Source: Zestosphaera sp.
Lineage (GTDB): Archaea; Thermoproteota; Thermoprotei_A; Sulfolobales; NBVN01
Direction of reading: 5' to 3'
Length of the DNA stretch: 64,000 nucleotides
NCBI GenBank assembly: GCA_038727705.1
Contig: JAVYVJ010000002.1
Location: 488,600 to 552,599 of the forward strand
Shown: in pieces, positions 1 through 64,000 of the stretch
Layout of the letters: every line of letters begins with the position of its first letter
How positions within the stretch are numbered: position 1 is the stretch's first letter
Notes under the pieces: generated by a model
The model's input: only the letters and a program-made list of their open reading frames with translations
Database searches by the model: none
Told to the model about the DNA's origin: nothing
Program-made: the position numbers and the translations under genes

Positions 1-72
1 TGCCACCACGCGCGGGAGCTCAGTTTCAACGACCTCCTCAGGGAGGTGAGCGACTTTTTAACTGTGTCGTAG
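1..72 (+). CDS. C-terminal tail of an unidentified protein (5' end outside window)
   Basis: The first 24 codons read without a stop to TAG at 70-72 and give an amphipathic, charged tail (ending REVSDFLTVS) that looks like real coding sequence. It ends 15 nt before the next gene on the same strand. The tail is too short to assign to a family. It could also be a chance open stretch. Confidence 0.45.
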   Translation, partial: CHHARELSFNDLLREVSDFLTVS

Positions 73-87
73 TTAAGAGTATCTGTT

Positions 88-1458
88 GTGGTGAGCTACG
101 TGGGTCTTGACTCACTTGAGGGCTTCATTCAAGACCGGATGATTAAGTATAGGTTCCCAGGAGTCTCAATAGCCCTACTCAAGGAGGGTGAGGTAGTCCA
201 TGCAAGGGGTTTAGGCTTCAGGGACCTCACCACCTCACTTCCTGCAACGCCCAGCACTAACTACCACGTAGGGTCGGTGACTAAAGCATTCACTTCAGCG
301 GCGATCATGCAGCTAGTTGAGAGAGGCCTCGTAAGTCTTGAGGACCCCGTCAATAAATACGTCAGCGTAGTCAAGTCCGACGAGATAAGAGTACATCACC
401 TACTCACACACACGTCCGGAATACCCGCATTAGGGTACGCTGAGGCGCTGATAGACAGCTACTACGGCTTAGGGAGTGAGTGGCTCCCCACCGCTAAGCC
501 GGACGACGTCCTGACGTTCATGGCTGGTTATCAGGACTGGTTTAACCACAAGCCTGGTGAGAGGTGGTTCTACCTTAATGAGGGCTACGTCATACTGGGT
601 AAGATAATTGAGAAGGTCAGCGGGCAGAGTTATGAGAGTTACGTGAAGCTCAACGTGTTGGAGAGGCTGGGAATGATGAAGAGCTACTTCACGCGTGACG
701 AGTACGTGAGGGATGAAGACAAGGCCACGCCGTACATAGTTGATAAGGAGGGCAAGCATGCGAGGGTTGAGCCGTTGTTCGGCGTCTCGGCTGACGGCGG
801 GCTCTTCAGCAACGTCCTAGATCTGCTGAAGTTCGTTTCAATGCTGATTGACAGGGGTTCCTACATGGGTGTTGAGATACTCAGCAAGGAGTCCGTCGAG
901 CTCATGGAGAAACCCCACGTTAGGTTGCCGTATGACTCCTACGTGGCTGATTCATACGGTCTCGGTTTGACGATACGCAGTAACTTCCTAGGTCGTAGGC
1001 TGATCGGCCATGGCGGTTCCGTACTGGTGCACACGGCCTACATAGGCTACGTACCTGAGAGTAGGGTGGGGGTAGCGGTGCTGGCTAACATGAGCGGCTA
1101 CCCGCTGTCACTCATAGGGGCGTACGCACTAACGTGCGTGATGGGCATGGATCCTGCGAAGGAGCTACCGTACGTGGCCGTGGAGAGGGTATACGATAAG
1201 CTGGTAGGGTCGTACAAGGGATACAAGGGCACGATAAGGTTACGCGTTAGGAGATTAGGGGGCATCCTGGCAATAGAGAACGAGGGCGCCCGTACCTCAG
1301 AGCTAACACCGCTAGTGCCTGATGGTGTCGCAGAAGATCACGCCCTATTCATGGTGTACACGCTCGCCGGCAGGGTTCCTGTGGAGTTCTTCATAGAAGA
1401 TTCCGGAAGGGTTCGAATGACCTACGAGAGATACGAACTGATTAGAGCAGGTGATTAA
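88..1458 (+). CDS. Serine hydrolase of the beta-lactamase/penicillin-binding (class C-like) family
   Basis: This 456-residue protein has the three motifs of the PF00144 family. The nucleophile motif SVTK is at residues 63-66, a YLN triad lies in the middle of the domain (YxN), and HGG near residue 310 stands where KTG/HxG is found. A smaller beta-rich C-terminal domain follows, as in D-aminopeptidases and esterases of this fold. No signal peptide is evident, so it probably acts in the cytoplasm on small amides, esters or D-amino-acid peptides rather than on cell wall. It starts at tandem GTG codons (88 or 91). The substrate cannot be read from sequence. The M20 and M19 peptidases further along fit a peptide- or amide-scavenging theme, which is inference. 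Confidence 0.85.
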   Translation: MVSYVGLDSLEGFIQDRMIKYRFPGVSIALLKEGEVVHARGLGFRDLTTSLPATPSTNYHVGSVTKAFTSAAIMQLVERGLVSLEDPVNKYVSVVKSDEIRVHHLLTHTSGIPALGYAEALIDSYYGLGSEWLPTAKPDDVLTFMAGYQDWFNHKPGERWFYLNEGYVILGKIIEKVSGQSYESYVKLNVLERLGMMKSYFTRDEYVRDEDKATPYIVDKEGKHARVEPLFGVSADGGLFSNVLDLLKFVSMLIDRGSYMGVEILSKESVELMEKPHVRLPYDSYVADSYGLGLTIRSNFLGRRLIGHGGSVLVHTAYIGYVPESRVGVAVLANMSGYPLSLIGAYALTCVMGMDPAKELPYVAVERVYDKLVGSYKGYKGTIRLRVRRLGGILAIENEGARTSELTPLVPDGVAEDHALFMVYTLAGRVPVEFFIEDSGRVRMTYERYELIRAGD

Positions 1459-1508
1459 ACACACCACGGACCACTAGACCCCTCAATTGGGCACCGGCGG
1501 CATGACCT

Positions 1509-1519
1509 AAACTTTTTAG
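1509..1519 (+). promoter_or_regulatory. Probable TATA-box promoter of the aldehyde oxidoreductase operon
   Basis: An A/T-rich box (aactttttagg) sits about 45 nt before the ATG at 1563 in an otherwise G+C-rich 104-nt spacer. This is the spacing expected for a TBP/TFB promoter with a short leader. Confidence 0.4.
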
Positions 1520-1562
1520 GCTAGGTCACCGTAATCTATTTGTACTTAAGCGGTGATTTCAA

Positions 1563-3458
1563 ATGGTTAAGGGGATTTCAGGCAGGATTGCCTTAGTGGA
1601 CCTGAGCAACGGGTCAGTGAAGTTCATGAACACCTCCGCAGAGCATGTGGAGCGCTTCGTCGGCGGCGCTGGCTACGGCACGTGGCTCCTCTTCAAGTCC
1701 TTCGCAGAGCACGTCACGGAGAGGTCGTTCCCTGAACCGCTATCACCTGAGAACCCTCTGATAATGATGACCGGACCTCTGACGGGCCTTACGGCGTTCA
1801 GCTTTAAGACGGCGGTGGTCTCCAGATCCCCCCTAACTAGAGGGTTGGGTAAAAGCATCTTCTCCGGCTCTTGGGGGGCCACCCTCAAGAAGGCAGGTCT
1901 AGACGGCGTGGTGGTGAAGGGGGCTGCTGAGAGGCCTGCCCACATAGTCATCGACGACGGCCACGTGGACGTTAAGGACGCCTCAAACCTCTGGGGTAGA
2001 GACGTCATGGAGACGGTCGCCGCTGTGAGGAGTGAGTTGGGGGAGGGATTCAGAACCATAACCATAGGGCCTGCTGGCGAGAGGCTCGTCAAGATAGCGT
2101 CTATAGTAAGCAGTGAGAGGAGGGTTGCCGGAAGAACCGGTATGGGGGCCGTCATGGGCAGCAAGAAGCTCAAGGCTATATCGGTTAGAGGCTCCGGAAC
2201 GGTGGAGGTCCATAACCCGGAGGAGTTGGTGGAGTTAAATAAGAAGTGGCTCCTCAGAGGTGTGGAGACGGCTAGGGGGAAGGCACTCCGCGAATACGGG
2301 ACCGTCGGCGGCGTGAGCACCTTCGTCGTGACGGGCAACCTACCCATGAGGCACTGGACTCTGGGCTTCTGGGATAAGGCTGACAACATAAGTGGGAAGA
2401 CCTACATGGAGAAGCACAGGCTCGGGGCCGGCAGGAAGGCCTGCGGTGAGGGGGTCATGTGTAGCATCCTCTGCGAGAGGGCGATAACGTACGACGACCC
2501 GAGGTTCGGCAGCTACGCTGGGAAGGGACCTGAGTATGAGACTGCAGCAATGCTGGGCTCCAACCTTCTGGTGGAAGATCCGGTCGCGTTGGCCGAGATG
2601 AACAACCTCTGCGATAGGCTCGGGCTCGACACCATATCAACCGGTGAAGTCCTGGCATGGCTGACTGAAGCACGTGAAAAGGGGTTGGTGGGCGATGAGT
2701 TGGTGGAGGGCATGAGGATTGAGTGGGGCAATCACGAGACTTACCTCAAACTCATCAAAATGACGGCGTTTAGGGAGGGCATCGGCGACGCCCTGGCCGA
2801 GGGTGTGAGGGAGGCCTCAAGGAGGTTCGGCAGGGGGGCTGAGAGGATAGCCCTGCATGTGAAGGGCCTAGAGGTACCTGCCCACAACCCGAGACTCTAC
2901 AAGTCGCTGGGACTCTCATACGCCACGTCAAACAGGGGGGCGTGCCACCTTCAAGGCTCACCGATGTTTGCTGAGAGGGGCATAGTGACGCCTGAGTATG
3001 GAATCACCGCACCCCCGAAAACGCCTGAGGAGAGGGTCAATACCGTGATCATCCATCAAAACATGGCAATGGTCATAGATTCCGCTACGATATGTAAGTT
3101 CGGCACGCACGGTGTGGCGGACTTCAACCTCATCGCCGACGTGTGGAATTCCGTGACTGGCATGAGGTGGGACAGGCATGACGTACTGAAGGCCGGGGAG
3201 AGGATATGGTACCTGGAGAGGATCTACAACTACCTGGTGGGATTCACCAACAGGGACGACAGCCTGCCGGACAGGTTCCTCATGGAGCCCGTCAACGAGG
3301 GCGGCGCTAAGGGACTCGTATGCGATGACTTCGACGTAATGTTAATGAAGTTCTATGAGGAGAGGAAGCTTAGAACAAAGCCCGAGTTAGCTGGGAAGCT
3401 GAGGGAGATAGGGTTAACCGATCTCCTGGAAGTTCTGGAGTACGTTAGGCTATGGTGA
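1563..3458 (+). CDS. Aldehyde:ferredoxin oxidoreductase family protein (tungsten enzyme)
   Basis: The protein has 631 residues, close to the usual 600-630 of the family. The N-terminal domain has the AOR hallmarks (VDLSNGSV, FVGGAGYG, MTGPLTG, SKSIFSGSWG, GLDGVVVKG) that fold around the tungsto-bispterin cofactor. Family members oxidise aldehydes to carboxylates and pass electrons to ferredoxin. The [4Fe-4S] ligands are normally C-x2-C-x3-C plus a distant Cys. Here the cluster is C294-x5-C300-x3-C304, with a likely fourth ligand at C511, so the first spacing is unusual. The MoaD-like gene starts 4 nt downstream, as in many AOR operons, and probably serves cofactor synthesis. The aldehyde substrate is unknown. 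Confidence 0.9.
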   Translation: MVKGISGRIALVDLSNGSVKFMNTSAEHVERFVGGAGYGTWLLFKSFAEHVTERSFPEPLSPENPLIMMTGPLTGLTAFSFKTAVVSRSPLTRGLGKSIFSGSWGATLKKAGLDGVVVKGAAERPAHIVIDDGHVDVKDASNLWGRDVMETVAAVRSELGEGFRTITIGPAGERLVKIASIVSSERRVAGRTGMGAVMGSKKLKAISVRGSGTVEVHNPEELVELNKKWLLRGVETARGKALREYGTVGGVSTFVVTGNLPMRHWTLGFWDKADNISGKTYMEKHRLGAGRKACGEGVMCSILCERAITYDDPRFGSYAGKGPEYETAAMLGSNLLVEDPVALAEMNNLCDRLGLDTISTGEVLAWLTEAREKGLVGDELVEGMRIEWGNHETYLKLIKMTAFREGIGDALAEGVREASRRFGRGAERIALHVKGLEVPAHNPRLYKSLGLSYATSNRGACHLQGSPMFAERGIVTPEYGITAPPKTPEERVNTVIIHQNMAMVIDSATICKFGTHGVADFNLIADVWNSVTGMRWDRHDVLKAGERIWYLERIYNYLVGFTNRDDSLPDRFLMEPVNEGGAKGLVCDDFDVMLMKFYEERKLRTKPELAGKLREIGLTDLLEVLEYVRLW

Positions 3459-3462
3459 TTTC

Positions 3463-3753
3463 TTGATACTCAAGGCAAGAATACCGCTGCATAGAGCGCT
3501 GGGGCTGAGCAGAGACCAATACACAGTCCACGGCCTAGACTGCGGAGCCACCCCAAGGGACTTCCTTAAAAGGATAGGGGAGCACGAACCGGCGTCGCCG
3601 CTTCTGAGGATACTTAGCGAGGAACCGATGGGCGTCATAATGATTATGGGGGGAAGGGTCCTAGATCAAGGCAGGGGGTTCAGGGAGCAGGTCGAGTGCG
3701 AGGAGTCGACCGAATACGAGATACTCATAACACCCCTTCTTGAGGGAGGCTAG
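3463..3753 (+). CDS. MoaD/ThiS-like ubiquitin-fold sulfur carrier
   Basis: This 96-residue protein ends in Gly-Gly, the C-terminal tail that is adenylated and thiocarboxylated in MoaD/ThiS/SAMP proteins. It starts with TTG 4 nt after the AOR stop and is almost certainly co-transcribed with it. The pairing suggests sulfur transfer into the molybdopterin/tungstopterin dithiolene used by the upstream enzyme. The N-terminal half is diverged from classical MoaD, so a protein-modifier role cannot be excluded. A second Gly-Gly protein is encoded at 30854-31135. Confidence 0.75.
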   Translation: MILKARIPLHRALGLSRDQYTVHGLDCGATPRDFLKRIGEHEPASPLLRILSEEPMGVIMIMGGRVLDQGRGFREQVECEESTEYEILITPLLEGG

Positions 3754-3866
3754 TTAAATTCCCACTGACTGCACGACCTAGATCCTTGCGAGTGGTGTAG
3801 GCAGGCACGCAGTTAGCCAACGTGATATTTAGGTCTTAAGCCACTATCATATCGTGGTGGGGTACG

Positions 3867-4517
3867 GTGGTGGTGCTTCAGGTAGCCTTAGACCTGACTG
3901 AATTGGTGAGGGCTGCAAGCTTAGCTGCGGAAATAGCGTCAGTGACTAAGTGCGGTAACGTGTGGATCGAGGCGGGAACCCCGCTGATTAAGTCGTGGGG
4001 GAGGGTCGCCGTGAAAGCCTTGAAGGACTTGACGGGTTGCTTCGTAATTGCTGACACGAAGACGATGGACGTACCCAGCGTGGAGGGGTCGATGATGTAT
4101 GAAGCAGGTGCCGACGCATTCACGGTGCTGGCAGTCGCCGACGATGAGACTATCAAGGAGGCCGGGGAGACCGCACGCAGCTATGGGAGAGCCGTAATAG
4201 GGGATTTAATAAGTCACCCCAAACCCCTGCAGAGGGCTATAGAGCTCTACGGTTTGGGCGTGGATGCAGTGACGTATCACATAGGTATAAGCGTGCAGAA
4301 GGCGCGAGGCCTGAGGGTGACGGACCTGCTTGACGAGGTAGATAGGATCAAGCGAGAGACCCCGCTAAGAGTAGCCGTAGCGGGGGGGATCAGGCCCGGC
4401 GACGTGAGGGAGTTAACCCGCAGGGGGGTGGACGTGATAGTGATCGGGAGTGCAGTAACGAACGCGGTGAAGCCTGTTGATGTAGTCACTAAGGTGCTGG
4501 ACGACATGAGACCATGA
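3867..4517 (+). CDS. hps: 3-hexulose-6-phosphate synthase (OMP decarboxylase superfamily)
   Basis: This 216-residue TIM barrel carries IADTKTMD around residues 55-62, the D-x-K-T-x-D signature that separates HPS/KGPDC enzymes from orotidine-5'-phosphate decarboxylase. The phosphate-binding GGIRPGD and VIVIGSAV segments lie near the C-terminus. HPS interconverts D-arabino-hexulose 6-phosphate with ribulose 5-phosphate and formaldehyde. In archaea lacking the oxidative pentose pathway it runs in the direction that supplies pentose for nucleotides. No 6-phospho-3-hexuloisomerase is fused or adjacent, so that partner must be elsewhere. It starts at a run of three GTG codons, and the first was taken. 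Confidence 0.85.
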   Translation: MVVLQVALDLTELVRAASLAAEIASVTKCGNVWIEAGTPLIKSWGRVAVKALKDLTGCFVIADTKTMDVPSVEGSMMYEAGADAFTVLAVADDETIKEAGETARSYGRAVIGDLISHPKPLQRAIELYGLGVDAVTYHIGISVQKARGLRVTDLLDEVDRIKRETPLRVAVAGGIRPGDVRELTRRGVDVIVIGSAVTNAVKPVDVVTKVLDDMRP

Positions 4518-4829
4518 CCAACCGCCCAAGGGGCCCCCTCCTACAGGGCCTAAGTCACTCACGCCTTGCAGAGCTGCTTGAGTCTCGTGCCGCTGAGCTA
4601 TTTGATTGGATGTGCTGACAGTAGGTTGAACCCCGCGGGACATAGTGGAGCTGCACTCATGTCAAAGTGTTGATGAGCCTGATTATGGGATCAAGTTGGT
4701 TGTGGTAGCTGAACGCGAGCATGCAGACTAGGGATGGAAGGGTTAGAGATCCCCGCGCAACTTAAAACTAGTTGTGCGAAAAACGGGTTACGTAGCTTCA
4801 TCCTACTACACACGCGCGGAGGTTAGAGT
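4518..4829. other. Intergenic region between convergent genes, no gene recognised
   Basis: This is 312 nt between the ends of two convergent genes. It contains short G/C-rich inverted segments near 4530-4550 (ggggccccctcc / acagggcc) that could end transcription. A TGATGA with a later CTGA is present near 4670-4715, but the spacing is wrong for a C/D box RNA. No open frame with convincing coding character was seen. Confidence 0.4.
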
Positions 4830-5672
4830 TTAGGGATTGACCGCCTTAAAAACCATTCCCGAGATTCTAGCTATCGCTTCCGTCCCCTTACCACCGCTGA
4901 ACGTCTGGCTAAGGGGATCCTTTAAATCCTTAACCATCGCCGATATTATGAATGGTTCTTTAGCGAAAACTATGCCGACATCGTGCCTTACCCCGGCTAG
5001 CTCGCCTGTCTTGTGAGCTACCGGTATCCCCTCCGGCAGGTAGCGCGGTATTCGATCGTTAACTTGCTGCTTCTTCATTATATCCAGGACTTTTTCACAG
5101 CTCCATTCATTTAGGATTGTTTTTGCGTAGAGTTTATGGAGGAGGTCAGCCATGTCGCGCGGTGAGGTGTAGTTATCCAATCCACGTTTCCTTGCTTCAA
5201 AATCCATCATCTTCCTTTGAAGGAGAGTCTTACGAAGTCCGAGTCCCTTCATGAAGGAATTGGCGTTCTTCATACCCACCTTCGTTATCACTACGTTAGC
5301 GGCGACGTTATCGCTGATTATTATCATGAGAGTCGAGATGTCAATAAACGGCAATTTGAGGCCTGCCGTCAGCTCCTTCAGGACCCCCATACCCCCCACC
5401 TCATCCTCCTCTCTTAAGACTATCTGCTCATCCAAGCTCAGGCGTCCCTCTAACGCCTGCCGAAAGGCTTCTAAAAGCACTGGAACCTTGATTATGCTTG
5501 CAGCCGGGAAGGTCTCATCCTCGTTGATGACTATTTCCTCCCCAGTCCTGATCACCTCCACAACCAACCCGAACGTGTCCCCGGATCGTCTCGCGATTTC
5601 CCTTACTCTGGGTTGTATCGCGAACATTATGAAGTTCGCCGCCATTATCGCCCACTCATTCATCAACTGCAT
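4830..5672 (-). CDS. Class A beta-lactamase-like serine hydrolase
   Basis: This 280-residue protein has the full class A layout. SIIK (S59-K62) is the nucleophile motif, SDN is at 120-122, a Glu-containing omega-loop segment (E159 to N167) follows, and KTG is at 221-223. The family includes class A beta-lactamases and D,D-peptidase-like hydrolases. An archaeon without murein would more likely use it on small amides or D-amino-acid peptides. The first 15 residues (several Met codons) do not look like a signal peptide, so the true start may be Met10 or Met16. It is convergent with the HPS gene and divergent from the DUF3100-like membrane gene, which suggests peptide metabolism. No bacterial-type linker or tag indicates recent transfer. 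Confidence 0.8.
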   Translation of the reverse strand: MQLMNEWAIMAANFIMFAIQPRVREIARRSGDTFGLVVEVIRTGEEIVINEDETFPAASIIKVPVLLEAFRQALEGRLSLDEQIVLREEDEVGGMGVLKELTAGLKLPFIDISTLMIIISDNVAANVVITKVGMKNANSFMKGLGLRKTLLQRKMMDFEARKRGLDNYTSPRDMADLLHKLYAKTILNEWSCEKVLDIMKKQQVNDRIPRYLPEGIPVAHKTGELAGVRHDVGIVFAKEPFIISAMVKDLKDPLSQTFSGGKGTEAIARISGMVFKAVNP

Positions 5673-5720
5673 CCTTGCTTTATTAAGGACTGGCTCAGAA
5701 TATTAGTTGTGGTGTGGTAT

Positions 5721-6572
5721 ATGGCTTCCGGCCATATTACTACTGGAGAGAAGCTCATGCCATACATTAAGTTGCACATAGTCATCGCTGCGCTAGTGTT
5801 GGTCAGCGAGATCATAGGGGTTATGCGATTCAGCGTGTGGATTGTAACGATCTCGCTGTTCCCGATGCTCTACGCAGTAGTGCTGGGGATAATAGTTTCC
5901 CCTAACGTCTTAGGGAGGGCTGTTAAGCCTCTCAAGAAGCTCCTCTCGGAGAAGGAGACCGCGCTGGCATCGCCATTCATAGTGGCGTCGCTAGCCCCCC
6001 TAGCGGCTAAGTATGGAGTTATGACGGGGCCTAACGTGCCGAAGCTAATTGAGTACGGCGTTCCGTTGATAGTTCAGAATTTCGGAGTTCAGCCGGGCTG
6101 CATCCTGCTGGCACTACCCATAGGCTTGTTTCTACTTAGGATGGGCAGGGAGGTGATAGGCGCTGTCTTCGACATATGCAGGGAACCCGCGCTGGCCGTG
6201 GTTAACCAACTACGCGGGCCCGACTCCCCGGAGGCTTTAGGCACTTTGGGCGTGTACATAGCGGGGACTGTCTACGGGACTCTATGGTGGGCGATCGTGG
6301 GCTCCGTCCTCGGCTCAGCCCTAACCAGCGTCTTCAGCCCCTACGCCCTGGCCATGGCATGCGGGCCGGGGAGTGCGAGCATGACGACGGCCTGCGCAAC
6401 GGCGATGAGTTTGGCCCTACCAGCCCATAAAGACGCCATCCTGACCTTCGCCATCGCAAGCAACCTCGTCTCCGGCGTGATAGCGGTGTGGTACGATACC
6501 TTGGTCGGGCTGCCTCTAGCGGATAAGCTGTACAGGGTCCTAACGAAGTATAGGAGGGGGAGCCAGAAATGA
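5721..6572 (+). CDS. DUF3100-like integral membrane protein, probable transporter subunit
   Basis: The protein has about 283 residues and 8-9 hydrophobic helices, with repeated small-residue patches (GPGSASMTTACATAMSLA) typical of transport proteins. The open frame extends upstream to 5613, but the upstream part overlaps the divergent hydrolase gene. The ATG at 5721, just after ggtgtggt, is the sensible start. The sequence matches my memory of the DUF3100 family, which in bacteria accompanies M20 amidohydrolases. Its stop overlaps the start of the next membrane gene by 4 nt. The M20 gene lies just beyond on the opposite strand. A role in importing that enzyme's substrate is inference from context. 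Confidence 0.7.
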   Translation: MASGHITTGEKLMPYIKLHIVIAALVLVSEIIGVMRFSVWIVTISLFPMLYAVVLGIIVSPNVLGRAVKPLKKLLSEKETALASPFIVASLAPLAAKYGVMTGPNVPKLIEYGVPLIVQNFGVQPGCILLALPIGLFLLRMGREVIGAVFDICREPALAVVNQLRGPDSPEALGTLGVYIAGTVYGTLWWAIVGSVLGSALTSVFSPYALAMACGPGSASMTTACATAMSLALPAHKDAILTFAIASNLVSGVIAVWYDTLVGLPLADKLYRVLTKYRRGSQK

Positions 6573-7042
6573 CGAGTCTGGGCGGCCGCTTCACTTTCCA
6601 AGTCCTGGCGGCGTTCGTCGCCTCCCTTCTGACCCTCATAGGCAACACCATAGCCTGGCGCATCCCAGTATTGGACGCGTTGCCGGGCTTGTTCATACTG
6701 TACGCAGTGGCCGTAGCAGGCATTGTTGTGAAGCAAGCTCTGGATAAGGTAGGGGTGTTGAAGCAGATCCCCACGTTCGCGTGGATCATGCTCGTAGGGC
6801 TGGCCATATCGATCCCAGGGGTTCCTGGAGCTGATGCAGTGGTTAAGTACACCAATAACGTCGCCTTCCTAGCAACCTGCACCCCGATACTGGCGTACGC
6901 AGGTGTAGCGGCTTCCAGAGACCTGCCAAGACTGAAGCAAGTGAGTTGGAAGGTCGCCATACTGTCCCTGTTCGTGTGGATGGGGGCCTTCCTCGGCGCG
7001 GCGATAGTTGCTCAGATACTCATAACGCTGTTAGGGCTTTGA
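6569..7042 (+). CDS. Small polytopic membrane protein, partner of the DUF3100-like protein
   Basis: This 157-residue protein has four predicted membrane helices (around 10-28, 35-52, 68-86 and 130-155). A short charged loop (SRDLPRLKQ) precedes the last helix. It starts by a 4-nt overlap with the previous stop, so translation is probably coupled and the two proteins may form one complex. I do not recognise a family. The two-gene arrangement is echoed at 16731-18142, where two other membrane genes precede an M20 enzyme. Confidence 0.75.
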   Translation: MTSLGGRFTFQVLAAFVASLLTLIGNTIAWRIPVLDALPGLFILYAVAVAGIVVKQALDKVGVLKQIPTFAWIMLVGLAISIPGVPGADAVVKYTNNVAFLATCTPILAYAGVAASRDLPRLKQVSWKVAILSLFVWMGAFLGAAIVAQILITLLGL

Positions 7043-7096
7043 GAAAAGAAAGGATCTTCACTCTGCAAGCCTTTTTATTCCTATTGTTTAAGGAAC

Positions 7097-8401
7097 TCAT
7101 GTGAACGTTTTCCTCAGATACGCTAGGTACTCGTCCTTCGTCATCTTAGGCTTGAACGCGCTCACGATCTCCCTAGCTTTCTCCGCGTTACCCGCCAGTA
7201 AGTCGATGACGGTCATGGCCATTATCTTCGTTGCGATCACGTAGGCCATCTCGGCGTCCTTGATGTCGAAGTTCTTGGCGTGCGGGTCCCCGACGAACCC
7301 CCCGACGAAGGGGTGGATCGACGGAATCACGTGTGAGACATCGCCCATGTCCGTTGAAGCGGGCTGATGGCCGCCGTCGATCACGCTTCCACCGCCCAGT
7401 AGCTCGAGGGTGTTGGACTTGAATATCTCGGAGAGGTTCCTGTCCTGAACCAGCGGCAGGTAGCCCGGTATGTTCCTTATCTCGACCGACCCCCCGACGG
7501 CAGATGCTCCGGCCTTAAGCGCTCTGTCGACCTTCATGCTCGCATCCTCTATCGCCAAGTAGGTCTTCCCCCTCACGTACATCTCCATCCTAACGTCCGA
7601 GGGCACCACATTCACGGCGTCACCTCCCTTAGTTATGATTCCGTGAACTCGGACGAAGTCCTCATCCTTGAAGGTCTCCCTCTGCGCGTGGATGGCGAGT
7701 ATGGCCAGCGCGGCGGCGTTGAGGGCGTTTACCCCCTCGTGAGGTGCGGCCGCCGCGTGGGCTGACCTCCCCATGAACCTTGCGTACTTGCTTATGAAGC
7801 CGTTCGTGGTCGCGTTAACCCACACCCTCCTCTCAGGCATGCCTGCCTGAGCGTGGATCATCATGGCAATGTCCACGTCATCTAAAGCCCCTATCCTCAG
7901 CAACTCCTGCTTGCCCCCAAGGAACTCTATCTTGCCCTCCTCCCTTAACCTTAACCTGTACCCTATCTCAACGAACTCCTCGGCCGGAACCGCCATTAAG
8001 ACCACGTCACCGGAGAGCGCGTTGATGACTCCGGACTCCATTAAGGCCCTGCCGACCCCAAGCATCGTGGTGATCTGGACGTTATGACCGCATGCATGGG
8101 CTGCCCCCGTGCTCCCGTCCGCTAGGGGATGGTCAGGGCATGGAATAGCGTCCAGCTCGCCCATGACCGCGACCGCCGGCCTCCCGCCTTTCTTAAGCCT
8201 TGCCTTAACACCTGTTAAGGCGAGCCCGTCCTGGTAGTCTAGACCCAACCTCTCAAACTCCCTTTTAACGATGCTGGAGGTCCTGAACTCCTTAAACCCC
8301 AGCTCCGGAACCCTGCGTAGTTCCTCACCAAGTTTAACCAAGTCCTCAGACATCCCGTCTATGGTCCTGCATACCCTTTCCTTAAGCTCCTTTACATTCA
8401 T
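7097..8401 (-). CDS. M20-family amidohydrolase (AbgB/aminoacylase-like)
   Basis: This zinc-dependent hydrolase of about 434 residues has the M20 metal motifs: GELDAIPC, HACGHNVQ, PAEEFVE, and the late STDMGDVSH/IHPFVGG region. It resembles p-aminobenzoyl-glutamate and N-acyl amino-acid amidohydrolases. The open frame extends 32 codons further to 8497, but that extension would run through the tRNA-Asp gene. The ATG at 8399-8401, which opens MNVKELKERV, is therefore the start. It is convergent with the DUF3100-like transporter pair, which likely supplies its substrate. A second M20 enzyme lies at 18142-19584 beside other membrane genes. Confidence 0.88.
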   Translation of the reverse strand: MNVKELKERVCRTIDGMSEDLVKLGEELRRVPELGFKEFRTSSIVKREFERLGLDYQDGLALTGVKARLKKGGRPAVAVMGELDAIPCPDHPLADGSTGAAHACGHNVQITTMLGVGRALMESGVINALSGDVVLMAVPAEEFVEIGYRLRLREEGKIEFLGGKQELLRIGALDDVDIAMMIHAQAGMPERRVWVNATTNGFISKYARFMGRSAHAAAAPHEGVNALNAAALAILAIHAQRETFKDEDFVRVHGIITKGGDAVNVVPSDVRMEMYVRGKTYLAIEDASMKVDRALKAGASAVGGSVEIRNIPGYLPLVQDRNLSEIFKSNTLELLGGGSVIDGGHQPASTDMGDVSHVIPSIHPFVGGFVGDPHAKNFDIKDAEMAYVIATKIMAMTVIDLLAGNAEKAREIVSAFKPKMTKDEYLAYLRKTFT

Positions 8402-8467
8402 TTCAAACCCTCCATACTCCTTAACGAGCCTCGCATTATTAAATACTAGGCAATGCTCCTGGATTGG

Positions 8468-8597
8468 CGCCGCGGCCGGGATTTGAACCCGGGTCACGGG
8501 CTCTCCGCAAGTCCCTCCAGAATCCCAGGAATGGGATGCTTACACGGGAGGGACTTACGACAGGCCCGCATACTAGGCCGGACTATACTACCGCGGC
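8468..8597 (-). tRNA. tRNA-Asp (GUC) with a 55-nt intron at position 37/38
   Basis: On the minus strand the acceptor halves GCCGCGG (8591-8597) and CCGCGGC (8469-8475) pair perfectly. A discriminator G (8468) and an encoded CCA (8465-8467) follow. The anticodon stem CGGGC/GCCCG closes a CTGTCGA loop with anticodon GTC. The intron, about 8503-8557, contains a 10-bp helix (AAGTCCCTCC/GGAGGGACTT). Together with the exon ends it forms the bulge-helix-bulge cut by archaeal splicing endonuclease. A TATA-like gcttataag lies upstream, near 8622-8630. The M20 gene follows on the same strand. Confidence 0.92.
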
Positions 8598-8720
8598 ACC
8601 AAACATTTTTGAGGTGTGGGGCTTATAAGCTTTTCCCAGGCGAGCGCTTCCCCACCCCCGCACGCCTGCTTGAGTTAAATATATTAGGATGTTTAAATGA
8701 TTAGTTGAGGTGCTGTAGTG

Positions 8721-9125
8721 ATGAGTACTACGTATGCTGAGTTAGGGGAGCTGCGTGAGGGTAGCTTCATAGTCATTGAGGGCGAGCCGTGCAGGATCGT
8801 TGAGATGAGTAAAGCTAAGACAGGCAAGCACGGGAGCGCTAAAGCGCACGTAGTCGCTGTGAGCATTCTGTCCGGCGTTAAGAAGACTTTAGTTGCTCCC
8901 GTGGATCAGAGGGTGGAGGTGCCGATAATAGATAAGAGGGCCGGGCAGGTCATAGCTGTGCTGGGCTCGAGCGTCCAGGTAATGGACCTCGAGACCTACG
9001 AGACCCTTGAGATGGAGATGCCTCAGGAGGAGGATGTGAGGGCCAGGATAGCTGCGGGGGCTGAGGTGGAGTACTGGAACGTCCTCGGTAAGAGGAAGAT
9101 CATGAGAGTCTTAAAGGGAGCTTAA
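8721..9125 (+). CDS. eif5A: Translation factor aIF5A (hypusine-containing)
   Basis: The 134-residue protein matches archaeal IF5A in full. The conserved TGKHG loop puts the lysine converted to hypusine or deoxyhypusine at K36, followed by the OB-fold C-terminal domain. It rescues ribosomes stalled on difficult peptides. A GTG three nucleotides upstream (8718) is also in frame, but ATG 8721 gives the canonical N-terminus. The TATA-like aaatatatta is at about 8676-8686. Its TAA overlaps the SRP54 ATG by one nucleotide, so the two are co-transcribed. Confidence 0.96.
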
Positions 9126-10474
9126 TGAGCTACCTAGGCAGGCTGAAGGACCTAATCTCGGACTTCGTCAGAGGTAAAGGCCCCTACGAAGAGAGCGTCA
9201 GCGAATTCATTAAGGAGCTGCAGAAAGAGCTGATTAAGGCCGACGTAAATCTAAGGCTGGTCATGGAGCTCACCAAAAGCATTAGGGAGCAAGCACTCAA
9301 GACGGAGCCCCCTCCAGGAATCCTGAGGCGTGAGTGGTTCGTCAAGATAGTGTACGACAACCTGGTGAGGTTCTTCGGAGGGGAGGTAGTTGAGGTACTC
9401 CCTAAGAAGATTCCGTGGGTGTTAATGCTCGTCGGGATTCAGGGGAGCGGGAAGACCACATCAGCAGGTAAACTCGCCCAGTACTACAGGAAGCTTGGTT
9501 ATAAGACATGCCTAATAACGACTGACACATACAGGCCGGCGGCGTACGATCAGCTAAAGCAGATAGCTGACAGGCTTAACATCCCGTTCTACGGGGAGAA
9601 GGACGGCATCAACCCCGTCGAGATAGGGGTGCGGGGCTTGAGCAGGATGCTTAAGGAGGGCTGCAGCCTCATCGTGGTGGACACAGCTGGGAGACACGGG
9701 TACGGCGAGGAGGAGCACCTCCTCACAGAGATGGAGGAGATAGCCAAGGCCCTGAAGCCCGACGAGATAATGCTGGTGATCGACGCGTACATGGGTCAGA
9801 AGGCCTACGACATAGCTAAGAGATTCCATGAGAGGACGCCCGTAGGCTCCATATTCATAACTAAGCTCGACGGGACTGCTAAGGGGGGCGGCGCGCTCTC
9901 GGCCGTGGCGGCGACCGGGGCTAGGATAAAGTTCATAGGCGATGGTGAGAAGCTAGAGGACGTAGAACCCTTCAACCCCAGGAAGTTCGTGGCCCGCCTC
10001 CTGGGTTTGGGGGATCTGGAGACCTTATTGGATAAGTTCAAGGCCCTCGAGGAGAGTGAGGAAGTCCAGAGGAGGCTTGAGAAGGCGATCCTCACAGGAA
10101 GGCTGACCCTGAGGGACGTGTACACCCAGATCAAATCCCTCAGGAGGTTAGGCCCCCTCAGGAAGGTTCTTCAGATGATCCCGGGCTTCATGACCACCGT
10201 CCCCCTGGACGACGAGAAACTGCAGCTCTCCGAGAAGAACCTTGATAAGTGGCTCCACATACTTGATTCAATGACCTACGAGGAGCTGGATCACCCGGAG
10301 ATAATAGACAGGAGTAGGGTGGTCAGAATAGCGAGGGGGGCCGGGGTGACCACCAACGACGTTAAGGAACTCCTCAGATACTATGAGGCGATGCTGAGGA
10401 TGATTAAGACGCTGAGGAGCAGGAAGGACGCGCTTAAGAGGCTCGGGATGAAGGATGTCCCGCTCGAGCATTGA
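9125..10474 (+). CDS. srp54: Signal recognition particle GTPase SRP54
   Basis: The 449-residue protein has the usual N-G-M layout. A helical N domain (1-90) precedes the G domain, with GIQGSGKTTSAG as P-loop, DTAGRHG as G3 and TKLDGTAKGGG as G4. The methionine-rich M domain (about 300-440) contains MIPGF and binds 7S RNA and signal sequences. The protein targets nascent membrane and secreted proteins to FtsY/SecYEG. Its last 20 nt overlap the Pus10 gene in another frame, which makes aIF5A-SRP54-Pus10 one transcription unit. Confidence 0.97.
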   Translation: MSYLGRLKDLISDFVRGKGPYEESVSEFIKELQKELIKADVNLRLVMELTKSIREQALKTEPPPGILRREWFVKIVYDNLVRFFGGEVVEVLPKKIPWVLMLVGIQGSGKTTSAGKLAQYYRKLGYKTCLITTDTYRPAAYDQLKQIADRLNIPFYGEKDGINPVEIGVRGLSRMLKEGCSLIVVDTAGRHGYGEEEHLLTEMEEIAKALKPDEIMLVIDAYMGQKAYDIAKRFHERTPVGSIFITKLDGTAKGGGALSAVAATGARIKFIGDGEKLEDVEPFNPRKFVARLLGLGDLETLLDKFKALEESEEVQRRLEKAILTGRLTLRDVYTQIKSLRRLGPLRKVLQMIPGFMTTVPLDDEKLQLSEKNLDKWLHILDSMTYEELDHPEIIDRSRVVRIARGAGVTTNDVKELLRYYEAMLRMIKTLRSRKDALKRLGMKDVPLEH

Positions 10475-11753
10475 GTTGTTGGATAAGGCCGTTAAGGCCC
10501 TCATGAATTACCCGCTCTGCGACAGGTGTTTAGGCAGGCTCTTCGCCAAGTACGGACTCGGGCTGAGCAATGCTGAGAGGGGCAGGGCCCTCAAGACTTT
10601 AATAGCCATGAGCCTCCACGACCTCTTAAGCAGTGGTGCGGTCGACTCAAGCACCGCCGTGAGGCTGGCTGAGAACGGGGGGAGCCCGATAGCGGAGGTT
10701 GTTCAACGCTACGTGGGCGCAGTCGATAGGAGGAAGTGCTTCATATGCGGGGACGAGCTTGACGCAGCTATAGGCGAGCTTGTGGTCAAGGGCTACGAGG
10801 CCCTCTCAGGCAGGGAATTCGGGTCGCTGCTGGTGGGAGTTGCTAGGGGGTCCCCACACGAGGTGAGGGAGGGGGAAGTAGTCTCCGCACTCGGTATAGA
10901 GTCGTGGGAATCCGTCAGGAGGGAGGTCAAGAGGGAGGTCGGTAAGAGGCTCCAACTACTCACGGGGGCTGAACCCAGATTCAGAAATCCCGACGTCACC
11001 TTGATGATCGATCTAGGAACTATGGAGGTCAGGGCGACGTCCACTCAGGTCTTCCTCAAGGGAAGATACTATAAGGTAGGCAGATACATATCGCAGAGGT
11101 GGTGGTATTCTAAGGGCGGCGGCTTCAGGTATAAGCTGTCCGTGGAAGGGGTTGCTGAGAGAGCGTCCCAGATCCTAGCCGGTAGCGGCGTCCTAATACA
11201 TGCAGCCGGACGTGAGGACGCTGACGCCCGGATGCTTGGCAACGGAAGGCCCCTAGTGATAGAGGTTCGGAACCCCCTTAAGAGAGCCATTGCCGTTGAC
11301 CTCCTCAACAGCGCGCTAAGCGATGAGTGGGTTAAGATAGTGATTGATTCCGCATCCTCGCCTGAGGAGATGCAACGGCTGAAGAGGTCTAGGAGTCCTA
11401 AAACGTACAGGGTCGTTGCCTACGTCCCGGCAGGCGTTACCGAGGATGAGTTAAGAAACGTTGAAGCAGCGCTCAGCGGGGTTGAGGTCCGCCAACGAAC
11501 CCCTAAGAGGATACTTAAGAGGAAGAAGGACGTCCTGAGGAGGCGTAAGGTACTTCAAACCTCCGGCAAGCTACTCTCGGAGCATCTGATCGAGTTAGTG
11601 GTTGTCTGCGAGAGCGGCCTCTACGTCAAGGAGTTAGTCAGCGGGGACGATGGGAGAACACATCCCTCAGTATCCTCAACCCTCCTTAAGGAAGCCACCA
11701 CGCTATTTCTTGACGTCCTGGAGTACGGGGAGGGGCCCGCCAGGCAAACGTAG
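10455..11753 (+). CDS. pus10: tRNA pseudouridine synthase Pus10
   Basis: The 432-residue protein has the Pus10 N-terminal zinc-binding region (CDRCLGRLF near 17-25 and CFICGDEL near 95-102) and THUMP-like segment. The catalytic domain contains GREDADARMLGNGRP around residue 252, which carries the conserved aspartate. Archaeal Pus10 makes pseudouridine 54 and 55 in the tRNA T-loop, the role of TruB in bacteria. It starts inside the end of SRP54. A strong hairpin follows the stop (11760-11812). Confidence 0.94.
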   Translation: MSRSSIELLDKAVKALMNYPLCDRCLGRLFAKYGLGLSNAERGRALKTLIAMSLHDLLSSGAVDSSTAVRLAENGGSPIAEVVQRYVGAVDRRKCFICGDELDAAIGELVVKGYEALSGREFGSLLVGVARGSPHEVREGEVVSALGIESWESVRREVKREVGKRLQLLTGAEPRFRNPDVTLMIDLGTMEVRATSTQVFLKGRYYKVGRYISQRWWYSKGGGFRYKLSVEGVAERASQILAGSGVLIHAAGREDADARMLGNGRPLVIEVRNPLKRAIAVDLLNSALSDEWVKIVIDSASSPEEMQRLKRSRSPKTYRVVAYVPAGVTEDELRNVEAALSGVEVRQRTPKRILKRKKDVLRRRKVLQTSGKLLSEHLIELVVVCESGLYVKELVSGDDGRTHPSVSSTLLKEATTLFLDVLEYGEGPARQT

Positions 11754-11759
11754 GTTTAA

Positions 11760-11812
11760 GGCAGGGCTCGCGGGCCGCTCACCCCGGCCCTGGAGTGCGA
11801 TGCCCGCCTGCC
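11760..11812 (+). terminator. G/C-rich hairpin after Pus10, likely a transcription end or small structured RNA
   Basis: The outer stem is GGCAGG (from 11760) with CCTGCC (ending 11812), and an inner stem pairs GGGCCG with CGGCCC. It lies between the Pus10 stop and a TATA-like aattatata (about 11831-11840) that precedes the membrane glycosyltransferase. No U-tract follows, so intrinsic termination is only a guess. Confidence 0.35.
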
Positions 11813-11893
11813 TCGCGATCCCATCCTCACAATTATATAGCATTCCCAAACTAAAACAATGGGGGCGAGCAGTTCCTGGGGGTTTGATGCGGG

Positions 11894-13315
11894 GTGGGTT
11901 TTCTGCTCCTGCTACTGGTGCTTGCATCGCTCTTCGTCCTTCTAACTACCCACGCATCCAGCAGGTTGAAGCCCTCAGCCCCGTTAATCCTGCTCGCTTA
12001 CCTAGTCACCTGCATCTCATTCCTGATGCACGCACCGTTCACGGAGACTCCGTTGGGGTTAATGGGTCTCAAGTATAGCGATGTTGTGCACGGGGTGTTT
12101 CACATTAGGTTCTCACCCGACCTCGTCGGGGATGCGCGGAGGCTTAGCGAGCTGTGGTTCAACGTGGACGCATTCAACGATCTAGTCAAGAGGGCTAACC
12201 TCTGCCCAATCCCGTATGTTGACTACATGTTCGAATATCCACCCCTAGTGGGGTTCTTGTGGTACGTAACCACCTGCACTTCCTTCACGATAGCCAACGG
12301 ATTCGCAACGACCACGAGCGATTTCTTCAGCCTAGCGTCAAGCATTAACTACGTGATGCAGGCATCAATACTAGCGGGCTCTGCAGTGCTAACCCTCCAT
12401 ACCCTCAGGAAACTAGCATCGTACGGCGGCAGATCCGCAGGAAGGGCTCTCCTCTTCCTAGTGCTCCCTTCAACCATTCTCTACATGACCTACAACTGGG
12501 ATCTGATCGCGTCATGCCTCGCCGCCGCAGCGCTCTACGCTTTCCTCAGAGGGAAGCGCACCACGTCAGGCATGCTGCTTGGGCTGTCCGTCTCAAGCAA
12601 ACTGTTGACCGGAGGCCTGCTGATACCGCTTACATCCCACCTCCTCAGGGAGGCTAGAGGAGGGAGCTCTGGCGTAAAGCAGCTGCACGCCTTTCTAGCC
12701 GCGTTCGCGGTGGGGGGCCTCACCCCCTTCATGGCGGTGTACTTCCTCTCAAGGGAGGGTTTAATGGGTTTCATAACCCACCACGCGAGTTGGTACTGCG
12801 AGAACTGCGTTTACGCCTCAGTAGTTCCCGACATATTTAGCCCGGTACATCGATGCATGTACGCCGTGCTGGGTCCAACGTTGCTGGCTCTCGTAGCGTT
12901 CCTGAGCTACAGAAGGCCTCGGGACATGTTTAAACAAGCCTTCACCTCCGTCGGAGGGGTTGTGGTGCTAAACTACGTATTCACGCCGCAGATGATTCTA
13001 ATGGTGACGCCGTTCGCGCTCATGGCCCTCGACGGGTTGCTCCTCCACGCATACGTGGCGGCGGACGTGGTTAACTCACTGCTCATAGTGGCGTTCTTCG
13101 AGGACGCTACATTGAGGTCCATAATTTCCGGCTTCACGCCTATTAACACGGACTTCAATCCGTGGACCATCGACTCACCCACCCAGTGGCTGGCGATGGT
13201 GAGGAATGCGCTGCTGCTGGCGTCAATTGTGCTCACCCTGATTAGAGCAGCCCGCCCCGAACCCCGGCTGAGTGGGGGTTATTTAACGTCGGGGAGCGAT
13301 GAAGTACTTGGGTGA
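11894..13315 (+). CDS. GT-C type membrane glycosyltransferase (GT87/DUF2029-like)
   Basis: This 473-residue protein has an N-terminal hydrophobic helix and about ten more across its length. After the second helix it has an extracytoplasmic loop ending DYMFEYPPL. The EYPPL motif is typical of polyprenyl-phosphate-mannose-dependent mannosyltransferases of the GT87/DUF2029 group. Such enzymes add mannose to lipids or N-glycans on the outer face of the membrane. It begins with GTG, consistent with a TATA box about 55 nt upstream. It ends 4 nt before the PRPP synthetase gene. Donor and acceptor are not readable from sequence. Confidence 0.7.
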   Translation: MGFLLLLLVLASLFVLLTTHASSRLKPSAPLILLAYLVTCISFLMHAPFTETPLGLMGLKYSDVVHGVFHIRFSPDLVGDARRLSELWFNVDAFNDLVKRANLCPIPYVDYMFEYPPLVGFLWYVTTCTSFTIANGFATTTSDFFSLASSINYVMQASILAGSAVLTLHTLRKLASYGGRSAGRALLFLVLPSTILYMTYNWDLIASCLAAAALYAFLRGKRTTSGMLLGLSVSSKLLTGGLLIPLTSHLLREARGGSSGVKQLHAFLAAFAVGGLTPFMAVYFLSREGLMGFITHHASWYCENCVYASVVPDIFSPVHRCMYAVLGPTLLALVAFLSYRRPRDMFKQAFTSVGGVVVLNYVFTPQMILMVTPFALMALDGLLLHAYVAADVVNSLLIVAFFEDATLRSIISGFTPINTDFNPWTIDSPTQWLAMVRNALLLASIVLTLIRAARPEPRLSGGYLTSGSDEVLG

Positions 13316-13319
13316 GTAG

Positions 13320-14222
13320 ATGCACGTGATCTCACTGCCCCCTGACCCGGGGCTGGGGGAGAAGCTCGCCACCCTCATGAAGTGCAGTCACGCCAGAGCT
13401 ACCTATAAGACGTTCCCAGACGGGGAACTGTACTTGAGGCTCCCTAGCACTGCGGGCGAGCCCCTCATATTGGTTTCAACGACCTACCCTGACCAGAACC
13501 GTTCGCTAATGGAGCTCTTCTTCGCTCTCGAGTATCTGGGTTCGAAAGGGTTTAGAGAGCTCTACGCCGTAGTCCCATACATGGCGTACGGTAGGCAGGA
13601 TAAGGAGTTCCTTGAGGGTGAGGTGGTTAGCGGCAGGGCGGTCTTAAGGATGCTGAGGGATCTCGGGTTGAGGAGGCTCTTCGTAGTGGATATGCACAGC
13701 GCCGTGCTGATGAGTGAGTTCAAGGATTTAGTGGTCAACACCCTGCCCGCCAGAACCCTAGCAGACTACGTGGGGAGGGCTGTTAGAGTTCCGCGCGTAG
13801 TCATAGCACCTGACGTAGGTGCGTCCGGAAGAGCTGAAGCCATAGCCAAGCTCCTCGGATGCGAGTACGCCGTAGTCAGCAAATTTAGGGACAGGATTAC
13901 AGGGGAGGTGACTCACAGAGTGCCTGAGGAGTTAAGCCTCGAGGGATTCAACGCTGTTATAGTGGACGATATAGTGAGCACGGGCGGCACCGTAGCCAGC
14001 ATAGCTAAGCACCTACTCAGTAGGGGTGTTGAGGAGGTCCACGTCATAGCATCCCACGGCCTATTCGTAGGCGATTCACTAGCTAAGCTGAGCTCCTCAG
14101 GCGTGAGGAGGGTCGCAGTCCTTAACACGGTCAGCCATCACGTGGAGAGCGATCTAGTGGAGTATCTGGACGTGACGGGGGAGCTGCTCGAGCCCATCAG
14201 GAACGTGTTACCCACCCGGTAG
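13320..14222 (+). CDS. prs: Ribose-phosphate pyrophosphokinase
   Basis: The 300-residue protein has the class III-like archaeal PRPP synthetase motifs. VPYMAYGRQDKEF near 85-97 and the VVDMHS segment take part in metal and ATP binding. The PRPP-binding loop VIVDDIVSTGGT is around 219-230. It makes PRPP from ribose 5-phosphate and ATP for nucleotide, His and Trp synthesis. The start is 4 nt after the preceding glycosyltransferase. The pentose may come from the HPS pathway encoded at 3867. Confidence 0.95.
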   Translation: MHVISLPPDPGLGEKLATLMKCSHARATYKTFPDGELYLRLPSTAGEPLILVSTTYPDQNRSLMELFFALEYLGSKGFRELYAVVPYMAYGRQDKEFLEGEVVSGRAVLRMLRDLGLRRLFVVDMHSAVLMSEFKDLVVNTLPARTLADYVGRAVRVPRVVIAPDVGASGRAEAIAKLLGCEYAVVSKFRDRITGEVTHRVPEELSLEGFNAVIVDDIVSTGGTVASIAKHLLSRGVEEVHVIASHGLFVGDSLAKLSSSGVRRVAVLNTVSHHVESDLVEYLDVTGELLEPIRNVLPTR

Positions 14223-14271
14223 AGTCTGAAACTTATAAGTATTTATTCAGCGAACACTCTAGAGAAGTAAG

Positions 14272-15282
14272 ATGCTTCACTACGTTTACCTTTCTGGCGG
14301 GCACAGGGAGTTGCCCGCGGCCGAGTTAAGGGCTGTTATGGAGTCGGAGGGCGTTCAGCACAGCATACTGGCCGAGCTTGACCAGGTCCTGATCCTTGAG
14401 AGCGACAGCTCGCTCTATGAAGTCCTCGGGAGGACGGTCTTAACTAAGTATGCGGGGGTGCTGCTCGGGGTTTCAGAGGTTGTGGAGGGCGTTGAGGGGA
14501 TCAGGAGGGTTCTAAAGGATTCGAACGCGTGCAACTACGGCGGATACGATCACGTCAACTTCAGAAGGGTCAAGAGGTACGGCGCCGGAATAGATTACGG
14601 GGACGTCGTTGAGGTCGTCAACGAGCTATCGCACACCCTCTGCAAGGGAGGGGCCAGGAGGCTGGACATCATAGTATCTGAGGGTTGCGTTGTGGTGGGT
14701 TTGAGGATGTATGAGAGGGACTTAACTCCTTACAGGGCGCGGGAGCCTGACGTGAGGCCCTTCTACTCGCCAGGCACTATGGTCCCCTACATGGCGAGGG
14801 TCTTCATAAACCTGAGCAGAGCCAGCGTTAGGGGTGGGCACGTGGTTCTAGACCCTTTCTGCGGTGCGGGTGGGTTCCTGCTCGAGGCTTGCTCGATCGG
14901 CCTTAAGTATTTGGGCGTGGAGGCCAACCGCAGACTGAGTGAGGGGGCGTCCGTTAACCTAGCTCACTATGGCTGCCTCCCCAACGTAGTGAGTGGGGAC
15001 GCCTGCAACATGCCTGTCGACAGGGTCGACGCCATAGCCACAGACCCGCCTTACGGGAGGATGAGCAAGCCAGCCGATAGGGAGCTCCTTGATCTTATGG
15101 AGTGCTTCATGGGGGAAAGCCACGCCGTGTTGAGGGATGGCGGTTACCTGGCCTTCGCCCAGAGGATAGACATACCCCTAGAGGACGTGATAGAGGGGGC
15201 GGGTTTTAAGGTCGTTGAGAGGATCCCTAACTGGGTGCACGGATCGCTTACGAGAGACATTTTCGTGGTGAGGAAGGAGTGA
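14272..15282 (+). CDS. trm11: tRNA (guanine-10,N2) methyltransferase, Trm11/TrmG10-like
   Basis: The 336-residue protein has an N-terminal THUMP-containing half and a C-terminal Rossmann methylase. The SAM-binding motif is LDPFCGAGGF (about 199-208) and the catalytic motif is TDPPYG (about 261-266). This DPPY set is that of N2-guanine methylases of the Trm11/Trm-G10 group, which modify G10 of tRNA. Its stop overlaps the RNase Z start by 4 nt, pairing two tRNA-maturation enzymes. A TATA-like cttataagta lies just upstream, at 14231-14240. Confidence 0.9.
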   Translation: MLHYVYLSGGHRELPAAELRAVMESEGVQHSILAELDQVLILESDSSLYEVLGRTVLTKYAGVLLGVSEVVEGVEGIRRVLKDSNACNYGGYDHVNFRRVKRYGAGIDYGDVVEVVNELSHTLCKGGARRLDIIVSEGCVVVGLRMYERDLTPYRAREPDVRPFYSPGTMVPYMARVFINLSRASVRGGHVVLDPFCGAGGFLLEACSIGLKYLGVEANRRLSEGASVNLAHYGCLPNVVSGDACNMPVDRVDAIATDPPYGRMSKPADRELLDLMECFMGESHAVLRDGGYLAFAQRIDIPLEDVIEGAGFKVVERIPNWVHGSLTRDIFVVRKE

Positions 15283-16142
15283 ATCCCACAATAGTGACTT
15301 TCCTGGGCTCTAGAGGGCCCTACCCAGGCAGTAACGAGTTGCCATCAGTTCTGATTAGCCACGGGGGCAGGAACCTCCTCCTGGACGCTGGCGAGGGGGT
15401 CCAGCACAGGCTCCTCCACGTAGGCAAGAGCGTGGCCTCCGTCAACCCAGTGCTAGTGACGCACATGCACGGGGACCACGTCCTCGGTCTGATCCCCCTC
15501 CTCCAGTCGAGGTCCCTAGCCGGTGTAGCCACGCCCCTCCTCATCATAGGGCCTGCAGGGTTAGGGAGCTACCTAACCGACTCCTTCAACCACCTCCGCT
15601 TCGAGCCTGGGTACGAGCTAACGGTGCTGGAGGTCGCTGAGGGTGTAAGTTGCAGGGCGGATGAAGTGCCGGCTGAATCCATCGAGGAGGCCTCAAGCCA
15701 TGAGGGGAGGGTGAGGACCGTTGGGGTTCCATGCGGCGTCGCAATCAAGGAGGGCCCCTTCAGAATTACCCCCTTCTGGGTTAGGCACTCCATACCAACC
15801 CTAGCCTTCCGCCTGGACGTGGGTGAGTCCCTCAGCCTCTGCTACGTCTCAGACACCCTCCCCTCAGAGGATGTTGAGAGGTTCTGCAGGGGGGTGAAGG
15901 TCCTGATACATGACTCCACCTTCAGCAACGAGTTAAGCGATAAAGCCGGTGAGTACATGCACTCAACCGCCCTTCAAGCGTCTGAGGTCGCTCTGAGATG
16001 CGGCGCGGAGACGCTGATACTGTATCATGCGTCGCCAAGGTATAAAAACCTAAGAGGAATGGAGGAGGAGGCTAGGAAGGTGTTCAGGAACGCGTATGCG
16101 GCAGAGAAGTTCATGAAGCTCTATCTGATGCCGAATCGATAA
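15279..16142 (+). CDS. rnz: Ribonuclease Z (tRNA 3'-end endonuclease)
   Basis: The 287-residue metallo-beta-lactamase fold protein carries THMHGDH, the HxHxDH zinc motif, near residue 64. Further metal ligands are in RHSIPTLAFR, SDT and LIHDSTF. It cleaves 3' trailers from tRNA precursors. It starts with GTG inside the stop of the methylase gene, indicating translational coupling. Length and motif order are normal for the short (RNase Z-S) form. Confidence 0.93.
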   Translation: MNPTIVTFLGSRGPYPGSNELPSVLISHGGRNLLLDAGEGVQHRLLHVGKSVASVNPVLVTHMHGDHVLGLIPLLQSRSLAGVATPLLIIGPAGLGSYLTDSFNHLRFEPGYELTVLEVAEGVSCRADEVPAESIEEASSHEGRVRTVGVPCGVAIKEGPFRITPFWVRHSIPTLAFRLDVGESLSLCYVSDTLPSEDVERFCRGVKVLIHDSTFSNELSDKAGEYMHSTALQASEVALRCGAETLILYHASPRYKNLRGMEEEARKVFRNAYAAEKFMKLYLMPNR

Positions 16143-16343
16143 ACACTAGACATCGGCATAGGTGATGAAAAATGCCTTCAGAGTGGGGGTGGGCACGGCC
16201 TCCGGGGGGCTTCAGCTGTAATACCTTAGGGTAGCCGCATGCCCTCGGAAAGCCCTGTATTACCTCAAACGAAGCCGGTGGCAAGTAATACCCACGTGTA
16301 TTTAATTCCGGCAACGTTATTTGACTGATAGTCGGAGAGTTCG
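16143..16343. other. Structured intergenic element, possible non-coding RNA
   Basis: This 201-nt spacer holds a nested hairpin on the plus strand. GGCTTC (about 16208) pairs with GAAGCC (about 16270) and, inside it, GTAATAC pairs with GTATTAC. A third copy, GTAATAC, follows near 16285. A C-box-like GTGATGA is at 16161-16167. I could not match it to SRP RNA, RNase P RNA, 5S rRNA or a standard H/ACA or C/D layout. A TATA box for the next gene may lie at its 3' end (tatttaattccgg). Confidence 0.4.
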
Positions 16344-16544
16344 ATGGGGACGTTCATGCCTATCATGTATAGGTGTAGCTCCTGCGGCGAGACCCTCTTC
16401 ATATTTAAGTCTGTAGGTCAGGACAGCTTCGGAGTGCCTACGCCTGACGAGCTCTTCAGCAAAGTAGGCAGTAGGTGCCCCAACTGCGGAAAGCTATTAA
16501 TCAAGCCAACACTTAACAAAGTTAAGGTTCTTGGAAGGGCGTGA
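16344..16544 (+). CDS. Small zinc-ribbon protein of unknown function
   Basis: This 66-residue protein has two Cys pairs, CSSCG near residue 11 and CPNCG near residue 49. They form a rubredoxin/zinc-ribbon-type metal site. The spacer contains a hydrophobic strand and an acidic helix. No catalytic domain is present. Similar short zinc ribbons in archaea bind RNA, DNA or the ribosome, but nothing here decides among these. It is flanked by a structured intergenic region on one side and an AT-rich spacer on the other. Confidence 0.75.
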   Translation: MGTFMPIMYRCSSCGETLFIFKSVGQDSFGVPTPDELFSKVGSRCPNCGKLLIKPTLNKVKVLGRA

Positions 16545-16675
16545 AGCAAGTCTCCCGCGGCAACTCTATTCTATATTTATATGATCTAAACGGCCTTGTT
16601 AAATATATTTAGATTTTTACGATTCTTTAGAATAAAATATGCACATATAATACCTGGTTTTCACGCATTTTAAAA

Positions 16676-16692
16676 ATGTAAAAATTTATAAA
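16676..16692 (+). promoter_or_regulatory. Promoter of the DUF5058-like/M20 operon
   Basis: A TATA-like segment (aaaaatttataaacc) lies about 40 nt before the ATG at 16731. The spacer 16545-16730 is much more A/T-rich than its surroundings and has several alternative TATA-like runs, suggesting a strong or regulated promoter. Confidence 0.5.
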
Positions 16693-16730
16693 CCTTTGGC
16701 TTGTTATTAGTTTTGTTGGTGTCATTTATC

Positions 16731-17450
16731 ATGTCGGTGGAGGACTACCTAAGTATAGCAAATAACTCTATTATGTGGCTTGCCGTAATACCGATGGTGG
16801 TGTTAGTCTTCATACAGGCCTTCCTCTTTGCAAGGAGGGCGCTGAAAACAGGTAGGGAGTTAGGGCTCAGCGACAAGCAGCTGAAGGCTGCATTCAGATC
16901 AGGGGCTATTTCCTCTGTAGGTCCCTCCTTCGCGATACTTGTCGGCATGATAGTGCTGCTGGCGGCGATGGGGGCCCCGTACGCGTGGCTACGGCTTTCC
17001 ATAATAGGCTCCATATCGTACGAACTGATGGCGGCTGAGTTTGCAGCTCAGGCGATGGGGGCAAGCCTATCCAAAGGCATGAACGCGATGGCGTTCGCGA
17101 ACGCTATATTTGTGGCCGGAATAGGGTGTACGGGATGGCTAATAATCACAGGGTTATTCACCCCGCAGCTTGAGAAATTAAGGCTAAAGCTGGCTGGGGG
17201 CAGGGCTGAGCTATTGCCCATAATCACCGTAACCGCGTCAGTTGGGGCTTTCAGCAAGCTGGTAGGGGACTATGCCATTAGGTTGGACGAGACCACGGCA
17301 GCAACTATCTTCGGGGGGATCACTATGGGAACCGTCCTGACCATAGCCGAAAAGAAAAATCTTCAGTGGCTTAGAGAGTGGTCGCTCGCCATCTCAATGT
17401 TCGCTGGGATGCTAGTAGCTATGTTGCTAAGGGCGGCGAGGGGTGGTTAG
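16731..17450 (+). CDS. DUF5058-like integral membrane protein, probable transporter subunit
   Basis: This 239-residue protein has about six membrane helices and opens MSVEDYLSIANNSIMW. The pattern (helix, charged ARRALKTGRELGLSD loop, then GPSFAILVGMIVLL) matches my memory of the DUF5058 family. The frame continues 10 codons upstream, but the ATG at 16731 lies at the right distance from the TATA box. The next gene starts 2 nt after the stop. An M20 hydrolase ends the operon, so the pair probably transports that enzyme's substrate. This assignment is family memory plus context, not a search. Confidence 0.7.
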   Translation: MSVEDYLSIANNSIMWLAVIPMVVLVFIQAFLFARRALKTGRELGLSDKQLKAAFRSGAISSVGPSFAILVGMIVLLAAMGAPYAWLRLSIIGSISYELMAAEFAAQAMGASLSKGMNAMAFANAIFVAGIGCTGWLIITGLFTPQLEKLRLKLAGGRAELLPIITVTASVGAFSKLVGDYAIRLDETTAATIFGGITMGTVLTIAEKKNLQWLREWSLAISMFAGMLVAMLLRAARGG

Positions 17451-17452
17451 GT

Positions 17453-18142
17453 GTGAGTTCAAAGGAGACGTACAACAAGGAATTCCTGCCGTACGTGATC
17501 AAGTGGGGTTCTATGACGAACCTCATAGCGTACCCACTGCAATTCCTGCCGGGAATAGCTCTGGCGGTGCTGTATGGGTTATTCCCACCGGTAACCGCGA
17601 TAATTGCTGGGGCTGTAGCACAGATAAGTGTTTCAGGCGCCTTCTGGATCGTTGAGCCAATATCGTATTTCCCCATCCTCGGAGTGCCTGGAACATACAT
17701 GGCATTCCTATCGGGGAACATAGCTAATTTGAGGCTTCCATGCGCGTCCGTCGCTCAAAAAGCGGCTGGAGTGGAGCCTGGGACCGAAGAGGGCTCGATC
17801 GCGGCGACGCTGGGGGTGGCGGCCTCAGTCATGGTCAACACGGCGATGCTGACGATGGGTATATTCATAGGTGCTGCGATCTTCTACGCATTACCCACAA
17901 TAGTTAGAGTGTCACTACAGACTTACCTACTTCCAGCTATATTCGGAGCAGTCTTCACGCAGTTTGCGATAAGGGGTCCGAAGTACGGCATGGTCGCGTT
18001 GACGCTGGCTCTCCCGCTTTGCTATCTAGGGGCGAGAGGCATCCTCCCAGCATATGTAGTGATCTTGTCATGCGTATTTGGAACGATATTCATAGGACGC
18101 TACATAATATATGAGAGGGAGAGGAGGAAGGTGAAGTCGTAA
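17453..18142 (+). CDS. Polytopic membrane protein, partner of the DUF5058-like protein
   Basis: This 229-residue protein has about six hydrophobic helices, a conserved-looking PGTYMAFLSGNIANLRLPC loop and a basic C-terminus. The GTG at 17453 follows the previous stop by 2 nt. Earlier in-frame codons overlap the upstream gene and look non-coding. Its TAA overlaps the next ATG by one nucleotide. No named family was recognised. Position between a DUF5058-like protein and an M20 amidohydrolase suggests it is the second subunit of a small-molecule transporter. Confidence 0.75.
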   Translation: MSSKETYNKEFLPYVIKWGSMTNLIAYPLQFLPGIALAVLYGLFPPVTAIIAGAVAQISVSGAFWIVEPISYFPILGVPGTYMAFLSGNIANLRLPCASVAQKAAGVEPGTEEGSIAATLGVAASVMVNTAMLTMGIFIGAAIFYALPTIVRVSLQTYLLPAIFGAVFTQFAIRGPKYGMVALTLALPLCYLGARGILPAYVVILSCVFGTIFIGRYIIYERERRKVKS

Positions 18143-19584
18143 TGGATTCTGAGAAGGTCAAGGAGGAGGTTTGGCGATACATAGAGGAGAACGCGGAGGG
18201 GTTCGTGGAGATCGCCAGGAAGATATGGGAAAACCCTGAGCTAGGGCTTCAGGAGCGCTTTGCGTCGGACCTGCAAACACGAGTCCTCGAGGAAAACGGG
18301 TTTAGAATAAAGAGGGATATAGGTGGAATGCCCACAGCCTTCATCGCAGAGTACGGATCAGGGAGACCTATAATAGGAGTGCTTGGGGAGTATGACGCGC
18401 TGCCAGGCCTCTCCCAAAAAGCCAAGGCGCAGAGAGAGCCCGTTAGGGAGGGTGCCCCAGGCCACGGCTGCGGCCACAACCTTTTAGGAACGGCTGGGGT
18501 TGCGGCGGCAATAGCCGTTAAGAAACTTATGGAGGAGGGTAAAATCTCCGGGACGCTGCGGTATTACGGCTGCCCTGCTGAGGAAACATTGGTGGGGAAA
18601 GTGTATATGGCGAGAGAGGGGGTCTATAATGATCTAGATGCAGTCATAACGTGGCATCCAATGCTGTTAAACGCTGCATGGACCTCAAGCAGCTTAGCTA
18701 TGATATCGGTTCGATTCGAGTTCAAGGGCATCCCGGCCCACGCCGCTGCAAGCCCGGAAATGGGCCGCAGCGCCCTGGACGCTGCGGAGCTCATGAACGT
18801 GGGTGCCAATTACCTGAGGGAGCACGTCCCTGAGAAGGTGCGTATTCACTACTCAATCCTCTACGGTGGCAAGGAACCCAACATAGTCCCAGACAAGGCT
18901 GTAGTTTGGTATTACATCAGAGCCCCCGACCCGGTCCTCGTTGAGGAGGTCTTTGAACGGATGAAGAAAATAGCTCAAGGCGCTGCCTTAATGACCGAGA
19001 CTGAAGTCAGGTGGAGGGTCTTAACTGGATGCTACAACTACCTTCCCAACCTAACTATAACCAGGGTAGTGGTGGATAATATGATTAAGGTCGGCCCGCC
19101 GAGGTTCGACGAAGGTGACTACAAGCTTGCGGAGGAACTACAAAAAACCATGCCCCCCTCAGGCGTGCTCAAAGTCCTTAAGTCAATGAACGTCCCGGAG
19201 AAGCTAGTAAAGGAAATCAAGGATAAACCGCTCCACGATTCAATAGCTACAGAATTCTACGATCTTGGACTGGTTATGCCGGGCTCAACGGATGTCGGGG
19301 ATGTAAGTTGGGTAGCGCCCACAGCCCAATTCACGGCCGCATGCTGGCCCCTCGGGACCCCTAGTCACTCGTGGCAGGCAACAGCGGCAAGCGGCTCATA
19401 CATCGGATTTAAAGGAATGATATTCGCTGCAAAAGTCCTAGCTGGAACGGCGATAGACCTCCTCACAAACCCGGACGTCCTAGAGAGGGCGAGAAAAGAA
19501 TTTGAAGAAGCTACAGGCGGGAGAAAATACAAGCCTTTGATACCGGAGGACGCGAAGCCCCCGTTCGAGCAATTCGAGCATTAG
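18142..19584 (+). CDS. M20-family amidohydrolase, AbgB-like
   Basis: The 480-residue zinc hydrolase has GEYDALPGL, GHGCGHNLLG and PAEETLVGK as the M20 metal and catalytic motifs, plus late STDVGDVSW and SHSWQATAASG. The long insert and C-terminal features are those of p-aminobenzoyl-glutamate hydrolase subunit B and related indole-acetyl-amino-acid hydrolases. It is translationally coupled to the membrane gene before it. It is distinct from the other M20 enzyme at 7097, so the genome pairs two different transporter-hydrolase modules. The substrate is not known. Confidence 0.9.
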   Translation: MDSEKVKEEVWRYIEENAEGFVEIARKIWENPELGLQERFASDLQTRVLEENGFRIKRDIGGMPTAFIAEYGSGRPIIGVLGEYDALPGLSQKAKAQREPVREGAPGHGCGHNLLGTAGVAAAIAVKKLMEEGKISGTLRYYGCPAEETLVGKVYMAREGVYNDLDAVITWHPMLLNAAWTSSSLAMISVRFEFKGIPAHAAASPEMGRSALDAAELMNVGANYLREHVPEKVRIHYSILYGGKEPNIVPDKAVVWYYIRAPDPVLVEEVFERMKKIAQGAALMTETEVRWRVLTGCYNYLPNLTITRVVVDNMIKVGPPRFDEGDYKLAEELQKTMPPSGVLKVLKSMNVPEKLVKEIKDKPLHDSIATEFYDLGLVMPGSTDVGDVSWVAPTAQFTAACWPLGTPSHSWQATAASGSYIGFKGMIFAAKVLAGTAIDLLTNPDVLERARKEFEEATGGRKYKPLIPEDAKPPFEQFEH

Positions 19585-19700
19585 TTTAACCCTTTTTTAA
19601 TAACTCGCGAACACCACACACTAATCTCGAGATAGACCTCACCAACTGCCGTTGTAGGTTAAACTATATATGTGAGGCCCCTTAAGAATAAGGGGGTTCA

Positions 19701-20444
19701 ATGAAGGAAGGCAGCAATGTGTTGTGGCACTCGACTAGGAAATCCGCGTTAAGAGCTCCTTTCACCCTACTGAACACCGGCTGGATGTTTGACACCATTG
19801 AGTATACACGCGATGATTGGCTGGTCTACATAACGCTATATGTTATTGGACTAGCCGTCTCTATTTGCGTGGATGTTGCGTTCCTCATGCCGCTCATCAA
19901 CGTCCCCGCGATATCAATACTTTTCACTGTTGTGGGTTACGCTAAGTTCTTTTCGACCTTCCACAGCCTTATACGTGGGAGATACGAGTACCTCGTCACC
20001 TCCATAGGTGTGGTGTACTCATTTAGATGGCTGTGGAAAACTATCAAGTCCTTAGACTTCAAGTCCATTTCACTCATAGCGTTTATTAGGAAGTCGGGGA
20101 AGGGCACAGCGAATGTGTGTTTTTACGGCGAAGATGGGGATAGAGTGGAGTTTTACGGGTTCACGGACTACGAAGGCCTTATGAGGGCGCTCGTGGAGGT
20201 GCCTGGGCAGGACGATGGAGAGCAACACGTGAATTCCGGCGTTCTTTCCAAGGCATGGGGCAGTGTGAAAATACATCACGCAGAATACATGAATCCGAGG
20301 GGCGATAAAGTAGAAGTTACGTACATCATTAACGTCGACGGGCTTCCAAAGCTTCTGGAAAAAACGAAGACCCGCTTTAAGGGCGGTGAAGCGAAATTCA
20401 AATGCGCGGGTTACGAGTTCAAATTCACTCCAGCGAGCCGGTGA
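19701..20444 (+). CDS. Membrane protein with a PH-like cytosolic region, function unknown
   Basis: This 247-residue protein has two hydrophobic helices around residues 47-65 and 68-85. A beta-rich stretch (GRYEYLVTSIGVVYSF and FYGEDGDRVEFYGF) resembles bacterial PH (DUF304-type) domains. The C-terminal third is charged with no motif I can name. A TATA-like aaactatata (about 19661-19670) lies about 35 nt upstream, and gggggttca precedes the ATG. It has its own promoter and is not obviously part of the M20 operon. Confidence 0.6.
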   Translation: MKEGSNVLWHSTRKSALRAPFTLLNTGWMFDTIEYTRDDWLVYITLYVIGLAVSICVDVAFLMPLINVPAISILFTVVGYAKFFSTFHSLIRGRYEYLVTSIGVVYSFRWLWKTIKSLDFKSISLIAFIRKSGKGTANVCFYGEDGDRVEFYGFTDYEGLMRALVEVPGQDDGEQHVNSGVLSKAWGSVKIHHAEYMNPRGDKVEVTYIINVDGLPKLLEKTKTRFKGGEAKFKCAGYEFKFTPASR

Positions 20445-20565
20445 ATCGCCTCAGCGGGGCATGCCGCTTACACCCCATTTAGATCTATCCATGGCCGCTT
20501 GCGATATTATGTTAAGGTCTCATCGTTAATCGTGCAGCTTCATACCTACTCCTTAAGGAAATCAT

Positions 20566-21825
20566 CTAACCTCCCCAGACCCTTCGAGTAACCCGCAGTA
20601 TGTTCTCGCCGACGACCTTCCTTATATCTTGGTCTGAATATCCATGCTTAATGAGCCATCTTATCACGTTAGTGAACTCTGACGGGTTTTCAAGGCCGTC
20701 TACGAAATCCACCACCGGGTGCTCAGGCTCTTCCTCGGGCTTAAATATTGATAGTAGGCTGGAGAACACTCTGTGTAGTGAGACGTGGTCACCGAATATC
20801 GTGTCAAGGCCGAACGCCACGTGGTCTATGCCGACGAGCTTTTCAACGTGCTGGAAGTGCTCCATCACACTCTCGATGCTGTGCCTTGGGTTATTGCGGG
20901 TTATCGTTGTATGTGGGGCGGCCTCCACTCCGAAGACCCCGCCCTTATCAGCTAAGGCTATTATCACTTCATCAGGCTTCATCCTCCTGGTGGGCCACAG
21001 AGCTCTGGCACCGGCGTGCGTCACAACCACCGGATCCTCACTCGCCTCTATTACCTCGAGGCTCGTCCTGTCACCAACGTGGGATACGTCTATCAGTATG
21101 CCAAGCTTATTCATCCTCTCGACAAGGGCGTGCCCCAAGTCCGTCAGACCCCTATCCACCTTATCAGCTAGACCAGAGCCGAACTCGTTGCCTTTGCTGT
21201 AGGTTATTCCCATGCACCTGACTCCGAACCCGTAGAGCATGTCCACTTTAGCTAAGTCTTCGCCGATATGTGGTGGTGCCTCTAAGTGCAGCACCATCGC
21301 TATTCTCCCCTCCCCATGAGCCCTCCTAAAGTCTTCAGCATTAGTCGCTATGAACACTAAATCCTGGTGATCGATGTCCGCCCTATAAATCCCTATCTGG
21401 TGTACAACATTATCCCAATCCCAGGGGTCCGGGGATCTCGCGGGGCCGATGCCGTTCATCAGTCCTTCAAAGAACCCGTCCAGGCCGGAGCGGGCTAAAC
21501 CCTCATAGCCTATCCAGAACCTCCCACCCCTAATGTACTCTAAGAACTCGCTTGGATTCTCCGGAAATACAGCGCTATGCTCGTGGAAGGATATCACCAC
21601 ATTCTTCTCGAGTATTTCCTGAAATCTCCCCTCCTCCGCCCTATCGAGCTCTATCATCCTGGATTTAACCCTCCCCACCTGGGGTACGAGCTTAAACGGC
21701 CTGTAATCCCTATACGGCTTGAGGAAGGACCATGACTCATAATTAGTGTGCTTCTTGCTCTTACCCACTTCAACACACCACACTACAATGTTACGGGGTA
21801 TATTTAATGCTCCCACGGCAGGCAT
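20566..21825 (-). CDS. Membrane dipeptidase-like metallohydrolase (peptidase M19)
   Basis: The 419-residue TIM-barrel protein has M19 landmarks. FHEHSAVFPEN near residue 76 stands where the first metal pair (HxD) lies. MVLHLEAPP supplies the bridging Glu, and DVSHVGDRT and THAGARAL supply the later His ligands. GIDHVAFGLDTIFGDH is near the C-terminus. M19 enzymes hydrolyse dipeptides, often with a C-terminal D-residue. The canonical HxD looks like HxH here, a variant site. The true start may be one of the GTG codons near residue 15-17, since the first residues look atypical. No signal peptide is seen. Confidence 0.85.
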   Translation of the reverse strand: MPAVGALNIPRNIVVWCVEVGKSKKHTNYESWSFLKPYRDYRPFKLVPQVGRVKSRMIELDRAEEGRFQEILEKNVVISFHEHSAVFPENPSEFLEYIRGGRFWIGYEGLARSGLDGFFEGLMNGIGPARSPDPWDWDNVVHQIGIYRADIDHQDLVFIATNAEDFRRAHGEGRIAMVLHLEAPPHIGEDLAKVDMLYGFGVRCMGITYSKGNEFGSGLADKVDRGLTDLGHALVERMNKLGILIDVSHVGDRTSLEVIEASEDPVVVTHAGARALWPTRRMKPDEVIIALADKGGVFGVEAAPHTTITRNNPRHSIESVMEHFQHVEKLVGIDHVAFGLDTIFGDHVSLHRVFSSLLSIFKPEEEPEHPVVDFVDGLENPSEFTNVIRWLIKHGYSDQDIRKVVGENILRVTRRVWGG

Positions 21826-21903
21826 CGTGGTATGGCGTCCCTCCCCTGAAGCACGTGGTTTGGGGGTGCGATGCTTAAATCCCCTGGTTAGGTAGTTACG
21901 TGG

Positions 21904-21993
21904 ATGATGAGGGTTGAAAGCGATGAATTCGTGATTGGAGGCTGGGGGCTGAAAGGACTTAATTTGCGGGAGCTCGATTTTCTGAGGGGTTAG
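21904..21993 (+). CDS. Possible 29-residue micro-ORF directly upstream of, and in frame with, the adenylate kinase gene
   Basis: ATG ATG at 21904 opens a short frame ending at TAG 21991-21993. It is in the same frame as the downstream kinase and is preceded by a TATA-like cttaaat about 35 nt upstream. Its sequence (ending LRELDFLRG) is not recognisable. It may be a leader peptide, an upstream regulatory ORF, or the end of an untranslated RNA. Coding status is uncertain. Confidence 0.3.
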   Translation: MMRVESDEFVIGGWGLKGLNLRELDFLRG

Positions 21994-22011
21994 GGGCTGG
22001 GCGGAGCTATC

Positions 22012-22578
22012 GTGATTTCGGGCACTCCAGGCGTTGGAAAGACCTACGTGGCGACCAGACTCGCCAGTAGGTTAGGCCTCAAGTACCTGAACCTCTCCGA
22101 GCTGGTTGTCAGTGAGGCGCTGTATACTGATAAGGATGAGGCTAGGGACACGTACGTGGTTGATGAGGAGAGACTAATCGAGAGGGTGAGGACTATGCTT
22201 GGAAGCCTCGAATCAGACGTGGTGGTGGACAGTCATTACGGGGAGATAATACCTGACGAGTTGGTGAGGATCATCTTCGTGCTCAGACTGAATCCAGCAC
22301 TCCTGTATAGGAAGCTCGTCGAGAGGGGGTGGGTTAAGTCGAAGGTGTTGGAGAACGTCGAGGCCGAGTTGCTGGGCGTGTGCGCGCGCAATGCGTTGGA
22401 GGAGCACCCGGAGAGTAAAGTCTGCGAGATCGATGTAAGCGACAGAAACCTGGATGAGGTGGTCGACGAGGTCGTGGGGATTCTCAACGGCTCGAGAGCG
22501 TGCCACCCGGCCATCGACTGGCTCTCGCAGGAACTCCCTGACGACCTTCTAGCCGAGCTACTTAAGCGTGAGTCCTGA
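22012..22578 (+). CDS. Adenylate kinase-like NTPase of the AK6/Fap7 family
   Basis: The 188-residue protein begins with the P-loop SGTPGVGKT, followed by the NLSELV segment. VVDSHYGEII corresponds to the Fap7 DxHxxE/G region. Archaeal and eukaryotic Fap7 binds ribosomal protein uS11 and assists small-subunit maturation. It also has adenylate kinase activity. The only standard start, GTG 22012, removes most of the first beta strand. In-frame codons back to the TAG at 21991 (GGG CTG GGC GGA GCT ATC) would restore it if a non-standard start were used. The extended C-terminal tail is acidic. Confidence 0.85.
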   Translation: MISGTPGVGKTYVATRLASRLGLKYLNLSELVVSEALYTDKDEARDTYVVDEERLIERVRTMLGSLESDVVVDSHYGEIIPDELVRIIFVLRLNPALLYRKLVERGWVKSKVLENVEAELLGVCARNALEEHPESKVCEIDVSDRNLDEVVDEVVGILNGSRACHPAIDWLSQELPDDLLAELLKRES

Positions 22579-22638
22579 CCGATCCCCCGCGTGAGCGCGC
22601 TTTTAAAGTTATTCCGGACACTATTATCGGTGCCTTAA

Positions 22639-23061
22639 GTGGAGTTGGGCGACGGCGTACTGCGTGACGAGTGCCTTGTGCAGAGCATCCGTAAGTCCTT
22701 AATACCTAACGTACTCATCCTGAACCTGCAGTGTCAAGGCAGCAACGTCGAGCTAGACCTGCTGAGGGAATTGCTGGTGGTCTCCGAGGGGGGTAAGGCA
22801 AAATACCTTCTCAGCAGGGAGAAGCCGGAGTATGATGAGAGGAGGGATTTCGTGGCTTGGGGTTACGTGATCGGTAAGAAGGTGGTCGACGCTGGTAGCC
22901 CCCCGCATCAGGGGAAGAGGCAGAAGCTAATCGTGTCGCTCTGGGGTTACATGGTCATGATCGAGTCTGGGGAGAACATAAACAACTGCTTCAACGTGAT
23001 GGATAAAGTCTACTTCAAGCTCTCACCAGCCGGCAGCGAACCCCAACAGGCTACGGGCTGA
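22639..23061 (+). CDS. Conserved-looking protein of unknown function
   Basis: This 140-residue protein is probably real: it lies on the strand of its neighbours and has a TATA-like ttttaaag (22601-22608) about 35 nt upstream and good codon texture. It opens with GTG (22639). It contains a hydrophobic strand pair, a charged middle (SREKPEYDERRDFV) and a Cys near the N-terminus, with no metal motif or catalytic pattern that I recognise. It sits between two P-loop kinase-like genes. Confidence 0.6.
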   Translation: MELGDGVLRDECLVQSIRKSLIPNVLILNLQCQGSNVELDLLRELLVVSEGGKAKYLLSREKPEYDERRDFVAWGYVIGKKVVDAGSPPHQGKRQKLIVSLWGYMVMIESGENINNCFNVMDKVYFKLSPAGSEPQQATG

Positions 23062-23116
23062 GCCCACCCCCTCATTCCCCTTATTAAAGCGTAAGACCTA
23101 TGTATTGGGAGTCGTG

Positions 23117-23653
23117 ATGATCATCTGCATTACCGGCATGCCGGGCGCCGGGAAGTCGGAGGTCGCCAGGAGACTCGCCACACGCCTCAACGCTGAGTTA
23201 CTGAATATGGGTGACTTCGTGAGGCGGGAGGCGCTTAGGAGGGGGCTCGGCCTAAGCATGGAGGGCTTGCTGAGGCTGGCTAATGAGTTAAGGCGTGAGA
23301 TGGGTCCGGACGCGGTGGCTAAGCTGGTTCTCACGCAGGTCGCTGGCGACGGGCTGTACGTGGTGGACGGCGTTAGGAATGTTGAGGAGGTGGAGGCCTT
23401 CAGAAGTAGGACGGAGACTATTCTGGTGGCTGTCCACGCATCGCCTAAGGAGAGGTTCAGGAGGCTATCAAGCAGAGGCAGGAGTGACGACCCGAGGACC
23501 TACGAGGAGTTCAGGGAGAGGGACTTCAGGGAGCTCGAGCTGGGCGTGGGGAACGTCATAGCCATGGCGGACGTGATGGTCGTGAATCAAGGACGTGACG
23601 TGGACTCAGTCGTCGATGATGCCTTAAAATCCATTAGGGAGGTCCTAAGCTGA
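23117..23653 (+). CDS. P-loop kinase-like protein, UPF0200 family
   Basis: This 178-residue protein begins with CITGMPGAGKSE (Walker A) and has a nucleotide-monophosphate-kinase-like fold. Motifs include a lid-like RLSSRGRSDDPRTYEEF segment and DGVRN. It matches the archaeal UPF0200 group, whose substrate is not established. The frame runs back to a TTG at 23105, but ATG 23117 is preceded by a gggag ribosome-binding site and fits the family. The stop overlaps the UPF0201 ATG by one nucleotide. This UPF0200-UPF0201 pairing recurs in archaea. Confidence 0.85.
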   Translation: MIICITGMPGAGKSEVARRLATRLNAELLNMGDFVRREALRRGLGLSMEGLLRLANELRREMGPDAVAKLVLTQVAGDGLYVVDGVRNVEEVEAFRSRTETILVAVHASPKERFRRLSSRGRSDDPRTYEEFRERDFRELELGVGNVIAMADVMVVNQGRDVDSVVDDALKSIREVLS

Positions 23654-24087
23654 TGTTCCTGTTGACAGTGACCTGCGAGCTGAGACCCACTGAAGATAGG
23701 GATAAGGTCGTCAAGGCCATCACCAACCTATTCACCTTGGAGAGGGTCGAGGTGGTTGAGGACTACCCCTACAGCAGGGTGGTCGGCGAGAGCAGGAGGG
23801 TCGAGTCCTTGACTAAGCTGCATCACCTCCTCAGGCAGGAGAGGATACTCGATACCGTGAGGGGCGTTCTGCTCGGCGGTAAGGCGGGTAACACGGTTGA
23901 GTTTAAGCTGCACAAGCAGAGCGCCTACGTAGGGCGGGCCACGATAGTGACGCTCGACAGTGAATCCCCGCTAGGGCCTATAGTCGTCAGGGTGACCAGC
24001 GACAAGATAGATGAGGTGATAGAATGGTTGACTCCGAAGACTGTTGACGGACGCCCAGTGCGTGAGAGGCAAATCCCTAAGGTGTGA
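23653..24087 (+). CDS. UPF0201 family protein, possible RNA-associated factor
   Basis: The 144-residue protein has the UPF0201 pattern: an N-terminal alpha-beta domain (VTCELRPTEDRDKVVKAI) and a C-terminal SPLGPIVVRV segment. The family has been predicted to associate with the archaeal exosome and RNA metabolism, though I know of no direct biochemical proof. It is translationally coupled to the UPF0200 gene and followed by a Lsm-family gene. Confidence 0.85.
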   Translation: MFLLTVTCELRPTEDRDKVVKAITNLFTLERVEVVEDYPYSRVVGESRRVESLTKLHHLLRQERILDTVRGVLLGGKAGNTVEFKLHKQSAYVGRATIVTLDSESPLGPIVVRVTSDKIDEVIEWLTPKTVDGRPVRERQIPKV

Positions 24088-24186
24088 GGGCAGGACTGCG
24101 GAGGGAACGCAATCAGGTGTTTAGAGATCCCCCATCCCAATGAATTTTTAAGGTTTATTCAGCTATATCAAGTTTAGGTAGTTGAA

Positions 24187-24657
24187 ATGGGTGCGGTCGC
24201 GCAGTCCGCGTTAAGGAATTTGATAAGCGAGTTAAACAATTTAGTAGGGAATGAGATACTCGTTAAGCTCGCTGATGGAACCGTCTACATCGGCAGGCTG
24301 GTGGGGCTGGATTTGAGTGAGAGGCTCTCACTCCATTTAATCCTCGAGAACGCTAGAAGCCAGGATGGCAGGACCTTCTATAAGGTTTTCATCAACGGCT
24401 CGAGGATCTCTGAAATCATATTCGAATCCAGACCCATGTTCGACCCGGAGGAGTTCGGGAGGTACGTAGCTTCTAAGCTTAACATACCCGGCTCGTTCAT
24501 CAAGGTGATTAAGGAGGCCCACGCAGTCTACGTGTACGATAAGTTCAAGATAACGGAGAACGGGGTTGAGGGGGCTGGGGCTTTAGCGACGAAGCTCTAC
24601 AGTGCCCTGCAGGAGTACCTGGACATGAAGAAGCGGGGCGCGCAGGTCCAAACATGA
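24187..24657 (+). CDS. Lsm/Sm-like archaeal protein with C-terminal extension (SmAP3-like)
   Basis: Residues 15-85 form the Sm fold, with Sm1 (LVGNEILVKLADGTVYIGRLVGLD) and Sm2 (VFINGSRISEII). A C-terminal domain of about 65 residues follows. The length of 156 and the extra domain match crenarchaeal SmAP3 rather than the short SmAP1/2. Sm rings bind U-rich RNA. A TATA-like tttttaagg lies about 35 nt upstream (24146-24154). The TGT gene follows 47 nt later on the same strand. A second, short SmAP is at 32333-32581. Confidence 0.88.
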   Translation: MGAVAQSALRNLISELNNLVGNEILVKLADGTVYIGRLVGLDLSERLSLHLILENARSQDGRTFYKVFINGSRISEIIFESRPMFDPEEFGRYVASKLNIPGSFIKVIKEAHAVYVYDKFKITENGVEGAGALATKLYSALQEYLDMKKRGAQVQT

Positions 24658-24704
24658 AGGGGGGAGCCCTCCCCAAGCATCAGGAGAAGTGGTAGGAGCT
24701 GTGT

Positions 24705-26264
24705 ATGAGTTTTGAAATCAGAGATAAGGATCTGGCCGGCAGGATAGGTAGGCTGAGGACCAGGTCAGGCGTGGTTGAGACGCCTGCATTCTTCCCCGTA
24801 GTTAATCCCGTGAAGCAGAGGAGGGACGTGCCTACAAGCAAGATAATGGACATAGGCTTCAGCCAAGTCATAACGAATGCGTACATAATAAAGCAGGTTT
24901 ACGGCGATAAAGCCAAGGAACTCACCGTTAAGGGGGTGATAGAGTTCAGCGGGGTTGTAATGACCGACTCAGGTGCCTACCAAATACTGAGGTACGGTAG
25001 GGAGAGGATAAGGATAGACCCTGAGGAGATAGCGACATACCAGCAGGAGATACGTTCGGACATAGCGGTGATAGCGGACATACCCACGAGGGATGACGTG
25101 GGCTACGAGGAAGCTAAAGAGAGTGTTGAGGAGACCTTAAGGAGGGCTCGAACCACCATAGAGAGGGTGGGGGGTGGTGATGTTGTTTGGGTCCTCCCGA
25201 TACAGGGTGGAGTGCATTTAGACCTGGTTGCCAGATCGGCTGAGGAGGCTAGGACCATAGACGGTTACAGCATGTACGCGATCGGCTCGCCGGTGACGGT
25301 GCTGGAGAAGTACGGCTTTGAGAAGGTCGTGGATATGGTGGCTACGGCCAAGGCGATACTGCCTCTAGACAAGCCGGTCCACCTCTTCGGAGGAGGTCAC
25401 CCCCTCATAATACCGCTCATGGTAGCTTTAGGTGTGGACAGCTTTGACTCAGCCTCATACATCCTCTACGCCAGAGACGGGAGGTACATGACGGAGGACA
25501 GCACTTACAGACTCGCGGACCTTGAGTACCTGCCGTGCGAGTGCGAGGTCTGTAGCAAGCGCACACCCAAGGACCTAATGGAACTGGAGGAGGGCGAGAG
25601 GACTAGATTGCTCTCCATACACAACCTACACGTGATAAACAGGGAGATTAAGCGGGTTAAGACCGCAGTTAAGGAGGGCAGACTATGGGAGCTGATTGAG
25701 GAACGGGCCAGGGCCCACCCATCCCTCAGGGAGGCCCTCAACACGTTGCTGAAGTATGTGGACTGGATGGAGAGGCTGGACCCCAGGTTTAAAGGGGATG
25801 CGCACGCTATATTCCTCTACGACGTAACCTCATACCGCAGGCCGGAGTTAGTGCGTCATAGAAGGCTTATCAGGGAGACACGCATCGAGGGCAAGAAGAG
25901 GGTGGTCTTGATCCCAGGAAGCCCTGAGGAGAAGCCTTTCAGAAGCTCTAGGATATACGCGAGATCGCTCACCGCGGGACTCATTGATGAGGACTCCTAC
26001 ACGCTGGCGTACATACCCTACTTCAACTTAGTCCCTATCGAGTTGGATCAGGCATTCCCTTACTCCCAATTCGAGATGCCCTCAACCCCCGAGGAGTCGG
26101 TTATCAAACTCATGGCCGAAGAGATCCGCGAGACCCTCATCAACAGACTCGCGGGCGTGCGTGAGGTCGTGATCGTAACCTGCTCTCAATACGCTTGGAG
26201 TAGGCGGGAACTGTTTGAAGGGCTCAAAACCCTGGGTAACGTTAAGCTGGTGGAGGTTTGTTAA
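24705..26264 (+). CDS. tgtA: Archaeosine tRNA-guanine transglycosylase
   Basis: The 519-residue protein has the ArcTGT catalytic barrel. MTDSGAYQ carries the active-site aspartate, PIQGGVH is the preQ0-binding loop, and CECEVCSK with a later His (HNLHVINRE) binds zinc. It exchanges guanine 15 of tRNA for preQ0 on the way to archaeosine. About 150 residues of C-terminal domain follow (C1/C2 type), but the PUA domain that ends most full-length archaeal enzymes (about 580 or more residues) is absent. A separate PUA protein is encoded at 27008-27505, 0.7 kb away on the other strand. Confidence 0.92.
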   Translation: MSFEIRDKDLAGRIGRLRTRSGVVETPAFFPVVNPVKQRRDVPTSKIMDIGFSQVITNAYIIKQVYGDKAKELTVKGVIEFSGVVMTDSGAYQILRYGRERIRIDPEEIATYQQEIRSDIAVIADIPTRDDVGYEEAKESVEETLRRARTTIERVGGGDVVWVLPIQGGVHLDLVARSAEEARTIDGYSMYAIGSPVTVLEKYGFEKVVDMVATAKAILPLDKPVHLFGGGHPLIIPLMVALGVDSFDSASYILYARDGRYMTEDSTYRLADLEYLPCECEVCSKRTPKDLMELEEGERTRLLSIHNLHVINREIKRVKTAVKEGRLWELIEERARAHPSLREALNTLLKYVDWMERLDPRFKGDAHAIFLYDVTSYRRPELVRHRRLIRETRIEGKKRVVLIPGSPEEKPFRSSRIYARSLTAGLIDEDSYTLAYIPYFNLVPIELDQAFPYSQFEMPSTPEESVIKLMAEEIRETLINRLAGVREVVIVTCSQYAWSRRELFEGLKTLGNVKLVEVC

Positions 26265-26282
26265 AACACCCACACACGCGAC

Positions 26283-27011
26283 TCACATGTACAGCTTAGG
26301 CCCTCTATCCTCCCTCTTACCTACCTCCTCCATCAGCGTCTCAGCATAGGCTACCAGCTTCGAGTACTCAATTAAATCGTCTACGCTGACGTCAATGCCT
26401 AGGATCTCGTTGAGCTTCCTAATGAATACGGCGGCTGCGGAGGGGTCATACTTACCTGGCTCGGTGTACGGCAACAGCAGCAGGGTCGGTATCTTCCTCA
26501 GCGTGAATATGGCGTATAGCGTGGCCAGAGGACCGACGATGTAGTTGCCCCTGCTCAGCACGGGCTCCTTGAACGACCACTCGTGCTCGGCGTTGGAGAC
26601 CCACCTGAAGCTCTCCCCACCCTCTCTGAGCTTAACGTTAAGTCCTCCCGCCATAATCGCCTTACTGCCGTTGACTTTCTTGAACCAGTCAGCCAACGTT
26701 AACGCGTAAGGAACTCTTTCAGGGGTTGACGGCAACGCGTTATTAACCACTATCAGGAGACCCTTATCTTCGGCCAGGAATATCTCGTAGGGGGTCATGA
26801 CCCCGTAGTCCTCCACAGCAACGAAGTCTGGCATATACTTGGTTACGATATCCCCTATCTTGACGGACGCGGTCTTGCCAGCCAAATACCTGGTGGCTAT
26901 AGTCCCTACGTAGCCGAAGCCGGGGAACCCGGTTATGAGGACCCACCTCCTTCCACTCTCCCTGAGTAGTTGCTCGTACTCCTCGTAGATTACTATCTCG
27001 ACTGGCCTCAT
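26283..27011 (-). CDS. PAC2-family protein (proteasome-assembly-chaperone-like)
   Basis: The 242-residue protein has the PAC2/PF09754 opening, with a nucleotide-free Rossmann-like strand (VLITGFPGFGYVGTIATRYL) and downstream AGGLNVK and YTEPGKYDP segments. Eukaryotic PAC2 chaperones proteasome assembly. The archaeal homologue's role is unproven. Here it is the last gene of an operon, PAN-PUA-PAC2, with 4-nt overlap to the PUA gene. This supports a proteasome link. Confidence 0.85.
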   Translation of the reverse strand: MRPVEIVIYEEYEQLLRESGRRWVLITGFPGFGYVGTIATRYLAGKTASVKIGDIVTKYMPDFVAVEDYGVMTPYEIFLAEDKGLLIVVNNALPSTPERVPYALTLADWFKKVNGSKAIMAGGLNVKLREGGESFRWVSNAEHEWSFKEPVLSRGNYIVGPLATLYAIFTLRKIPTLLLLPYTEPGKYDPSAAAVFIRKLNEILGIDVSVDDLIEYSKLVAYAETLMEEVGKREDRGPKLYM

Positions 27012-27505
27012 CTGTTAACACACTCCCTAATTTTTAGGGCCGGGCCGGTTAATAACTGAAGTATCTCGTCCGGGGAGAGGAGTAATCTGCCCACACAGAG
27101 TAGCTCGTCACTCTCACCGACCACTAACGCCTCGTCACCTGCCCTGAGCCCCTCGTCAACCGCTATAACGTGCTTAGAGAACACTGAAGTCCTAGCTTCA
27201 AGCAGGTCCTGCACCATCTCCTCAACCACTATTAAACGTAGTTTAGGCGGTGGCACGAGAGAGTGTAGTCTCCTGGCAAGACTTAAACGGAGGTTTGCGG
27301 TGTGTGTTTGGGCAATGATGGTCGCCAAGACCTCCCGGCTCGTCGGATCTATCAGCGCCCTAATCCTCCCAGTATTCCTTGAGATCCCTACAAGCAAGCC
27401 ATCAGGAAGTAGCTTATCTGCTACGTCCACCCTCAACTGGTAGTTGAGGATGGCTCTCAGGCTCTCCAACTCCCCCGGGGTTGCTTCCCTCACGATGAAG
27501 CTCAA
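27008..27505 (-). CDS. PUA-domain RNA-binding protein
   Basis: The 165-residue protein has an N-terminal alpha-beta module and a C-terminal PUA domain of about 75 residues (HVIAVDEGLRAGDEALVV followed by GRLLLSPDEI). PUA domains bind tRNA or rRNA in modification enzymes. It overlaps PAC2 by 4 nt and starts 2 nt after the PAN stop. The archaeosine transglycosylase nearby lacks a C-terminal PUA domain, so this could be the detached module. A separate translation factor-like role (MCT-1/DENR-type) is equally possible. Confidence 0.75.
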   Translation of the reverse strand: MSFIVREATPGELESLRAILNYQLRVDVADKLLPDGLLVGISRNTGRIRALIDPTSREVLATIIAQTHTANLRLSLARRLHSLVPPPKLRLIVVEEMVQDLLEARTSVFSKHVIAVDEGLRAGDEALVVGESDELLCVGRLLLSPDEILQLLTGPALKIRECVNR

Positions 27506-27507
27506 GC

Positions 27508-28698
27508 CTATACCACCGAGGGGGTCTTACGCTCGTGAGCCTTGCCAACGTCCTCAGCGTATGGTCTGAAGCGGTCTTTAAGGACCTTCCTCACGGCCTC
27601 CATGAAGTCCCCCATAGTTATGTAGTTCCTGTTGTTCCTTAAGGCCATGAAGCCTGCCTCAGTGCATATTGCCTTGATGTCAGCTCCTGAAGCGCCTTCA
27701 GTCAGCCTAGCAAGCGCCTCAAGGTCCACCTCCTTGACCTTCATCCTGCCGGCGTGTATCTTGAATATCTCGATCCTACCTCCAACGTCAGGTAAGGGAA
27801 CCTCTATCAGCCTGTCGAACCTGCCGGGCCTCAACAGCGCGGGGTCCAGTATGTCTATCCTGTTGGTTGTGGCTAAGACTTTAACGTTGTCCAGCGGGTC
27901 GAAACCGTCCAGCTCCGCAAGCAGTTGCGTTAGCGTCCTGTGGATCTCCCTTTCACCACTGGTCCCTATGTCAAGCCTCTTAGCACCTATTGCGTCGAGC
28001 TCGTCTATGAGAACTATAGCCGGCGCCTTCTTCCTTGCAAAGCCGAAGACCTCCCTCACTATCCTGGCTCCCTCACCAACGAACTTCTGAGCCAGCTCGG
28101 AAGCGACCAGACTTACGAACGTCGCATTCGACTCCCCGGCGACCGCCTTAGCCAGGAGGGTCTTGCCGCACCCCGGGGGTCCGTAGAGCAGTATACCTTT
28201 AGGAGGCTCTATGCCCATCTCCCTAAACAGTTCGGGCTTCTTAAGCGGTAGCTCAACAACCTCCCTCAACTCCCTTATCTGCTCCTTGAGTCCGCCAACA
28301 TCACTGTACCTGACGCTCGGTCTTTCAATAACCTCCATAGCCCTGACGTACGGGTCCTCCAGCGATGGGAGGAGGCCGACCACTGCAGAGCCCCTCTGGT
28401 TGAGCATAACCCTGGAGCCGGGACGCGCGTTACGCACGTCGACACCCCCCATCACGTCGACGACGAGGTTCGGGCCTGTTGAGCTCTTAACTACCGCCTT
28501 CCCGTCCGGAAGTACCTCCAGGAGCACCCCCTCAATGAGGGGGGTGGACAGCAGCTTCTCAATCTCCTTCTTATAGTAGTTAACCTCATTCCTAAGAAAC
28601 TCCACCTCAGTCTCTAACTCCTGAATACGCATCTCAAGATACTTGACGTAGTCCTCCGTCACGCCCCTCCTACGAGAGCTGAATTCAATGCCGGACAA
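27508..28698 (-). CDS. pan: Proteasome-activating nucleotidase (PAN), AAA+ ATPase
   Basis: This 396-residue AAA+ protein has an N-terminal coiled coil (about 10-50) and an OB domain (about 55-120). The ATPase module follows, with Walker A GPPGCGKT, Walker [11 protein letters not shown], the second region of homology LRPGRFDR, and a C-terminal helical lid. PAN unfolds substrates for the 20S proteasome. Canonical PAN ends in a hydrophobic-Tyr-X (HbYX) tail that opens the 20S gate, but this protein ends in TPSVV, with no Tyr there. It is the first gene of PAN-PUA-PAC2. Confidence 0.92.
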
Positions 28699-28842
28699 TC
28701 AGCACTTCACCACACTAAGAAACTAGTGTCTAGAAATCCTAAAAAGGGTGTTGTCCACGAGATCCGAACTCACGGACTTCCTGGGGGTTTAGTGGTCTAA
28801 AAATGGGGGGTTGTCTGCCTTAAGGTAGGGCCTGCACTACCT

Positions 28843-30498
28843 CTACTTCTCCTCCTCCTTCTCCTCCTTCTTCTCCTCCTTCTTCTTCTCCTCCTTAGCC
28901 TTGCTGGCCGCTACCACATCGTCTATCCTGAGTATTAGCGTCGCCGCCTCAGTCCCTGCCTTAAGGGCGTTGGTCTTAACGGCCAGCGGCTCCACAACGC
29001 CCATGGCCTCCATATCCTCCACCTTACCCTTGAAGACGTTGACTCCGTACCTCACGCCCTCCGGCTTGTTGTGAGCGCTCCTGAGCTCCGAGAGCATGTC
29101 TATCGGGTCTAGCCCGGCATTCTCCACCAGCGCTGACACAACGCCCTCCAAGGCCTTCGCAAAGGACAGGACCGCCAGCTGCTCCTTACCGCCGACCTTA
29201 GTGGCGTAGTCCTTAAGCTGCTTAGCCATCTCCACCTCGAAGCTCCCGCCGCCGAACACTATCTTAGGCAGTCTGAGCACGTCGGCCACCACGCTTAACG
29301 CGTCCCTGAAGGACCTCTCAGCCTCGTCCACCACCCTCTCCAGACCGCCTCTGATGATTATGCTCACCGCCTTCGGGTCTTTGGTACCTTCAACGAAGAC
29401 CATCTTATCCTCCCCTACCTTCCTCTCCTCCACTAGGGCTGCGTAGCCGAGGTCGTTCGGGGTCAGGTCGTCGATATTGCTGACTATCCTGCCTCCGGTC
29501 GCTCTCTCCAGCTTCTCCATGTCTGATCTCTTCACCCTCCTCACTGCTAGTATGCCTTTCTTGGCTAGGAAGTGCTGCGCCACGTCGTCAATGCCCTTCT
29601 GACACACCACGACATTAGCGCCGGCGGCAGCGATCTTCTCAACCATGTCCTTAAGCATGCTCTCCTTCTGCTCTATAAACTTCCTCATCATCTCAGGGTC
29701 CGTTATCCTTATCTCAGCATCTATCTCCGTCTTCTCGATCTCCAGCGGGGCGTCGAGGAGGGCTATCCTAGCGTTCTCAACCCTCTTAGGCATGCCCGGA
29801 TGAACGACCTCCTTATCGAGTATAACACCGTACACAAGCTTAGTGTCGGCCAGCGAGCCGCCGTGCTTCTTAATTATCTGTATGTTGTCGATGTCCACGT
29901 ACATCCTTCCATCCCTCTCCTCAGCAACCTGCTTCACAGCCTTGACAGCTATCTCGGCGAATAGGTCCCTGACGCCATGCACGGCCTTGCTGGTGAGCGC
30001 TGTCGACGCTATCTTCTTTAGGGTCTCTAAGTCGTCGACGCTCACGCTCCTCGCCACCCTCTCAGCATACTTAACCGCTTCCTCCAGCGCCTTCTTGAAG
30101 CCGTTGATTATTATTGTCGGGTGTACCTCCTTGTTAATCAGCTCTTCAGCGGCCTTCAGCAATTCCCCAGCGAATATGACCGCGGTTTTAGTGCCGTCGC
30201 CAACCTCGTCGTCCTGCCCCTTAGCTATCTGAACAAGCATCTTGGCGGCCGGGTGCTGGACGTCCATCTTATCCAGTATAGTCGCCCCATCGTTAGTTAT
30301 TGTGACGTCGCCCAGAGTGTCTACGAGCATCTTATCCATGCCTCTAGGTCCGTACGTCGTCCTCAGGATCTCGGCTATGGTGACCGCAGCCACCATGTTC
30401 GACCTCAGGGCCTCAGCCCCCGTGGTTCTCTGAGTACCCTCCCTCAAAATCAGGACGGGGATTCCAGCCGTGGGGGCCACACCCCTTTGAGCTGCCAT
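28843..30498 (-). CDS. thsA: Thermosome subunit (group II chaperonin)
   Basis: This 551-residue chaperonin has all the group II signatures: [39 protein letters not shown] and [12 protein letters not shown]. Equatorial, intermediate and apical domains are complete. It folds proteins in an ATP-driven double ring. The tail is a run of Lys/Glu rather than the Gly-Gly-Met end of many subunits. The promoter lies in the short divergent spacer shared with eS17. Only one subunit is in this window, so others must be elsewhere. Confidence 0.97.
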
Positions 30499-30529
30499 AC
30501 AGTCTCACCGATAACTCATTATCAACCAC

Positions 30530-30582
30530 TTCTATTTAAGCTTTTCGCTCCCCTTAAGCCGGGGGAACAGCTTTTAAGGGCG
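30530..30582. promoter_or_regulatory. Divergent promoters of thermosome and eS17
   Basis: On the minus strand a TATA-like gcttaaatag (about 30532-30541) with an upstream purine-rich BRE lies about 35 nt before the thermosome ATG. On the plus strand cttttaagg (about 30571-30579) lies about 35 nt before the eS17 ATG. The two boxes are separated by a G/C-rich segment. Confidence 0.55.
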
Positions 30583-30611
30583 CCGCCCTAATTATGTAGA
30601 GGGATGGAGTG

Positions 30612-30857
30612 ATGGGTAGGGTGAGGACCTCGCTGGTCAAGAGGACTGCGAAGAGAATGATGGAGCTGTTCCCAGGCGAAGTTACCCCGAGCTTTGAGGA
30701 GAACAAGAAGCTAGTCAGCAGACACGTTTACCTCAGATCCAAGAGACTCAGGAATCAGATAGCCGGCTACCTGACGCACTTAGTGAGGGTGAGGGAGAGG
30801 ATGCTTAAATCACCTCCTCCCGAATCCCAGGAGAGCGAGGCGCTCGGCGAGGCATGA
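30612..30857 (+). CDS. rps17e: Small-subunit ribosomal protein eS17
   Basis: The 81-residue protein opens MGRVRTSLVKRTAKRM and matches eS17 through the GYLTHLVR segment. It has an acidic Ser/Glu/Pro-rich tail. ATG 30612 is preferred to the GTG one codon upstream because the family starts at MGRVR. It overlaps the following MoaD-like gene by 4 nt. Confidence 0.95.
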   Translation: MGRVRTSLVKRTAKRMMELFPGEVTPSFEENKKLVSRHVYLRSKRLRNQIAGYLTHLVRVRERMLKSPPPESQESEALGEA

Positions 30858-31135
30858 GGGTTGAGGTAGAGCTTCTGGGCGTTTTGAGGGGCAGGTTAGG
30901 CAGGGACTCACTAAGCTTGGAGGTCTCCAGCCCATCCACAGGACTCAGAGACCTTCTGAGGCATTTACGCGCTAGCCACCCCGACCTTAGGGAGGCGGTT
31001 GATGAGGAGGGCGGGTTGACGACCTCCTACATAGCGTTCATCAACGGCGTGGACTACAGGCTTTTAGGAGGGCTTGAGTACGCTCTCAGAGACGGGGATA
31101 GAGTCTCGCTGGTGCCCATAAGCCACGGCGGTTGA
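30854..31135 (+). CDS. MoaD/SAMP-like ubiquitin-fold protein ending in Gly-Gly
   Basis: The 93-residue beta-grasp protein has an opening strand pair, a central helix (GLRDLLRHLRASH) and the terminal SHGG tail used for thiocarboxylation or protein conjugation. Archaeal members include MoaD for molybdopterin and SAMPs that tag proteins or thiolate tRNA. Its place between eS17 and Cgi121 points to translation or tRNA thiolation rather than cofactor synthesis, which is inference. It is clearly distinct from the AOR-linked MoaD at 3463. Confidence 0.85.
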   Translation: MRVEVELLGVLRGRLGRDSLSLEVSSPSTGLRDLLRHLRASHPDLREAVDEEGGLTTSYIAFINGVDYRLLGGLEYALRDGDRVSLVPISHGG

Positions 31136-31166
31136 CCCACGAACAACTCGAGGGGCTGATTATAAG

Positions 31167-31742
31167 GTGACGCGCGACCAGCTAGAGGCATGCCTCAACG
31201 TCGTTGGCCGGACCTCAAGCAAGGGCGGCATGCTGGGCATCAAGTACTGCGTGACCGAGGATGACAGGGCGTTGGAATGTGTGGGCGGCTCCACGAACCC
31301 CCTCTGCGTCACTCAGGTCGTGCCGTTGAAGTTAGTGCTGTCTGAGCTGCAGTTAAGGACCGCCGCACTACTGACTGTAGAGGCGTTCGTGAGTGGAACA
31401 AACATAAGCAGCAAGCCGGAGATAGAGTACCTCCTGTACTTAGGGGGGAGCAGGCAGATAAGGCAAACGCTTGAGAGGGTGAGGAGATATATGGGTAAGC
31501 CGTACCTAGTAATCACATTCTGCTCAGAACCCGGCGAGACGCAGGCAAGGAAGCTCCCAGAGGATCTAGACTGCAGGACGGTGGACCTGGGGGGCGTCAT
31601 GAACCCGAGTCTGAGGGACGCTGCGGAGTTCTACGGCTCACCGAGAAAAACGCTTGAGGGAATACTTAAGGACGCCCTGACCAAGATGAACTACCTTAAG
31701 CTACAGACCAGGAAATCCCCCGCAGAGCACCGCACAACGTAG
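31167..31742 (+). CDS. cgi121: KEOPS complex subunit Cgi121
   Basis: The 191-residue protein has the Cgi121 core (ALLTVEAFVSGTNISSKPEI, then EYLLYLGGSRQI and a helical LERVRRYMG segment). Cgi121 recruits the CCA end of tRNA to KEOPS, which makes t6A at position 37. The GTG start is 31 nt after the MoaD-like stop. The C-terminal extension of about 45 residues is longer than in typical archaeal Cgi121. Confidence 0.85.
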   Translation: MTRDQLEACLNVVGRTSSKGGMLGIKYCVTEDDRALECVGGSTNPLCVTQVVPLKLVLSELQLRTAALLTVEAFVSGTNISSKPEIEYLLYLGGSRQIRQTLERVRRYMGKPYLVITFCSEPGETQARKLPEDLDCRTVDLGGVMNPSLRDAAEFYGSPRKTLEGILKDALTKMNYLKLQTRKSPAEHRTT

Positions 31743-31801
31743 CATGCGGTAAACTCTAAAGTATTTTAAACCCTCACTAGGATTAACATTAGGTGCCCCT
31801 C

Positions 31802-31891
31802 ATGTTTGAGGAGGAGTGGTGGGAGGAAGAAGAGGAAGAGTGGTGGGAGGAAGAAGAGTGGGAGGAAGGCGAGGAAGAAGAGTGGGAATAA
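31802..31891 (+). CDS. 29-residue Trp/Glu micro-protein
   Basis: ATG 31802 to TAA 31891 encodes a peptide made almost only of Trp and Glu: 6 Trp, about 20 Glu, plus Met, Phe and a single Gly. The codons are mixed GAG/GAA, so it is not a simple DNA repeat. A TATA-like tattttaaa lies about 40 nt upstream and aggtg about 7 nt before the ATG. The peptide would be strongly anionic and aromatic. I know no family. Confidence 0.5.
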   Translation: MFEEEWWEEEEEEWWEEEEWEEGEEEEWE

Positions 31892-32332
31892 CCACCGCCA
31901 GTTTTTCAGCTACTTAGGCAGCACTGAATTTTAAAAGACCAACCCACGGGAATGAAATTATCGCAGGTTAGGAACGCCTGACCTCCTAACCGCCGTGAAG
32001 GGCGGGGATTCCCCTTTAGGGCGGTGAACCGCCTCACCCTCAGTGCTTCATCGCTGGTGGGCGTGCGGCCCACCCCACTCGCCCGACGGTAGACTGCGGA
32101 CGGGGCCCCCAACCTACCACGCCTGCGTGAGGCACCTCAGAAAAATTAACGAAGGAACTGCCACGCAAACCCCCGGCTCCAGGGAATCCACGGTGAGTTA
32201 ATCCGCGGGGGTGAGGGGTCCCCACAAGCAGGAGACGTCGCTCCAGACACTAAGTTAGCGTGAATAAGGATCCTGACCCAGAGTTTGATGGGGTGCCGTA
32301 TCCCGCAGCTTAGAGTCCAGAGTTAGGGGTCT
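31892..32332. other. 441-nt intergenic region with an IS605/TnpB-type RNA end
   Basis: No open frame with convincing coding content was found on either strand. The central part resembles the right end and guide RNA of a TnpB element, listed separately. The part between 32126 and 32332 is G/C-rich with short inverted segments (taatccgcgggggtgaggggtcccc) but no recognised gene. Confidence 0.45.
31975..32125 (-). ncRNA. Omega-RNA/reRNA-like end of an IS200/IS605-family element, without its TnpB
   Basis: Read on the minus strand, it has GCGATGAAGCACTGAGGGTGA, a variable stem, then GGGGAATCCCCGCCCTTCA and GGCGGTTAGGAGGTCA. The pattern GATGAAGC..GAGGGTGA..GGGGAATCCCCGCCCTTC..GGAGGTCA is the one I know from right ends of archaeal TnpB-encoding IS605 elements, where it is the guide-RNA scaffold. 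No TnpB or TnpA frame is present upstream (32126-32330), so it is a solo relic or a repurposed RNA. The call rests on remembered consensus. Confidence 0.5.
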
Positions 32333-32581
32333 TTATCTCTCGTAGTCGATGACTACATAGAGCACCTGACTCCCCCTTACTAGGATTGTCCCGTACTTAG
32401 CTATAGGCTTCATGTCGTCCTCGGACACCTCCTCCGCGTTTATCATAACTAGGTTCATGGTGTTGTCAGCGAAGACCAGCTGACCCACGTATGTGTTCCC
32501 CTCCTTAACCTTAACCAGCACGTCCTTGTTAATTGAGGATCTCAGAGTCTTCAGGGGGCTCTCAAGCCTGGGCACTTCCAT
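32333..32581 (-). CDS. Sm-like archaeal protein (SmAP, short form)
   Basis: The 82-residue protein is essentially one Sm fold, with Sm1 (INKDVLVKVKEGNTYVGQLVFADNTMN) and Sm2 (TILVRGSQVLYV). It forms heptameric rings that bind oligo-U RNA in archaeal homologues. TATA-like ttataaata (minus-strand promoter about 32622-32632) lies about 45 nt before the start. It is divergent from the Alba gene, with both promoters in a 162-nt spacer. Confidence 0.92.
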   Translation of the reverse strand: MEVPRLESPLKTLRSSINKDVLVKVKEGNTYVGQLVFADNTMNLVMINAEEVSEDDMKPIAKYGTILVRGSQVLYVVIDYER

Positions 32582-32743
32582 ACCTCAACACCGTCGATCG
32601 CACTACCTAAACTAAAACTGAGGTTATAAATATAAGCCTTCACCGCAACGGACCCCTCACCACAATCGGGGGTCCTGCACTTGGGGGTGGGGCGTGTCGG
32701 TTTTATTTGCCCTAACACCCTAATTATTTAATGGAGTTGGGCG

Positions 32744-33013
32744 ATGAACTCAAGTATGATTAGGAAGTTGAGCGTCGGTAATAGACCCATGGAGACCTAC
32801 GTCTTCCTGTTTAATAATTACGTGAACCAGGGCGCTAGGAAGGTGGTGCTGTACGGTAGGGGCGAGAACATATCGAGGGCTATCGACCTCTACAACCTCA
32901 TCAGCCGCAGGCTGGAGGGTCTCGTGAGATTGTGTAGGGTTAATATAGGCACCGAGGTTCTTGAGGGGAGACACGCGTCATATATAGAATTAGAGCTGGA
33001 GGTGCTTCGCTAA
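32744..33013 (+). CDS. Alba-family nucleic-acid-binding protein
   Basis: The 89-residue Alba fold is clear (METYVFLFNNYVNQGARKVVLYGRG). Classical Sso10b has a Lys-Lys-Pro at 16-18, of which Lys16 is acetylated and contacts DNA. Here the corresponding site reads Asn-Arg-Pro, so the acetylation site is lost. It is therefore probably an Alba2-like or RNA-binding paralogue rather than the main chromatin protein. Its end overlaps the convergent ABCE1 gene by 4 nt. Confidence 0.88.
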   Translation: MNSSMIRKLSVGNRPMETYVFLFNNYVNQGARKVVLYGRGENISRAIDLYNLISRRLEGLVRLCRVNIGTEVLEGRHASYIELELEVLR

Positions 33014-34833
33014 TCCTCAGCAGGTTGTGGGACGGGCTTCACGTAGTAGTACTCGCCGGAAGCCTTCTGCTGCCTGTCGAGATATGAACCCGGTTTGTTT
33101 ATCCTTGGTCTGTAGGTCCTGGGATCCCTTCTGAACGTGATTTGAACATCCTTAAGGAATTTGTTCATGCCTGCCTTGAGGTCTGTGGGCGACGCGGCAT
33201 GCCCCTCCCTCCCCGGAACCCCGCCAAACACTATGACCCTGTCTGAAACGTAGTCAGCCACCAGAAGGTCGTGGTCAACCAGGAAGACTGTTGTTTTACG
33301 CACCTCAGCGACCTTCCTCACCGCCTTAGCCACCGTCAGCCTCTCCTCAACGTCTATGAAGGCCGAGGGCTCGTCTATCAGGTAGATGTCCGCCTCCTTA
33401 GCCAGGGCGACCGCGACTGCGAACTTCTGCAACTCACCGCCGCTTAATCCTCTTATCTCCTTATCACCTAACTTATGGAGGCCTAACCTCCTGATCACGT
33501 CCACCTCGAACCACTCCGTCGATGCGAGACCCTCCTTCCTCAGATCCTTGAGAGCCTCCTCCACAGTGCTCCACGGATAGTTCTCAGCCTTTATGTATTG
33601 AGGCTTGTAGGATGTGGTGAGGCCCTCCGTCGCCACATAGCCCTCGTCCGGCTTAACCTCGCCCGCCAACAGCCTGATGAACGTGGTCTTACCTATAGCG
33701 TTCGGCCCTAAGATCCCAAGGACCTCCCCCGCGTATGAGGTCCCTTCCTCGACGAACAGCCTGAAGTTGTCGAGTTGCTTGCTCATCGCAGGCCAGTAGA
33801 GGTGGGGTCTCCTGAACTCCGGCGACCCTGAGGGCTCCGCCCTGAGCTGGAAGGTTATGGCATCACTGCGTATCCTCATGTTCTCAGCCGGGAGGAACCC
33901 CTCTAGGAAGTGGTTTATCCCCGAACCCACTGAGTAGAGCTTAGAGCAGAGGCCGTAGACCCCCGGCTCGCCGTACATGATCACCACGTTATCCGAGACG
34001 TAGTCCAGAACCGCCAGGTCGTGCTCCACAACCATGACGTACCCAGACCTCGGAGTCAACTCCCTTATCACGTTGGCCGCCGCCAGCCTCTCCCTGACGT
34101 CCAGGTAGCTCGACGGCTCGTCGAAGAAGTAGGCCCCCGCGCTCCGCAGCAGCGCCGCAGCTATGGTGAACCTCTGCAGCTCACCGCCACTCAGATTGCC
34201 TACCTTGTTATCCCATGCGCTGTCCAGGGACAGCAGCTTACGCACGTCGTTCAGCACGCCCCTCTCATCAAGCCTCGTCAACACCTCGCCGACGTACCCC
34301 TTTACGTACTTCCTCACTAGATCCACGTGCTGGATCTTGTGGACCACTCTGAGACTCCCCTCAGTGACGACCCTCAGGTACTGGTATAGTTCAGTGCCCC
34401 GGAACTTCTCAAGCACCGCATCCCACGATGGGGGGGCGTCGAAAACCCCTAGGTTAGGGGTTAACTCCCCCGAGAGGATCCTCAGCACCGTGGACTTGCC
34501 GGAGCCGTTCTTGCCAAGCACCCCCACAACCATTCCTGACTGAGGGGTTGGGAGGCCGTAGAGTTTGAAGGCGTTCGGACCGTACCTGTGGATCAAGCGC
34601 TTCTCCAACTCATCAGGGAGGTTGATGACGTTCAGTGCGTAGAAAGGACACTTCTTAACACATATCCCGCAGCCAACGCAGGCGACCTCATATATGAACG
34701 CCTTACCGCCCGCAGCCTCAGAGACCTCAACAGCCTTACCGCCACTCCTGTTAACGGGGCAGAACCTAACGCACTCTAGGTAGCACCTGTGAGGCTTACA
34801 AAGCTCACGATCGACCACAGCGACCCTGACCAC
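33010..34833 (-). CDS. abce1: ABCE1/Rli1 ribosome-recycling ATPase
   Basis: The protein has about 607 residues. The N-terminal iron-sulfur domain contains two clusters (a CxxxxCxxxC series at residues 11-25, and CVGCGICVKKCPF). It is followed by twin ABC domains, Walker A GKNGSGKS and GPNAIGKT, each with LSGGELQ signature. ABCE1 splits terminated ribosomes. The frame continues 63 codons upstream, but GTG 34831-34833 gives the family N-terminus MVRVAVVDREL. A 5' extension would be non-coding sequence. Confidence 0.96.
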   Translation of the reverse strand: MVRVAVVDRELCKPHRCYLECVRFCPVNRSGGKAVEVSEAAGGKAFIYEVACVGCGICVKKCPFYALNVINLPDELEKRLIHRYGPNAFKLYGLPTPQSGMVVGVLGKNGSGKSTVLRILSGELTPNLGVFDAPPSWDAVLEKFRGTELYQYLRVVTEGSLRVVHKIQHVDLVRKYVKGYVGEVLTRLDERGVLNDVRKLLSLDSAWDNKVGNLSGGELQRFTIAAALLRSAGAYFFDEPSSYLDVRERLAAANVIRELTPRSGYVMVVEHDLAVLDYVSDNVVIMYGEPGVYGLCSKLYSVGSGINHFLEGFLPAENMRIRSDAITFQLRAEPSGSPEFRRPHLYWPAMSKQLDNFRLFVEEGTSYAGEVLGILGPNAIGKTTFIRLLAGEVKPDEGYVATEGLTTSYKPQYIKAENYPWSTVEEALKDLRKEGLASTEWFEVDVIRRLGLHKLGDKEIRGLSGGELQKFAVAVALAKEADIYLIDEPSAFIDVEERLTVAKAVRKVAEVRKTTVFLVDHDLLVADYVSDRVIVFGGVPGREGHAASPTDLKAGMNKFLKDVQITFRRDPRTYRPRINKPGSYLDRQQKASGEYYYVKPVPQPAED

Positions 34834-34892
34834 ACCCACACACCAAAAACAAACAGGCGATGAGCACTTATTAGCATGAATGCCCTCAATAA

Positions 34893-34952
34893 ACGGGAAT
34901 GATGAGTGGTGACGGCAAGGACGGATGACTTCTAACTCCAATGCTGACCGCC
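34893..34952 (+). ncRNA. Candidate C/D box small RNA
   Basis: A C box ATGATGA (34899-34905), an internal C'-like GGATGA (34923-34928) and a D box CTGA (34944-34947) span about 60 nt. Weak flanking complementarity (CGGG / CCG) would close a kink-turn stem. The D' box is poor and the second guide spacer is 15 nt rather than 12, so this is a tentative call. Confidence 0.25.
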
Positions 34953-35126
34953 CTAACCTTAGGTCGTCCCAGGCTCCAGCGATCGCCCACCACGACCCAT
35001 ACTTCAAAGCGTGTTGAGGCACTCACGATCACGCGCAAAAAACCCTCACACCTACGGAGGGGCTTAGAAAGAATGCAAAGGTTTTTAAACCGTTGTAGTG
35101 GGTTATACTTTATAGGGTCTTAGAGA

Positions 35127-35408
35127 ATGAAGTTCTGCCCTAAGTGCGGGACTATGCTGATGCCCGTGAAGGAGGGCGATAAAACATATTTAGTATGCCC
35201 TCGATGCGGCTACAGGGAAGTGCTTAAGGAAAGAGCTAAGTACAAGCTGGAGAGCAAGACAAGCAATGAGAGGAGGGTGAAGACCACGTCCGTAGTGAGC
35301 TCGGAAGGCGAGAAGCTGAGGAAGTCTGAGGAGCTGGAGCAGGAGAAGGAAAACTACTACGAGATATTCCTAGACCTGATGAGTGAGGAAGAGGAGGGTG
35401 GCGGGTAA
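35127..35408 (+). CDS. RNA polymerase Rpb9/TFS-like zinc-ribbon protein lacking the C-terminal ribbon
   Basis: This 93-residue protein opens with MKFCPKCGTMLMPVKEGDKT and LVCPRCGYRE, the N-terminal Rpb9-type ribbon of archaeal TFS. TFS normally has about 110 residues with a second ribbon whose Asp-Glu pair catalyses transcript cleavage. Here the rest is a charged linker ending in acidic residues, so it cannot stimulate cleavage by that mechanism. A TATA-like ggtttttaaacc lies about 40 nt upstream (35080-35091). It could be an inhibitory TFS paralogue or a distinct polymerase-binding protein. Confidence 0.75.
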   Translation: MKFCPKCGTMLMPVKEGDKTYLVCPRCGYREVLKERAKYKLESKTSNERRVKTTSVVSSEGEKLRKSEELEQEKENYYEIFLDLMSEEEEGGG

Positions 35409-35563
35409 GGCCGCACACCCCGGCCGCATGCGTTCACGTGACCTTAGACCCCTTCACACCCAGGATACCCACACCTGAAGGAGGCCTCGAGGGTGTGAGT
35501 GCCCCGGCTTGAAACACTCCGCAGGGTGTGGATGGGGATCACGTCCTGGGCGTTCAATCCCGC

Positions 35564-35585
35564 AGGCCCCGCGATCGCGGGGCCT
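35564..35585. promoter_or_regulatory. 22-bp perfect palindrome upstream of a TATA box
   Basis: An AGGCCCCGCGA half-site is followed by its exact reverse complement, with no spacer. It ends 8 nt before a TATA-like ctttataaag (35594-35603) that serves the gene at 35628. It could be an operator or the end of the preceding transcript. The rest of the 219-nt spacer has gggtgtg inverted pairs but no gene. Confidence 0.4.
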
Positions 35586-35627
35586 TAAGAAGCCCTTTAT
35601 AAAGTCTTACAGCGTCTACTTTATTAG

Positions 35628-36800
35628 GTGGTGGGTCTATTGACTATAAGCAGGAGCTTTGAGGCCATACTACCCCTATCGCCTGACACCCTGATGACGG
35701 TCATGGGGGACCTGAGATTCCAATTGAGTTTGTGGTCCTTCAACGAGGTCTACGTCAAGTCAATAAATAAGATCCAGAATAACGAGGGCGAGATAGACCT
35801 GGCGATCGGTGACACTGTGAACAGGTTGAACGTCAAGCTGGTGAGTAAAAGGGTTGATGAGGCCCAGGTCGTCGAGTTAGAGGGTAGGGGTGATGTGTAC
35901 CTCCTTCTCCGCCTCAACATGAGCGCTCGCGGCCCCTTAACCCTCGTCAAGGGGGAGTTAACGGTCAAGGCCTCATACTTTAAGGAAAGGAGGATTGAGG
36001 GAGCCCTTGATAAATTCGTTAAGGACTTACGCATGAAGATAATGCATGAACTCCCGATCGTCGTGGGGCCCCTCAGAGACAAGGCTGAGGCAGCCCCCCC
36101 AACCCCAGTCCCTCCCACCGAAGGGAAGACACCATCTCATTTCGTGAAGCTCTCCGAGGCCCTGGGCGTGGACCCCGAGGACGTACCTAAGTACATGACT
36201 GTGAAGGTCGGTGATAGGGTGAGGCGCGGCGACGTCATCGCCAGATACCTGGGGATGTCAGGCTTGGTGAAGAGGGAGGTTGTAGCCCCGGTGGACGGCG
36301 TAGTGGAGTCCATAAACGATAAGACGGGGACCGTGGTGATCAAGGAGCAGGTGACTGCAGGGCTTCTTAAGCCTGCGGAGGTCCCTGTAGCACCCGCACC
36401 TAAGCCAACCCCCCCTGAGAGGGTTAAGGTGAAGGAGCTGGAGGTGCACGGCGATCCGAGGGGTCTGGAAGACGACGTTAGGCTCAGCTTAATATTGCTT
36501 AAGTCGCAGCTGGTGGCAAGCGCGAAGAGGGAGGTGGGCGGTAAGGACGTAGTGCCGACCCTTAAGGAACTCTGCAAGGACTTCAAAGACGTCGTAATCT
36601 TCGGTGCGTGGACCGATAACGAGGGCAACAGGATTAAGGTCCTGCTACACGGGGACGAGGTGATGGGATTCAGGGTGGAGAGACCTGACGGGGGCATCAT
36701 GAACGGTGCCGACGCGCTCAAGTTCGCGGCAGGACTGACCCCGAGGGTCTGGAGGATCTACATATACTCAGTCCCGCCTGAGTTGGTGGGTCTGCGTTAG
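35628..36800 (+). CDS. Three-part cytosolic protein with a START-like N-terminus and a barrel-sandwich domain
   Basis: This 390-residue protein has an N-terminal region of about 145 residues resembling SRPBCC/START folds. A Pro-rich linker precedes a biotinyl/lipoyl-like barrel-sandwich domain (about 185-250, VGDRVRRGDVIARYLGM and APVDGVVESI). It lacks the Met-Lys-Met biotinylation site. A second Pro-rich linker leads to a C-terminal alpha-beta domain. GTG 35628 follows the TATA box by about 25 nt, suggesting a nearly leaderless transcript. The function is not established. The barrel domain may bind a partner or the gene's own START domain. Confidence 0.65.
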   Translation: MVGLLTISRSFEAILPLSPDTLMTVMGDLRFQLSLWSFNEVYVKSINKIQNNEGEIDLAIGDTVNRLNVKLVSKRVDEAQVVELEGRGDVYLLLRLNMSARGPLTLVKGELTVKASYFKERRIEGALDKFVKDLRMKIMHELPIVVGPLRDKAEAAPPTPVPPTEGKTPSHFVKLSEALGVDPEDVPKYMTVKVGDRVRRGDVIARYLGMSGLVKREVVAPVDGVVESINDKTGTVVIKEQVTAGLLKPAEVPVAPAPKPTPPERVKVKELEVHGDPRGLEDDVRLSLILLKSQLVASAKREVGGKDVVPTLKELCKDFKDVVIFGAWTDNEGNRIKVLLHGDEVMGFRVERPDGGIMNGADALKFAAGLTPRVWRIYIYSVPPELVGLR

Positions 36801-36828
36801 TTAACGCAGTCGCGAGGGCGACCTCCAC

Positions 36829-37704
36829 CTACCTCACAGGCTCCACGTGGACTGTCGCGTCCCACCCGAGTTCGTCCTTGATGGCTCTCTCCACACTGTC
36901 CGCAAGTCTGTGGGCCTCTTCGAGGCTCACATCCTTGGGTAGCCTGATGTGTAGTGAGATCTCCACGTGATCCCCGTACCTGTGTATGTGCACGTGGTGT
37001 AGGTCCTCGATGAGCGGTGAGGTGCTTACTACTACCTTCCTCAAAACCTCCATCTCACTGCCTGCCGGGCTCGAGCCGAGCAGCTCCCTGGACGTTATTA
37101 GGATTATCTCCGCGGACGTGTACATTATGAGGGCCGAGACCGCCAGACCTAGAACGCCATCTAACCACCAGTAGTCGCCACCGACAATAACCCCTACGGC
37201 GAGCAAGCCCGCGGCGACGGCGTCGCTTCTGTGATGCCACGCGTCCCCGATGATCGACTGCGACTTATGTGCTCTGCCGAGTTTCAAAGCCCACCTAGCC
37301 AGCAATTCCTTAATAAGGGCTGACGCCATCAAGACCGCCACTAGAGTCCAGCTGAAGATCAGCGACTCCTTAGCCACCAGCTTCCCATAGCTACTCACCA
37401 TGAACTCGAAACCGACCACGCCGAGAAGGGTGCCTATGACGACAGCGCCTACCTGCTCAGCCCTCCCATGCCCGAACGGATGCTCGCTATCAGGGGGTCT
37501 GTAAGCAGCCCAGAAACCGATCACCACAACCACGGAGGTCACGGCGTCCGACAGTGTGTGGACGGCGTCCGCGACGACGGCGATTGAGTTATGCGCCAAC
37601 CCCACGTAATATTTACCGGCGAAGAGCAGCAGGTTAACCAAGATCGAGACAAAACCCTCCCTGAAGCCCGCAGACCTGCGCTCCACCGAGCCAACACCAG
37701 CCAC
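36829..37704 (-). CDS. Cation diffusion facilitator (zinc/iron/manganese efflux)
   Basis: The 291-residue protein has six membrane helices and the two CDF metal sites, HTLSDA (HxxxD) in helix II and WHHRSDA (HHxxxD) in helix V. Its C-terminal ferredoxin-like domain is His-rich (HHVHIHRYGDHVEISLHIRLP). It exports divalent metals in exchange for protons. It is convergent with the preceding gene, 28 nt away. Its promoter lies just before the tRNA-Ala gene. Confidence 0.93.
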   Translation of the reverse strand: MAGVGSVERRSAGFREGFVSILVNLLLFAGKYYVGLAHNSIAVVADAVHTLSDAVTSVVVVIGFWAAYRPPDSEHPFGHGRAEQVGAVVIGTLLGVVGFEFMVSSYGKLVAKESLIFSWTLVAVLMASALIKELLARWALKLGRAHKSQSIIGDAWHHRSDAVAAGLLAVGVIVGGDYWWLDGVLGLAVSALIMYTSAEIILITSRELLGSSPAGSEMEVLRKVVVSTSPLIEDLHHVHIHRYGDHVEISLHIRLPKDVSLEEAHRLADSVERAIKDELGWDATVHVEPVR

Positions 37705-37762
37705 ATTATAATGAGGACACTACAATCCTTATAAGTCCTCACACCCCTAATCATTTATTGGT

Positions 37763-37839
37763 GGGCCGGTAGCTCAGCCTGGAAGAGCGCTCGGCTTGCA
37801 ACCGAGAGGCCCCGGGTTCAAATCCCGGCCGGTCCACCA
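37763..37839 (+). tRNA. tRNA-Ala (UGC) with encoded CCA
   Basis: Acceptor GGGCCGG (37763-37769) pairs with CCGGTCC (37829-37835), including the G3-U70 wobble that identifies alanine tRNA. The anticodon arm CTCGG-CTTGCAA-CCGAG gives TGC. The D arm GCTC/GAGC and T arm with GGTTCAAATCC are normal. Discriminator A is 37836 and CCA is 37837-37839. A short TATA-like catttatt lies about 10 nt upstream. It marks the left edge of the conjugation-type region. Confidence 0.95.
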
Positions 37840-37923
37840 GCCCTCTTAGACTCTCCATCAAGTTCTACACGACCACGGAGGCTACGCATTGAAGCATGCG
37901 TGGAGTCCACGCACGAATAACCG

Positions 37924-38067
37924 TTATCCCCCGCCCGCACTGCTTGGGACCTTCCTCCCGCCGGGTAGCTTGGCGTACTCGTAGACGTATAGCTTCCCCT
38001 CAGCATGCTTAACAGGAAAGCCCAACACACCCTCTTCAGAACTGCTTTCTGGGGGACTTATCCCCAC
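37924..38067 (-). CDS. Possible small ORF of 47 residues beside the tRNA-Ala gene
   Basis: It starts at GTG 38067 and ends at TAA 37924. The peptide has an LYVYEYAKLPGGRKV segment with protein-like strand and turn texture. It lies just downstream of the VirB4 gene, with no strong ribosome site. It may be an element gene, or a fragment of an integrase or other gene disrupted at the insertion. I found no motif. Confidence 0.3.
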   Translation of the reverse strand: MGISPPESSSEEGVLGFPVKHAEGKLYVYEYAKLPGGRKVPSSAGGG

Positions 38068-38085
38068 CCACGGCTTAATAGTTGA

Positions 38086-39894
38086 TTAAGTTATTGATGT
38101 GGTGAAGGATTTTAGTTCCTCCTCAGTCGGCAGGACTTGGAGCGTTAGCCTCTTCCTCCCTGCTTTGAGGATCCCTGCACCGGTTGGTGCGTTCACGAGG
38201 AAGTCCGCCTCAGCATCGCTCAGCTTGTAGATCTCCCTCACCGCGTCCCTCCCCTCCAGCTCCTGCCTGAGTATGAGTGACGTAGCGCTCTGCTCCAGGA
38301 CAGTCCTGCCCTGAGGCGTCCTCGCCAAATCCTCAGCCCTCTGACTAACGTACATGAAGACGACGCCGCACTTCCTCCCCCTCCTGGCAATGTTCTCAAA
38401 GAGTGCAACAATGCTCGGTGTCTCCATGAAGAGCCACGCCTCATCAACGAAGAACACGGACTTCTGTGACCTAGTCAACAACCTGTTGTAGGCATACGCA
38501 GCTATGAGTGCTGAGATAAGTATCTTCAGACGCTTAGACCTAACGTTCTTGAGGCCGAAGACTGTGGAGCTGGAGATGTTGGGGGGCTCCCCCCTGTAGA
38601 CGTGAACGTCCGGCTCCGCCAGAGCTCCCTGCAGGTACCTACTCAGTTGCGGGTCCTGCATAGATGTAACTAGCTCCTCAACATCATCGACTCTGTCCGC
38701 CTTAGTTGATAGCTCCCTCCTCAACAGTCCCTGCAACTGCTCCGGCACAACGTAGACCTCCGACAGGACGTCCGCCACCTGTGAGACGTCCAAGTAACCT
38801 AACTGCACCATCTTTATCGGATCCAAGCCCAACTCCCCCCTCTCCCCTATCTCGACGGGTGCAGCGCCGAGGAGTCTGGAGACCTTGGTGTACTCCGACT
38901 CAGGGTCTATGCCTACGTACGGAACGTCCCTACAGAGCTCCCTAAGCCTCTTCAGGAAGACCTTTGCGGTCATCGACTTCCCGCTACCCGTCACCCCGAG
39001 AATCACGAAGTTCAGGTTGGGCTTCGTCCACGGGTTAAGCACGACAGGGCTCCCCGTGCCTGAGACCCCGAGGAACACGCCGCCACCATCAACGAGCTCC
39101 TCGTCAATCATGAAGAACAGGGGCTTGAGCGAGTAGGTGTCCGTGTAAGCCTTCTCCAGACAGAATACATAGCTACACACGCTGAAGTCATACAGCCTTC
39201 TCTGCATCGGCGGTGCCTCTGCCTCCACCCCAAAACCCTTTAGCAGCGTCTTGACCTGCCCCTCAACGCCGTTGAGCTCCCTCAAGTCCCTGGCCAACAG
39301 CGTGAGCATCAGGTATACCTCCAGGAGGTCCGCACCGGATAGGACGCTTCTAGCTAGTTCTTCGAGCATAGCCACCTGCTCCTGAAGCTCCACGGATCCG
39401 CTAGATCCAGATACCTTCCTCTTCCTAGCCCTCTCAACCGTTGAGAGGGCCTTAGACCTCCCAACAACCCTATAGATGAGGACTATCTCCCCAACGTCGT
39501 TGAAGAGACTGTAGAGGAAGCCCTCTGGGAGACGGCTCGGGAACCTGTAGGCTACAAGGACCCTCGCATACATGTTGCTGTCAAGTAGGAGCGTGTAGGG
39601 GTCGACGAGCCTGCTCACGTTGGGTCTAGGCACAGCATCAACTGGTTTGGCGTTGAAGTACGGCACTGACTCTGCTGTAGTGCGGAGATAGAAGTCAACC
39701 ATGATCACGTCCGCTTCATAGCCGTAGTAGGTGAACCTCTGACGCTCCCTCCTCATGAGGAGGACGCCGCTCTTAGTGGACGCCACCAGGGACGTGAAGT
39801 CGTTCAGGAGGAGGTCCCTATCCTCAGCCGAGGAGATCGTGAATGAACTTCCCTCAAGCTTAAACCACCTCACAGGAGCCTTAGCCTTCAACAC
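38086..39894 (-). CDS. virB4-like: VirB4-like conjugation ATPase
   Basis: The 602-residue protein has an N-terminal alpha-beta region of about 280 residues and a C-terminal AAA-type ATPase. Walker A is GVTGSGKS (Lys306) and Walker B is VFFVDEAWLF (Asp484-Glu485); DEAWLF is typical of VirB4/TrbE/TraC. An arginine-containing YVSQRAEDLA segment follows. VirB4 proteins energise pilus assembly and DNA transfer in type IV secretion. CedB in crenarchaea is a relative. It starts with GTG after a ggtggggtg ribosome site. It is divergent from the prepilin operon and shares a 52-nt promoter spacer with it. Confidence 0.88.
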   Translation of the reverse strand: MLKAKAPVRWFKLEGSSFTISSAEDRDLLLNDFTSLVASTKSGVLLMRRERQRFTYYGYEADVIMVDFYLRTTAESVPYFNAKPVDAVPRPNVSRLVDPYTLLLDSNMYARVLVAYRFPSRLPEGFLYSLFNDVGEIVLIYRVVGRSKALSTVERARKRKVSGSSGSVELQEQVAMLEELARSVLSGADLLEVYLMLTLLARDLRELNGVEGQVKTLLKGFGVEAEAPPMQRRLYDFSVCSYVFCLEKAYTDTYSLKPLFFMIDEELVDGGGVFLGVSGTGSPVVLNPWTKPNLNFVILGVTGSGKSMTAKVFLKRLRELCRDVPYVGIDPESEYTKVSRLLGAAPVEIGERGELGLDPIKMVQLGYLDVSQVADVLSEVYVVPEQLQGLLRRELSTKADRVDDVEELVTSMQDPQLSRYLQGALAEPDVHVYRGEPPNISSSTVFGLKNVRSKRLKILISALIAAYAYNRLLTRSQKSVFFVDEAWLFMETPSIVALFENIARRGRKCGVVFMYVSQRAEDLARTPQGRTVLEQSATSLILRQELEGRDAVREIYKLSDAEADFLVNAPTGAGILKAGRKRLTLQVLPTEEELKSFTTSIT

Positions 39895-39920
39895 CGGTAC
39901 ACCCCACCGTCAGTGAGCGA

Positions 39921-39930
39921 CTTATATAAG
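39921..39930. promoter_or_regulatory. Symmetrical TATA box between the VirB4 and pilin operons
   Basis: CTTATATAAG is perfectly palindromic and sits in the middle of the 52-nt spacer, about 26 nt from the VirB4 GTG and about 16 nt from the pilin GTG. One box may drive both divergent operons, which would tie their expression together. Confidence 0.45.
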
Positions 39931-39946
39931 TTGGCTGTTTGGTGAG

Positions 39947-40321
39947 GTGAGCAAGCTGAACTACCGGAGGAGAGGGCTCTCAAACGTGGCTGCCGGGATA
40001 GTTCTGGCGGTGGTGACTGCATGCGCCCTGACCATTATCGTGCAGTGGGCCAGAACGCAGGTCTCCAGGATGCCCTCAAGGGTTGCTGAGGGTGTAGCGG
40101 TCGCGCCACACCGCATAGGCAGCGACCTCATCATAGTGAACTACGGCTTCAGAACCTACACGGCGAGGCTCATCAATGAAGATGGCGGCATATGCAGCAG
40201 CCCGCATGCAGTCCAGCTATTGCCGAGGAGCGCTGCGATCGTAACAACATCATGCAATGTTGAGTGGGTTGAGATTAGCGGCAACATCCTGAGGGTGGTG
40301 AGCGTTGGGAAGAAAGCATAG
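39947..40321 (+). CDS. Archaeal type IV prepilin-like protein
   Basis: This 124-residue protein begins with a basic tract and RRRG followed by LSNVAAGIVLAVVTACAL. This is a class III signal cut after Gly10 by the archaeal prepilin peptidase PibD. The hydrophobic stalk is followed by a short beta-rich head with two Cys (near residues 83 and 104). It is the first gene of a co-oriented operon. The next gene overlaps its end by 17 nt. It likely forms a minor or major pilus subunit of the transfer system. Confidence 0.8.
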   Translation: MSKLNYRRRGLSNVAAGIVLAVVTACALTIIVQWARTQVSRMPSRVAEGVAVAPHRIGSDLIIVNYGFRTYTARLINEDGGICSSPHAVQLLPRSAAIVTTSCNVEWVEISGNILRVVSVGKKA

Positions 40322-41723
40322 GAAGGGTCAGGCAGAGGTCATCGCAGCACTGAGCATAGCGATGCTGACGGCGCTATCCGTGTATGTTGCGGCGTACGTC
40401 ATCCAGCTGCAGAGAAGGCAGGTGGCGGAGGCCCAGGAGTACAGTCAACTCATCGTCGAGCGAATGAATGAGTTCGTTGCTTTCAGGCTCGCGGACGAAA
40501 GCGTTGAGGCCTCCTCCAACACGGACTCCTGGCTTGCGTACAGGGCGGTGGTGGACGGGGACGGTAGCGTGCTGTGGAAGAACTTCACGGCCGTGAGCGT
40601 CTCAGGTGACTGGCTACCCGTCCTCAAGGCCACCTGGACTGAGGGCGGGGACGTGATTGCGGGTAAGGTCAGGACATGCGATGCGAGGCTAGTGGTAGTG
40701 ACCGGCATGGGGAGGCTGTTCTCGTGGTGTCCTCAGGCACTGCAGGCACTGCTCAACCCCATCGACCCCACACAGGGGAGCGGGTTGGGGATATACGTAA
40801 CGGGTGGCACGTACTATGCGTTCAAACGCATAGGAAACTACAACTACAGCGTGAGGTACGTTTACAGGGGCGGGGCCTTCACAAACGAGAGCGTGGTGAC
40901 GTACGTGTGGGACGCAAACATGTCCTACAACATATTTAAAGCTGACTATGACGGCTACGTAGTCGTCAAGCCCGTGAAGACCGCCCTCAGCACCCTACAG
41001 ACCGCTCACTTCTTCAGCGTGCCTGACCCATCGATCCCATACGCAACGCCATCATGGTCGTCTGTTATGAGGGCGGACCTAGCAAAGAAGGCGGAGATCA
41101 ACCGCACCATCGTTTACGATGGGTCTAGGGTTAGCGTGACCGCCTGCTGGCGGCTGGACCCAGTAGTCGCCGCGGCATCCCGAAGCACCGCCTCAAGCAC
41201 TGGGGGAGGCTCCACCTACTCCGTCTACTTTACCATATACAACATGCCGTCCGAGTGGTCTCTGCCCAACATTATCGCCGCCCTCACCGGGTCCTACATC
41301 TGGGTTCAAACACCGTCCTGGCTTGAATACGTTAAGGCCGGCTACGCCTACTATTCACACACCTGTCAGGATCAGTACTGCGGGGCCGTGAGCATCACTG
41401 CCTACTCAATCTCATCAATCACATGCGGGGGGAGCAACCCATGCTATTCGGGGGGCAGGGTCTACGCATACTGGAGGACAGGCACTACCCCCTACACATT
41501 CAGTTACACCGCCTACCTCTCCTCAGTAATGCAGGTGGGGACCGAGTACAGATTCTCCATAAACCCAACGCTTAACCCCACATACTACAGGGTCACGCAG
41601 ACCGTGAGAACAGCCTCACCGACCACCATCAACTCCCTGCCAGCAAATGCAATAGCTACGGACAGCGGGGCCACGATATACGTCGTCAACGTCATACCGC
41701 AGATGCTGCAGGCGATTGGGTGA
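40305..41723 (+). CDS. Large type IV pilin-like or adhesin protein
   Basis: The 472-residue protein opens with MGRKHRKG, then QAEVIAALSIAMLTALSVYVAAYV. This is another class III signal, with cleavage after Gly8. The long head is Ser/Thr/Tyr-rich with six or more Cys (for example CQDQYC and CGGSNPC). It looks extracellular and partly disulfide-bonded. Its TTG start overlaps the previous gene. The size suggests a tip adhesin or a minor pilin rather than the bulk subunit. No known domain was recognised. Confidence 0.7.
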   Translation: MGRKHRKGQAEVIAALSIAMLTALSVYVAAYVIQLQRRQVAEAQEYSQLIVERMNEFVAFRLADESVEASSNTDSWLAYRAVVDGDGSVLWKNFTAVSVSGDWLPVLKATWTEGGDVIAGKVRTCDARLVVVTGMGRLFSWCPQALQALLNPIDPTQGSGLGIYVTGGTYYAFKRIGNYNYSVRYVYRGGAFTNESVVTYVWDANMSYNIFKADYDGYVVVKPVKTALSTLQTAHFFSVPDPSIPYATPSWSSVMRADLAKKAEINRTIVYDGSRVSVTACWRLDPVVAAASRSTASSTGGGSTYSVYFTIYNMPSEWSLPNIIAALTGSYIWVQTPSWLEYVKAGYAYYSHTCQDQYCGAVSITAYSISSITCGGSNPCYSGGRVYAYWRTGTTPYTFSYTAYLSSVMQVGTEYRFSINPTLNPTYYRVTQTVRTASPTTINSLPANAIATDSGATIYVVNVIPQMLQAIG

Positions 41724-41785
41724 GCTAGGGGTGGGTTGGGGTGGGCTTTGAGTCCAGGTACCACCGGTTCTCATGCACTAGGTCT

Positions 41786-42103
41786 ATGTCTTTCACGAGC
41801 GAGAGGCTCTACGGCCCGCTCCAGGTGAAGCACGCAGCCTACCTCGCACTGTCGGTCCTCGCTGGGTGGAGGGGCCTCACCTTGGGGAGCGGGGTCCTCC
41901 TGGCCTCCGCAGCCATCACCGCATTCCTAGGGCTGGTGTCGGCAGTCGTCGGCGTTAAGACTATGAGCTTCGAGGGTAAGGTGGTGACGACCCTCATATC
42001 CATGTTCGACACACTACCCTCCCGAAGGGGTAAGCGGGTGAAGCGCAAACCTAAGCCGCAGTCCAGGCCTGGCAAGCTTAGGGGTAGGCGTGGGGTGGCT
42101 TGA
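41786..42103 (+). CDS. VirB3/PrgI-like small membrane protein
   Basis: This protein of about 105 residues has a short N-terminal strand (SERLYGPLQVKHAAYL), two adjacent membrane helices (about 15-28 and 33-55) and a basic C-terminal tail. The xxGPLxxxxxxYL start before a helix pair is the pattern of PrgI/VirB3 proteins that dock VirB4 at the membrane. The frame runs back to 41741, but ATG 41786 gives the family-like N-terminus. It overlaps the next gene by 14 nt. The assignment is by pattern only. Confidence 0.5.
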   Translation: MSFTSERLYGPLQVKHAAYLALSVLAGWRGLTLGSGVLLASAAITAFLGLVSAVVGVKTMSFEGKVVTTLISMFDTLPSRRGKRVKRKPKPQSRPGKLRGRRGVA

Positions 42104-44120
42104 GGTGAGGCTAACCCTACCCTACACCGTCAAGCAATCAGTGGACTTCCCGTACAGGGTCAAGAGCGTCTCGCGCTACGACCTGGAGTCCATAGTCTTG
42201 GACGTTGCGCTCCAGCCCAGAATAACTGTGGTCGGCCGCATCTCAGGCAAGATTATCGGGAGGGCTGAGGGGGTAGTGGTTGGTAGTAAGGTCGTTGAGA
42301 ACGCTGTAGGCTTCCCCCATAAGGAGTACGGGCTGGCAGTCAAGAAGAGCGTCAAGGGTTTTGAGGTTCACCTAGCTGAAGATTCCGTGACCTGTGAGGA
42401 CGTTAGGACTGCCGGCCTTGACGGGGCTTTCCTTGTTGCGTGTTACAGAGATAAGCACGCAAACATATACCTAGCGTCCTTCACAGACATTGTCAGGCAC
42501 GAGGACGTCTACAGGGCTAGGCCCGTTAAGGCATCGGTGGGCTTCCAGAGCGGTTCAGTGGTTTTCGAGGACGGTAGAAGTGTGGTCCTGTATCAGGATG
42601 GGTTTGCTGAGGTGGGCATGCCGATAGAGGCTATAGCCTTCCTCGAGGACACATTCTACGGCTCATCGGCTGGTTGGGTAGTGTCTGTAGACGTTCACTC
42701 GATGGACATCAAGCCCGCCGTCAAATCAGGCTCGATTAAGTTCTCAGGTTTCTTGGAGGGCCTGCCGGCATTCCATGACGGTAGCTCCCTCTACGTTTTG
42801 GACGGGGGCTCCCTAGTTAGGAGAGGCAGCGCCGCAGGTGAGGTGTCGGCGTGGAAGGACACGGCGGTTGCCGACTCGGGGGAGAGGCTCATCATCACGG
42901 ACCCCTACGGGAGGGTCCTGGCGGACATCCCGAAGGACGTAATGGTTAAGTGTGAGGCCACTAAGCACGGAGTCATGTGCTTTAGGGAGAACATGTTGGG
43001 CATAGTGGATCACGGCAGAAGCTTCGTGGAGGTCGACCCAATCGATTCTGAGGACCACGCGGTTGCGGTCTCAGCAGACACTACACTATACGTTGTATAC
43101 AAGGATGGCAGGTATAGGGTGAGCAACCGAAGAGCCGTAATCACTGATAAGAACTCAAGCGTCCTCAGGGAACACGTGTTTGATCTGGTGGTGAATCATC
43201 TCCTAGGCGATGAGTATGTAGTGGTTAGGTCGCCTGCGAGGAGAGTGGAGGTGAACGTCGGTGATGCTAAGCTCGTTACGTCCTCAGCAATGCATAGGTG
43301 CGGGGGCTACGGGGTCCTGGAGCTCAGGGGTGTGGGGGTTGTGAAGCCCACCAGAGTGGCTCTAGAGGTTGCGGGCAAGCCCCTGACTAGCGAGGTCTGC
43401 CTCGATAGGGCGGAGCCCGAGGAGGTGTTGGTGGAGGCTGTGGACACGCTCACGGGGGATAGGGTTGAAGCCGCCCGAGTGAGGCCTGCGGTGGAGCATG
43501 TGGGGGGACCTCAGGCGTCCTTCACAGTCAAGCACTACTCAAGCAAGTCGGTGGTGAGGGTCTTCAGCGATGGCATGATAGTTGATGCGAGGCTCTGCTG
43601 TAGTAGGGTCTGCAGGGACGTCCAGGCGGGCGGCAACACGATCTCCGTGGAGGTGAGGGACTGCAGGCTTCCTGCGTGGGTGGAGGTGACCGTTGAGAAG
43701 CGGGGTTTCATCTTTCACGAGAGGCTGAACGTAGAGATCCCCAACCTAGTGGATGCCGTGTTGGGCGCTGCAAGCACTACGGAGTACCGGGTGGGCGGGT
43801 TCCACACCACCATACCCATCCCCGACTACCCGGACATCCCGCCGATACATGGGGTGGAGATGCACGTCCTCCCGGGGAAGCTTGCCGTCACGCTCAACTC
43901 CAGAGTCATCGGGAGGGGTGTGGCTGTGGCGGAGGGCAGGCTGAAGCCCCTCGTAATCAAGAACGGGCTGAACACCTTCGAGGTGCCGTTCAGCGAGAAG
44001 GTCTTCCTGGTGATCGATGCTGGGAGGAGGTGGCTCTACACCATGGAGCTAACGACTGAGGCCCTGATTAAGGTGGCTGACAGACACGCTCGGTTGCTGA
44101 AGCACGTTTTGAGGGCCTAA
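42090..44120 (+). CDS. Large beta-rich protein of unknown function
   Basis: The 676-residue protein is rich in Val, Gly and Asp. It has many short repeated strand-turn units (for example DGSSLYVLDGGSLVRRG, DTTLYVVYKDGRYRVS), suggesting a beta-propeller N-terminal half. A Cys-rich segment with CCSRVCRD lies near 505-515. The C-terminal third resembles stacked immunoglobulin-like strands (GLNTFEVPFSEKVFLVID). No signal peptide is visible. Its GTG start lies inside the VirB3-like gene and its stop is 2 nt before the transglutaminase-like gene. A structural role at the transfer channel is inference. Confidence 0.65.
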   Translation: MGWLEVRLTLPYTVKQSVDFPYRVKSVSRYDLESIVLDVALQPRITVVGRISGKIIGRAEGVVVGSKVVENAVGFPHKEYGLAVKKSVKGFEVHLAEDSVTCEDVRTAGLDGAFLVACYRDKHANIYLASFTDIVRHEDVYRARPVKASVGFQSGSVVFEDGRSVVLYQDGFAEVGMPIEAIAFLEDTFYGSSAGWVVSVDVHSMDIKPAVKSGSIKFSGFLEGLPAFHDGSSLYVLDGGSLVRRGSAAGEVSAWKDTAVADSGERLIITDPYGRVLADIPKDVMVKCEATKHGVMCFRENMLGIVDHGRSFVEVDPIDSEDHAVAVSADTTLYVVYKDGRYRVSNRRAVITDKNSSVLREHVFDLVVNHLLGDEYVVVRSPARRVEVNVGDAKLVTSSAMHRCGGYGVLELRGVGVVKPTRVALEVAGKPLTSEVCLDRAEPEEVLVEAVDTLTGDRVEAARVRPAVEHVGGPQASFTVKHYSSKSVVRVFSDGMIVDARLCCSRVCRDVQAGGNTISVEVRDCRLPAWVEVTVEKRGFIFHERLNVEIPNLVDAVLGAASTTEYRVGGFHTTIPIPDYPDIPPIHGVEMHVLPGKLAVTLNSRVIGRGVAVAEGRLKPLVIKNGLNTFEVPFSEKVFLVIDAGRRWLYTMELTTEALIKVADRHARLLKHVLRA

Positions 44121-44122
44121 CC

Positions 44123-45952
44123 GTGGATGCCCTGAAGGCCTTGGCCTACATAGTTGCCCTCATCGTGATCCTTGCCGTCAGCCACAGGATCGCACCCAAC
44201 TCCACACCACCTCGGCAGGGAATACCTCACTCAATCCAGTATGAAGGACTTCGTTACATGCCATCCAGACCCACGTGCCCGACGACAAACACGACAGATA
44301 CCGCTGTCTACCTGGTGGATTTCCTCAAAGTGGTTGGCGGGGTAGACTATGAGTATGTAGCTAATCCCAACCTATCCAACATCAACGTGACCGGCTACCT
44401 CATTGAGTACGCCAAACTAGGCCTGTCGTTGTCCTCGATCATGGATAACGGCACTACCTACCGCCTAACCATGCTACCGATTGATGAGGGGGACCGCCTC
44501 GGCCTACTAAACAAATCCATATACATGTGCTTCCCACCTAAGGCTAGGCACCCCCTCTTCACCATTAGGAACCTAACTGATTCGAGCGTGGTCGTCGATA
44601 ACTCCACGTACACAGTCATCAATGCAGCTACACCTCCCCCATACGCGGAGCTCTCTAATCTAGCTATTTCCAGAACGGTTCTGGAGGCAGTTCTTGTTGA
44701 GGGCTATGGTGAGGCGCTTACTGCATCGCTGTCCCACCTCGGTAGCTACACCTACGGCCCCTACTGCTGGGAGTGGATGTGGGGCGACCACACATACGAG
44801 TACTGCTACAGCCACGCATACAATCGCTACAGAGCGTCATGGAGCTACATCATCGGCTACGCAGTGAACGGCTCGGTAGCGTATAGCAGGACGGTGGGGA
44901 GCGCGGCGGAGCTCGAGGGCGGCGGATCAGGCGCAAGGGTCATCTCCAGCGACTTCGAGGGGCACTACATGGGCTTCGGACCCCTGACAAAGGTGGAGGT
45001 CACCGCTCACAACTACGTTGACCGCAGTGGGGGATGCAGCACCGGGGGTAACCGTACAGAGTGCCACTACCACTACGAGCACGGCGTAAGCTCTATCGCT
45101 GTGAATGTATACACGAGAGGCCTCAGAATAGACACTAAAGTGAACGCCTCAATAGGCCTTGAGGCTGTGCCGGTGACAGGTGTGGAACCTGTCAACATCT
45201 CAACCCAGAAATACGCCACCCTAGAGCCGAGGGGCAGCGTTAGCCTGCCCGTGAGCTTCAGCGACTCAGTCGACGTGTGCAACTACATTGAGGTCGAAGG
45301 CGATGTGTTGGTGAGGTGTCTCGGCAGAGCCGCTAGGAACTCGTTCGCCGGGTACGTGGATCTGGCGTACAGGGTGAGGGAGTTTGAATGGCCGTGGGGA
45401 TCGGTGGTGGATGCACCCTATGAAATCACTGTAGAGAAGAAACTCTATCCACCTCCATATGCTCCAGACACAGACTTGAACAAGCTGTTCTACGGCTACC
45501 TCCAAGAGGCTGTGCTGAAGTACGTGGCCGGCGTTGTGGACGGCTATGCCTCTCAAACAGGCTACAGAAGCTTCGAGGCATGGGCCCTAGCCACACAGAT
45601 ACCGATACAGATGGAGAAGTGTGGAAACCGCACGTCCTACATGCCGCTACTGGAGGCTCTGCAGAATGGATGCGGATCGAACGAAGAGCGTGCGGAGATT
45701 CTGTCCGGGATGCTGAAGCATCTAGGTATAGAGCACGAGGTCAAGGACGTTACAGTGAAGGCGTCAAGAGGTATGGGGATTGCGGAGGTTCCGGGTATAG
45801 CTGTCTACGGGCACATGGGCAGTTACCCGGGGTTCTACAACCTCACCGGACTAGGGTGCGCTTCAGAGGCTGAGGAAGGCTACATGATCGCGTACGACAC
45901 AGCGCAGAACAACATCTTCTCAGATCTAAGGAAGATCATTATCAACAGCTAA
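44123..45952 (+). CDS. Membrane-anchored transglutaminase-like protein
   Basis: This 609-residue protein has an N-terminal membrane helix (about 5-20) and a long extracellular region rich in Asn-x-Ser/Thr. The C-terminal domain of about 130 residues shows a transglutaminase-like triad. Cys517 is in NGCGSNEER, His564 in YGHMG and Asp592 in YDTAQ, in the order Cys-His-Asp of the fold. Such domains are cysteine proteases or amide-transfer enzymes. Its place among pilus and conjugation genes suggests processing or crosslinking of surface subunits. The middle region also has a Trp/Tyr-rich patch (WEWMWGDHTYEYC). The triad was found by eye. Confidence 0.65.
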   Translation: MDALKALAYIVALIVILAVSHRIAPNSTPPRQGIPHSIQYEGLRYMPSRPTCPTTNTTDTAVYLVDFLKVVGGVDYEYVANPNLSNINVTGYLIEYAKLGLSLSSIMDNGTTYRLTMLPIDEGDRLGLLNKSIYMCFPPKARHPLFTIRNLTDSSVVVDNSTYTVINAATPPPYAELSNLAISRTVLEAVLVEGYGEALTASLSHLGSYTYGPYCWEWMWGDHTYEYCYSHAYNRYRASWSYIIGYAVNGSVAYSRTVGSAAELEGGGSGARVISSDFEGHYMGFGPLTKVEVTAHNYVDRSGGCSTGGNRTECHYHYEHGVSSIAVNVYTRGLRIDTKVNASIGLEAVPVTGVEPVNISTQKYATLEPRGSVSLPVSFSDSVDVCNYIEVEGDVLVRCLGRAARNSFAGYVDLAYRVREFEWPWGSVVDAPYEITVEKKLYPPPYAPDTDLNKLFYGYLQEAVLKYVAGVVDGYASQTGYRSFEAWALATQIPIQMEKCGNRTSYMPLLEALQNGCGSNEERAEILSGMLKHLGIEHEVKDVTVKASRGMGIAEVPGIAVYGHMGSYPGFYNLTGLGCASEAEEGYMIAYDTAQNNIFSDLRKIIINS

Positions 45953-46170
45953 CTTAAGGTGTTCTGCATGAGCAGTTTAAGCAGCATCTCCGCCGCCTCA
46001 TCACTCCCGTAGAGCTCGACCACACACTCACGGAGCCTCTCAGGATTCTCCAGAAGGAGAGAAGCGGAGTCCCTCCCGAACCTGCTCAGACAGTAGAGGT
46101 CCAGGATCTCGTGGAGTCCGGGTGCGGCGACAGATAGGAAGTCCCTTATCATCCTCCTAGCGTTCCTCAT
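45949..46170 (-). CDS. Small helical protein, unknown function
   Basis: The 73-residue protein is almost all helix, with a hydrophobic heptad-like pattern and a C-terminal DEAAEMLLKLLMQ helix. ATG 46168-46170 was chosen because the upstream frame runs through the pilin gene on the same strand. It lies just downstream of the VirB2-like pilin gene and may be co-transcribed. Its 3' end overlaps the end of the convergent transglutaminase-like gene by 4 nt. It could be a pilin chaperone or an assembly factor, but nothing in the sequence proves it. Confidence 0.55.
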   Translation of the reverse strand: MRNARRMIRDFLSVAAPGLHEILDLYCLSRFGRDSASLLLENPERLRECVVELYGSDEAAEMLLKLLMQNTLS

Positions 46171-46220
46171 GTTTGGTCCCTCGAAAAGAAAGTGTTTGGG
46201 TTTGGGAGGGTCGCGGGGTT

Positions 46221-46571
46221 TCAGCCGCCGACTAGCGCCGGTATGATTACCGTGAGCGCGGCCAGGACCATCGCACCTACTATGGCTCCACCGAGGAACT
46301 TCTTCCCCCTCTCCGAATCCCCCATAGCTATGTTGAGCCCCCCGTAGATCCCCGCACCGAACACGGCTACCCACGCGCCCCAGTAGAGCCAGTTAATCAG
46401 CCTCTGAATCATTGCGCCGATGCCTGGCGGTGCCTCAGGCTGTATGCTCACGGGAGGTGTGGTCTGAGTCTCACCGTACGACACTGCTTGCGTCAGGAGC
46501 AGGGTCGCCACCAGCCCCGCCACGGAGGCTCCACGTAGCCAATCCCTCGCAACCACGTTCAGCATCCCCAC
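46221..46571 (-). CDS. virB2-like: VirB2/TrbC-like conjugative pilin
   Basis: The 116-residue protein has a basic N-terminus and a hydrophobic signal segment (about 13-32). A likely cleavage site is near 33, and a Pro-rich stretch follows. Two helices (about 60-82 and 92-113) are separated by the basic loop GDSERGKK. This hairpin of two hydrophobic helices with a charged loop is the VirB2/TraA conjugative pilin layout. It is also seen in the archaeal CedA1 and TedC pilins that assemble with lipid. It is divergent from the TadA-type ATPase gene, with a TATA-like tttaaaa in the spacer. Confidence 0.78.
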   Translation of the reverse strand: MGMLNVVARDWLRGASVAGLVATLLLTQAVSYGETQTTPPVSIQPEAPPGIGAMIQRLINWLYWGAWVAVFGAGIYGGLNIAMGDSERGKKFLGGAIVGAMVLAALTVIIPALVGG

Positions 46572-46617
46572 CCTGTAGTGGGGATTTAAAAGCCGGACCC
46601 TCTTATGGGAATGCTAA

Positions 46618-48012
46618 GTGAGCCTTAGAGTCCTCCTAGAGTCCTTAAGGGATCGGCTGAGGGGGTCGGGGAAGACTGAAGGGCGTGTGAGGCTTGAGCT
46701 CGGGGCCCCTAGCGGGAGGGAACTCCTCAGCTACGTGGTGGGGGCCTGCAGGGTCTCCCTAATCACTGCGGGTGAGGAGATAGTGTACGTCGCGGTCCCG
46801 CGCATTTCTCAAGACCTCTTCAGGTCCGTGGGGCGGGGGCTCGACGTCGTGACCGCCCTGATGGGGAGGGGCAACGACCTAGGTGATGTGCTCGTTGAGG
46901 TCCTCGGCATAGGTAGGGAGAGGGTTGCGGAAGCCATCTACGTTCTGAAGAGCGTTGTGGGATACAGGCAGCTCCAGGTCTTGCTGGACGACCCCTACAT
47001 CCTCGACATCTCGGTGGTGGGGCCAGGCCCTGTGTGGGTCAGGCATTCCTGGGTGGAGCAGAACTCCCACGAGCAGGACTTCATCAGGACGAACATAGTG
47101 GTGAACACCCTAGACGACGTTGTAGAGCTACAGCAGGTCATAGCCACTAAGTGCGGGACCTACATATCGACCTCCAACCCGATCGTGGACACGCAGCTCC
47201 CACCAAGGGACGGCGCCCACAGAGTTCACCTAGTAGCACACACGATATCCACCAGCAGGAGACCGGAGATCGTTATAAGGAAGAAACTGAGCACGCCGCC
47301 ACCCGTGAGCAGGCTCGTTGAGGAGGGGGTTCTCCCGGATGCGGTGGCGAAGCTGTTTAGGGCCTTGATACGTTCGAGGGGTTCCATGATTATAGCTGGT
47401 CCGCCTGGCTCAGGCAAAACAACGTTGCTCCGATCCATCCTCCACAGCTTCGTCCCCCCGGGCTGGAAGGTAGCCATCATCGAGGACACGGGTGAGGTAG
47501 ACCCGCCGCCAGGGTCTTCATGGGTACGGTACACGACTTTCGAGCTTGGAGCGGTTAAGGTGGACCTCTTCGACCTGGCGAAAGCGGCTCTGAGGGCTTC
47601 AGCCACCAAACTCGTCGTGGTTGGCGAGACTAGGGGTGAGGAAGCGAAGGTCTTGGTCCAAGCCATGCTCACGGGGTTGGGGGGCCTCACAACGTTCCAC
47701 GGCGCCTCCCCGGAGGAGGTCATGACTAGATTCACGGGCCCGCCCATCAACCTATCGCCCCTGCAGGTAGGTATGTTCAACTTCATCGCAGTCGTCGGCT
47801 ACGGGGAGAGGCCTAGGAGGCAACTGAAGAGGGTCGTGGAGCTCCTCCACCTCGATGGAGACAAGGTAGGGTTCAACGTTGTCTGGGACAGGGGGAGGGA
47901 CGGGATGGGCGTAGACTTCAGTACGCTCGTGCCGAGGCTTGGGAGGTGGGGTGAGCTGAGGGCGAGATCCGAGGCACCTGTAGAGGCGATCCTAAGTGAA
48001 AGGATCGAGTAG
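46618..48012 (+). CDS. tadA-like: TadA/VirB11-type secretion ATPase
   Basis: The 464-residue ATPase has an N-terminal domain with a QVLLDDPYILDISV-type segment and CP-type region. Walker A is GPPGSGKTT (Lys267), the Asp box is EDTGE, Walker B is VVVGETRGEE, and the His box is LTTFHGAS. This is the hexameric assembly motor of archaeal type IV pili and also of VirB11. The GTG start is shared by the divergent promoter with the VirB2-like pilin. The next gene overlaps by 17 nt. Confidence 0.92.
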   Translation: MSLRVLLESLRDRLRGSGKTEGRVRLELGAPSGRELLSYVVGACRVSLITAGEEIVYVAVPRISQDLFRSVGRGLDVVTALMGRGNDLGDVLVEVLGIGRERVAEAIYVLKSVVGYRQLQVLLDDPYILDISVVGPGPVWVRHSWVEQNSHEQDFIRTNIVVNTLDDVVELQQVIATKCGTYISTSNPIVDTQLPPRDGAHRVHLVAHTISTSRRPEIVIRKKLSTPPPVSRLVEEGVLPDAVAKLFRALIRSRGSMIIAGPPGSGKTTLLRSILHSFVPPGWKVAIIEDTGEVDPPPGSSWVRYTTFELGAVKVDLFDLAKAALRASATKLVVVGETRGEEAKVLVQAMLTGLGGLTTFHGASPEEVMTRFTGPPINLSPLQVGMFNFIAVVGYGERPRRQLKRVVELLHLDGDKVGFNVVWDRGRDGMGVDFSTLVPRLGRWGELRARSEAPVEAILSERIE

Positions 48013-49459
48013 CATTGTGGAGAAGTACAGGAGGATGGTCGCCCTCATAACGGGCGACATTAAGAGGTACAGAAGGGCTTCGAAGGAAGTCAAAACAGCT
48101 GCCTACTTAACGCCCCTAGCCGTGACGCTGCCGCTCGTGCTCCACTACCTAGAGTTCCTGCAGGACCCCGCACTCCTGGCGATCGTTGGTTTATCACTAG
48201 GTCTGGCGGCGTGGGTTAGAGTGATAGATACGGCAACGTCCCTGCAGGGCTTCAGGAGGAAGCTGGATGAGGAGCTGCCGTTCTTCACGTTAACAGCTAC
48301 GGCTGTGTCCAGGACCGGTCTAGAACCTGTTGAGTTACTTAGGTTCCTAACGAGCTCTGAGGTCTTCAGTGCGTTTAGGGAGCTCGGGAGGAGGTTCTGG
48401 GGGCTCTCGGAGGCATTCGGATCCTCGGAGGGCCTGGCTATGCTTGCAAGGCTTGCTAGCGGGAGGGTTAGGCCCTTCCTAACGGAATATACGTTGGCCC
48501 TAGCTTCGGGCACGGCCCTACAGCACCTGAGGGACAGGGCTATGGACTTCGTGAAGACCGTTGCGGTTGAGGTGGAGAGGACTTTAGGCAGCAGGATGGT
48601 CGCGGCGATGGTGATCTCGATGTTCTTCTCCGTCATGCCTGTGGTCCTAATATCAATGACCGCCCTCTTCACCACATCCCTCGAGGACGGGGCGCCGGGG
48701 GCCCCGGCATTCATTCAGGTGCTGGCGCCGGCGATCGTCGGCGCGTCTGCGCTACTGGCCGTCGTTCTGCCGGGTTACCCGCTGGCGGTGCAGGTCGTAA
48801 TGGAGGGGAAGGTCCTCACGGCCTGCAGGGCTGCGTTCGCATCGGGGACAGGGCTCTTAGCACTGCCGCCGATAATGCTCTCCCTAGGACTTATGGACCT
48901 CAGCGGCTTCAGGGAGTTGACGATTTACTGCTCGCTGGTTGCGGCCGCCTTAGGCGCGGTGCCCTTCACCCACACACTCAAGGCGTTGATGACTAGGATC
49001 GACGACGTCGTTGAGTCGATGGCTCAGCACGTTAGAGTCTATAGGTCGATGCACCTCTACAGGAACGAGAGGCTGGAGGGGCTGGGGAGGAGGTCCGTGA
49101 GGCCTTGGCTGGCGGGCTACCTCAGGGAGTCGACGGAGTTCTTCAGGCTGTTGGGGGACGTGGATCCCTCAGTATTCGATCTCTTCGTCATGTTTGTGAT
49201 GGAGGTGCGGAGGACAATGGGGAGGGCGATGGCGCATGTGGCGTTCATGGCGGCCGTCGTTCTGTTAGCCCCCGTGCTCTCGACAGCCACCATGGGCCTC
49301 GGGGCAGGGCTGGGCGTTGCTGCGGAAACCCTTCTGACTGGCTACGCATCAGTTCTGGGGTTCGGCTACATCGCAGGGAAGATAGCTCTAGGTCGGAACG
49401 TATCGACACTATTACCCGGCCTCGCAGCACTGCTCTACGCACTGACCCTTACCGCTTGA
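47996..49459 (+). CDS. tadC-like: TadC/GspF-type pilus platform protein
   Basis: The 487-residue protein has about nine membrane helices and two cytosolic T2SSF-like domains (about 85-195 and 320-400), the duplicated layout of archaeal FlaJ/PilC/TadC proteins. It forms the membrane base on which the TadA-type ATPase acts. Its GTG lies inside the ATPase gene, which implies coupled translation. A prepilin gene follows after 44 nt with its own TATA-like tttttaaac. Confidence 0.9.
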   Translation: MKGSSSIVEKYRRMVALITGDIKRYRRASKEVKTAAYLTPLAVTLPLVLHYLEFLQDPALLAIVGLSLGLAAWVRVIDTATSLQGFRRKLDEELPFFTLTATAVSRTGLEPVELLRFLTSSEVFSAFRELGRRFWGLSEAFGSSEGLAMLARLASGRVRPFLTEYTLALASGTALQHLRDRAMDFVKTVAVEVERTLGSRMVAAMVISMFFSVMPVVLISMTALFTTSLEDGAPGAPAFIQVLAPAIVGASALLAVVLPGYPLAVQVVMEGKVLTACRAAFASGTGLLALPPIMLSLGLMDLSGFRELTIYCSLVAAALGAVPFTHTLKALMTRIDDVVESMAQHVRVYRSMHLYRNERLEGLGRRSVRPWLAGYLRESTEFFRLLGDVDPSVFDLFVMFVMEVRRTMGRAMAHVAFMAAVVLLAPVLSTATMGLGAGLGVAAETLLTGYASVLGFGYIAGKIALGRNVSTLLPGLAALLYALTLTA

Positions 49460-49503
49460 CCCTGAACCAGTTTTTAAACCCCGCCATAGAGTGAGGTGGT
49501 AAA

Positions 49504-49983
49504 GTGATCCGTAAGGACAGGAAGTGGTTGAGGAGGGGTCTGAGCGAAGCAGTGGTCATCATGATCGTGATCATGATTGCCGTGACGCTGGGGTTCGGCC
49601 TCAAGGCGTGGTACGACACGCAGATGAGGAAGCTGCCCGCAACAGACATCGCCACCGCCGAGTGGAGCGCAACGTACGGCACGAACAGGTGGATCCTCTC
49701 CGTGAACGTCGACAACAACCTGGAGAGAAGCATTGTCGTGCAGTCCATCAGAGTTACCCTAGCGAACGGCACCGTCTACACGTTGCCAGGAGCTGCCGGG
49801 GTGACGGCAACGCCGACGCCCGGCTCATCAGCGACTGTAACCCTGAAGGGAAGCCTGAGCTTCGTAGTCGTCATCCCCGTATCCTCCCCCACGCCATCGA
49901 TAGCCACCGTAGAGGTTCAGGTGCAGGACTCAACGACCGGGGCCGCTCAGTGGGTGAAGGCGGTCGGGGGTTCTGCAGTATAA
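49504..49983 (+). CDS. Archaeal type IV prepilin
   Basis: The 159-residue protein starts MIRKDRKWLRRG, then LSEAVVIMIVIMIAVTLGFGL, a class III signal with cleavage after Gly12. The beta-rich head (about 45-159) has the Val/Thr-rich strands of adhesive pilins and no Cys. It is likely the main subunit of the type IV pilus built by the adjacent TadA/TadC pair. The GTG start has gaggtgg upstream. This is the third class III signal protein in the element. Confidence 0.85.
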   Translation: MIRKDRKWLRRGLSEAVVIMIVIMIAVTLGFGLKAWYDTQMRKLPATDIATAEWSATYGTNRWILSVNVDNNLERSIVVQSIRVTLANGTVYTLPGAAGVTATPTPGSSATVTLKGSLSFVVVIPVSSPTPSIATVEVQVQDSTTGAAQWVKAVGGSAV

Positions 49984-50074
49984 CAAGCATCAAGGGCTCT
50001 CTAAATCAATCGTATTTTATTTTTCATGCAGCGTTGTCTCCACGGGGGCCTCGATGCCTCTGGCACATGGTGTG

Positions 50075-50446
50075 ATGGCACGGATACGTGCCCCGTTCGA
50101 TAAGGTCGTCAGCGCTCTCAGACCTAACGCAGCGTATTCGAACGTGTACGTTGAAGTACTTAAGACTAACCCGAGAGTGGCTGTAGCCGTTGGTGAGAAT
50201 TTCTTCTTCATGGCCGGGAACTACCTAGCCATAACTATGCTCCTCATAGAGGAGGGGGCTACGGTGCTGGCCAAGGCAGTAGCGACTGGCGGCCGGCGAG
50301 GGCCCTTAGACCTCTTCGACCTCGGCTCTTCAAAGGACTACACGCTGGAATCCCTCGAAGACCTGTGCAGAGCAGTGAATGCAGAGTGCCAAGTACTTAA
50401 AGAAGTGGAGTACTTGGACGCAACCAAGTCAGAGCGACTTTACTGA
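50075..50446 (+). CDS. Small protein of unknown function
   Basis: The 123-residue protein has an alpha-beta pattern with a hydrophobic central segment (NYLAITMLLIEEGATVLAKAVATGG) and an acidic C-terminal half. It opens at ATG 50075, since earlier codons of the frame lie in the AT-rich leader. No motif is recognised. It sits between a prepilin gene and a convergent phospholipase D-like gene, so it may belong to the pilus system. Confidence 0.55.
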   Translation: MARIRAPFDKVVSALRPNAAYSNVYVEVLKTNPRVAVAVGENFFFMAGNYLAITMLLIEEGATVLAKAVATGGRRGPLDLFDLGSSKDYTLESLEDLCRAVNAECQVLKEVEYLDATKSERLY

Positions 50447-50478
50447 CCGAGAAGCCTCACCGGATTTCCAGCCCGTCA

Positions 50479-51165
50479 CTAGATCGTTCTCCCCTCACCC
50501 CACAATATGCTGAAGTAGTTCTTGACCTGTCGCGCAATGGTGTCCGACTCTATGAGTGCTGTCACTTCGTGATTGTAGCTCAGAGCGCTCTCCGTCCAAT
50601 TATGGCTCCCCACAAATACGTACTGATCATCAACCACGACCACCTTTGCGTGGGTGGTCACGGAGCTGCTCTTATCAAGCCTCACGGGCACCCCGTTACT
50701 CTTCAGGTAATCCATCGTTTCCCTGTAGCTGGTGTAGGTCACGTCATCGACGAGCACCCTCACATCAAGGCCTCTCCTGCAGGCGTCAACAACTCTGGAT
50801 AACAGTATGTTCACTGGGTCACCGGGCTCGTTGGGGTCGTACTTCATAGCATACATTATAACGTAGATACTCTTGTTGGCCTTACTCAAGACGTTTAGCA
50901 GGGTGTGGTAGTAATCCTTATCCGTGAGCAGGTCCACGTTTGCGACCGCCGTCACCGTGATTGGTTTCGTGACCGTGTAGGTTGCCGTGTAAGTTATTGT
51001 GGGAGGGACTACAGGGGCCGCTGTAACGGCCTTCGTGGTGGTAATGGTTGTAGGTAGCGTTGCTGTAACTGTGCGGTAAACAGGAGGTCTTGAAATGCTA
51101 ATAGCGTAACCCACTAACGCACCAGCAATTAACATGAGGAAAGCTACGGCAAGGATCTTATTCAT
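50479..51165 (-). CDS. Membrane-anchored phospholipase D-like nuclease
   Basis: The 228-residue protein has an N-terminal membrane helix (3-22) and a Thr/Val/Pro-rich linker. A single HKD domain of the Nuc type follows: HAKVVVVDDQ (HxKxxxxD) then GSHNWT. PLD-family nucleases with one HKD motif act as dimers on DNA or RNA, and some are phospholipases. The anchor places the domain outside the cell or facing the surface. In this setting it may degrade one strand of incoming DNA or attack recipient envelopes. Both are inference. Confidence 0.82.
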   Translation of the reverse strand: MNKILAVAFLMLIAGALVGYAISISRPPVYRTVTATLPTTITTTKAVTAAPVVPPTITYTATYTVTKPITVTAVANVDLLTDKDYYHTLLNVLSKANKSIYVIMYAMKYDPNEPGDPVNILLSRVVDACRRGLDVRVLVDDVTYTSYRETMDYLKSNGVPVRLDKSSSVTTHAKVVVVDDQYVFVGSHNWTESALSYNHEVTALIESDTIARQVKNYFSILWGEGRTI

Positions 51166-51270
51166 AATTTAACACACCCCCGCATATAGTTTTGAGGCTA
51201 AACCTCTAAAAACGTTCTGAGCTCTGTAAGCACCGGCTTATAACTCCCTGCGTGTTATGGGCGTACCTAG

Positions 51271-53865
51271 ATGCTCTACGAGGTAGTGCCTAGAGTCCCC
51301 CAGCCCCCCTTCAGTCCGGGGGTCCTGGGCCCGGGCTCCACGTTGTGCGTCGTGAACGTGGGGAGGGGTTTAAGGGTCTTCATCGAGACACCCACATCTT
51401 CAGACACTTTGAAGAACTTCTTCGGCGTCTCCAAGGCATCGCATGACAGCGTACTGCAATTGTTTAACAACGAAGTGTACGTGTCTGAGGCAAGGCTCAA
51501 GAACTCCTTCGACTTCTGGTTCACAGACGTGGTTATCACCGATTTAGCCGGCCTGGTCAACTCCCTCGAAGGTGTTGGGGGCGTGTGCGTCGGTGTTTCC
51601 CGTGACCCCGGCTTAAGGATGGTTTTCGCCAATGAAGTCTCCAAGCTGATGAGCAAATCCGTTAAATACGATAATCAATCGTATGGGGAGAGGGCTAAGC
51701 TTCTCCGAAGACGCGTAAACAAGGTAGTCCTCGGTAAAATCCTAGTCCTCGCACCAGACAGGAAGGCTGGAAAGTATGTTGAGAAATTGGTGGAGGGCTC
51801 ATGTAGTGCGAGGTTGAGTTGGGATGGGAGGAAGGTCAAGAGCGCCGCAGACCTCGGAAAGCTCCTGCAGCCGCCGAGGATGGGCTTCTTTGAGAGGTTG
51901 TTGGGTGGAAGAAACAGGATCGTCTTCACGGAGGGCACACTGCATGAGATGGTTAAGCTCCCGAACCCGAGCCTCCATAAGATAGGCTTCGTTAGAGGCT
52001 CGCCCCTGCCGTCCGTGATCTCCGAGCGTGTCGGGGGGAGGGCGTTCAGGATAGGGGTTCTTGAAGACGGGAGGGAGTTTAAGCTAAGCATGGAGGATAT
52101 GTTTAGACACGCATACGTGATCGGGCAGACAGGCAGCGGCAAGACGTCGTTCATGAAGTTACTTGTCCATAGATTGAGAGAGCTCAAGGACGCTTCAATA
52201 GTGGTGGTGGACCCGCATGGGGATATGGCGAGGGAGTTAGCGGAGGAAATCCCGGAAGCACTCTACCTACACTCGATCAGAAGCCCCTTCGGCCTCAACC
52301 CGCTAGACCTCCCGAAGACCGAGGATAGAGACCACGCCGTAACGATAGCCATCGACATCCTCTTGGAGATGTTCAAGGAGATACTTAAGTTAATGGAGAC
52401 GGCCGTAAACGTGAAGTATTTGCTGCAGGTTATACTTAGGGCGCTATACTCTAAATCGGATTCCCCAACAATGGCTGATCTCTACAACACTATCCTGGCA
52501 TTATACAAAGGCGAACTTGATTTAGACATCAATGACCCTGAGTGGCAGGCACAGCTAGAGGCGTTGCAGAACATGCAGGACCAGACGTTCATCTCGGCTC
52601 TAAGCAGGCTTGAGGCATATGCGCATGATAAGCTACTGCTGAAGCTGACCTCTAGGACGACCGTGGACATGGATAGGCTGAAGTCGCCTGGGTCAATCAC
52701 CATATTTTCAACGCCTAAAGCAGATTTGGGGGAAAACCTTGCAAGGCTAATCGCGTCCACGGTAGTTATGAAGCTGTGGTTCGAGGCGCTCGCCAGGGCT
52801 AGGCTGGGTGAGCGGAGAACCCCCGTATTCTTAGTTATCGATGAATTCCAATTCGTAGCCGATCTGCCGATCATTGATACTATCCTATCGGAGGCTCGTA
52901 AATATGGACTACACCTGATTATGGCACACCAGCACACAGGTCAGATCCCTCAAAACTTGATGCAGTCCATTCTAACCAACTGCGCCGTTAAAGTAAGCTT
53001 CATGGTGGGTGGAAGCGATATTAAGCACCTCTCCATGATGGACGCTTCCTTCGCTGATGCGTTAGCCGAGGCCTTGACCGGGCTGACAGTAGGCAGAGCC
53101 GTGGTTAAAGTGACGGCTAGACCAGGGGAGCAACAACCGCCGCCCGTGATCGTGCAGATGGACTACATACCTCACCAGGCCGTTAGGGAGAACATCTACA
53201 CCGGAGCCTTCGACCCCGGTGTGGTGCGGGGGAGTGACTTGAAGGGCGTGTTGAACCCAGTCCTGAAGTACGTGGATCCCGTGAAGCCTTTAGAGGTGCT
53301 CACCCTCTACGAGGTCTATAAGGCCGGGAGGATTGCATTAACCGACCTAGCCGTGAGGCTCGGCGCCCCTAGGAAGGGCCTTGAGGACGCCGTAGCCCAG
53401 CTCTCGTCCCTTGGATACATCAACGTGGAGAGGGAGGGTAACAGGAAGGTGTTGACATACGTTAAGGGCTTATTCAGAGGGCTTAGGAACGCAACGCCGT
53501 CGGAGGATGGCTTCAGGATCGCTAGAAAAGCTGCGCTGACGTACTTCGGCAAAGGCTTCGTGGTCGTGCCTGCGAAGCAAGACTCCAACCTGAGTGCCAG
53601 GCCGGACATGGTTGCCGTACCAGTAGACAGGTCTACTTGGAGGCCGCTCTACAGCGGGACCGTAGCCGTTGAGGTGGAGTCATGCAATGAGATCAAGACG
53701 CATCCGGAGCACGTTGTCCACAACTGGGTCAAGGAATCAGCTAGAGATTTCCTCGAGGTACATACGTGGACTAGCGAGGAATGCTTCAGCAGGCTGCAGA
53801 AGCTCTACGAACAGCACCCTGAGGTCCACGGCAATGTGAAGATACTCTCGGCAAGGCTGACGTAG
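51271..53865 (+). CDS. HerA/VirD4-like DNA translocase (coupling protein)
   Basis: The 864-residue protein has an N-terminal alpha-beta region of about 270 residues. The FtsK/HerA-type ATPase follows: Walker A GQTGSGKT (Lys291), Walker B VFLVIDEF (Asp524-Glu525), and HQHTGQIPQNL. A C-terminal winged-helix-like domain (about 675-740, LTLYEVYKAGRIALTDLAVRLG) precedes an endonuclease-like beta segment. TraG/VirD4 and HerA proteins drive DNA through the envelope. It begins at ATG 51271 and ends in a strong hairpin region. A dedicated relaxase was not found, so DNA processing may use another protein. Confidence 0.85.
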   Translation: MLYEVVPRVPQPPFSPGVLGPGSTLCVVNVGRGLRVFIETPTSSDTLKNFFGVSKASHDSVLQLFNNEVYVSEARLKNSFDFWFTDVVITDLAGLVNSLEGVGGVCVGVSRDPGLRMVFANEVSKLMSKSVKYDNQSYGERAKLLRRRVNKVVLGKILVLAPDRKAGKYVEKLVEGSCSARLSWDGRKVKSAADLGKLLQPPRMGFFERLLGGRNRIVFTEGTLHEMVKLPNPSLHKIGFVRGSPLPSVISERVGGRAFRIGVLEDGREFKLSMEDMFRHAYVIGQTGSGKTSFMKLLVHRLRELKDASIVVVDPHGDMARELAEEIPEALYLHSIRSPFGLNPLDLPKTEDRDHAVTIAIDILLEMFKEILKLMETAVNVKYLLQVILRALYSKSDSPTMADLYNTILALYKGELDLDINDPEWQAQLEALQNMQDQTFISALSRLEAYAHDKLLLKLTSRTTVDMDRLKSPGSITIFSTPKADLGENLARLIASTVVMKLWFEALARARLGERRTPVFLVIDEFQFVADLPIIDTILSEARKYGLHLIMAHQHTGQIPQNLMQSILTNCAVKVSFMVGGSDIKHLSMMDASFADALAEALTGLTVGRAVVKVTARPGEQQPPPVIVQMDYIPHQAVRENIYTGAFDPGVVRGSDLKGVLNPVLKYVDPVKPLEVLTLYEVYKAGRIALTDLAVRLGAPRKGLEDAVAQLSSLGYINVEREGNRKVLTYVKGLFRGLRNATPSEDGFRIARKAALTYFGKGFVVVPAKQDSNLSARPDMVAVPVDRSTWRPLYSGTVAVEVESCNEIKTHPEHVVHNWVKESARDFLEVHTWTSEECFSRLQKLYEQHPEVHGNVKILSARLT

Positions 53866-54119
53866 TTGGTGTGAGGATTGAGAAAGATGAGACCCTCAGA
53901 ATGAGGCACGTGGGGGTGGGTGCCCCACGTGTTTAAGGAGATGCTTATGATAAGATAAAACAAAGCGTAAGCCTTCGTGAGGATCATAAAGGCATAGAGT
54001 CCTACGAGGAGGATTAGGAGCAAGATAAATGCGACAGCCCTAACAGCCCCCGACCTATCCAACCTGAGCCGAGCCCTAAGGCCACGCAAAAACCCAGAAT
54101 GGTCCCTACCAATTAACAC
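53805..54119 (-). CDS. Small membrane protein, coding status uncertain
   Basis: The 104-residue frame has two hydrophobic stretches (VAFILLLILLVGLYAFMIL and LFYLIISISL), which is unusual for a chance ORF. However, its last 20 codons overlap the HerA-like gene in the opposite direction, and a perfect hairpin (53907-53931) lies within it. It could be a real small membrane gene that reads through the terminator region. Confidence 0.35.
   Translation of the reverse strand: MLIGRDHSGFLRGLRARLRLDRSGAVRAVAFILLLILLVGLYAFMILTKAYALFYLIISISLNTWGTHPHVPHSEGLIFLNPHTNYVSLAESIFTLPWTSGCCS
53907..53931 (+). terminator. Perfect 9-bp hairpin after the HerA-like gene
   Basis: CACGTGGGG pairs with CCCCACGTG across a 7-nt loop, 42 nt after the stop codon. 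A T-containing tttaagg run follows. It likely ends the preceding transcript or stabilises its 3' end. Confidence 0.5.
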
Positions 54120-54278
54120 TATACCTTCCTGGATTACAATTTCTCCTCATAGAATACACCGCCTAACACACCTCATTAAGTAAGTTTATTACGGTCCCAG
54201 AAAACTAGTGCAAGTGCGGTCAATCAATCATTAATCACGTTGCATCTTTTTAAGTTTTGTTTCTTTCTGGGCTGCGTC

Positions 54279-54527
54279 ATGCGTGTTGAGTTGGTTCCAG
54301 GTGAGTACGTTAGGTGGTTCTGGGATTTGGCTTGGGATCTTATGGTTAGGTATGTATCGTTCCTTGGGGGTTTGGGCTACGTTATGGTGGTGCTTGCTGC
54401 AGCTACTGTACTAGTGTTAGTGTATAGGACGCTTCCGGGTCTTAGGAGGGTTGTGGTCGCTGTCTTGGCGGCTGCGTGGATTGCTGCAGCCGTCTCATTA
54501 ATTCTGCTGTTGATTGGAGGTGGTTAG
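54279..54527 (+). CDS. Small two-helix membrane protein upstream of the VirB6-like gene
   Basis: This protein of about 82 residues has two hydrophobic helices (about 30-50 and 56-79) and an acidic, aromatic N-terminus. The ATG at 54279 follows a TATA-like ctttttaag (54246-54254) by about 30 nt. It ends one base before the next start, so the pair is translationally coupled. Two short helices beside a VirB6-like gene resemble the small Ced/VirB accessory proteins (CedA2 or VirB3). I cannot say which. Confidence 0.6.
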   Translation: MRVELVPGEYVRWFWDLAWDLMVRYVSFLGGLGYVMVVLAAATVLVLVYRTLPGLRRVVVAVLAAAWIAAAVSLILLLIGGG

Positions 54528-54528
54528 C

Positions 54529-56601
54529 ATGGTGACTGTCTGGGACCTAATCTCGTGGGGCCTGTGGGTAGGGCTCTACGGCGGCGTAGCGTGCATCATC
54601 GTAGCCGTAGCATCTAAGACCCTCGGGAGGGAGTACGCCGGGACCCTCTTCCTCTCAGGCCTTGCGGCCCTGGCCGTGGCGGGCTTCGGCTGGACCCTCG
54701 TAATCGCTGCAGCACCCGCATCCTCAGGCACGTGGGGCTGGATATACCTAGCCATGGCGGGGGGTCTACTAGCTATTTCAGGCATCTACTTCGCTATCGG
54801 GAGGGTGGAGGAAGGTGGGAAGCACCTCCTCTACGCATTCCTCGTGGTCGGGCTGATGGCCTTTACCGCAGCCCTAGCTGGAGGGGGTGCGGTCAGCGCC
54901 GGAGCACTAACAGTTAGGGTGAGCGCAGACAGGACCACCGTGAATGCGGGGGAGTCCGTAAGCCTGACCATATCCGCAACAGACGCCACGCTGCCAATAA
55001 CTATCACCGTGGACTGGGGGGACGGCAACAGGGTTAGCGAGGCCATTTACGCTAAGGAGAAGACCTACTCACATACCTACAGCGTGGGTAGTGAGGCCGC
55101 TAAAGCCTACACCATAACCGTTAACGCATCAGATGCTAAGGGCAGGGCGGGATTCAACACGCTAAGCGTGATCGTCCAAAATACTAATTGGTGCCCCTAC
55201 CCATGGTACCTCAGCTTCATGTGTCCACTCGTGCAGGGGGTTAGGGTAGTCCTCCCAGGCCTAGACCTAGTAAAGCTCGTGACATCCCCTGAGTTCCCCA
55301 CAAGCGATGGCGACCCCGTCTACGAGGTCTACAAGGTGGTGCTAGCCACGTCATTAGCAGCGTTAGGCCTCTACCTAGCGCTGGGGTTAGCCTTCGGGGT
55401 GTTCGAGGGGAGGGTCATTGAGGTCTTCAAGGACTCCGTGCTAGCACTGATACTGGCGTTACTGATCCCGTGGGTATACAACGCAAGCGTGGGGATGATG
55501 GACTATGTAGCCCTCACCATGACCCCGTGGGTAGATCCCCTCCTGCCGGCGATGACCATAATAGCAGTCGGGGTTGCGACAGGCTACTTCGTCCCAGCCC
55601 TAGCCAACGTGGCATCCACGCTGCTCATAGTCCTCATACTCCTCTCAGCAGTAGTAATCATGAGGTACGTACTAATACTAGCAATAATAGCTGCATTCCC
55701 ACTCATAGCTATAGCCTCGGTAAACCCACTCTTCAGAGGGATCATGAGGTATGCCTTAACACTCCTAGCAGGACTAGTAATCGCAGGACCCCTAACAGCG
55801 GTATTCCTAAAGATCCTAACAACAGTGGCGCCAGGCGGAGGGGTAACCATGTCCTTCATATACCCGATAGTGGGAGGGATACTACCCAACGTGCTCGGGG
55901 TCTTCGGAGCAGGGGTCCTGCCGTCCCTAGGGGGAGTCGTCGTGGAGAGGGTTAAGGGAGTGGTTGGGAGAGCCGCAAGCACAGTCCCAACCACCTTAGC
56001 GAGGGCGGGGCAGGCCGTGAGGGTGCCGGCACCAGCGCTCACAGCATCAGCAACCCAGGTGAGGACAGCGCCGATAATCACCCTCACAACAGTTAAGGCA
56101 TCGCTGCGGGAGGCGAGGCTCGCTGCGGGGGTCTCGGAGGGCGTGGCAGTAGCTACCCCGGGACTCACGGCATTCATGGAGTCAGCGGAGGCCGAGAGGA
56201 GGGCGGTGGAGTCAGCCGCTGAGGGGCTCGGGCTTGATGCCGGTCTAGCCAAGGCCCTCCCACCCCAGCACGCAGAAGCCCTGCGGGAGGCCGTGGAGCT
56301 AGGGGCTCAGAAGGCAGTGCAGCGGGCGATGCGTGAGTCCTACACCCAAGCACTGCAGGAAGCCGAGCCCGCAAGCCCTAAGGCGAAAGCCCTTGAGACA
56401 TTCACGAAGACGCTCGCGTCACAATCATGGAGGCAGCTGAGAGCGAACGCCAGAGCATTCGCAAGAGAGTTCGGGCACTCGATTGCGCAGGAACTAGGGG
56501 CGAGGGTGGTGAGGGACGATGTCCATGCGGGCGGGATTCGTGTGAGAGGCGACGCCTACGAGGAAGAGCGTGCGAGATCTCGACGTGCCGTGCATGTGTG
56601 A
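54529..56601 (+). CDS. virB6-like: VirB6/TrbL-like polytopic channel protein with a PKD domain
   Basis: The protein has 690 residues. Four N-terminal helices lie within residues 11-118. A PKD-type immunoglobulin domain spans about 127-217, with VDWGDG at 161-166 and SHTY at 181-184. It is followed by about seven helices (around 275-460) and a cytosolic Ala/Glu-rich C-terminus. VirB6/TrbL proteins form the inner-membrane channel of type IV secretion; CedA is the archaeal counterpart. ATG 54529 is preceded by ggaggtgg and is one base after the previous stop. A PKD domain in a VirB6-like protein is unusual. Confidence 0.72.
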   Translation: MVTVWDLISWGLWVGLYGGVACIIVAVASKTLGREYAGTLFLSGLAALAVAGFGWTLVIAAAPASSGTWGWIYLAMAGGLLAISGIYFAIGRVEEGGKHLLYAFLVVGLMAFTAALAGGGAVSAGALTVRVSADRTTVNAGESVSLTISATDATLPITITVDWGDGNRVSEAIYAKEKTYSHTYSVGSEAAKAYTITVNASDAKGRAGFNTLSVIVQNTNWCPYPWYLSFMCPLVQGVRVVLPGLDLVKLVTSPEFPTSDGDPVYEVYKVVLATSLAALGLYLALGLAFGVFEGRVIEVFKDSVLALILALLIPWVYNASVGMMDYVALTMTPWVDPLLPAMTIIAVGVATGYFVPALANVASTLLIVLILLSAVVIMRYVLILAIIAAFPLIAIASVNPLFRGIMRYALTLLAGLVIAGPLTAVFLKILTTVAPGGGVTMSFIYPIVGGILPNVLGVFGAGVLPSLGGVVVERVKGVVGRAASTVPTTLARAGQAVRVPAPALTASATQVRTAPIITLTTVKASLREARLAAGVSEGVAVATPGLTAFMESAEAERRAVESAAEGLGLDAGLAKALPPQHAEALREAVELGAQKAVQRAMRESYTQALQEAEPASPKAKALETFTKTLASQSWRQLRANARAFAREFGHSIAQELGARVVRDDVHAGGIRVRGDAYEEERARSRRAVHV

Positions 56602-56608
56602 GCGGCCG

Positions 56609-57124
56609 CTATGCGTGCTTCATCTCAACCAAGTCACATACCTGCGTCAGGAACCCTATCACCTCAACAACCTTCCTCACGAACGCCAGCCTGTACCTCT
56701 CCCTCTGAAAGCTCGGGTTCTCCTTAGCCTCAATCACGCACTCCAAGGCAACTAAATCCCAGAAACTCTCCCCCGCATTCAGGTAGATGTTCTCAACTAC
56801 CTCCCCGGCGAGGAAGTACGTGAACTTAAAGAGCTGCCCGCCACGCCTCCTCACGATGAGGTAGTCAGGAGCGCTCTCAACCACCTCATACTTCGGGAAC
56901 AGCTTAGGGTGGTCCTTCCCCACGTAGTCCAGCCACACGCTCGTCCACGTCTTCGTGGACTCACGGTACTCGTGAAGCCCTGGGAAGACGTAGATGCGGT
57001 CCCTAGGGTACGCCACATCACGATCCACCACAATCACGTTCCCCTCCCTTTTAGATAGGACCGCATCCACAGGCACGACGTGGAGGTCGCCCTGTTCATC
57101 AACCACCTGAATCATTCTGGACAT
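56609..57124 (-). CDS. Small cytosolic protein, function unknown
   Basis: The 171-residue protein has beta-rich N- and central parts (VVDEQGDLHVVPVD, VIVVDRDVAY) and a helical C-terminal half. A long acidic/hydrophobic middle (LVALECVIEAKENPSFQRERY) precedes a CDLVEMKHA end. It is convergent with the VirB6-like gene, 8 nt away. It has its own promoter region upstream, with a TATA-like tttataaat near 57150. No motif identifies it. Confidence 0.55.
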   Translation of the reverse strand: MSRMIQVVDEQGDLHVVPVDAVLSKREGNVIVVDRDVAYPRDRIYVFPGLHEYRESTKTWTSVWLDYVGKDHPKLFPKYEVVESAPDYLIVRRRGGQLFKFTYFLAGEVVENIYLNAGESFWDLVALECVIEAKENPSFQRERYRLAFVRKVVEVIGFLTQVCDLVEMKHA

Positions 57125-57241
57125 GCTTCACCCCACCCATATAACTTAAGTTTATAAATCAGATTTTCAGCCCTCCCAGTACAGGAGTGGGGGTGCTGTG
57201 CTCGCCCCGCGTTATAAATACTTGCTTCGAGGATATTTTTC

Positions 57242-57889
57242 ATGGTGCACTGGTCGTTGTTGCTCCCAGCGTCCTGCCTTGATGATTCATTCCTTGATAG
57301 GGATGTAGTTCTTCTGAGGCAGGCTATACGCAGGTTCGTCGTGGAGGCGGAGGTCACACGCAGCATTGACGGCTACCTCATACTCCTCGGGGGGCTCGTC
57401 CTCGAGATTGAGGAGCGTGGGGCTCAGTGGGCGCCCGATTACGACCCACGGGAGGTCCTCAGGAAGGTGCTCTCATGCGCTGAGGTCGCTAAGGCATTAA
57501 GCCCGCTCGCAGGCTACGCAGAGGACGTTGAGGACCTCGTGAATTCAGGTCCTCGACACAAGTCGCTGAGGCCGTACTTAGGCATCATCACTGAATTCCT
57601 TAATGGCATGCCTCCATCCAGGAAGAAGCTCGAGGTCGTCAGACCCCCGATAAGCGAGCTGGAGAGGACTCCCAGCACAGGACCCGAGTCAGGGACTCAC
57701 GCACCGCCCCACATGCCTGCTGAAGCTGCGGGCTACAGCATTCCAGTGGAGGACGGGGGAGGAGCGGTTAGGAGGGTCCTAGGATACGCCTCACTGATCG
57801 CACTCCTAGCCGGAATCAGCTACTTCAGCTATGCGCTGCTCGTCAAGTACGGGCTGATGAAGCCCCTGCAGTGGATCCCTCTTCCGTAG
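57242..57889 (+). CDS. C-tail membrane protein of unknown function
   Basis: The 215-residue protein has a mostly helical cytosolic part (1-140), a Pro/Ser-rich linker and one membrane helix near 181-200, close to the C-terminus. It therefore looks tail-anchored. A TATA-like gttataaatac lies about 30 nt upstream. It ends 9 nt before the CAP-domain gene. Co-expression with a secreted protein suggests a role at the cell surface or in its regulation. Confidence 0.6.
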   Translation: MVHWSLLLPASCLDDSFLDRDVVLLRQAIRRFVVEAEVTRSIDGYLILLGGLVLEIEERGAQWAPDYDPREVLRKVLSCAEVAKALSPLAGYAEDVEDLVNSGPRHKSLRPYLGIITEFLNGMPPSRKKLEVVRPPISELERTPSTGPESGTHAPPHMPAEAAGYSIPVEDGGGAVRRVLGYASLIALLAGISYFSYALLVKYGLMKPLQWIPLP

Positions 57890-57897
57890 GTGGGAGC

Positions 57898-59034
57898 ATG
57901 GACAGGCTCCTCAAAGCCAACGCAGTAGCCCTACTAATTCTCGCATTGCTGGTAATAGCTTACTGCTTCCCCTACACTCCGCAGGGCATTCGAACGAGTA
58001 CCCCCACGACGACGCCGCTGGCCCCAACCACGTTGCCGGTCCTAACCGCCCCCATGGCAACGCCTGCAACCACACCACCAACCTCAAAAACGGCGTCAAC
58101 GGTCCCGTTAGTCTCGACTGCAATACCGACATCAACAACGACGCCGACCCCGACTAGCAAGCAGGGGGAAGACGTAAAAACCACGCTAAACCGTTTAATC
58201 AATGCAGTCCTCAGTAAGATCAATGAAGAGAGGTTGAAATCCGGAATACCGCCCGTAGGTCTTTTCAACGACACTACTGCTAGGTTCAGGGCGGAGGACA
58301 TGTACAGCAACAAGTATTTCGGGCACTGCGACTTAAGCGGGATGACACCGAACTACCATTACACTAAACTAGGGGGGAGTTACGTAATCGAGGAAAATGT
58401 GGGGTACTCCTACATAATAGGCGGACGTCTGCCCCCCATCGATAGTGCAGTGAAAAACGTGGATAACATGATATACAACGACGCTGAGAGCGGCTGGGGG
58501 CACCGTGACTCAATTCTAGACCCCACGAACAACTTCGTGAGCATCTACGCTGCCTGGGACGACAGCAGGCTGTTCCTCGTTATACACATGATGAAGGTCT
58601 GGGTGGAGTGGATAACACCGCCGGCAGTGAGGAACGGGGCATTCACCGCCGAAGGCAGGATCCTCCTGAACGGCTCTAAGCTATATGGCGTCACAATCTA
58701 CCGCTCAAGCCCCAACACATCCAGAACCTTTAATCCGAGGCTCAACGTACTGATGACCTGCTCCCCATACTCAATAGGGGAGCCGATAGCCGGTGTAGTG
58801 CCGGAGCCATACTACTACACGGAAGTCAAGACGATCCGCCCTCTGAAGTGGGTGATCTCCGGCCAGCACTTCAGCGTGGGGTTTCCGGTCAGCTTTGAAG
58901 ATGGGGGGGAGGGCTTGTACACGATAGTGGTCTGGGCGGAGAACACGCTGCACACCAAGCACCCGTTCGATGAAGGAAGATACAGAGATCACCTACCAGT
59001 ACTTGAGTACACCTTCTCAATGAGAGGCGGCTGA
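57898..59034 (+). CDS. Secreted CAP-domain (SCP/YkwD-like) protein
   Basis: The 378-residue protein has a signal/anchor helix (about 8-24) and a Thr/Pro-rich mucin-like linker. A CAP domain follows, with FGHCDLSG, EENVGYSY and GWGHRDSILDPTNN. These provide the His, Glu and His of the CAP cavity. A C-terminal beta-rich domain of about 120 residues completes it. CAP proteins occur outside cells and are implicated in adhesion or toxin-like functions. The frame runs back to 57871, but ATG 57898 gives the clean signal peptide. Confidence 0.75.
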   Translation: MDRLLKANAVALLILALLVIAYCFPYTPQGIRTSTPTTTPLAPTTLPVLTAPMATPATTPPTSKTASTVPLVSTAIPTSTTTPTPTSKQGEDVKTTLNRLINAVLSKINEERLKSGIPPVGLFNDTTARFRAEDMYSNKYFGHCDLSGMTPNYHYTKLGGSYVIEENVGYSYIIGGRLPPIDSAVKNVDNMIYNDAESGWGHRDSILDPTNNFVSIYAAWDDSRLFLVIHMMKVWVEWITPPAVRNGAFTAEGRILLNGSKLYGVTIYRSSPNTSRTFNPRLNVLMTCSPYSIGEPIAGVVPEPYYYTEVKTIRPLKWVISGQHFSVGFPVSFEDGGEGLYTIVVWAENTLHTKHPFDEGRYRDHLPVLEYTFSMRGG

Positions 59035-59103
59035 CGTTAATTAGAGGGAGCGTTGCTGCCGGCCCGCCGTGCGCTTCATTAGTCCTTTGAGCAGCCTCAC
59101 GGG

Positions 59104-59763
59104 CTACGGAAAGTTCACTGCACCCTTAATAGGGAGCCTCCGGCCTCGCCGGCACCGCAACTTGCAACTGGGAGCCTCATTCTTTAGGACGGGGAGGAGG
59201 TCAGGCTCTTCCTTCATCTGGATATCTTTGGCTTCTTCGTTGTTCGGGGACTTCCTCTGCATTCTTTCCTCAACGCTCCTCACGAGCCTCCTGACGCTTG
59301 ATGGGCTTAGGCGGAATGTTCTCGTTGCTAGCTCCTCATCAATCACTCCGCCTGTGAGGATAGCGTGGATTATGTAGCCCACTGCGTACTTAGCTCTGAG
59401 GGTCTTTCCACAGACTAGCGTGGGTGAAACCTCTTCTGCCACCTTTATGCCGTGCTCGCATGCTTCCTTAATGCTTGGTGGGAGGTTCCTCACCACGGCG
59501 AGGCTTAACTCCTTCCTGCCCTCCACCCTCGCCTTCCTCTCGAGGGTTCTGAGGTCCCTCAGCCTCACGACCTTGACTCTAGCCCGTTCCCTGCGATGCT
59601 CCTCCTGCACCTGCATGTGAGGAGGGCCGCAGTCATAAACCACATCCACTACGGTCCCGCATGAGGGACACACCACCTCACCCCTCACGTAGTCCCAGAT
59701 GAGGTTGCTGCCGCAGTACGGGCAGGCGGAGGGGTCGCCCGCCGAGACCGCCTCAAGCCTCAC
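59104..59763 (-). CDS. TFB-like protein with zinc ribbon and one cyclin-like repeat
   Basis: The 219-residue protein has an N-terminal ribbon, CPYCGSN.CPSCGTV, spaced like the TFIIB/TFB ribbon and with a GEVVC strand. A basic linker follows, then a helical segment with VCGKTLRAKYAVGYIIHAIL and RLSPSSVRRLV, which resembles one TFB cyclin repeat. Full TFB has about 300 residues and two repeats, so this is a short paralogue or repressor. The last 40 residues are basic. It is the last gene of a five-gene overlapping operon (61137 down to 59104). Confidence 0.7.
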   Translation of the reverse strand: MRLEAVSAGDPSACPYCGSNLIWDYVRGEVVCPSCGTVVDVVYDCGPPHMQVQEEHRRERARVKVVRLRDLRTLERKARVEGRKELSLAVVRNLPPSIKEACEHGIKVAEEVSPTLVCGKTLRAKYAVGYIIHAILTGGVIDEELATRTFRLSPSSVRRLVRSVEERMQRKSPNNEEAKDIQMKEEPDLLPVLKNEAPSCKLRCRRGRRLPIKGAVNFP

Positions 59764-60209
59764 AGGTCCCCACCCCCTAGCAACCTCCTCAGCCTCCTCT
59801 CCTTCCTCCTCCTGGCCTCGAGGACCCCCGGGTCCGTTGGGAGGTACTGCCCTCCTGCCTGAATTTGTTGCCTAGCCCGCCTCACGGACTCGGTCACGCC
59901 TTCGTGCTTCCTCAGCAGTTGGTGAGGAATGTACTTGATGAACTCGCCGAGCTCTGTGAACTCGCGCAGGTACAACACTATTAGCAATAAATCACTGTTC
60001 CGGGTCTCGGGGTACTTCCGCAGAAGGTAGGTTACCCTCTCCTTGACAGTCTTTAAACCAGCCTTATTCGCTCTTTCCTCACCGGCTTTGCCCTCCAAGC
60101 TCCACGCTTCAGCAACTCTGCTGTGACGCTCGTATATGCCGGCGCTCCTCTCCGCCCGCATGAGATCACGGTACATTGGAGCGTCACGCCATAAGTCATC
60201 CGAGCTCAC
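59760..60209 (-). CDS. Helical DNA-binding-like protein, unknown function
   Basis: The 149-residue protein is basic and helical. The core (TVKERVTYLLRKYPETRNSD and VTESVRRARQQIQ) has the texture of small viral or plasmid helix-turn-helix proteins with a conserved RxRRxIQ-type helix. It overlaps the TFB-like gene by 4 nt and the micro-protein gene by 4 nt. The arrangement suggests a plasmid-type regulatory or partition operon. Confidence 0.55.
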   Translation of the reverse strand: MSSDDLWRDAPMYRDLMRAERSAGIYERHSRVAEAWSLEGKAGEERANKAGLKTVKERVTYLLRKYPETRNSDLLLIVLYLREFTELGEFIKYIPHQLLRKHEGVTESVRRARQQIQAGGQYLPTDPGVLEARRRKERRLRRLLGGGDL

Positions 60210-60334
60210 GACCTCACCACCTTAACACGCTCGCGCCCCCTCGAGAGCGCCTCCAGAACCTCAAGGACCTCGTCCTCAGGCAGTGGGGGGACGCAGTACC
60301 TGCTGGGCCTGTAGACAACGATCCTGAGCACCAC
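60206..60334 (-). CDS. 42-residue micro-protein
   Basis: GTG 60334 to TGA 60206 encodes a basic peptide (MVLRIVVYRPSRYCVP opening) with a strand, a short Pro turn and a helix (EDEVLEVLEALSRGRER). It fills the gap between the RHH/coiled-coil gene and the HTH-like gene and overlaps the latter by 4 nt. This supports real translation, and a gggtgatgaggggtg region provides a ribosome site. Function unknown. Confidence 0.6.
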   Translation of the reverse strand: MVLRIVVYRPSRYCVPPLPEDEVLEVLEALSRGRERVKVVRS

Positions 60335-60340
60335 CCCTCA

Positions 60341-60901
60341 TCACCCATCAACAGCCTGTAGAACCTGCTGTAGCAGCGACCTAGCGTCAATAGTTCCTCT
60401 CCTGCAGAGGTCAGCCAAGTGAGCTATCTTCTCGTACTTGCTGGCCTTAAACTTATACTCCCTCAAAACCTCCTCAGCCTTCCTGAGCTTCCTCTCAAGT
60501 TGCTTAACCCTCTCCTCAGCCCACACATCACCGTGTGGATCAGCAGATGCAACATTGTTGATGTTGATGTTCACATTGAAACTGTAGTTACTGCCCACCA
60601 CATTAACACTGCTGACATTATTAACATTAAGAACTAAGCTAGTGAAGAACTGCCTCAAAGCCTCCCTCACGATCTTTCTCTGTCTGTGAGTTAGCTCTTC
60701 ATTATATTTCACATAAAGAGGTAAAGGCACTCTGATGCCTAGCACGAGCGTTGCTTCGCCTGCAGCACTTGCTTTACTTAGCGTGTTTTCCGCGGGCTGT
60801 GCGCTGTTAACAATTTTTAAATTGTTAACACTCGCTCTCTCAGAGTCGGTGGGGGAGTTGTTAAGAGGGGGTGGAGTGGATTCATTAGAAGTTGAGGTCA
60901 C
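60341..60901 (-). CDS. RHH-like regulator with Asn-rich strands and a coiled coil
   Basis: The 186-residue protein has a disordered Ser/Asn/Pro-rich N-terminus (1-48). An RHH-like segment follows, with a strand (TLVLGIRVP), a helix and a basic helix (HRQRKIVREALRQFF). Next is a 35-residue Asn/Val-rich stretch with repeated NVN/NIN pairs, then a coiled coil (about 125-170). Plasmid copy-control and partition proteins share the RHH plus oligomerisation layout. It overlaps its neighbours by 4 nt or lies within 6 nt of them. Confidence 0.6.
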   Translation of the reverse strand: MTSTSNESTPPPLNNSPTDSERASVNNLKIVNSAQPAENTLSKASAAGEATLVLGIRVPLPLYVKYNEELTHRQRKIVREALRQFFTSLVLNVNNVSSVNVVGSNYSFNVNININNVASADPHGDVWAEERVKQLERKLRKAEEVLREYKFKASKYEKIAHLADLCRRGTIDARSLLQQVLQAVDG

Positions 60902-61137
60902 TTACGTCTCCCTCCGTTGAGGTGAGTGGTTATGTGTATGCCTTCCCGTCCTAGCGATACCTTCAGCGCTTCTACGTATGTCAGTATTGATGATTCATCG
61001 CTGAATTCCTCGCCGTCAACCAGGACCTTCGGTACTCTCCAGCTACCAATTATTGAACCGCTATTCAGTATCGTCACAACATACTTCAACCCATTGACCT
61101 GAAGCTCCTTTCTCAGGATGCTGACCTGCACGATCAC
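60898..61137 (-). CDS. Small protein, first gene of the regulatory operon
   Basis: The 79-residue protein is beta-rich (IVQVSILRKELQ, KYVVTILNSGS) with a C-terminal helix and a basic tail. It overlaps the next gene by 4 nt. The AT-rich region 61190-61360 upstream likely holds its promoter and operators. No family is recognised. Confidence 0.55.
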   Translation of the reverse strand: MIVQVSILRKELQVNGLKYVVTILNSGSIIGSWRVPKVLVDGEEFSDESSILTYVEALKVSLGREGIHITTHLNGGRRK

Positions 61138-61245
61138 CCCTTACCCACCTCGTTAAGGAGTCCCGCGGCGTGTGCGACTGAACCAGCCCGTCGCGTTCTT
61201 CTTAACTCGATTATCATATAGGTTTCACCAATTATGCATTTATTC

Positions 61246-61267
61246 AACCTAGGTTAATAAATATTAA
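61246..61267. promoter_or_regulatory. Adjacent palindromes in the divergent AT-rich spacer, candidate operator
   Basis: The 10-bp palindrome AACCTAGGTT (61246-61255) abuts a TTAATA-AA-TATTAA inverted repeat (61254-61267). They lie midway between the divergent regulatory operon and the small RHH gene. This AT-rich stretch (61190-61365) stands out from the G/C-rich surroundings and could also be a replication-origin-like region. Confidence 0.45.
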
Positions 61268-61373
61268 CACATGTGACTATGAAGCCTTTCATGCATTCTG
61301 GTATTATAATGTTGCATATATGGTGAATAAACATTATTAAAATTCCACATATAGATGGGGTAGGTGGTAGTAC

Positions 61374-61535
61374 ATTTCAGAAAGACCGAAATACGAGGCC
61401 GTGAAGATACCTGAGGAACTAATGAAACTAGTCGATGAGGTCATAAAGACAGGCAAGTACGGGTACAGGTCACGGATGGAGTTCGTCATTGATGCAGTGA
61501 GGAGAAGGCTCGAGCAGTTAGGCTACTTAAAATAA
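61374..61535 (+). CDS. Small RHH (CopG-like) repressor with an apparent ATT start
   Basis: The 53-residue protein has a strand (KYEAVKIPE), a helix (ELMKLVDEVIKT), a turn (GKYGYRSR) and a second helix (MEFVIDAVRRRLEQLG). This is a textbook ribbon-helix-helix. In frame, TAG at 61368-61370 precedes ATT at 61374, and no ATG, GTG or TTG occurs before the strand. An ATT start with gtaggtgg upstream gives a canonical MSERPKYE opening. A downstream GTG (61401) would delete the DNA-binding strand. Confidence 0.7.
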   Translation: MSERPKYEAVKIPEELMKLVDEVIKTGKYGYRSRMEFVIDAVRRRLEQLGYLK

Positions 61536-61548
61536 AAACTGAATTTAC

Positions 61549-61695
61549 TTAGAAAATCTCCCTCAGCGTCTCAGCCCAAGCCTGCTTCCTAATCCTCTCC
61601 ACGTAATCCATAACCACCATCCTGTCGGACTTATCACGCATCTCCTCAGCTATCTTCTCGAGGAGTAGGATTATCTGGGCTTTAGTGCACGCCAT
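61549..61695 (-). CDS. 48-residue helical protein
   Basis: ATG 61693-61695 to TAA 61549 gives a compact helical peptide (KAQIILLLEKIAEEMRDKS and DYVERIRKQAWAETL). It is convergent with the RHH gene, 13 nt away. The hydrophobic/acidic helix pattern and convincing start suggest a real small protein, possibly a partner or antagonist of a local regulator. No motif found. Confidence 0.55.
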   Translation of the reverse strand: MACTKAQIILLLEKIAEEMRDKSDRMVVMDYVERIRKQAWAETLREIF

Positions 61696-62084
61696 TTAAT
61701 CACCGAGTATGGGTTAGGTGGGGAGGTATAGTTAAGCGCTTAGGTAACTCCAGTACCTAGAGAGAGACCCCGCCGAAAGTATCGGTTTTGTTTTCCTGTC
61801 GTATTGCCTTTTGTCGAGTTGTTTATGACCTGTATTAATGAAAATAAGCAAGAGTGATTTGAAGGACGCTCTGCCTTAGACTAACCCTGGAGGTTATTTT
61901 TTACTTCTTTCTCTCTTTATTAGCCTCATTGTGAAGCTTTCGTGTTTGCCTGTGGGGTTAAAAGTTTTAATCATGCTGATGCTTAAGATATATAGTTGGG
62001 GCTGGGGCTAAGGATTGTGTGCTTGCGTGTTCACTATTCGGTTTTGCCGTGCTTCGTTTTGGGTGGTAAGTGGGGTGGGACTCG
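61696..62084. other. 389-nt intergenic region upstream of the methyltransferase
   Basis: This region is more A/T-rich than average. It contains several TATA-like sites (for example taagatatatag near 61986-61997), a T-rich stretch near 61897-61920, and no convincing ORF beyond a 13-codon frame. The last 70 nt are G/T-rich and lead to the GTG of the methylase. It may hold the promoter and regulatory sites of the restriction module. Confidence 0.5.
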
Positions 62085-64000
62085 GTGAGTCTTGAACGTA
62101 CTCAGATAAACTTTGCTCATCATGTGGTGAACTGGATTAACGAGATAATTAAGGAGGAGGGGCTGAAGTTCAGGGGTGCTGAGCCCGAGCTGAAGGAGGC
62201 GGGCGTGAGGAGGGACAGGCGGAGGAGTAAGAGGCCTGACGTCGTCCTCTTTGATGCGGGTGGGAGGCCGGCCTTAATTATTGAGGTATGGGATCCGTCT
62301 GTTGATCCCTGGGACTATGCTGTGGAGGTTATGGGTAAGGCCGGGGCGGTGGGGACGCCGTACTTCGCCGTGTGGAACGTGACTGACTTCTATTCCTGGA
62401 GTGTGGCACCACCGAATAAGAACATACTGGAGAAGCTTTGGTGGCCCCACGCAGGTGTTCGAGAGCATGTGTGTCAGGCGAGGAATTACGAGGAGGCCGT
62501 GGAGAAATACAGGGATGCGATCAAGGACTACTTAAGGGTCTTCCTGAGGGAGTTTGAGAAGATCTACTACGGTGTGAAGGAGTTACCGCTCTTGAACATA
62601 GATGAGAGATTCATATACAGGCTTAGAAGCAAGATATACACTCTCTCAACACCCGTCATCCACCATGTTAAGAGACGCATGATGGAGGACCCCCAGTTCA
62701 GTAAGGGTTTGAGGGACTACTTCGTAAGGCAGGGCTGGGTCTTCACCGGTAGCGACGAAGACTTAGAGAAGGTATCACACCAGTACGTCTACCTCCTCGT
62801 CAATAAAATCCTCTTCTACGAGGTCCTTCGAGCGGTCTATAAGGAGAGGCTACCGCCGATGATAATCCCAGAGACTGTGAAGACGGGTGAGGAGCTGAGG
62901 GGGAGGCTCGACGAGTACTTCAGGAGGGCATGGGAGGTCTCCGGGGACTACGAGACCATACTCTTTGCAGACACTCTGGACTCTATCGTGCCGCCTGATG
63001 AGACCGTGGAGGGCATCAGGAATCTGGTGAGGGACCTAGACAATTACGACTTCACGGGGCTGAACTATGAGGTCCTAGGCAACGTGTTCCAGAAGTTAAT
63101 CCCTGAGGACGAAAGACACAAGCTCGGGCAATACTTCACGAGGTCGGACGTGGTTGACTTGATAGTGGGGTTCTGTGTGAGGGACGGTAACGAGAAGGTT
63201 CTTGACGGTGCAGTTGGTGCGGGCACCTTCCTCGTGCGGGCTTATGTCAGAAAGAAGCTCCTCAGGCCTGAGAAGAGGCACACCCAGCTCCTTGGGGAGC
63301 TCTACGGGGTGGACATAGCTAAGTTCCCGGCACACCTAACCATCATAAACCTTGCGAGCAGGGACTTGTCAAGGCTGGAGAACTACCCTAGAATAATAGT
63401 CTCCGACTTCTTTGACGTGAAGCCTGAGACCAGCTACGATTGGAGGGACCTGATCCCGAGGGAGAAGGAGCAGGTAATAGAGACTCTCAGCCACTCATCA
63501 AAGTTGCTTGTGACACTACCTAAGGAGTTCGACGCCGTTGTTATGAATCCTCCGTACACCAGGCAGGAGGAGATGGAGGACCTGCTGGTCGGGGAGAAGG
63601 AGAAGGCTTACAGAACATGCATTAATGACTGGAAGTCCATGAGTAAATACCCTAAGGAGAGAGAGCCCAGACTGAGTAAGAGGGCGAGCATCTACGTCTA
63701 CTTCTTCATTCATGGGGGGAGGTTCCTCAGGGAAGGAGGGAGGATGGGGTTCATCACCTCAAACTCCTGGCTTGACGTGGACTACGGTTACGACCTGCAG
63801 AGGTTCTTCCTAGAGAACTTCAAGGTGGTGGCGGTGATAGAGAGTAAGGTCGAGAGGTGGTTCGAGGACGCAGACATCAACACAGCAATAACGATACTTG
63901 AGAGGTGTGGCGACCGGAAAGAGAGAGACGACAACCTAGTTAAGTTCGCGCAGCTGAAGAAGCCTCTGAGTGAGCTTATACCGCCCGCCAAGGACGAGAG
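62085..64000 (+). CDS. N6-adenine DNA methyltransferase/restriction-type protein (3' end outside window)
   Basis: The open frame of 638 codons starts with GTG and is incomplete. The N-terminus has a PD-(D/E)xK-like nuclease pattern: P-D52 then E67-V-W69, with W where the catalytic Lys usually lies. A helical region of about 200 residues follows. The gamma-type N6-adenine methylase has LGQYFT, motif I DGAVGAGTF (from Asp374) and MNPPY (Asn488). Target-recognition sequence would come later. The layout is that of type IIG/BREX PglX-like or DISARM-type methylases. The incomplete gene cannot be assigned to one of them. Confidence 0.85.
   Translation, partial: MSLERTQINFAHHVVNWINEIIKEEGLKFRGAEPELKEAGVRRDRRRSKRPDVVLFDAGGRPALIIEVWDPSVDPWDYAVEVMGKAGAVGTPYFAVWNVTDFYSWSVAPPNKNILEKLWWPHAGVREHVCQARNYEEAVEKYRDAIKDYLRVFLREFEKIYYGVKELPLLNIDERFIYRLRSKIYTLSTPVIHHVKRRMMEDPQFSKGLRDYFVRQGWVFTGSDEDLEKVSHQYVYLLVNKILFYEVLRAVYKERLPPMIIPETVKTGEELRGRLDEYFRRAWEVSGDYETILFADTLDSIVPPDETVEGIRNLVRDLDNYDFTGLNYEVLGNVFQKLIPEDERHKLGQYFTRSDVVDLIVGFCVRDGNEKVLDGAVGAGTFLVRAYVRKKLLRPEKRHTQLLGELYGVDIAKFPAHLTIINLASRDLSRLENYPRIIVSDFFDVKPETSYDWRDLIPREKEQVIETLSHSSKLLVTLPKEFDAVVMNPPYTRQEEMEDLLVGEKEKAYRTCINDWKSMSKYPKEREPRLSKRASIYVYFFIHGGRFLREGGRMGFITSNSWLDVDYGYDLQRFFLENFKVVAVIESKVERWFEDADINTAITILERCGDRKERDDNLVKFAQLKKPLSELIPPAKDE

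Follow-up and report, generated by a model that had tools for sequence, protein, structure and literature searches.

A short gene at positions 46221–46571 of a 64,000-nucleotide stretch of Zestosphaera sp. DNA (the window, i.e. the whole stretch that was analysed) raises the question whether a hot-spring archaeon, presumably hyperthermophilic (GTDB order Sulfolobales), encodes a mating pilus on its own chromosome. The original prediction described the product as a VirB2-like conjugative pilin. This description is backed by a type IV secretion system (T4SS) gene context, reciprocal matches to plasmid proteins, sub-threshold T4SS_pilin and TrbC matches in relatives, and a predicted hairpin. We regard it as highly probable that the gene encodes a VirB2-like mating pilin of a chromosomal conjugation-type T4SS, and that the cluster around it stems from an integrative conjugative element. 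What the sequence shows directly is homology, the surrounding genes, integration scars and, by prediction, a hairpin; polymerisation, lipid binding, DNA transfer and its direction, and a division of labour between filaments we infer by analogy.

The hairpin protein and its relatives

The following features were assigned to the gene and its product:

46221–46571, minus strand: VirB2-like pilin with GTG start, 116 aa (orthologs, plasmid profile matches, hairpin model)
46470–46571, minus strand: N-terminal hydrophobic helix, residues 1–34, possible signal segment (absent in several orthologs)
46227–46421, minus strand: helical hairpin predicted by AlphaFold, with helix 1 at residues 51–82 (46421–46326), a turn at residues 83–85 and helix 2 at residues 86–115 (46316–46227)

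The reading frame runs on the minus strand from 46571 to 46221 over 116 codons, and the plus strand of the same interval is interrupted by stops. No strand had been named beforehand. The ORF is borne out by the open minus-strand frame together with its orthologs, which each of the five genomes of the genus has and which extend to further families within the order (E 3e-48 to 2e-19). Of 147 genomes from the GTDB order Sulfolobales, 24 contained the family in a profile search, and the named relatives come from MAGs labelled “uncultured Sulfolobales archaeon”, “Desulfurococcaceae archaeon” and “Fervidicoccus sp.”. All seven members of an alignment share a P..PPG lead, W61, W64, W67, E87, G89, K90, K91, G99 and A100, with invariant W..W..W, E-G-K-K and GxxGA-type patterns. 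A reversed-sequence control with a broader profile of the pilin family gave 0 matches among 3,116 ORFs. The pilin ORF is thus confirmed as real and as conserved beyond chance. One match (L008) was dropped as a relative, being a chance similarity in a frame inside an unrelated 699-aa protein. On the 3′ side of the pilin gene, a small protein (45949–46170, minus strand) gave a NitrOD5-like match below cut-off (E 0.0012).

The protein itself matched no Pfam family, PF04956 (TrbC/VirB2) and PF18895 (T4SS_pilin) included, and no NCBIfam pilin model; the PF04956 profile found no match in the source genome either, so the predicted recognition by PF04956 did not hold for this protein. Sequence searches of the PDB with the pilin, two profiles and two relatives gave nothing relevant and matched no solved pilin. 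The similarity to CedA1/TedC that had been anticipated likewise found no counterpart among the solved chains of this set, which we assume to contain them. Among the 24 family members, PF18895 matched 12 (best 3.4e-6, below cut-off in the tables examined) and PF04956 matched one (E 2.1e-5, 25.1 bits against a cut-off of 27.9).

Reciprocal profile searches between chromosome and plasmids provide the strongest evidence for a common pilin family. A profile made from the seven chromosomal members only, searched against 952 plasmid ORFs, picked out one small ORF on each of five plasmids (E 1.6e-13 to 3e-10): pNOB8, pKEF9, pHVE14, pHGQ25 and, from Thermococcus, pT33-3. All five are annotated “hypothetical protein”; the pKEF9 product is WP_192963572.1 (CDS 5553-5873 of NC_006422) and that of pT33-3 is WP_285519990.1. 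It additionally matched two CedA-like proteins on pHGQ25, and it gave no pilin match on plasmid pTC. Conversely, a profile made from the five plasmid ORFs only had a single match among the 345 ORFs of the window, namely the pilin gene (E 7.8e-13). In pT33-3 the gene order is pilin, VirB3-like, VirB4. The N-terminus of the CedA-like protein of the window is homologous to the pilin as well (hhalign probability 97.2, E 8.9e-11), and the same relation has been described for CedA and CedA1 (PMC9905601). The CedA-like proteins (54514–56601 in the window, and homologs) seem to bear two successive N-terminal pilin-like hairpins, the second of which (window residues 67–126, GRVEEGGKHL) is pilin-like by eye and weak by profile (probability 18).

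An AlphaFold model built from six sequences places helices at residues 2–34, 51–82 and 86–115, with block pLDDT values of ~80–91 over most of the hairpin. The turn is a tight GDS (83–85) followed by a basic ERGKK stretch; the model thus has basic residues at the turn of a hairpin, as TrbC/VirB2 pilins do. Modelling accordingly returned the helical hairpin that had been foreseen, and both the two helices and the basic loop of the claimed layout stand. The window protein does have the hydrophobic N-terminal segment, a possible signal, but the trait is not conserved. Orthologs in genomes G002 and G051 begin directly before the proline-rich lead, and in G002 an N-terminal segment is impossible because the open frame has only 87 codons. 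Processed and unprocessed pilins may therefore coexist in one family, and both forms are on record when TedC and CedA1 are compared (PMC9905601). No prepilin cleavage motif was found in the protein. A Foldseek search of the PDB with the model gave no significant match, conjugative pili included, and a two-helix hairpin is a weakly discriminating fold; the fold test is therefore compatible with a conjugative pilin rather than proof of one.

Transfer and pilus genes around the candidate pilin

The T4SS and associated genes of the window are the following:

38086–39894, minus strand: VirB4 ATPase of the archaeal conjugative-plasmid type (plasmid identity, NCBIfam, tree)
41741–42103, plus strand: small membrane protein, candidate VirB3/PrgI-like subunit (homologs adjoin VirB4)
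42090–44120, plus strand: large protein associated with the cluster (conserved, among others, in G003, G133 and G041)
51271–53865, plus strand: VirD4/TraG-like coupling ATPase, HerA/FtsK superfamily (PF01935, PF10412, PF02534, PF12696)
54240–54527, plus strand: small hydrophobic protein just 5′ of the CedA-like gene (CedA2-like by size and place only)
54514–56601, plus strand: VirB6/CedA-like membrane protein with an inserted PKD-like domain (profiles; N-terminus homologous to the pilin)

The pilin is encoded together with VirB4, VirB6 and a coupling protein, and the window holds homologs of both pNOB8-type VirB4 and VirD4/TraG. The VirB4 is 37–40% identical to VirB4 of five Sulfolobus plasmids (pNOB8/pKEF9/pHVE14 type), branches beside the Sulfolobus plasmid clade, and scores 97 bits with the NCBIfam VirB4 model versus 25 bits with that of CedB (cut-off 700). 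The VirD4-like profile finds the TraG-like proteins of the plasmids, with E values as low as 2e-244 (pNOB8). A tblastn search of the plasmids with the CedA-like protein found nothing, whereas profiles do find CedA-like homologs there. The small protein at 54240–54527 has no homolog in the loci of the compared relatives. Homologs of the 41741–42103 protein adjoin VirB4 in Desulfurococcaceae-like genomes and also occur in plasmids; PF12666 (PrgI), which we take to be a VirB3-type family, matches two of these relatives (E 0.013 and 0.041) and leaves the window protein unmatched.

Further genes and loci deserve mention in their own right. Inside the conjugation cluster, 50479–51165 (minus strand) encodes a nuclease-like protein of the PLD family whose N-terminus carries a hydrophobic segment, and a protein near the CedA-like gene (57871–59034) shows a weak CAP/SCP-domain match (E 0.026). 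The protein at 59104–59763 (minus strand) has a TFIIB zinc ribbon with no other TFIIB domain match, and G003 has a homolog in the corresponding region (L013); TFIIB homologs have been reported close to T4SS and type IV pilus loci of archaea (PMC6563490, PMC4858521). Genome G028 carries two separate VirB4/CedA-like/pilin loci (L024 and L023), which suggests a cell with two elements of this kind.

A type IV pilus module is interspersed with these genes:

39947–40321, plus strand: prepilin-like protein RRRGLSNVAAGIV... (sequence; homolog in G003 and others)
40305–41723, plus strand: prepilin-like larger surface protein RKGQAEVIAALS... (sequence; homolog in G003)
46618–48012, plus strand: type IV pilus assembly ATPase, T2SSE/FlaI/UpsE-like (PF00437, E 6e-22)
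47996–49459, plus strand: TadC/UpsF-like platform protein (NF046075 UpsF, E 3e-7, sub-cutoff; conserved with T2SSE in the cluster)
49504–49983, plus strand: type IV prepilin with cleavage-site pattern KWLRRGLSEAVVIMIV... (pattern from sequence; homologs adjoin T2SSE in relatives)

A prepilin-building pair had been placed next to the pilin from the outset, and T2SSE (46618–48012) and the TadC/UpsF-like protein (47996–49459) do adjoin it, the pilin and T2SSE genes being divergent and 47 bp apart. The ATPase reaches 162 bits with the NCBIfam archaellum ATPase model (sub-cutoff), and the TadC-like protein 29.8 bits in the UpsF equivalog test (cut-off 400); the predicted pair exists, but by the UpsF model it does not qualify as Ups. 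T2SSE accompanies the pilin in the genus, in the Fervidicoccaceae-like genomes G031, G041 and G075, and in G051, G061 and G133, and most of these also have TadC as far as the ends of their stretches permit. G041 has its pilin, prepilin, T2SSE, TadC and VirD4-like genes in a single co-directional array, and in G032 the pilin adjoins VirB4 and a VirD4-like gene. The conjugative plasmids compared have no T2SSE or TadC module. That one cell may make two different filaments, as originally proposed, is suggested by this gene content.

The CedB model NF041017 identifies no equivalog in the five genomes of the genus, where its best values (E 2.5e-8 to 9e-6) are at background level; the cut-off is 700 bits. 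Most other genomes of the family reach about 1e-21 to 4e-86, the exceptions being incomplete genomes, and CedB occurs in most sister genera. Distributions of VirB4 and of CedB/CedD have been described as complementary (PMC11868833), and the CedB data obtained here agree. As no CedB equivalog was found in the genus, the pilin is best read as part of a pNOB8-like T4SS and not of Ced. Placing the protein beside Ced, as had been done, was wrong in detail: the ATPase is a pNOB8/pKEF9-type VirB4 that falls far under the CedB cut-off.

Compared with pNOB8-like plasmids (pNOB8, pKEF9, pHVE14, pHGQ25), whose transfer region likewise unites VirB4, TraG/VirD4-like, VirB6/CedA-like and VirB3-like proteins with a homolog of the pilin, the window cluster is chromosomal, adds T2SSE, TadC and prepilins, and keeps only an integrase fragment. 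With Ced/Ted (PMC9905601) it shares a small two-helix pilin-type protein, a CedA-like channel, an FtsK/HerA-superfamily ATPase and a location on the host chromosome; in Sulfolobales, Ced works together with Ups, a type IV pilus, and genes for a pilus of this class are found here too. Unlike in Ced/Ted, these genes lie physically inside the cluster, VirB4 takes the place of CedB/CedD, a VirD4-like protein is added, and searches of PDB sequences detect no match to solved CedA1/TedC. Thaumarchaeal integrative-conjugative elements resemble the cluster in VirB4, VirD4, VirB6, VirB3, TadC, a FlaI-type ATPase, pilins and TFIIB homologs, going by their published description, and some of them sit at tRNA genes; a VirB2-like pilin is not named in the available part of their description (PMC6563490). 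Bacterial VirB2/TrbC and the Pfam T4SS_pilin family are alike in size, hairpin and place by VirB3/VirB4 (pT33-3), with sub-cut-off PF18895 and PF04956 matches in relatives, whereas the window protein scores with neither family and belongs to an archaeal membrane lipid context.

Integration scars and competing explanations

Two features at the left of the cluster bear on its descent:

37763–37839, plus strand: tRNA-Ala (TGC), presumed integration target
37927–38085, minus strand: degraded N-terminal remnant of an integrase, between the VirB4 stop and tRNA-Ala

A better copy of the integrase remnant (L123) gave weak matches to PF07935 (E 0.015) and to the integrase family phrog_5127 (E 0.002). 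Two further scars were observed elsewhere in the same genome. At L123:2588-3170 (G000:C1:496500-502000; remnant ~499100-499700) an integrase fragment overlaps tRNA-Ala(GGC) and is joined to a VirB4 remnant. At L122:2425-3011 (G000:C2:304500-310500), beside tRNA-Val, 134 bp of VirB4 at 98.5% identity accompany a piece resembling the pNOB8 integrase. The VirB4 pieces at the two scars are 98.5% and about 80% identical. No direct repeat of the tRNA 3′ end that could serve as attachment site was found downstream. Neither the window nor the contig tail yielded a complete integrase of the plasmid type, and no right border of the presumed element was found.

Identities of SRP54 are 85–86% within the genus and 52–57% outside it, and those of VirB4 are 60–73% within the genus and 49–60% for members of the window clade outside it. 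Monophyly of the genus is rejected for the VirD4-like protein (p-AU 0.0017) and T2SSE (p-AU 0.021) and not rejected in the VirB4 tree (p-AU 0.26). The scars, identities and trees make it most likely that the genes of the T4SS and those of the type IV pilus moved together as an integrative conjugative element. The cluster is thus most likely such an element, now at least partly stranded and possibly domesticated.

These observations also bear on other readings of the gene. It could encode a small T4SS component with a channel or anchoring role: a CedA2-like protein of two helices that partners the VirB6/CedA-like protein, forms no filament and shares descent with the CedA N-terminus. Outside the pilins its nearest relative is the hairpin at the N-terminus of CedA-like proteins, Ced has two-helix membrane partners (PMC9905601), and several orthologs are without the signal segment. 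Still, we consider this reading unlikely in view of the sub-threshold T4SS_pilin and TrbC matches across the family, the presence of one such ORF on each of five conjugative plasmids and the pilin–VirB3–VirB4 order in pT33-3; moreover CedA1, which stands in the same relation to CedA, does build a pilus (PMC9905601). It is similarly improbable that the cluster is a Ced/Ted system proper, i.e. a vertically inherited DNA-import apparatus with the protein as its CedA1/TedC ortholog, albeit the component types are identical, the CedA N-terminus is pilin-like and the complementary distribution of VirB4 and CedB/CedD (PMC11868833) is seen here too. The ATPase scores of 25 bits against a CedB cut-off of 700 and 97 bits with the VirB4 model, the grouping of VirB4 beside Sulfolobus plasmids, the rejection of vertical descent by the VirD4-like and T2SSE trees, and the integrase scars all speak against it.

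Very little credence is given to the notion that the hairpin protein is a minor pilin or tip protein of the adjacent type IV pilus, with T4SS genes as neighbours by chance. The divergent T2SSE gene at 47 bp and the array shared with prepilin and T2SSE in Fervidicoccaceae-like genomes would fit such a role, whereas plasmids pair the homolog with VirB4, VirB6 and VirD4 and have neither T2SSE nor TadC, the pilin has no prepilin cleavage motif, and the G032 pilin lies beside VirB4 and a VirD4-like gene.

Proposed assembly of the pilus and its meaning

As a VirB2-like mating pilin, the protein would reside in the membrane as a helical hairpin, its N-terminus perhaps first being trimmed in the source species. 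VirB4 would extract it from the membrane, and it would polymerise on the VirB6/CedA-like channel into a narrow tube, as Ced/Ups and bacterial T4SSs suggest. The VirD4-like ATPase would feed DNA, transfer and its direction being modelled on the same systems, while the T2SSE/TadC/prepilin system may build a separate filament for cell–cell contact, the part that Ups plays for Ced. The cluster would have entered at a tRNA gene as an integrative conjugative element and then lost its integrase, and its present role may be DNA exchange in a genus without CedB.

Archaeal conjugative plasmids (Sulfolobus, Thermococcus) have been credited, in a recent review and in a plasmid study, only with VirB4/TrbE and VirD4/TraG, plus a conserved membrane protein without assigned role (PMC12857230, PMC9899855); a pilin common to conjugative plasmids and a chromosomal cluster therefore seems new with respect to the openly searchable literature. 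Already known are VirB4-type systems in Fervidicoccales and Desulfurococcus (PMC11868833), the Ced/Ted pilins (PMC9905601) and mixed T4SS/type IV pilus elements in Thaumarchaeota (PMC6563490). We lean towards a wider interpretation, in which the family is the overlooked mating pilin of pNOB8, pKEF9, pHVE14, pHGQ25 and pT33-3, with VirB6- and VirB3-like partners, so that the T4SS used in archaeal conjugation would be close to minimal (VirB2-B3-B4-B6-D4); Ced would, in some lineages, have given way to a copy that derives from a plasmid and has a type IV pilus built in.

The main yield is that archaeal conjugative plasmids gain a pilin candidate. With its gene named on pKEF9, pNOB8 and pT33-3, the archaeal mating pilus becomes directly testable in laboratory systems. 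If the interpretation is true, the chromosomal form, with its type IV pilus module, its scars and no CedB, would represent a conjugation machine midway between a mobile element and a host organ of DNA exchange.
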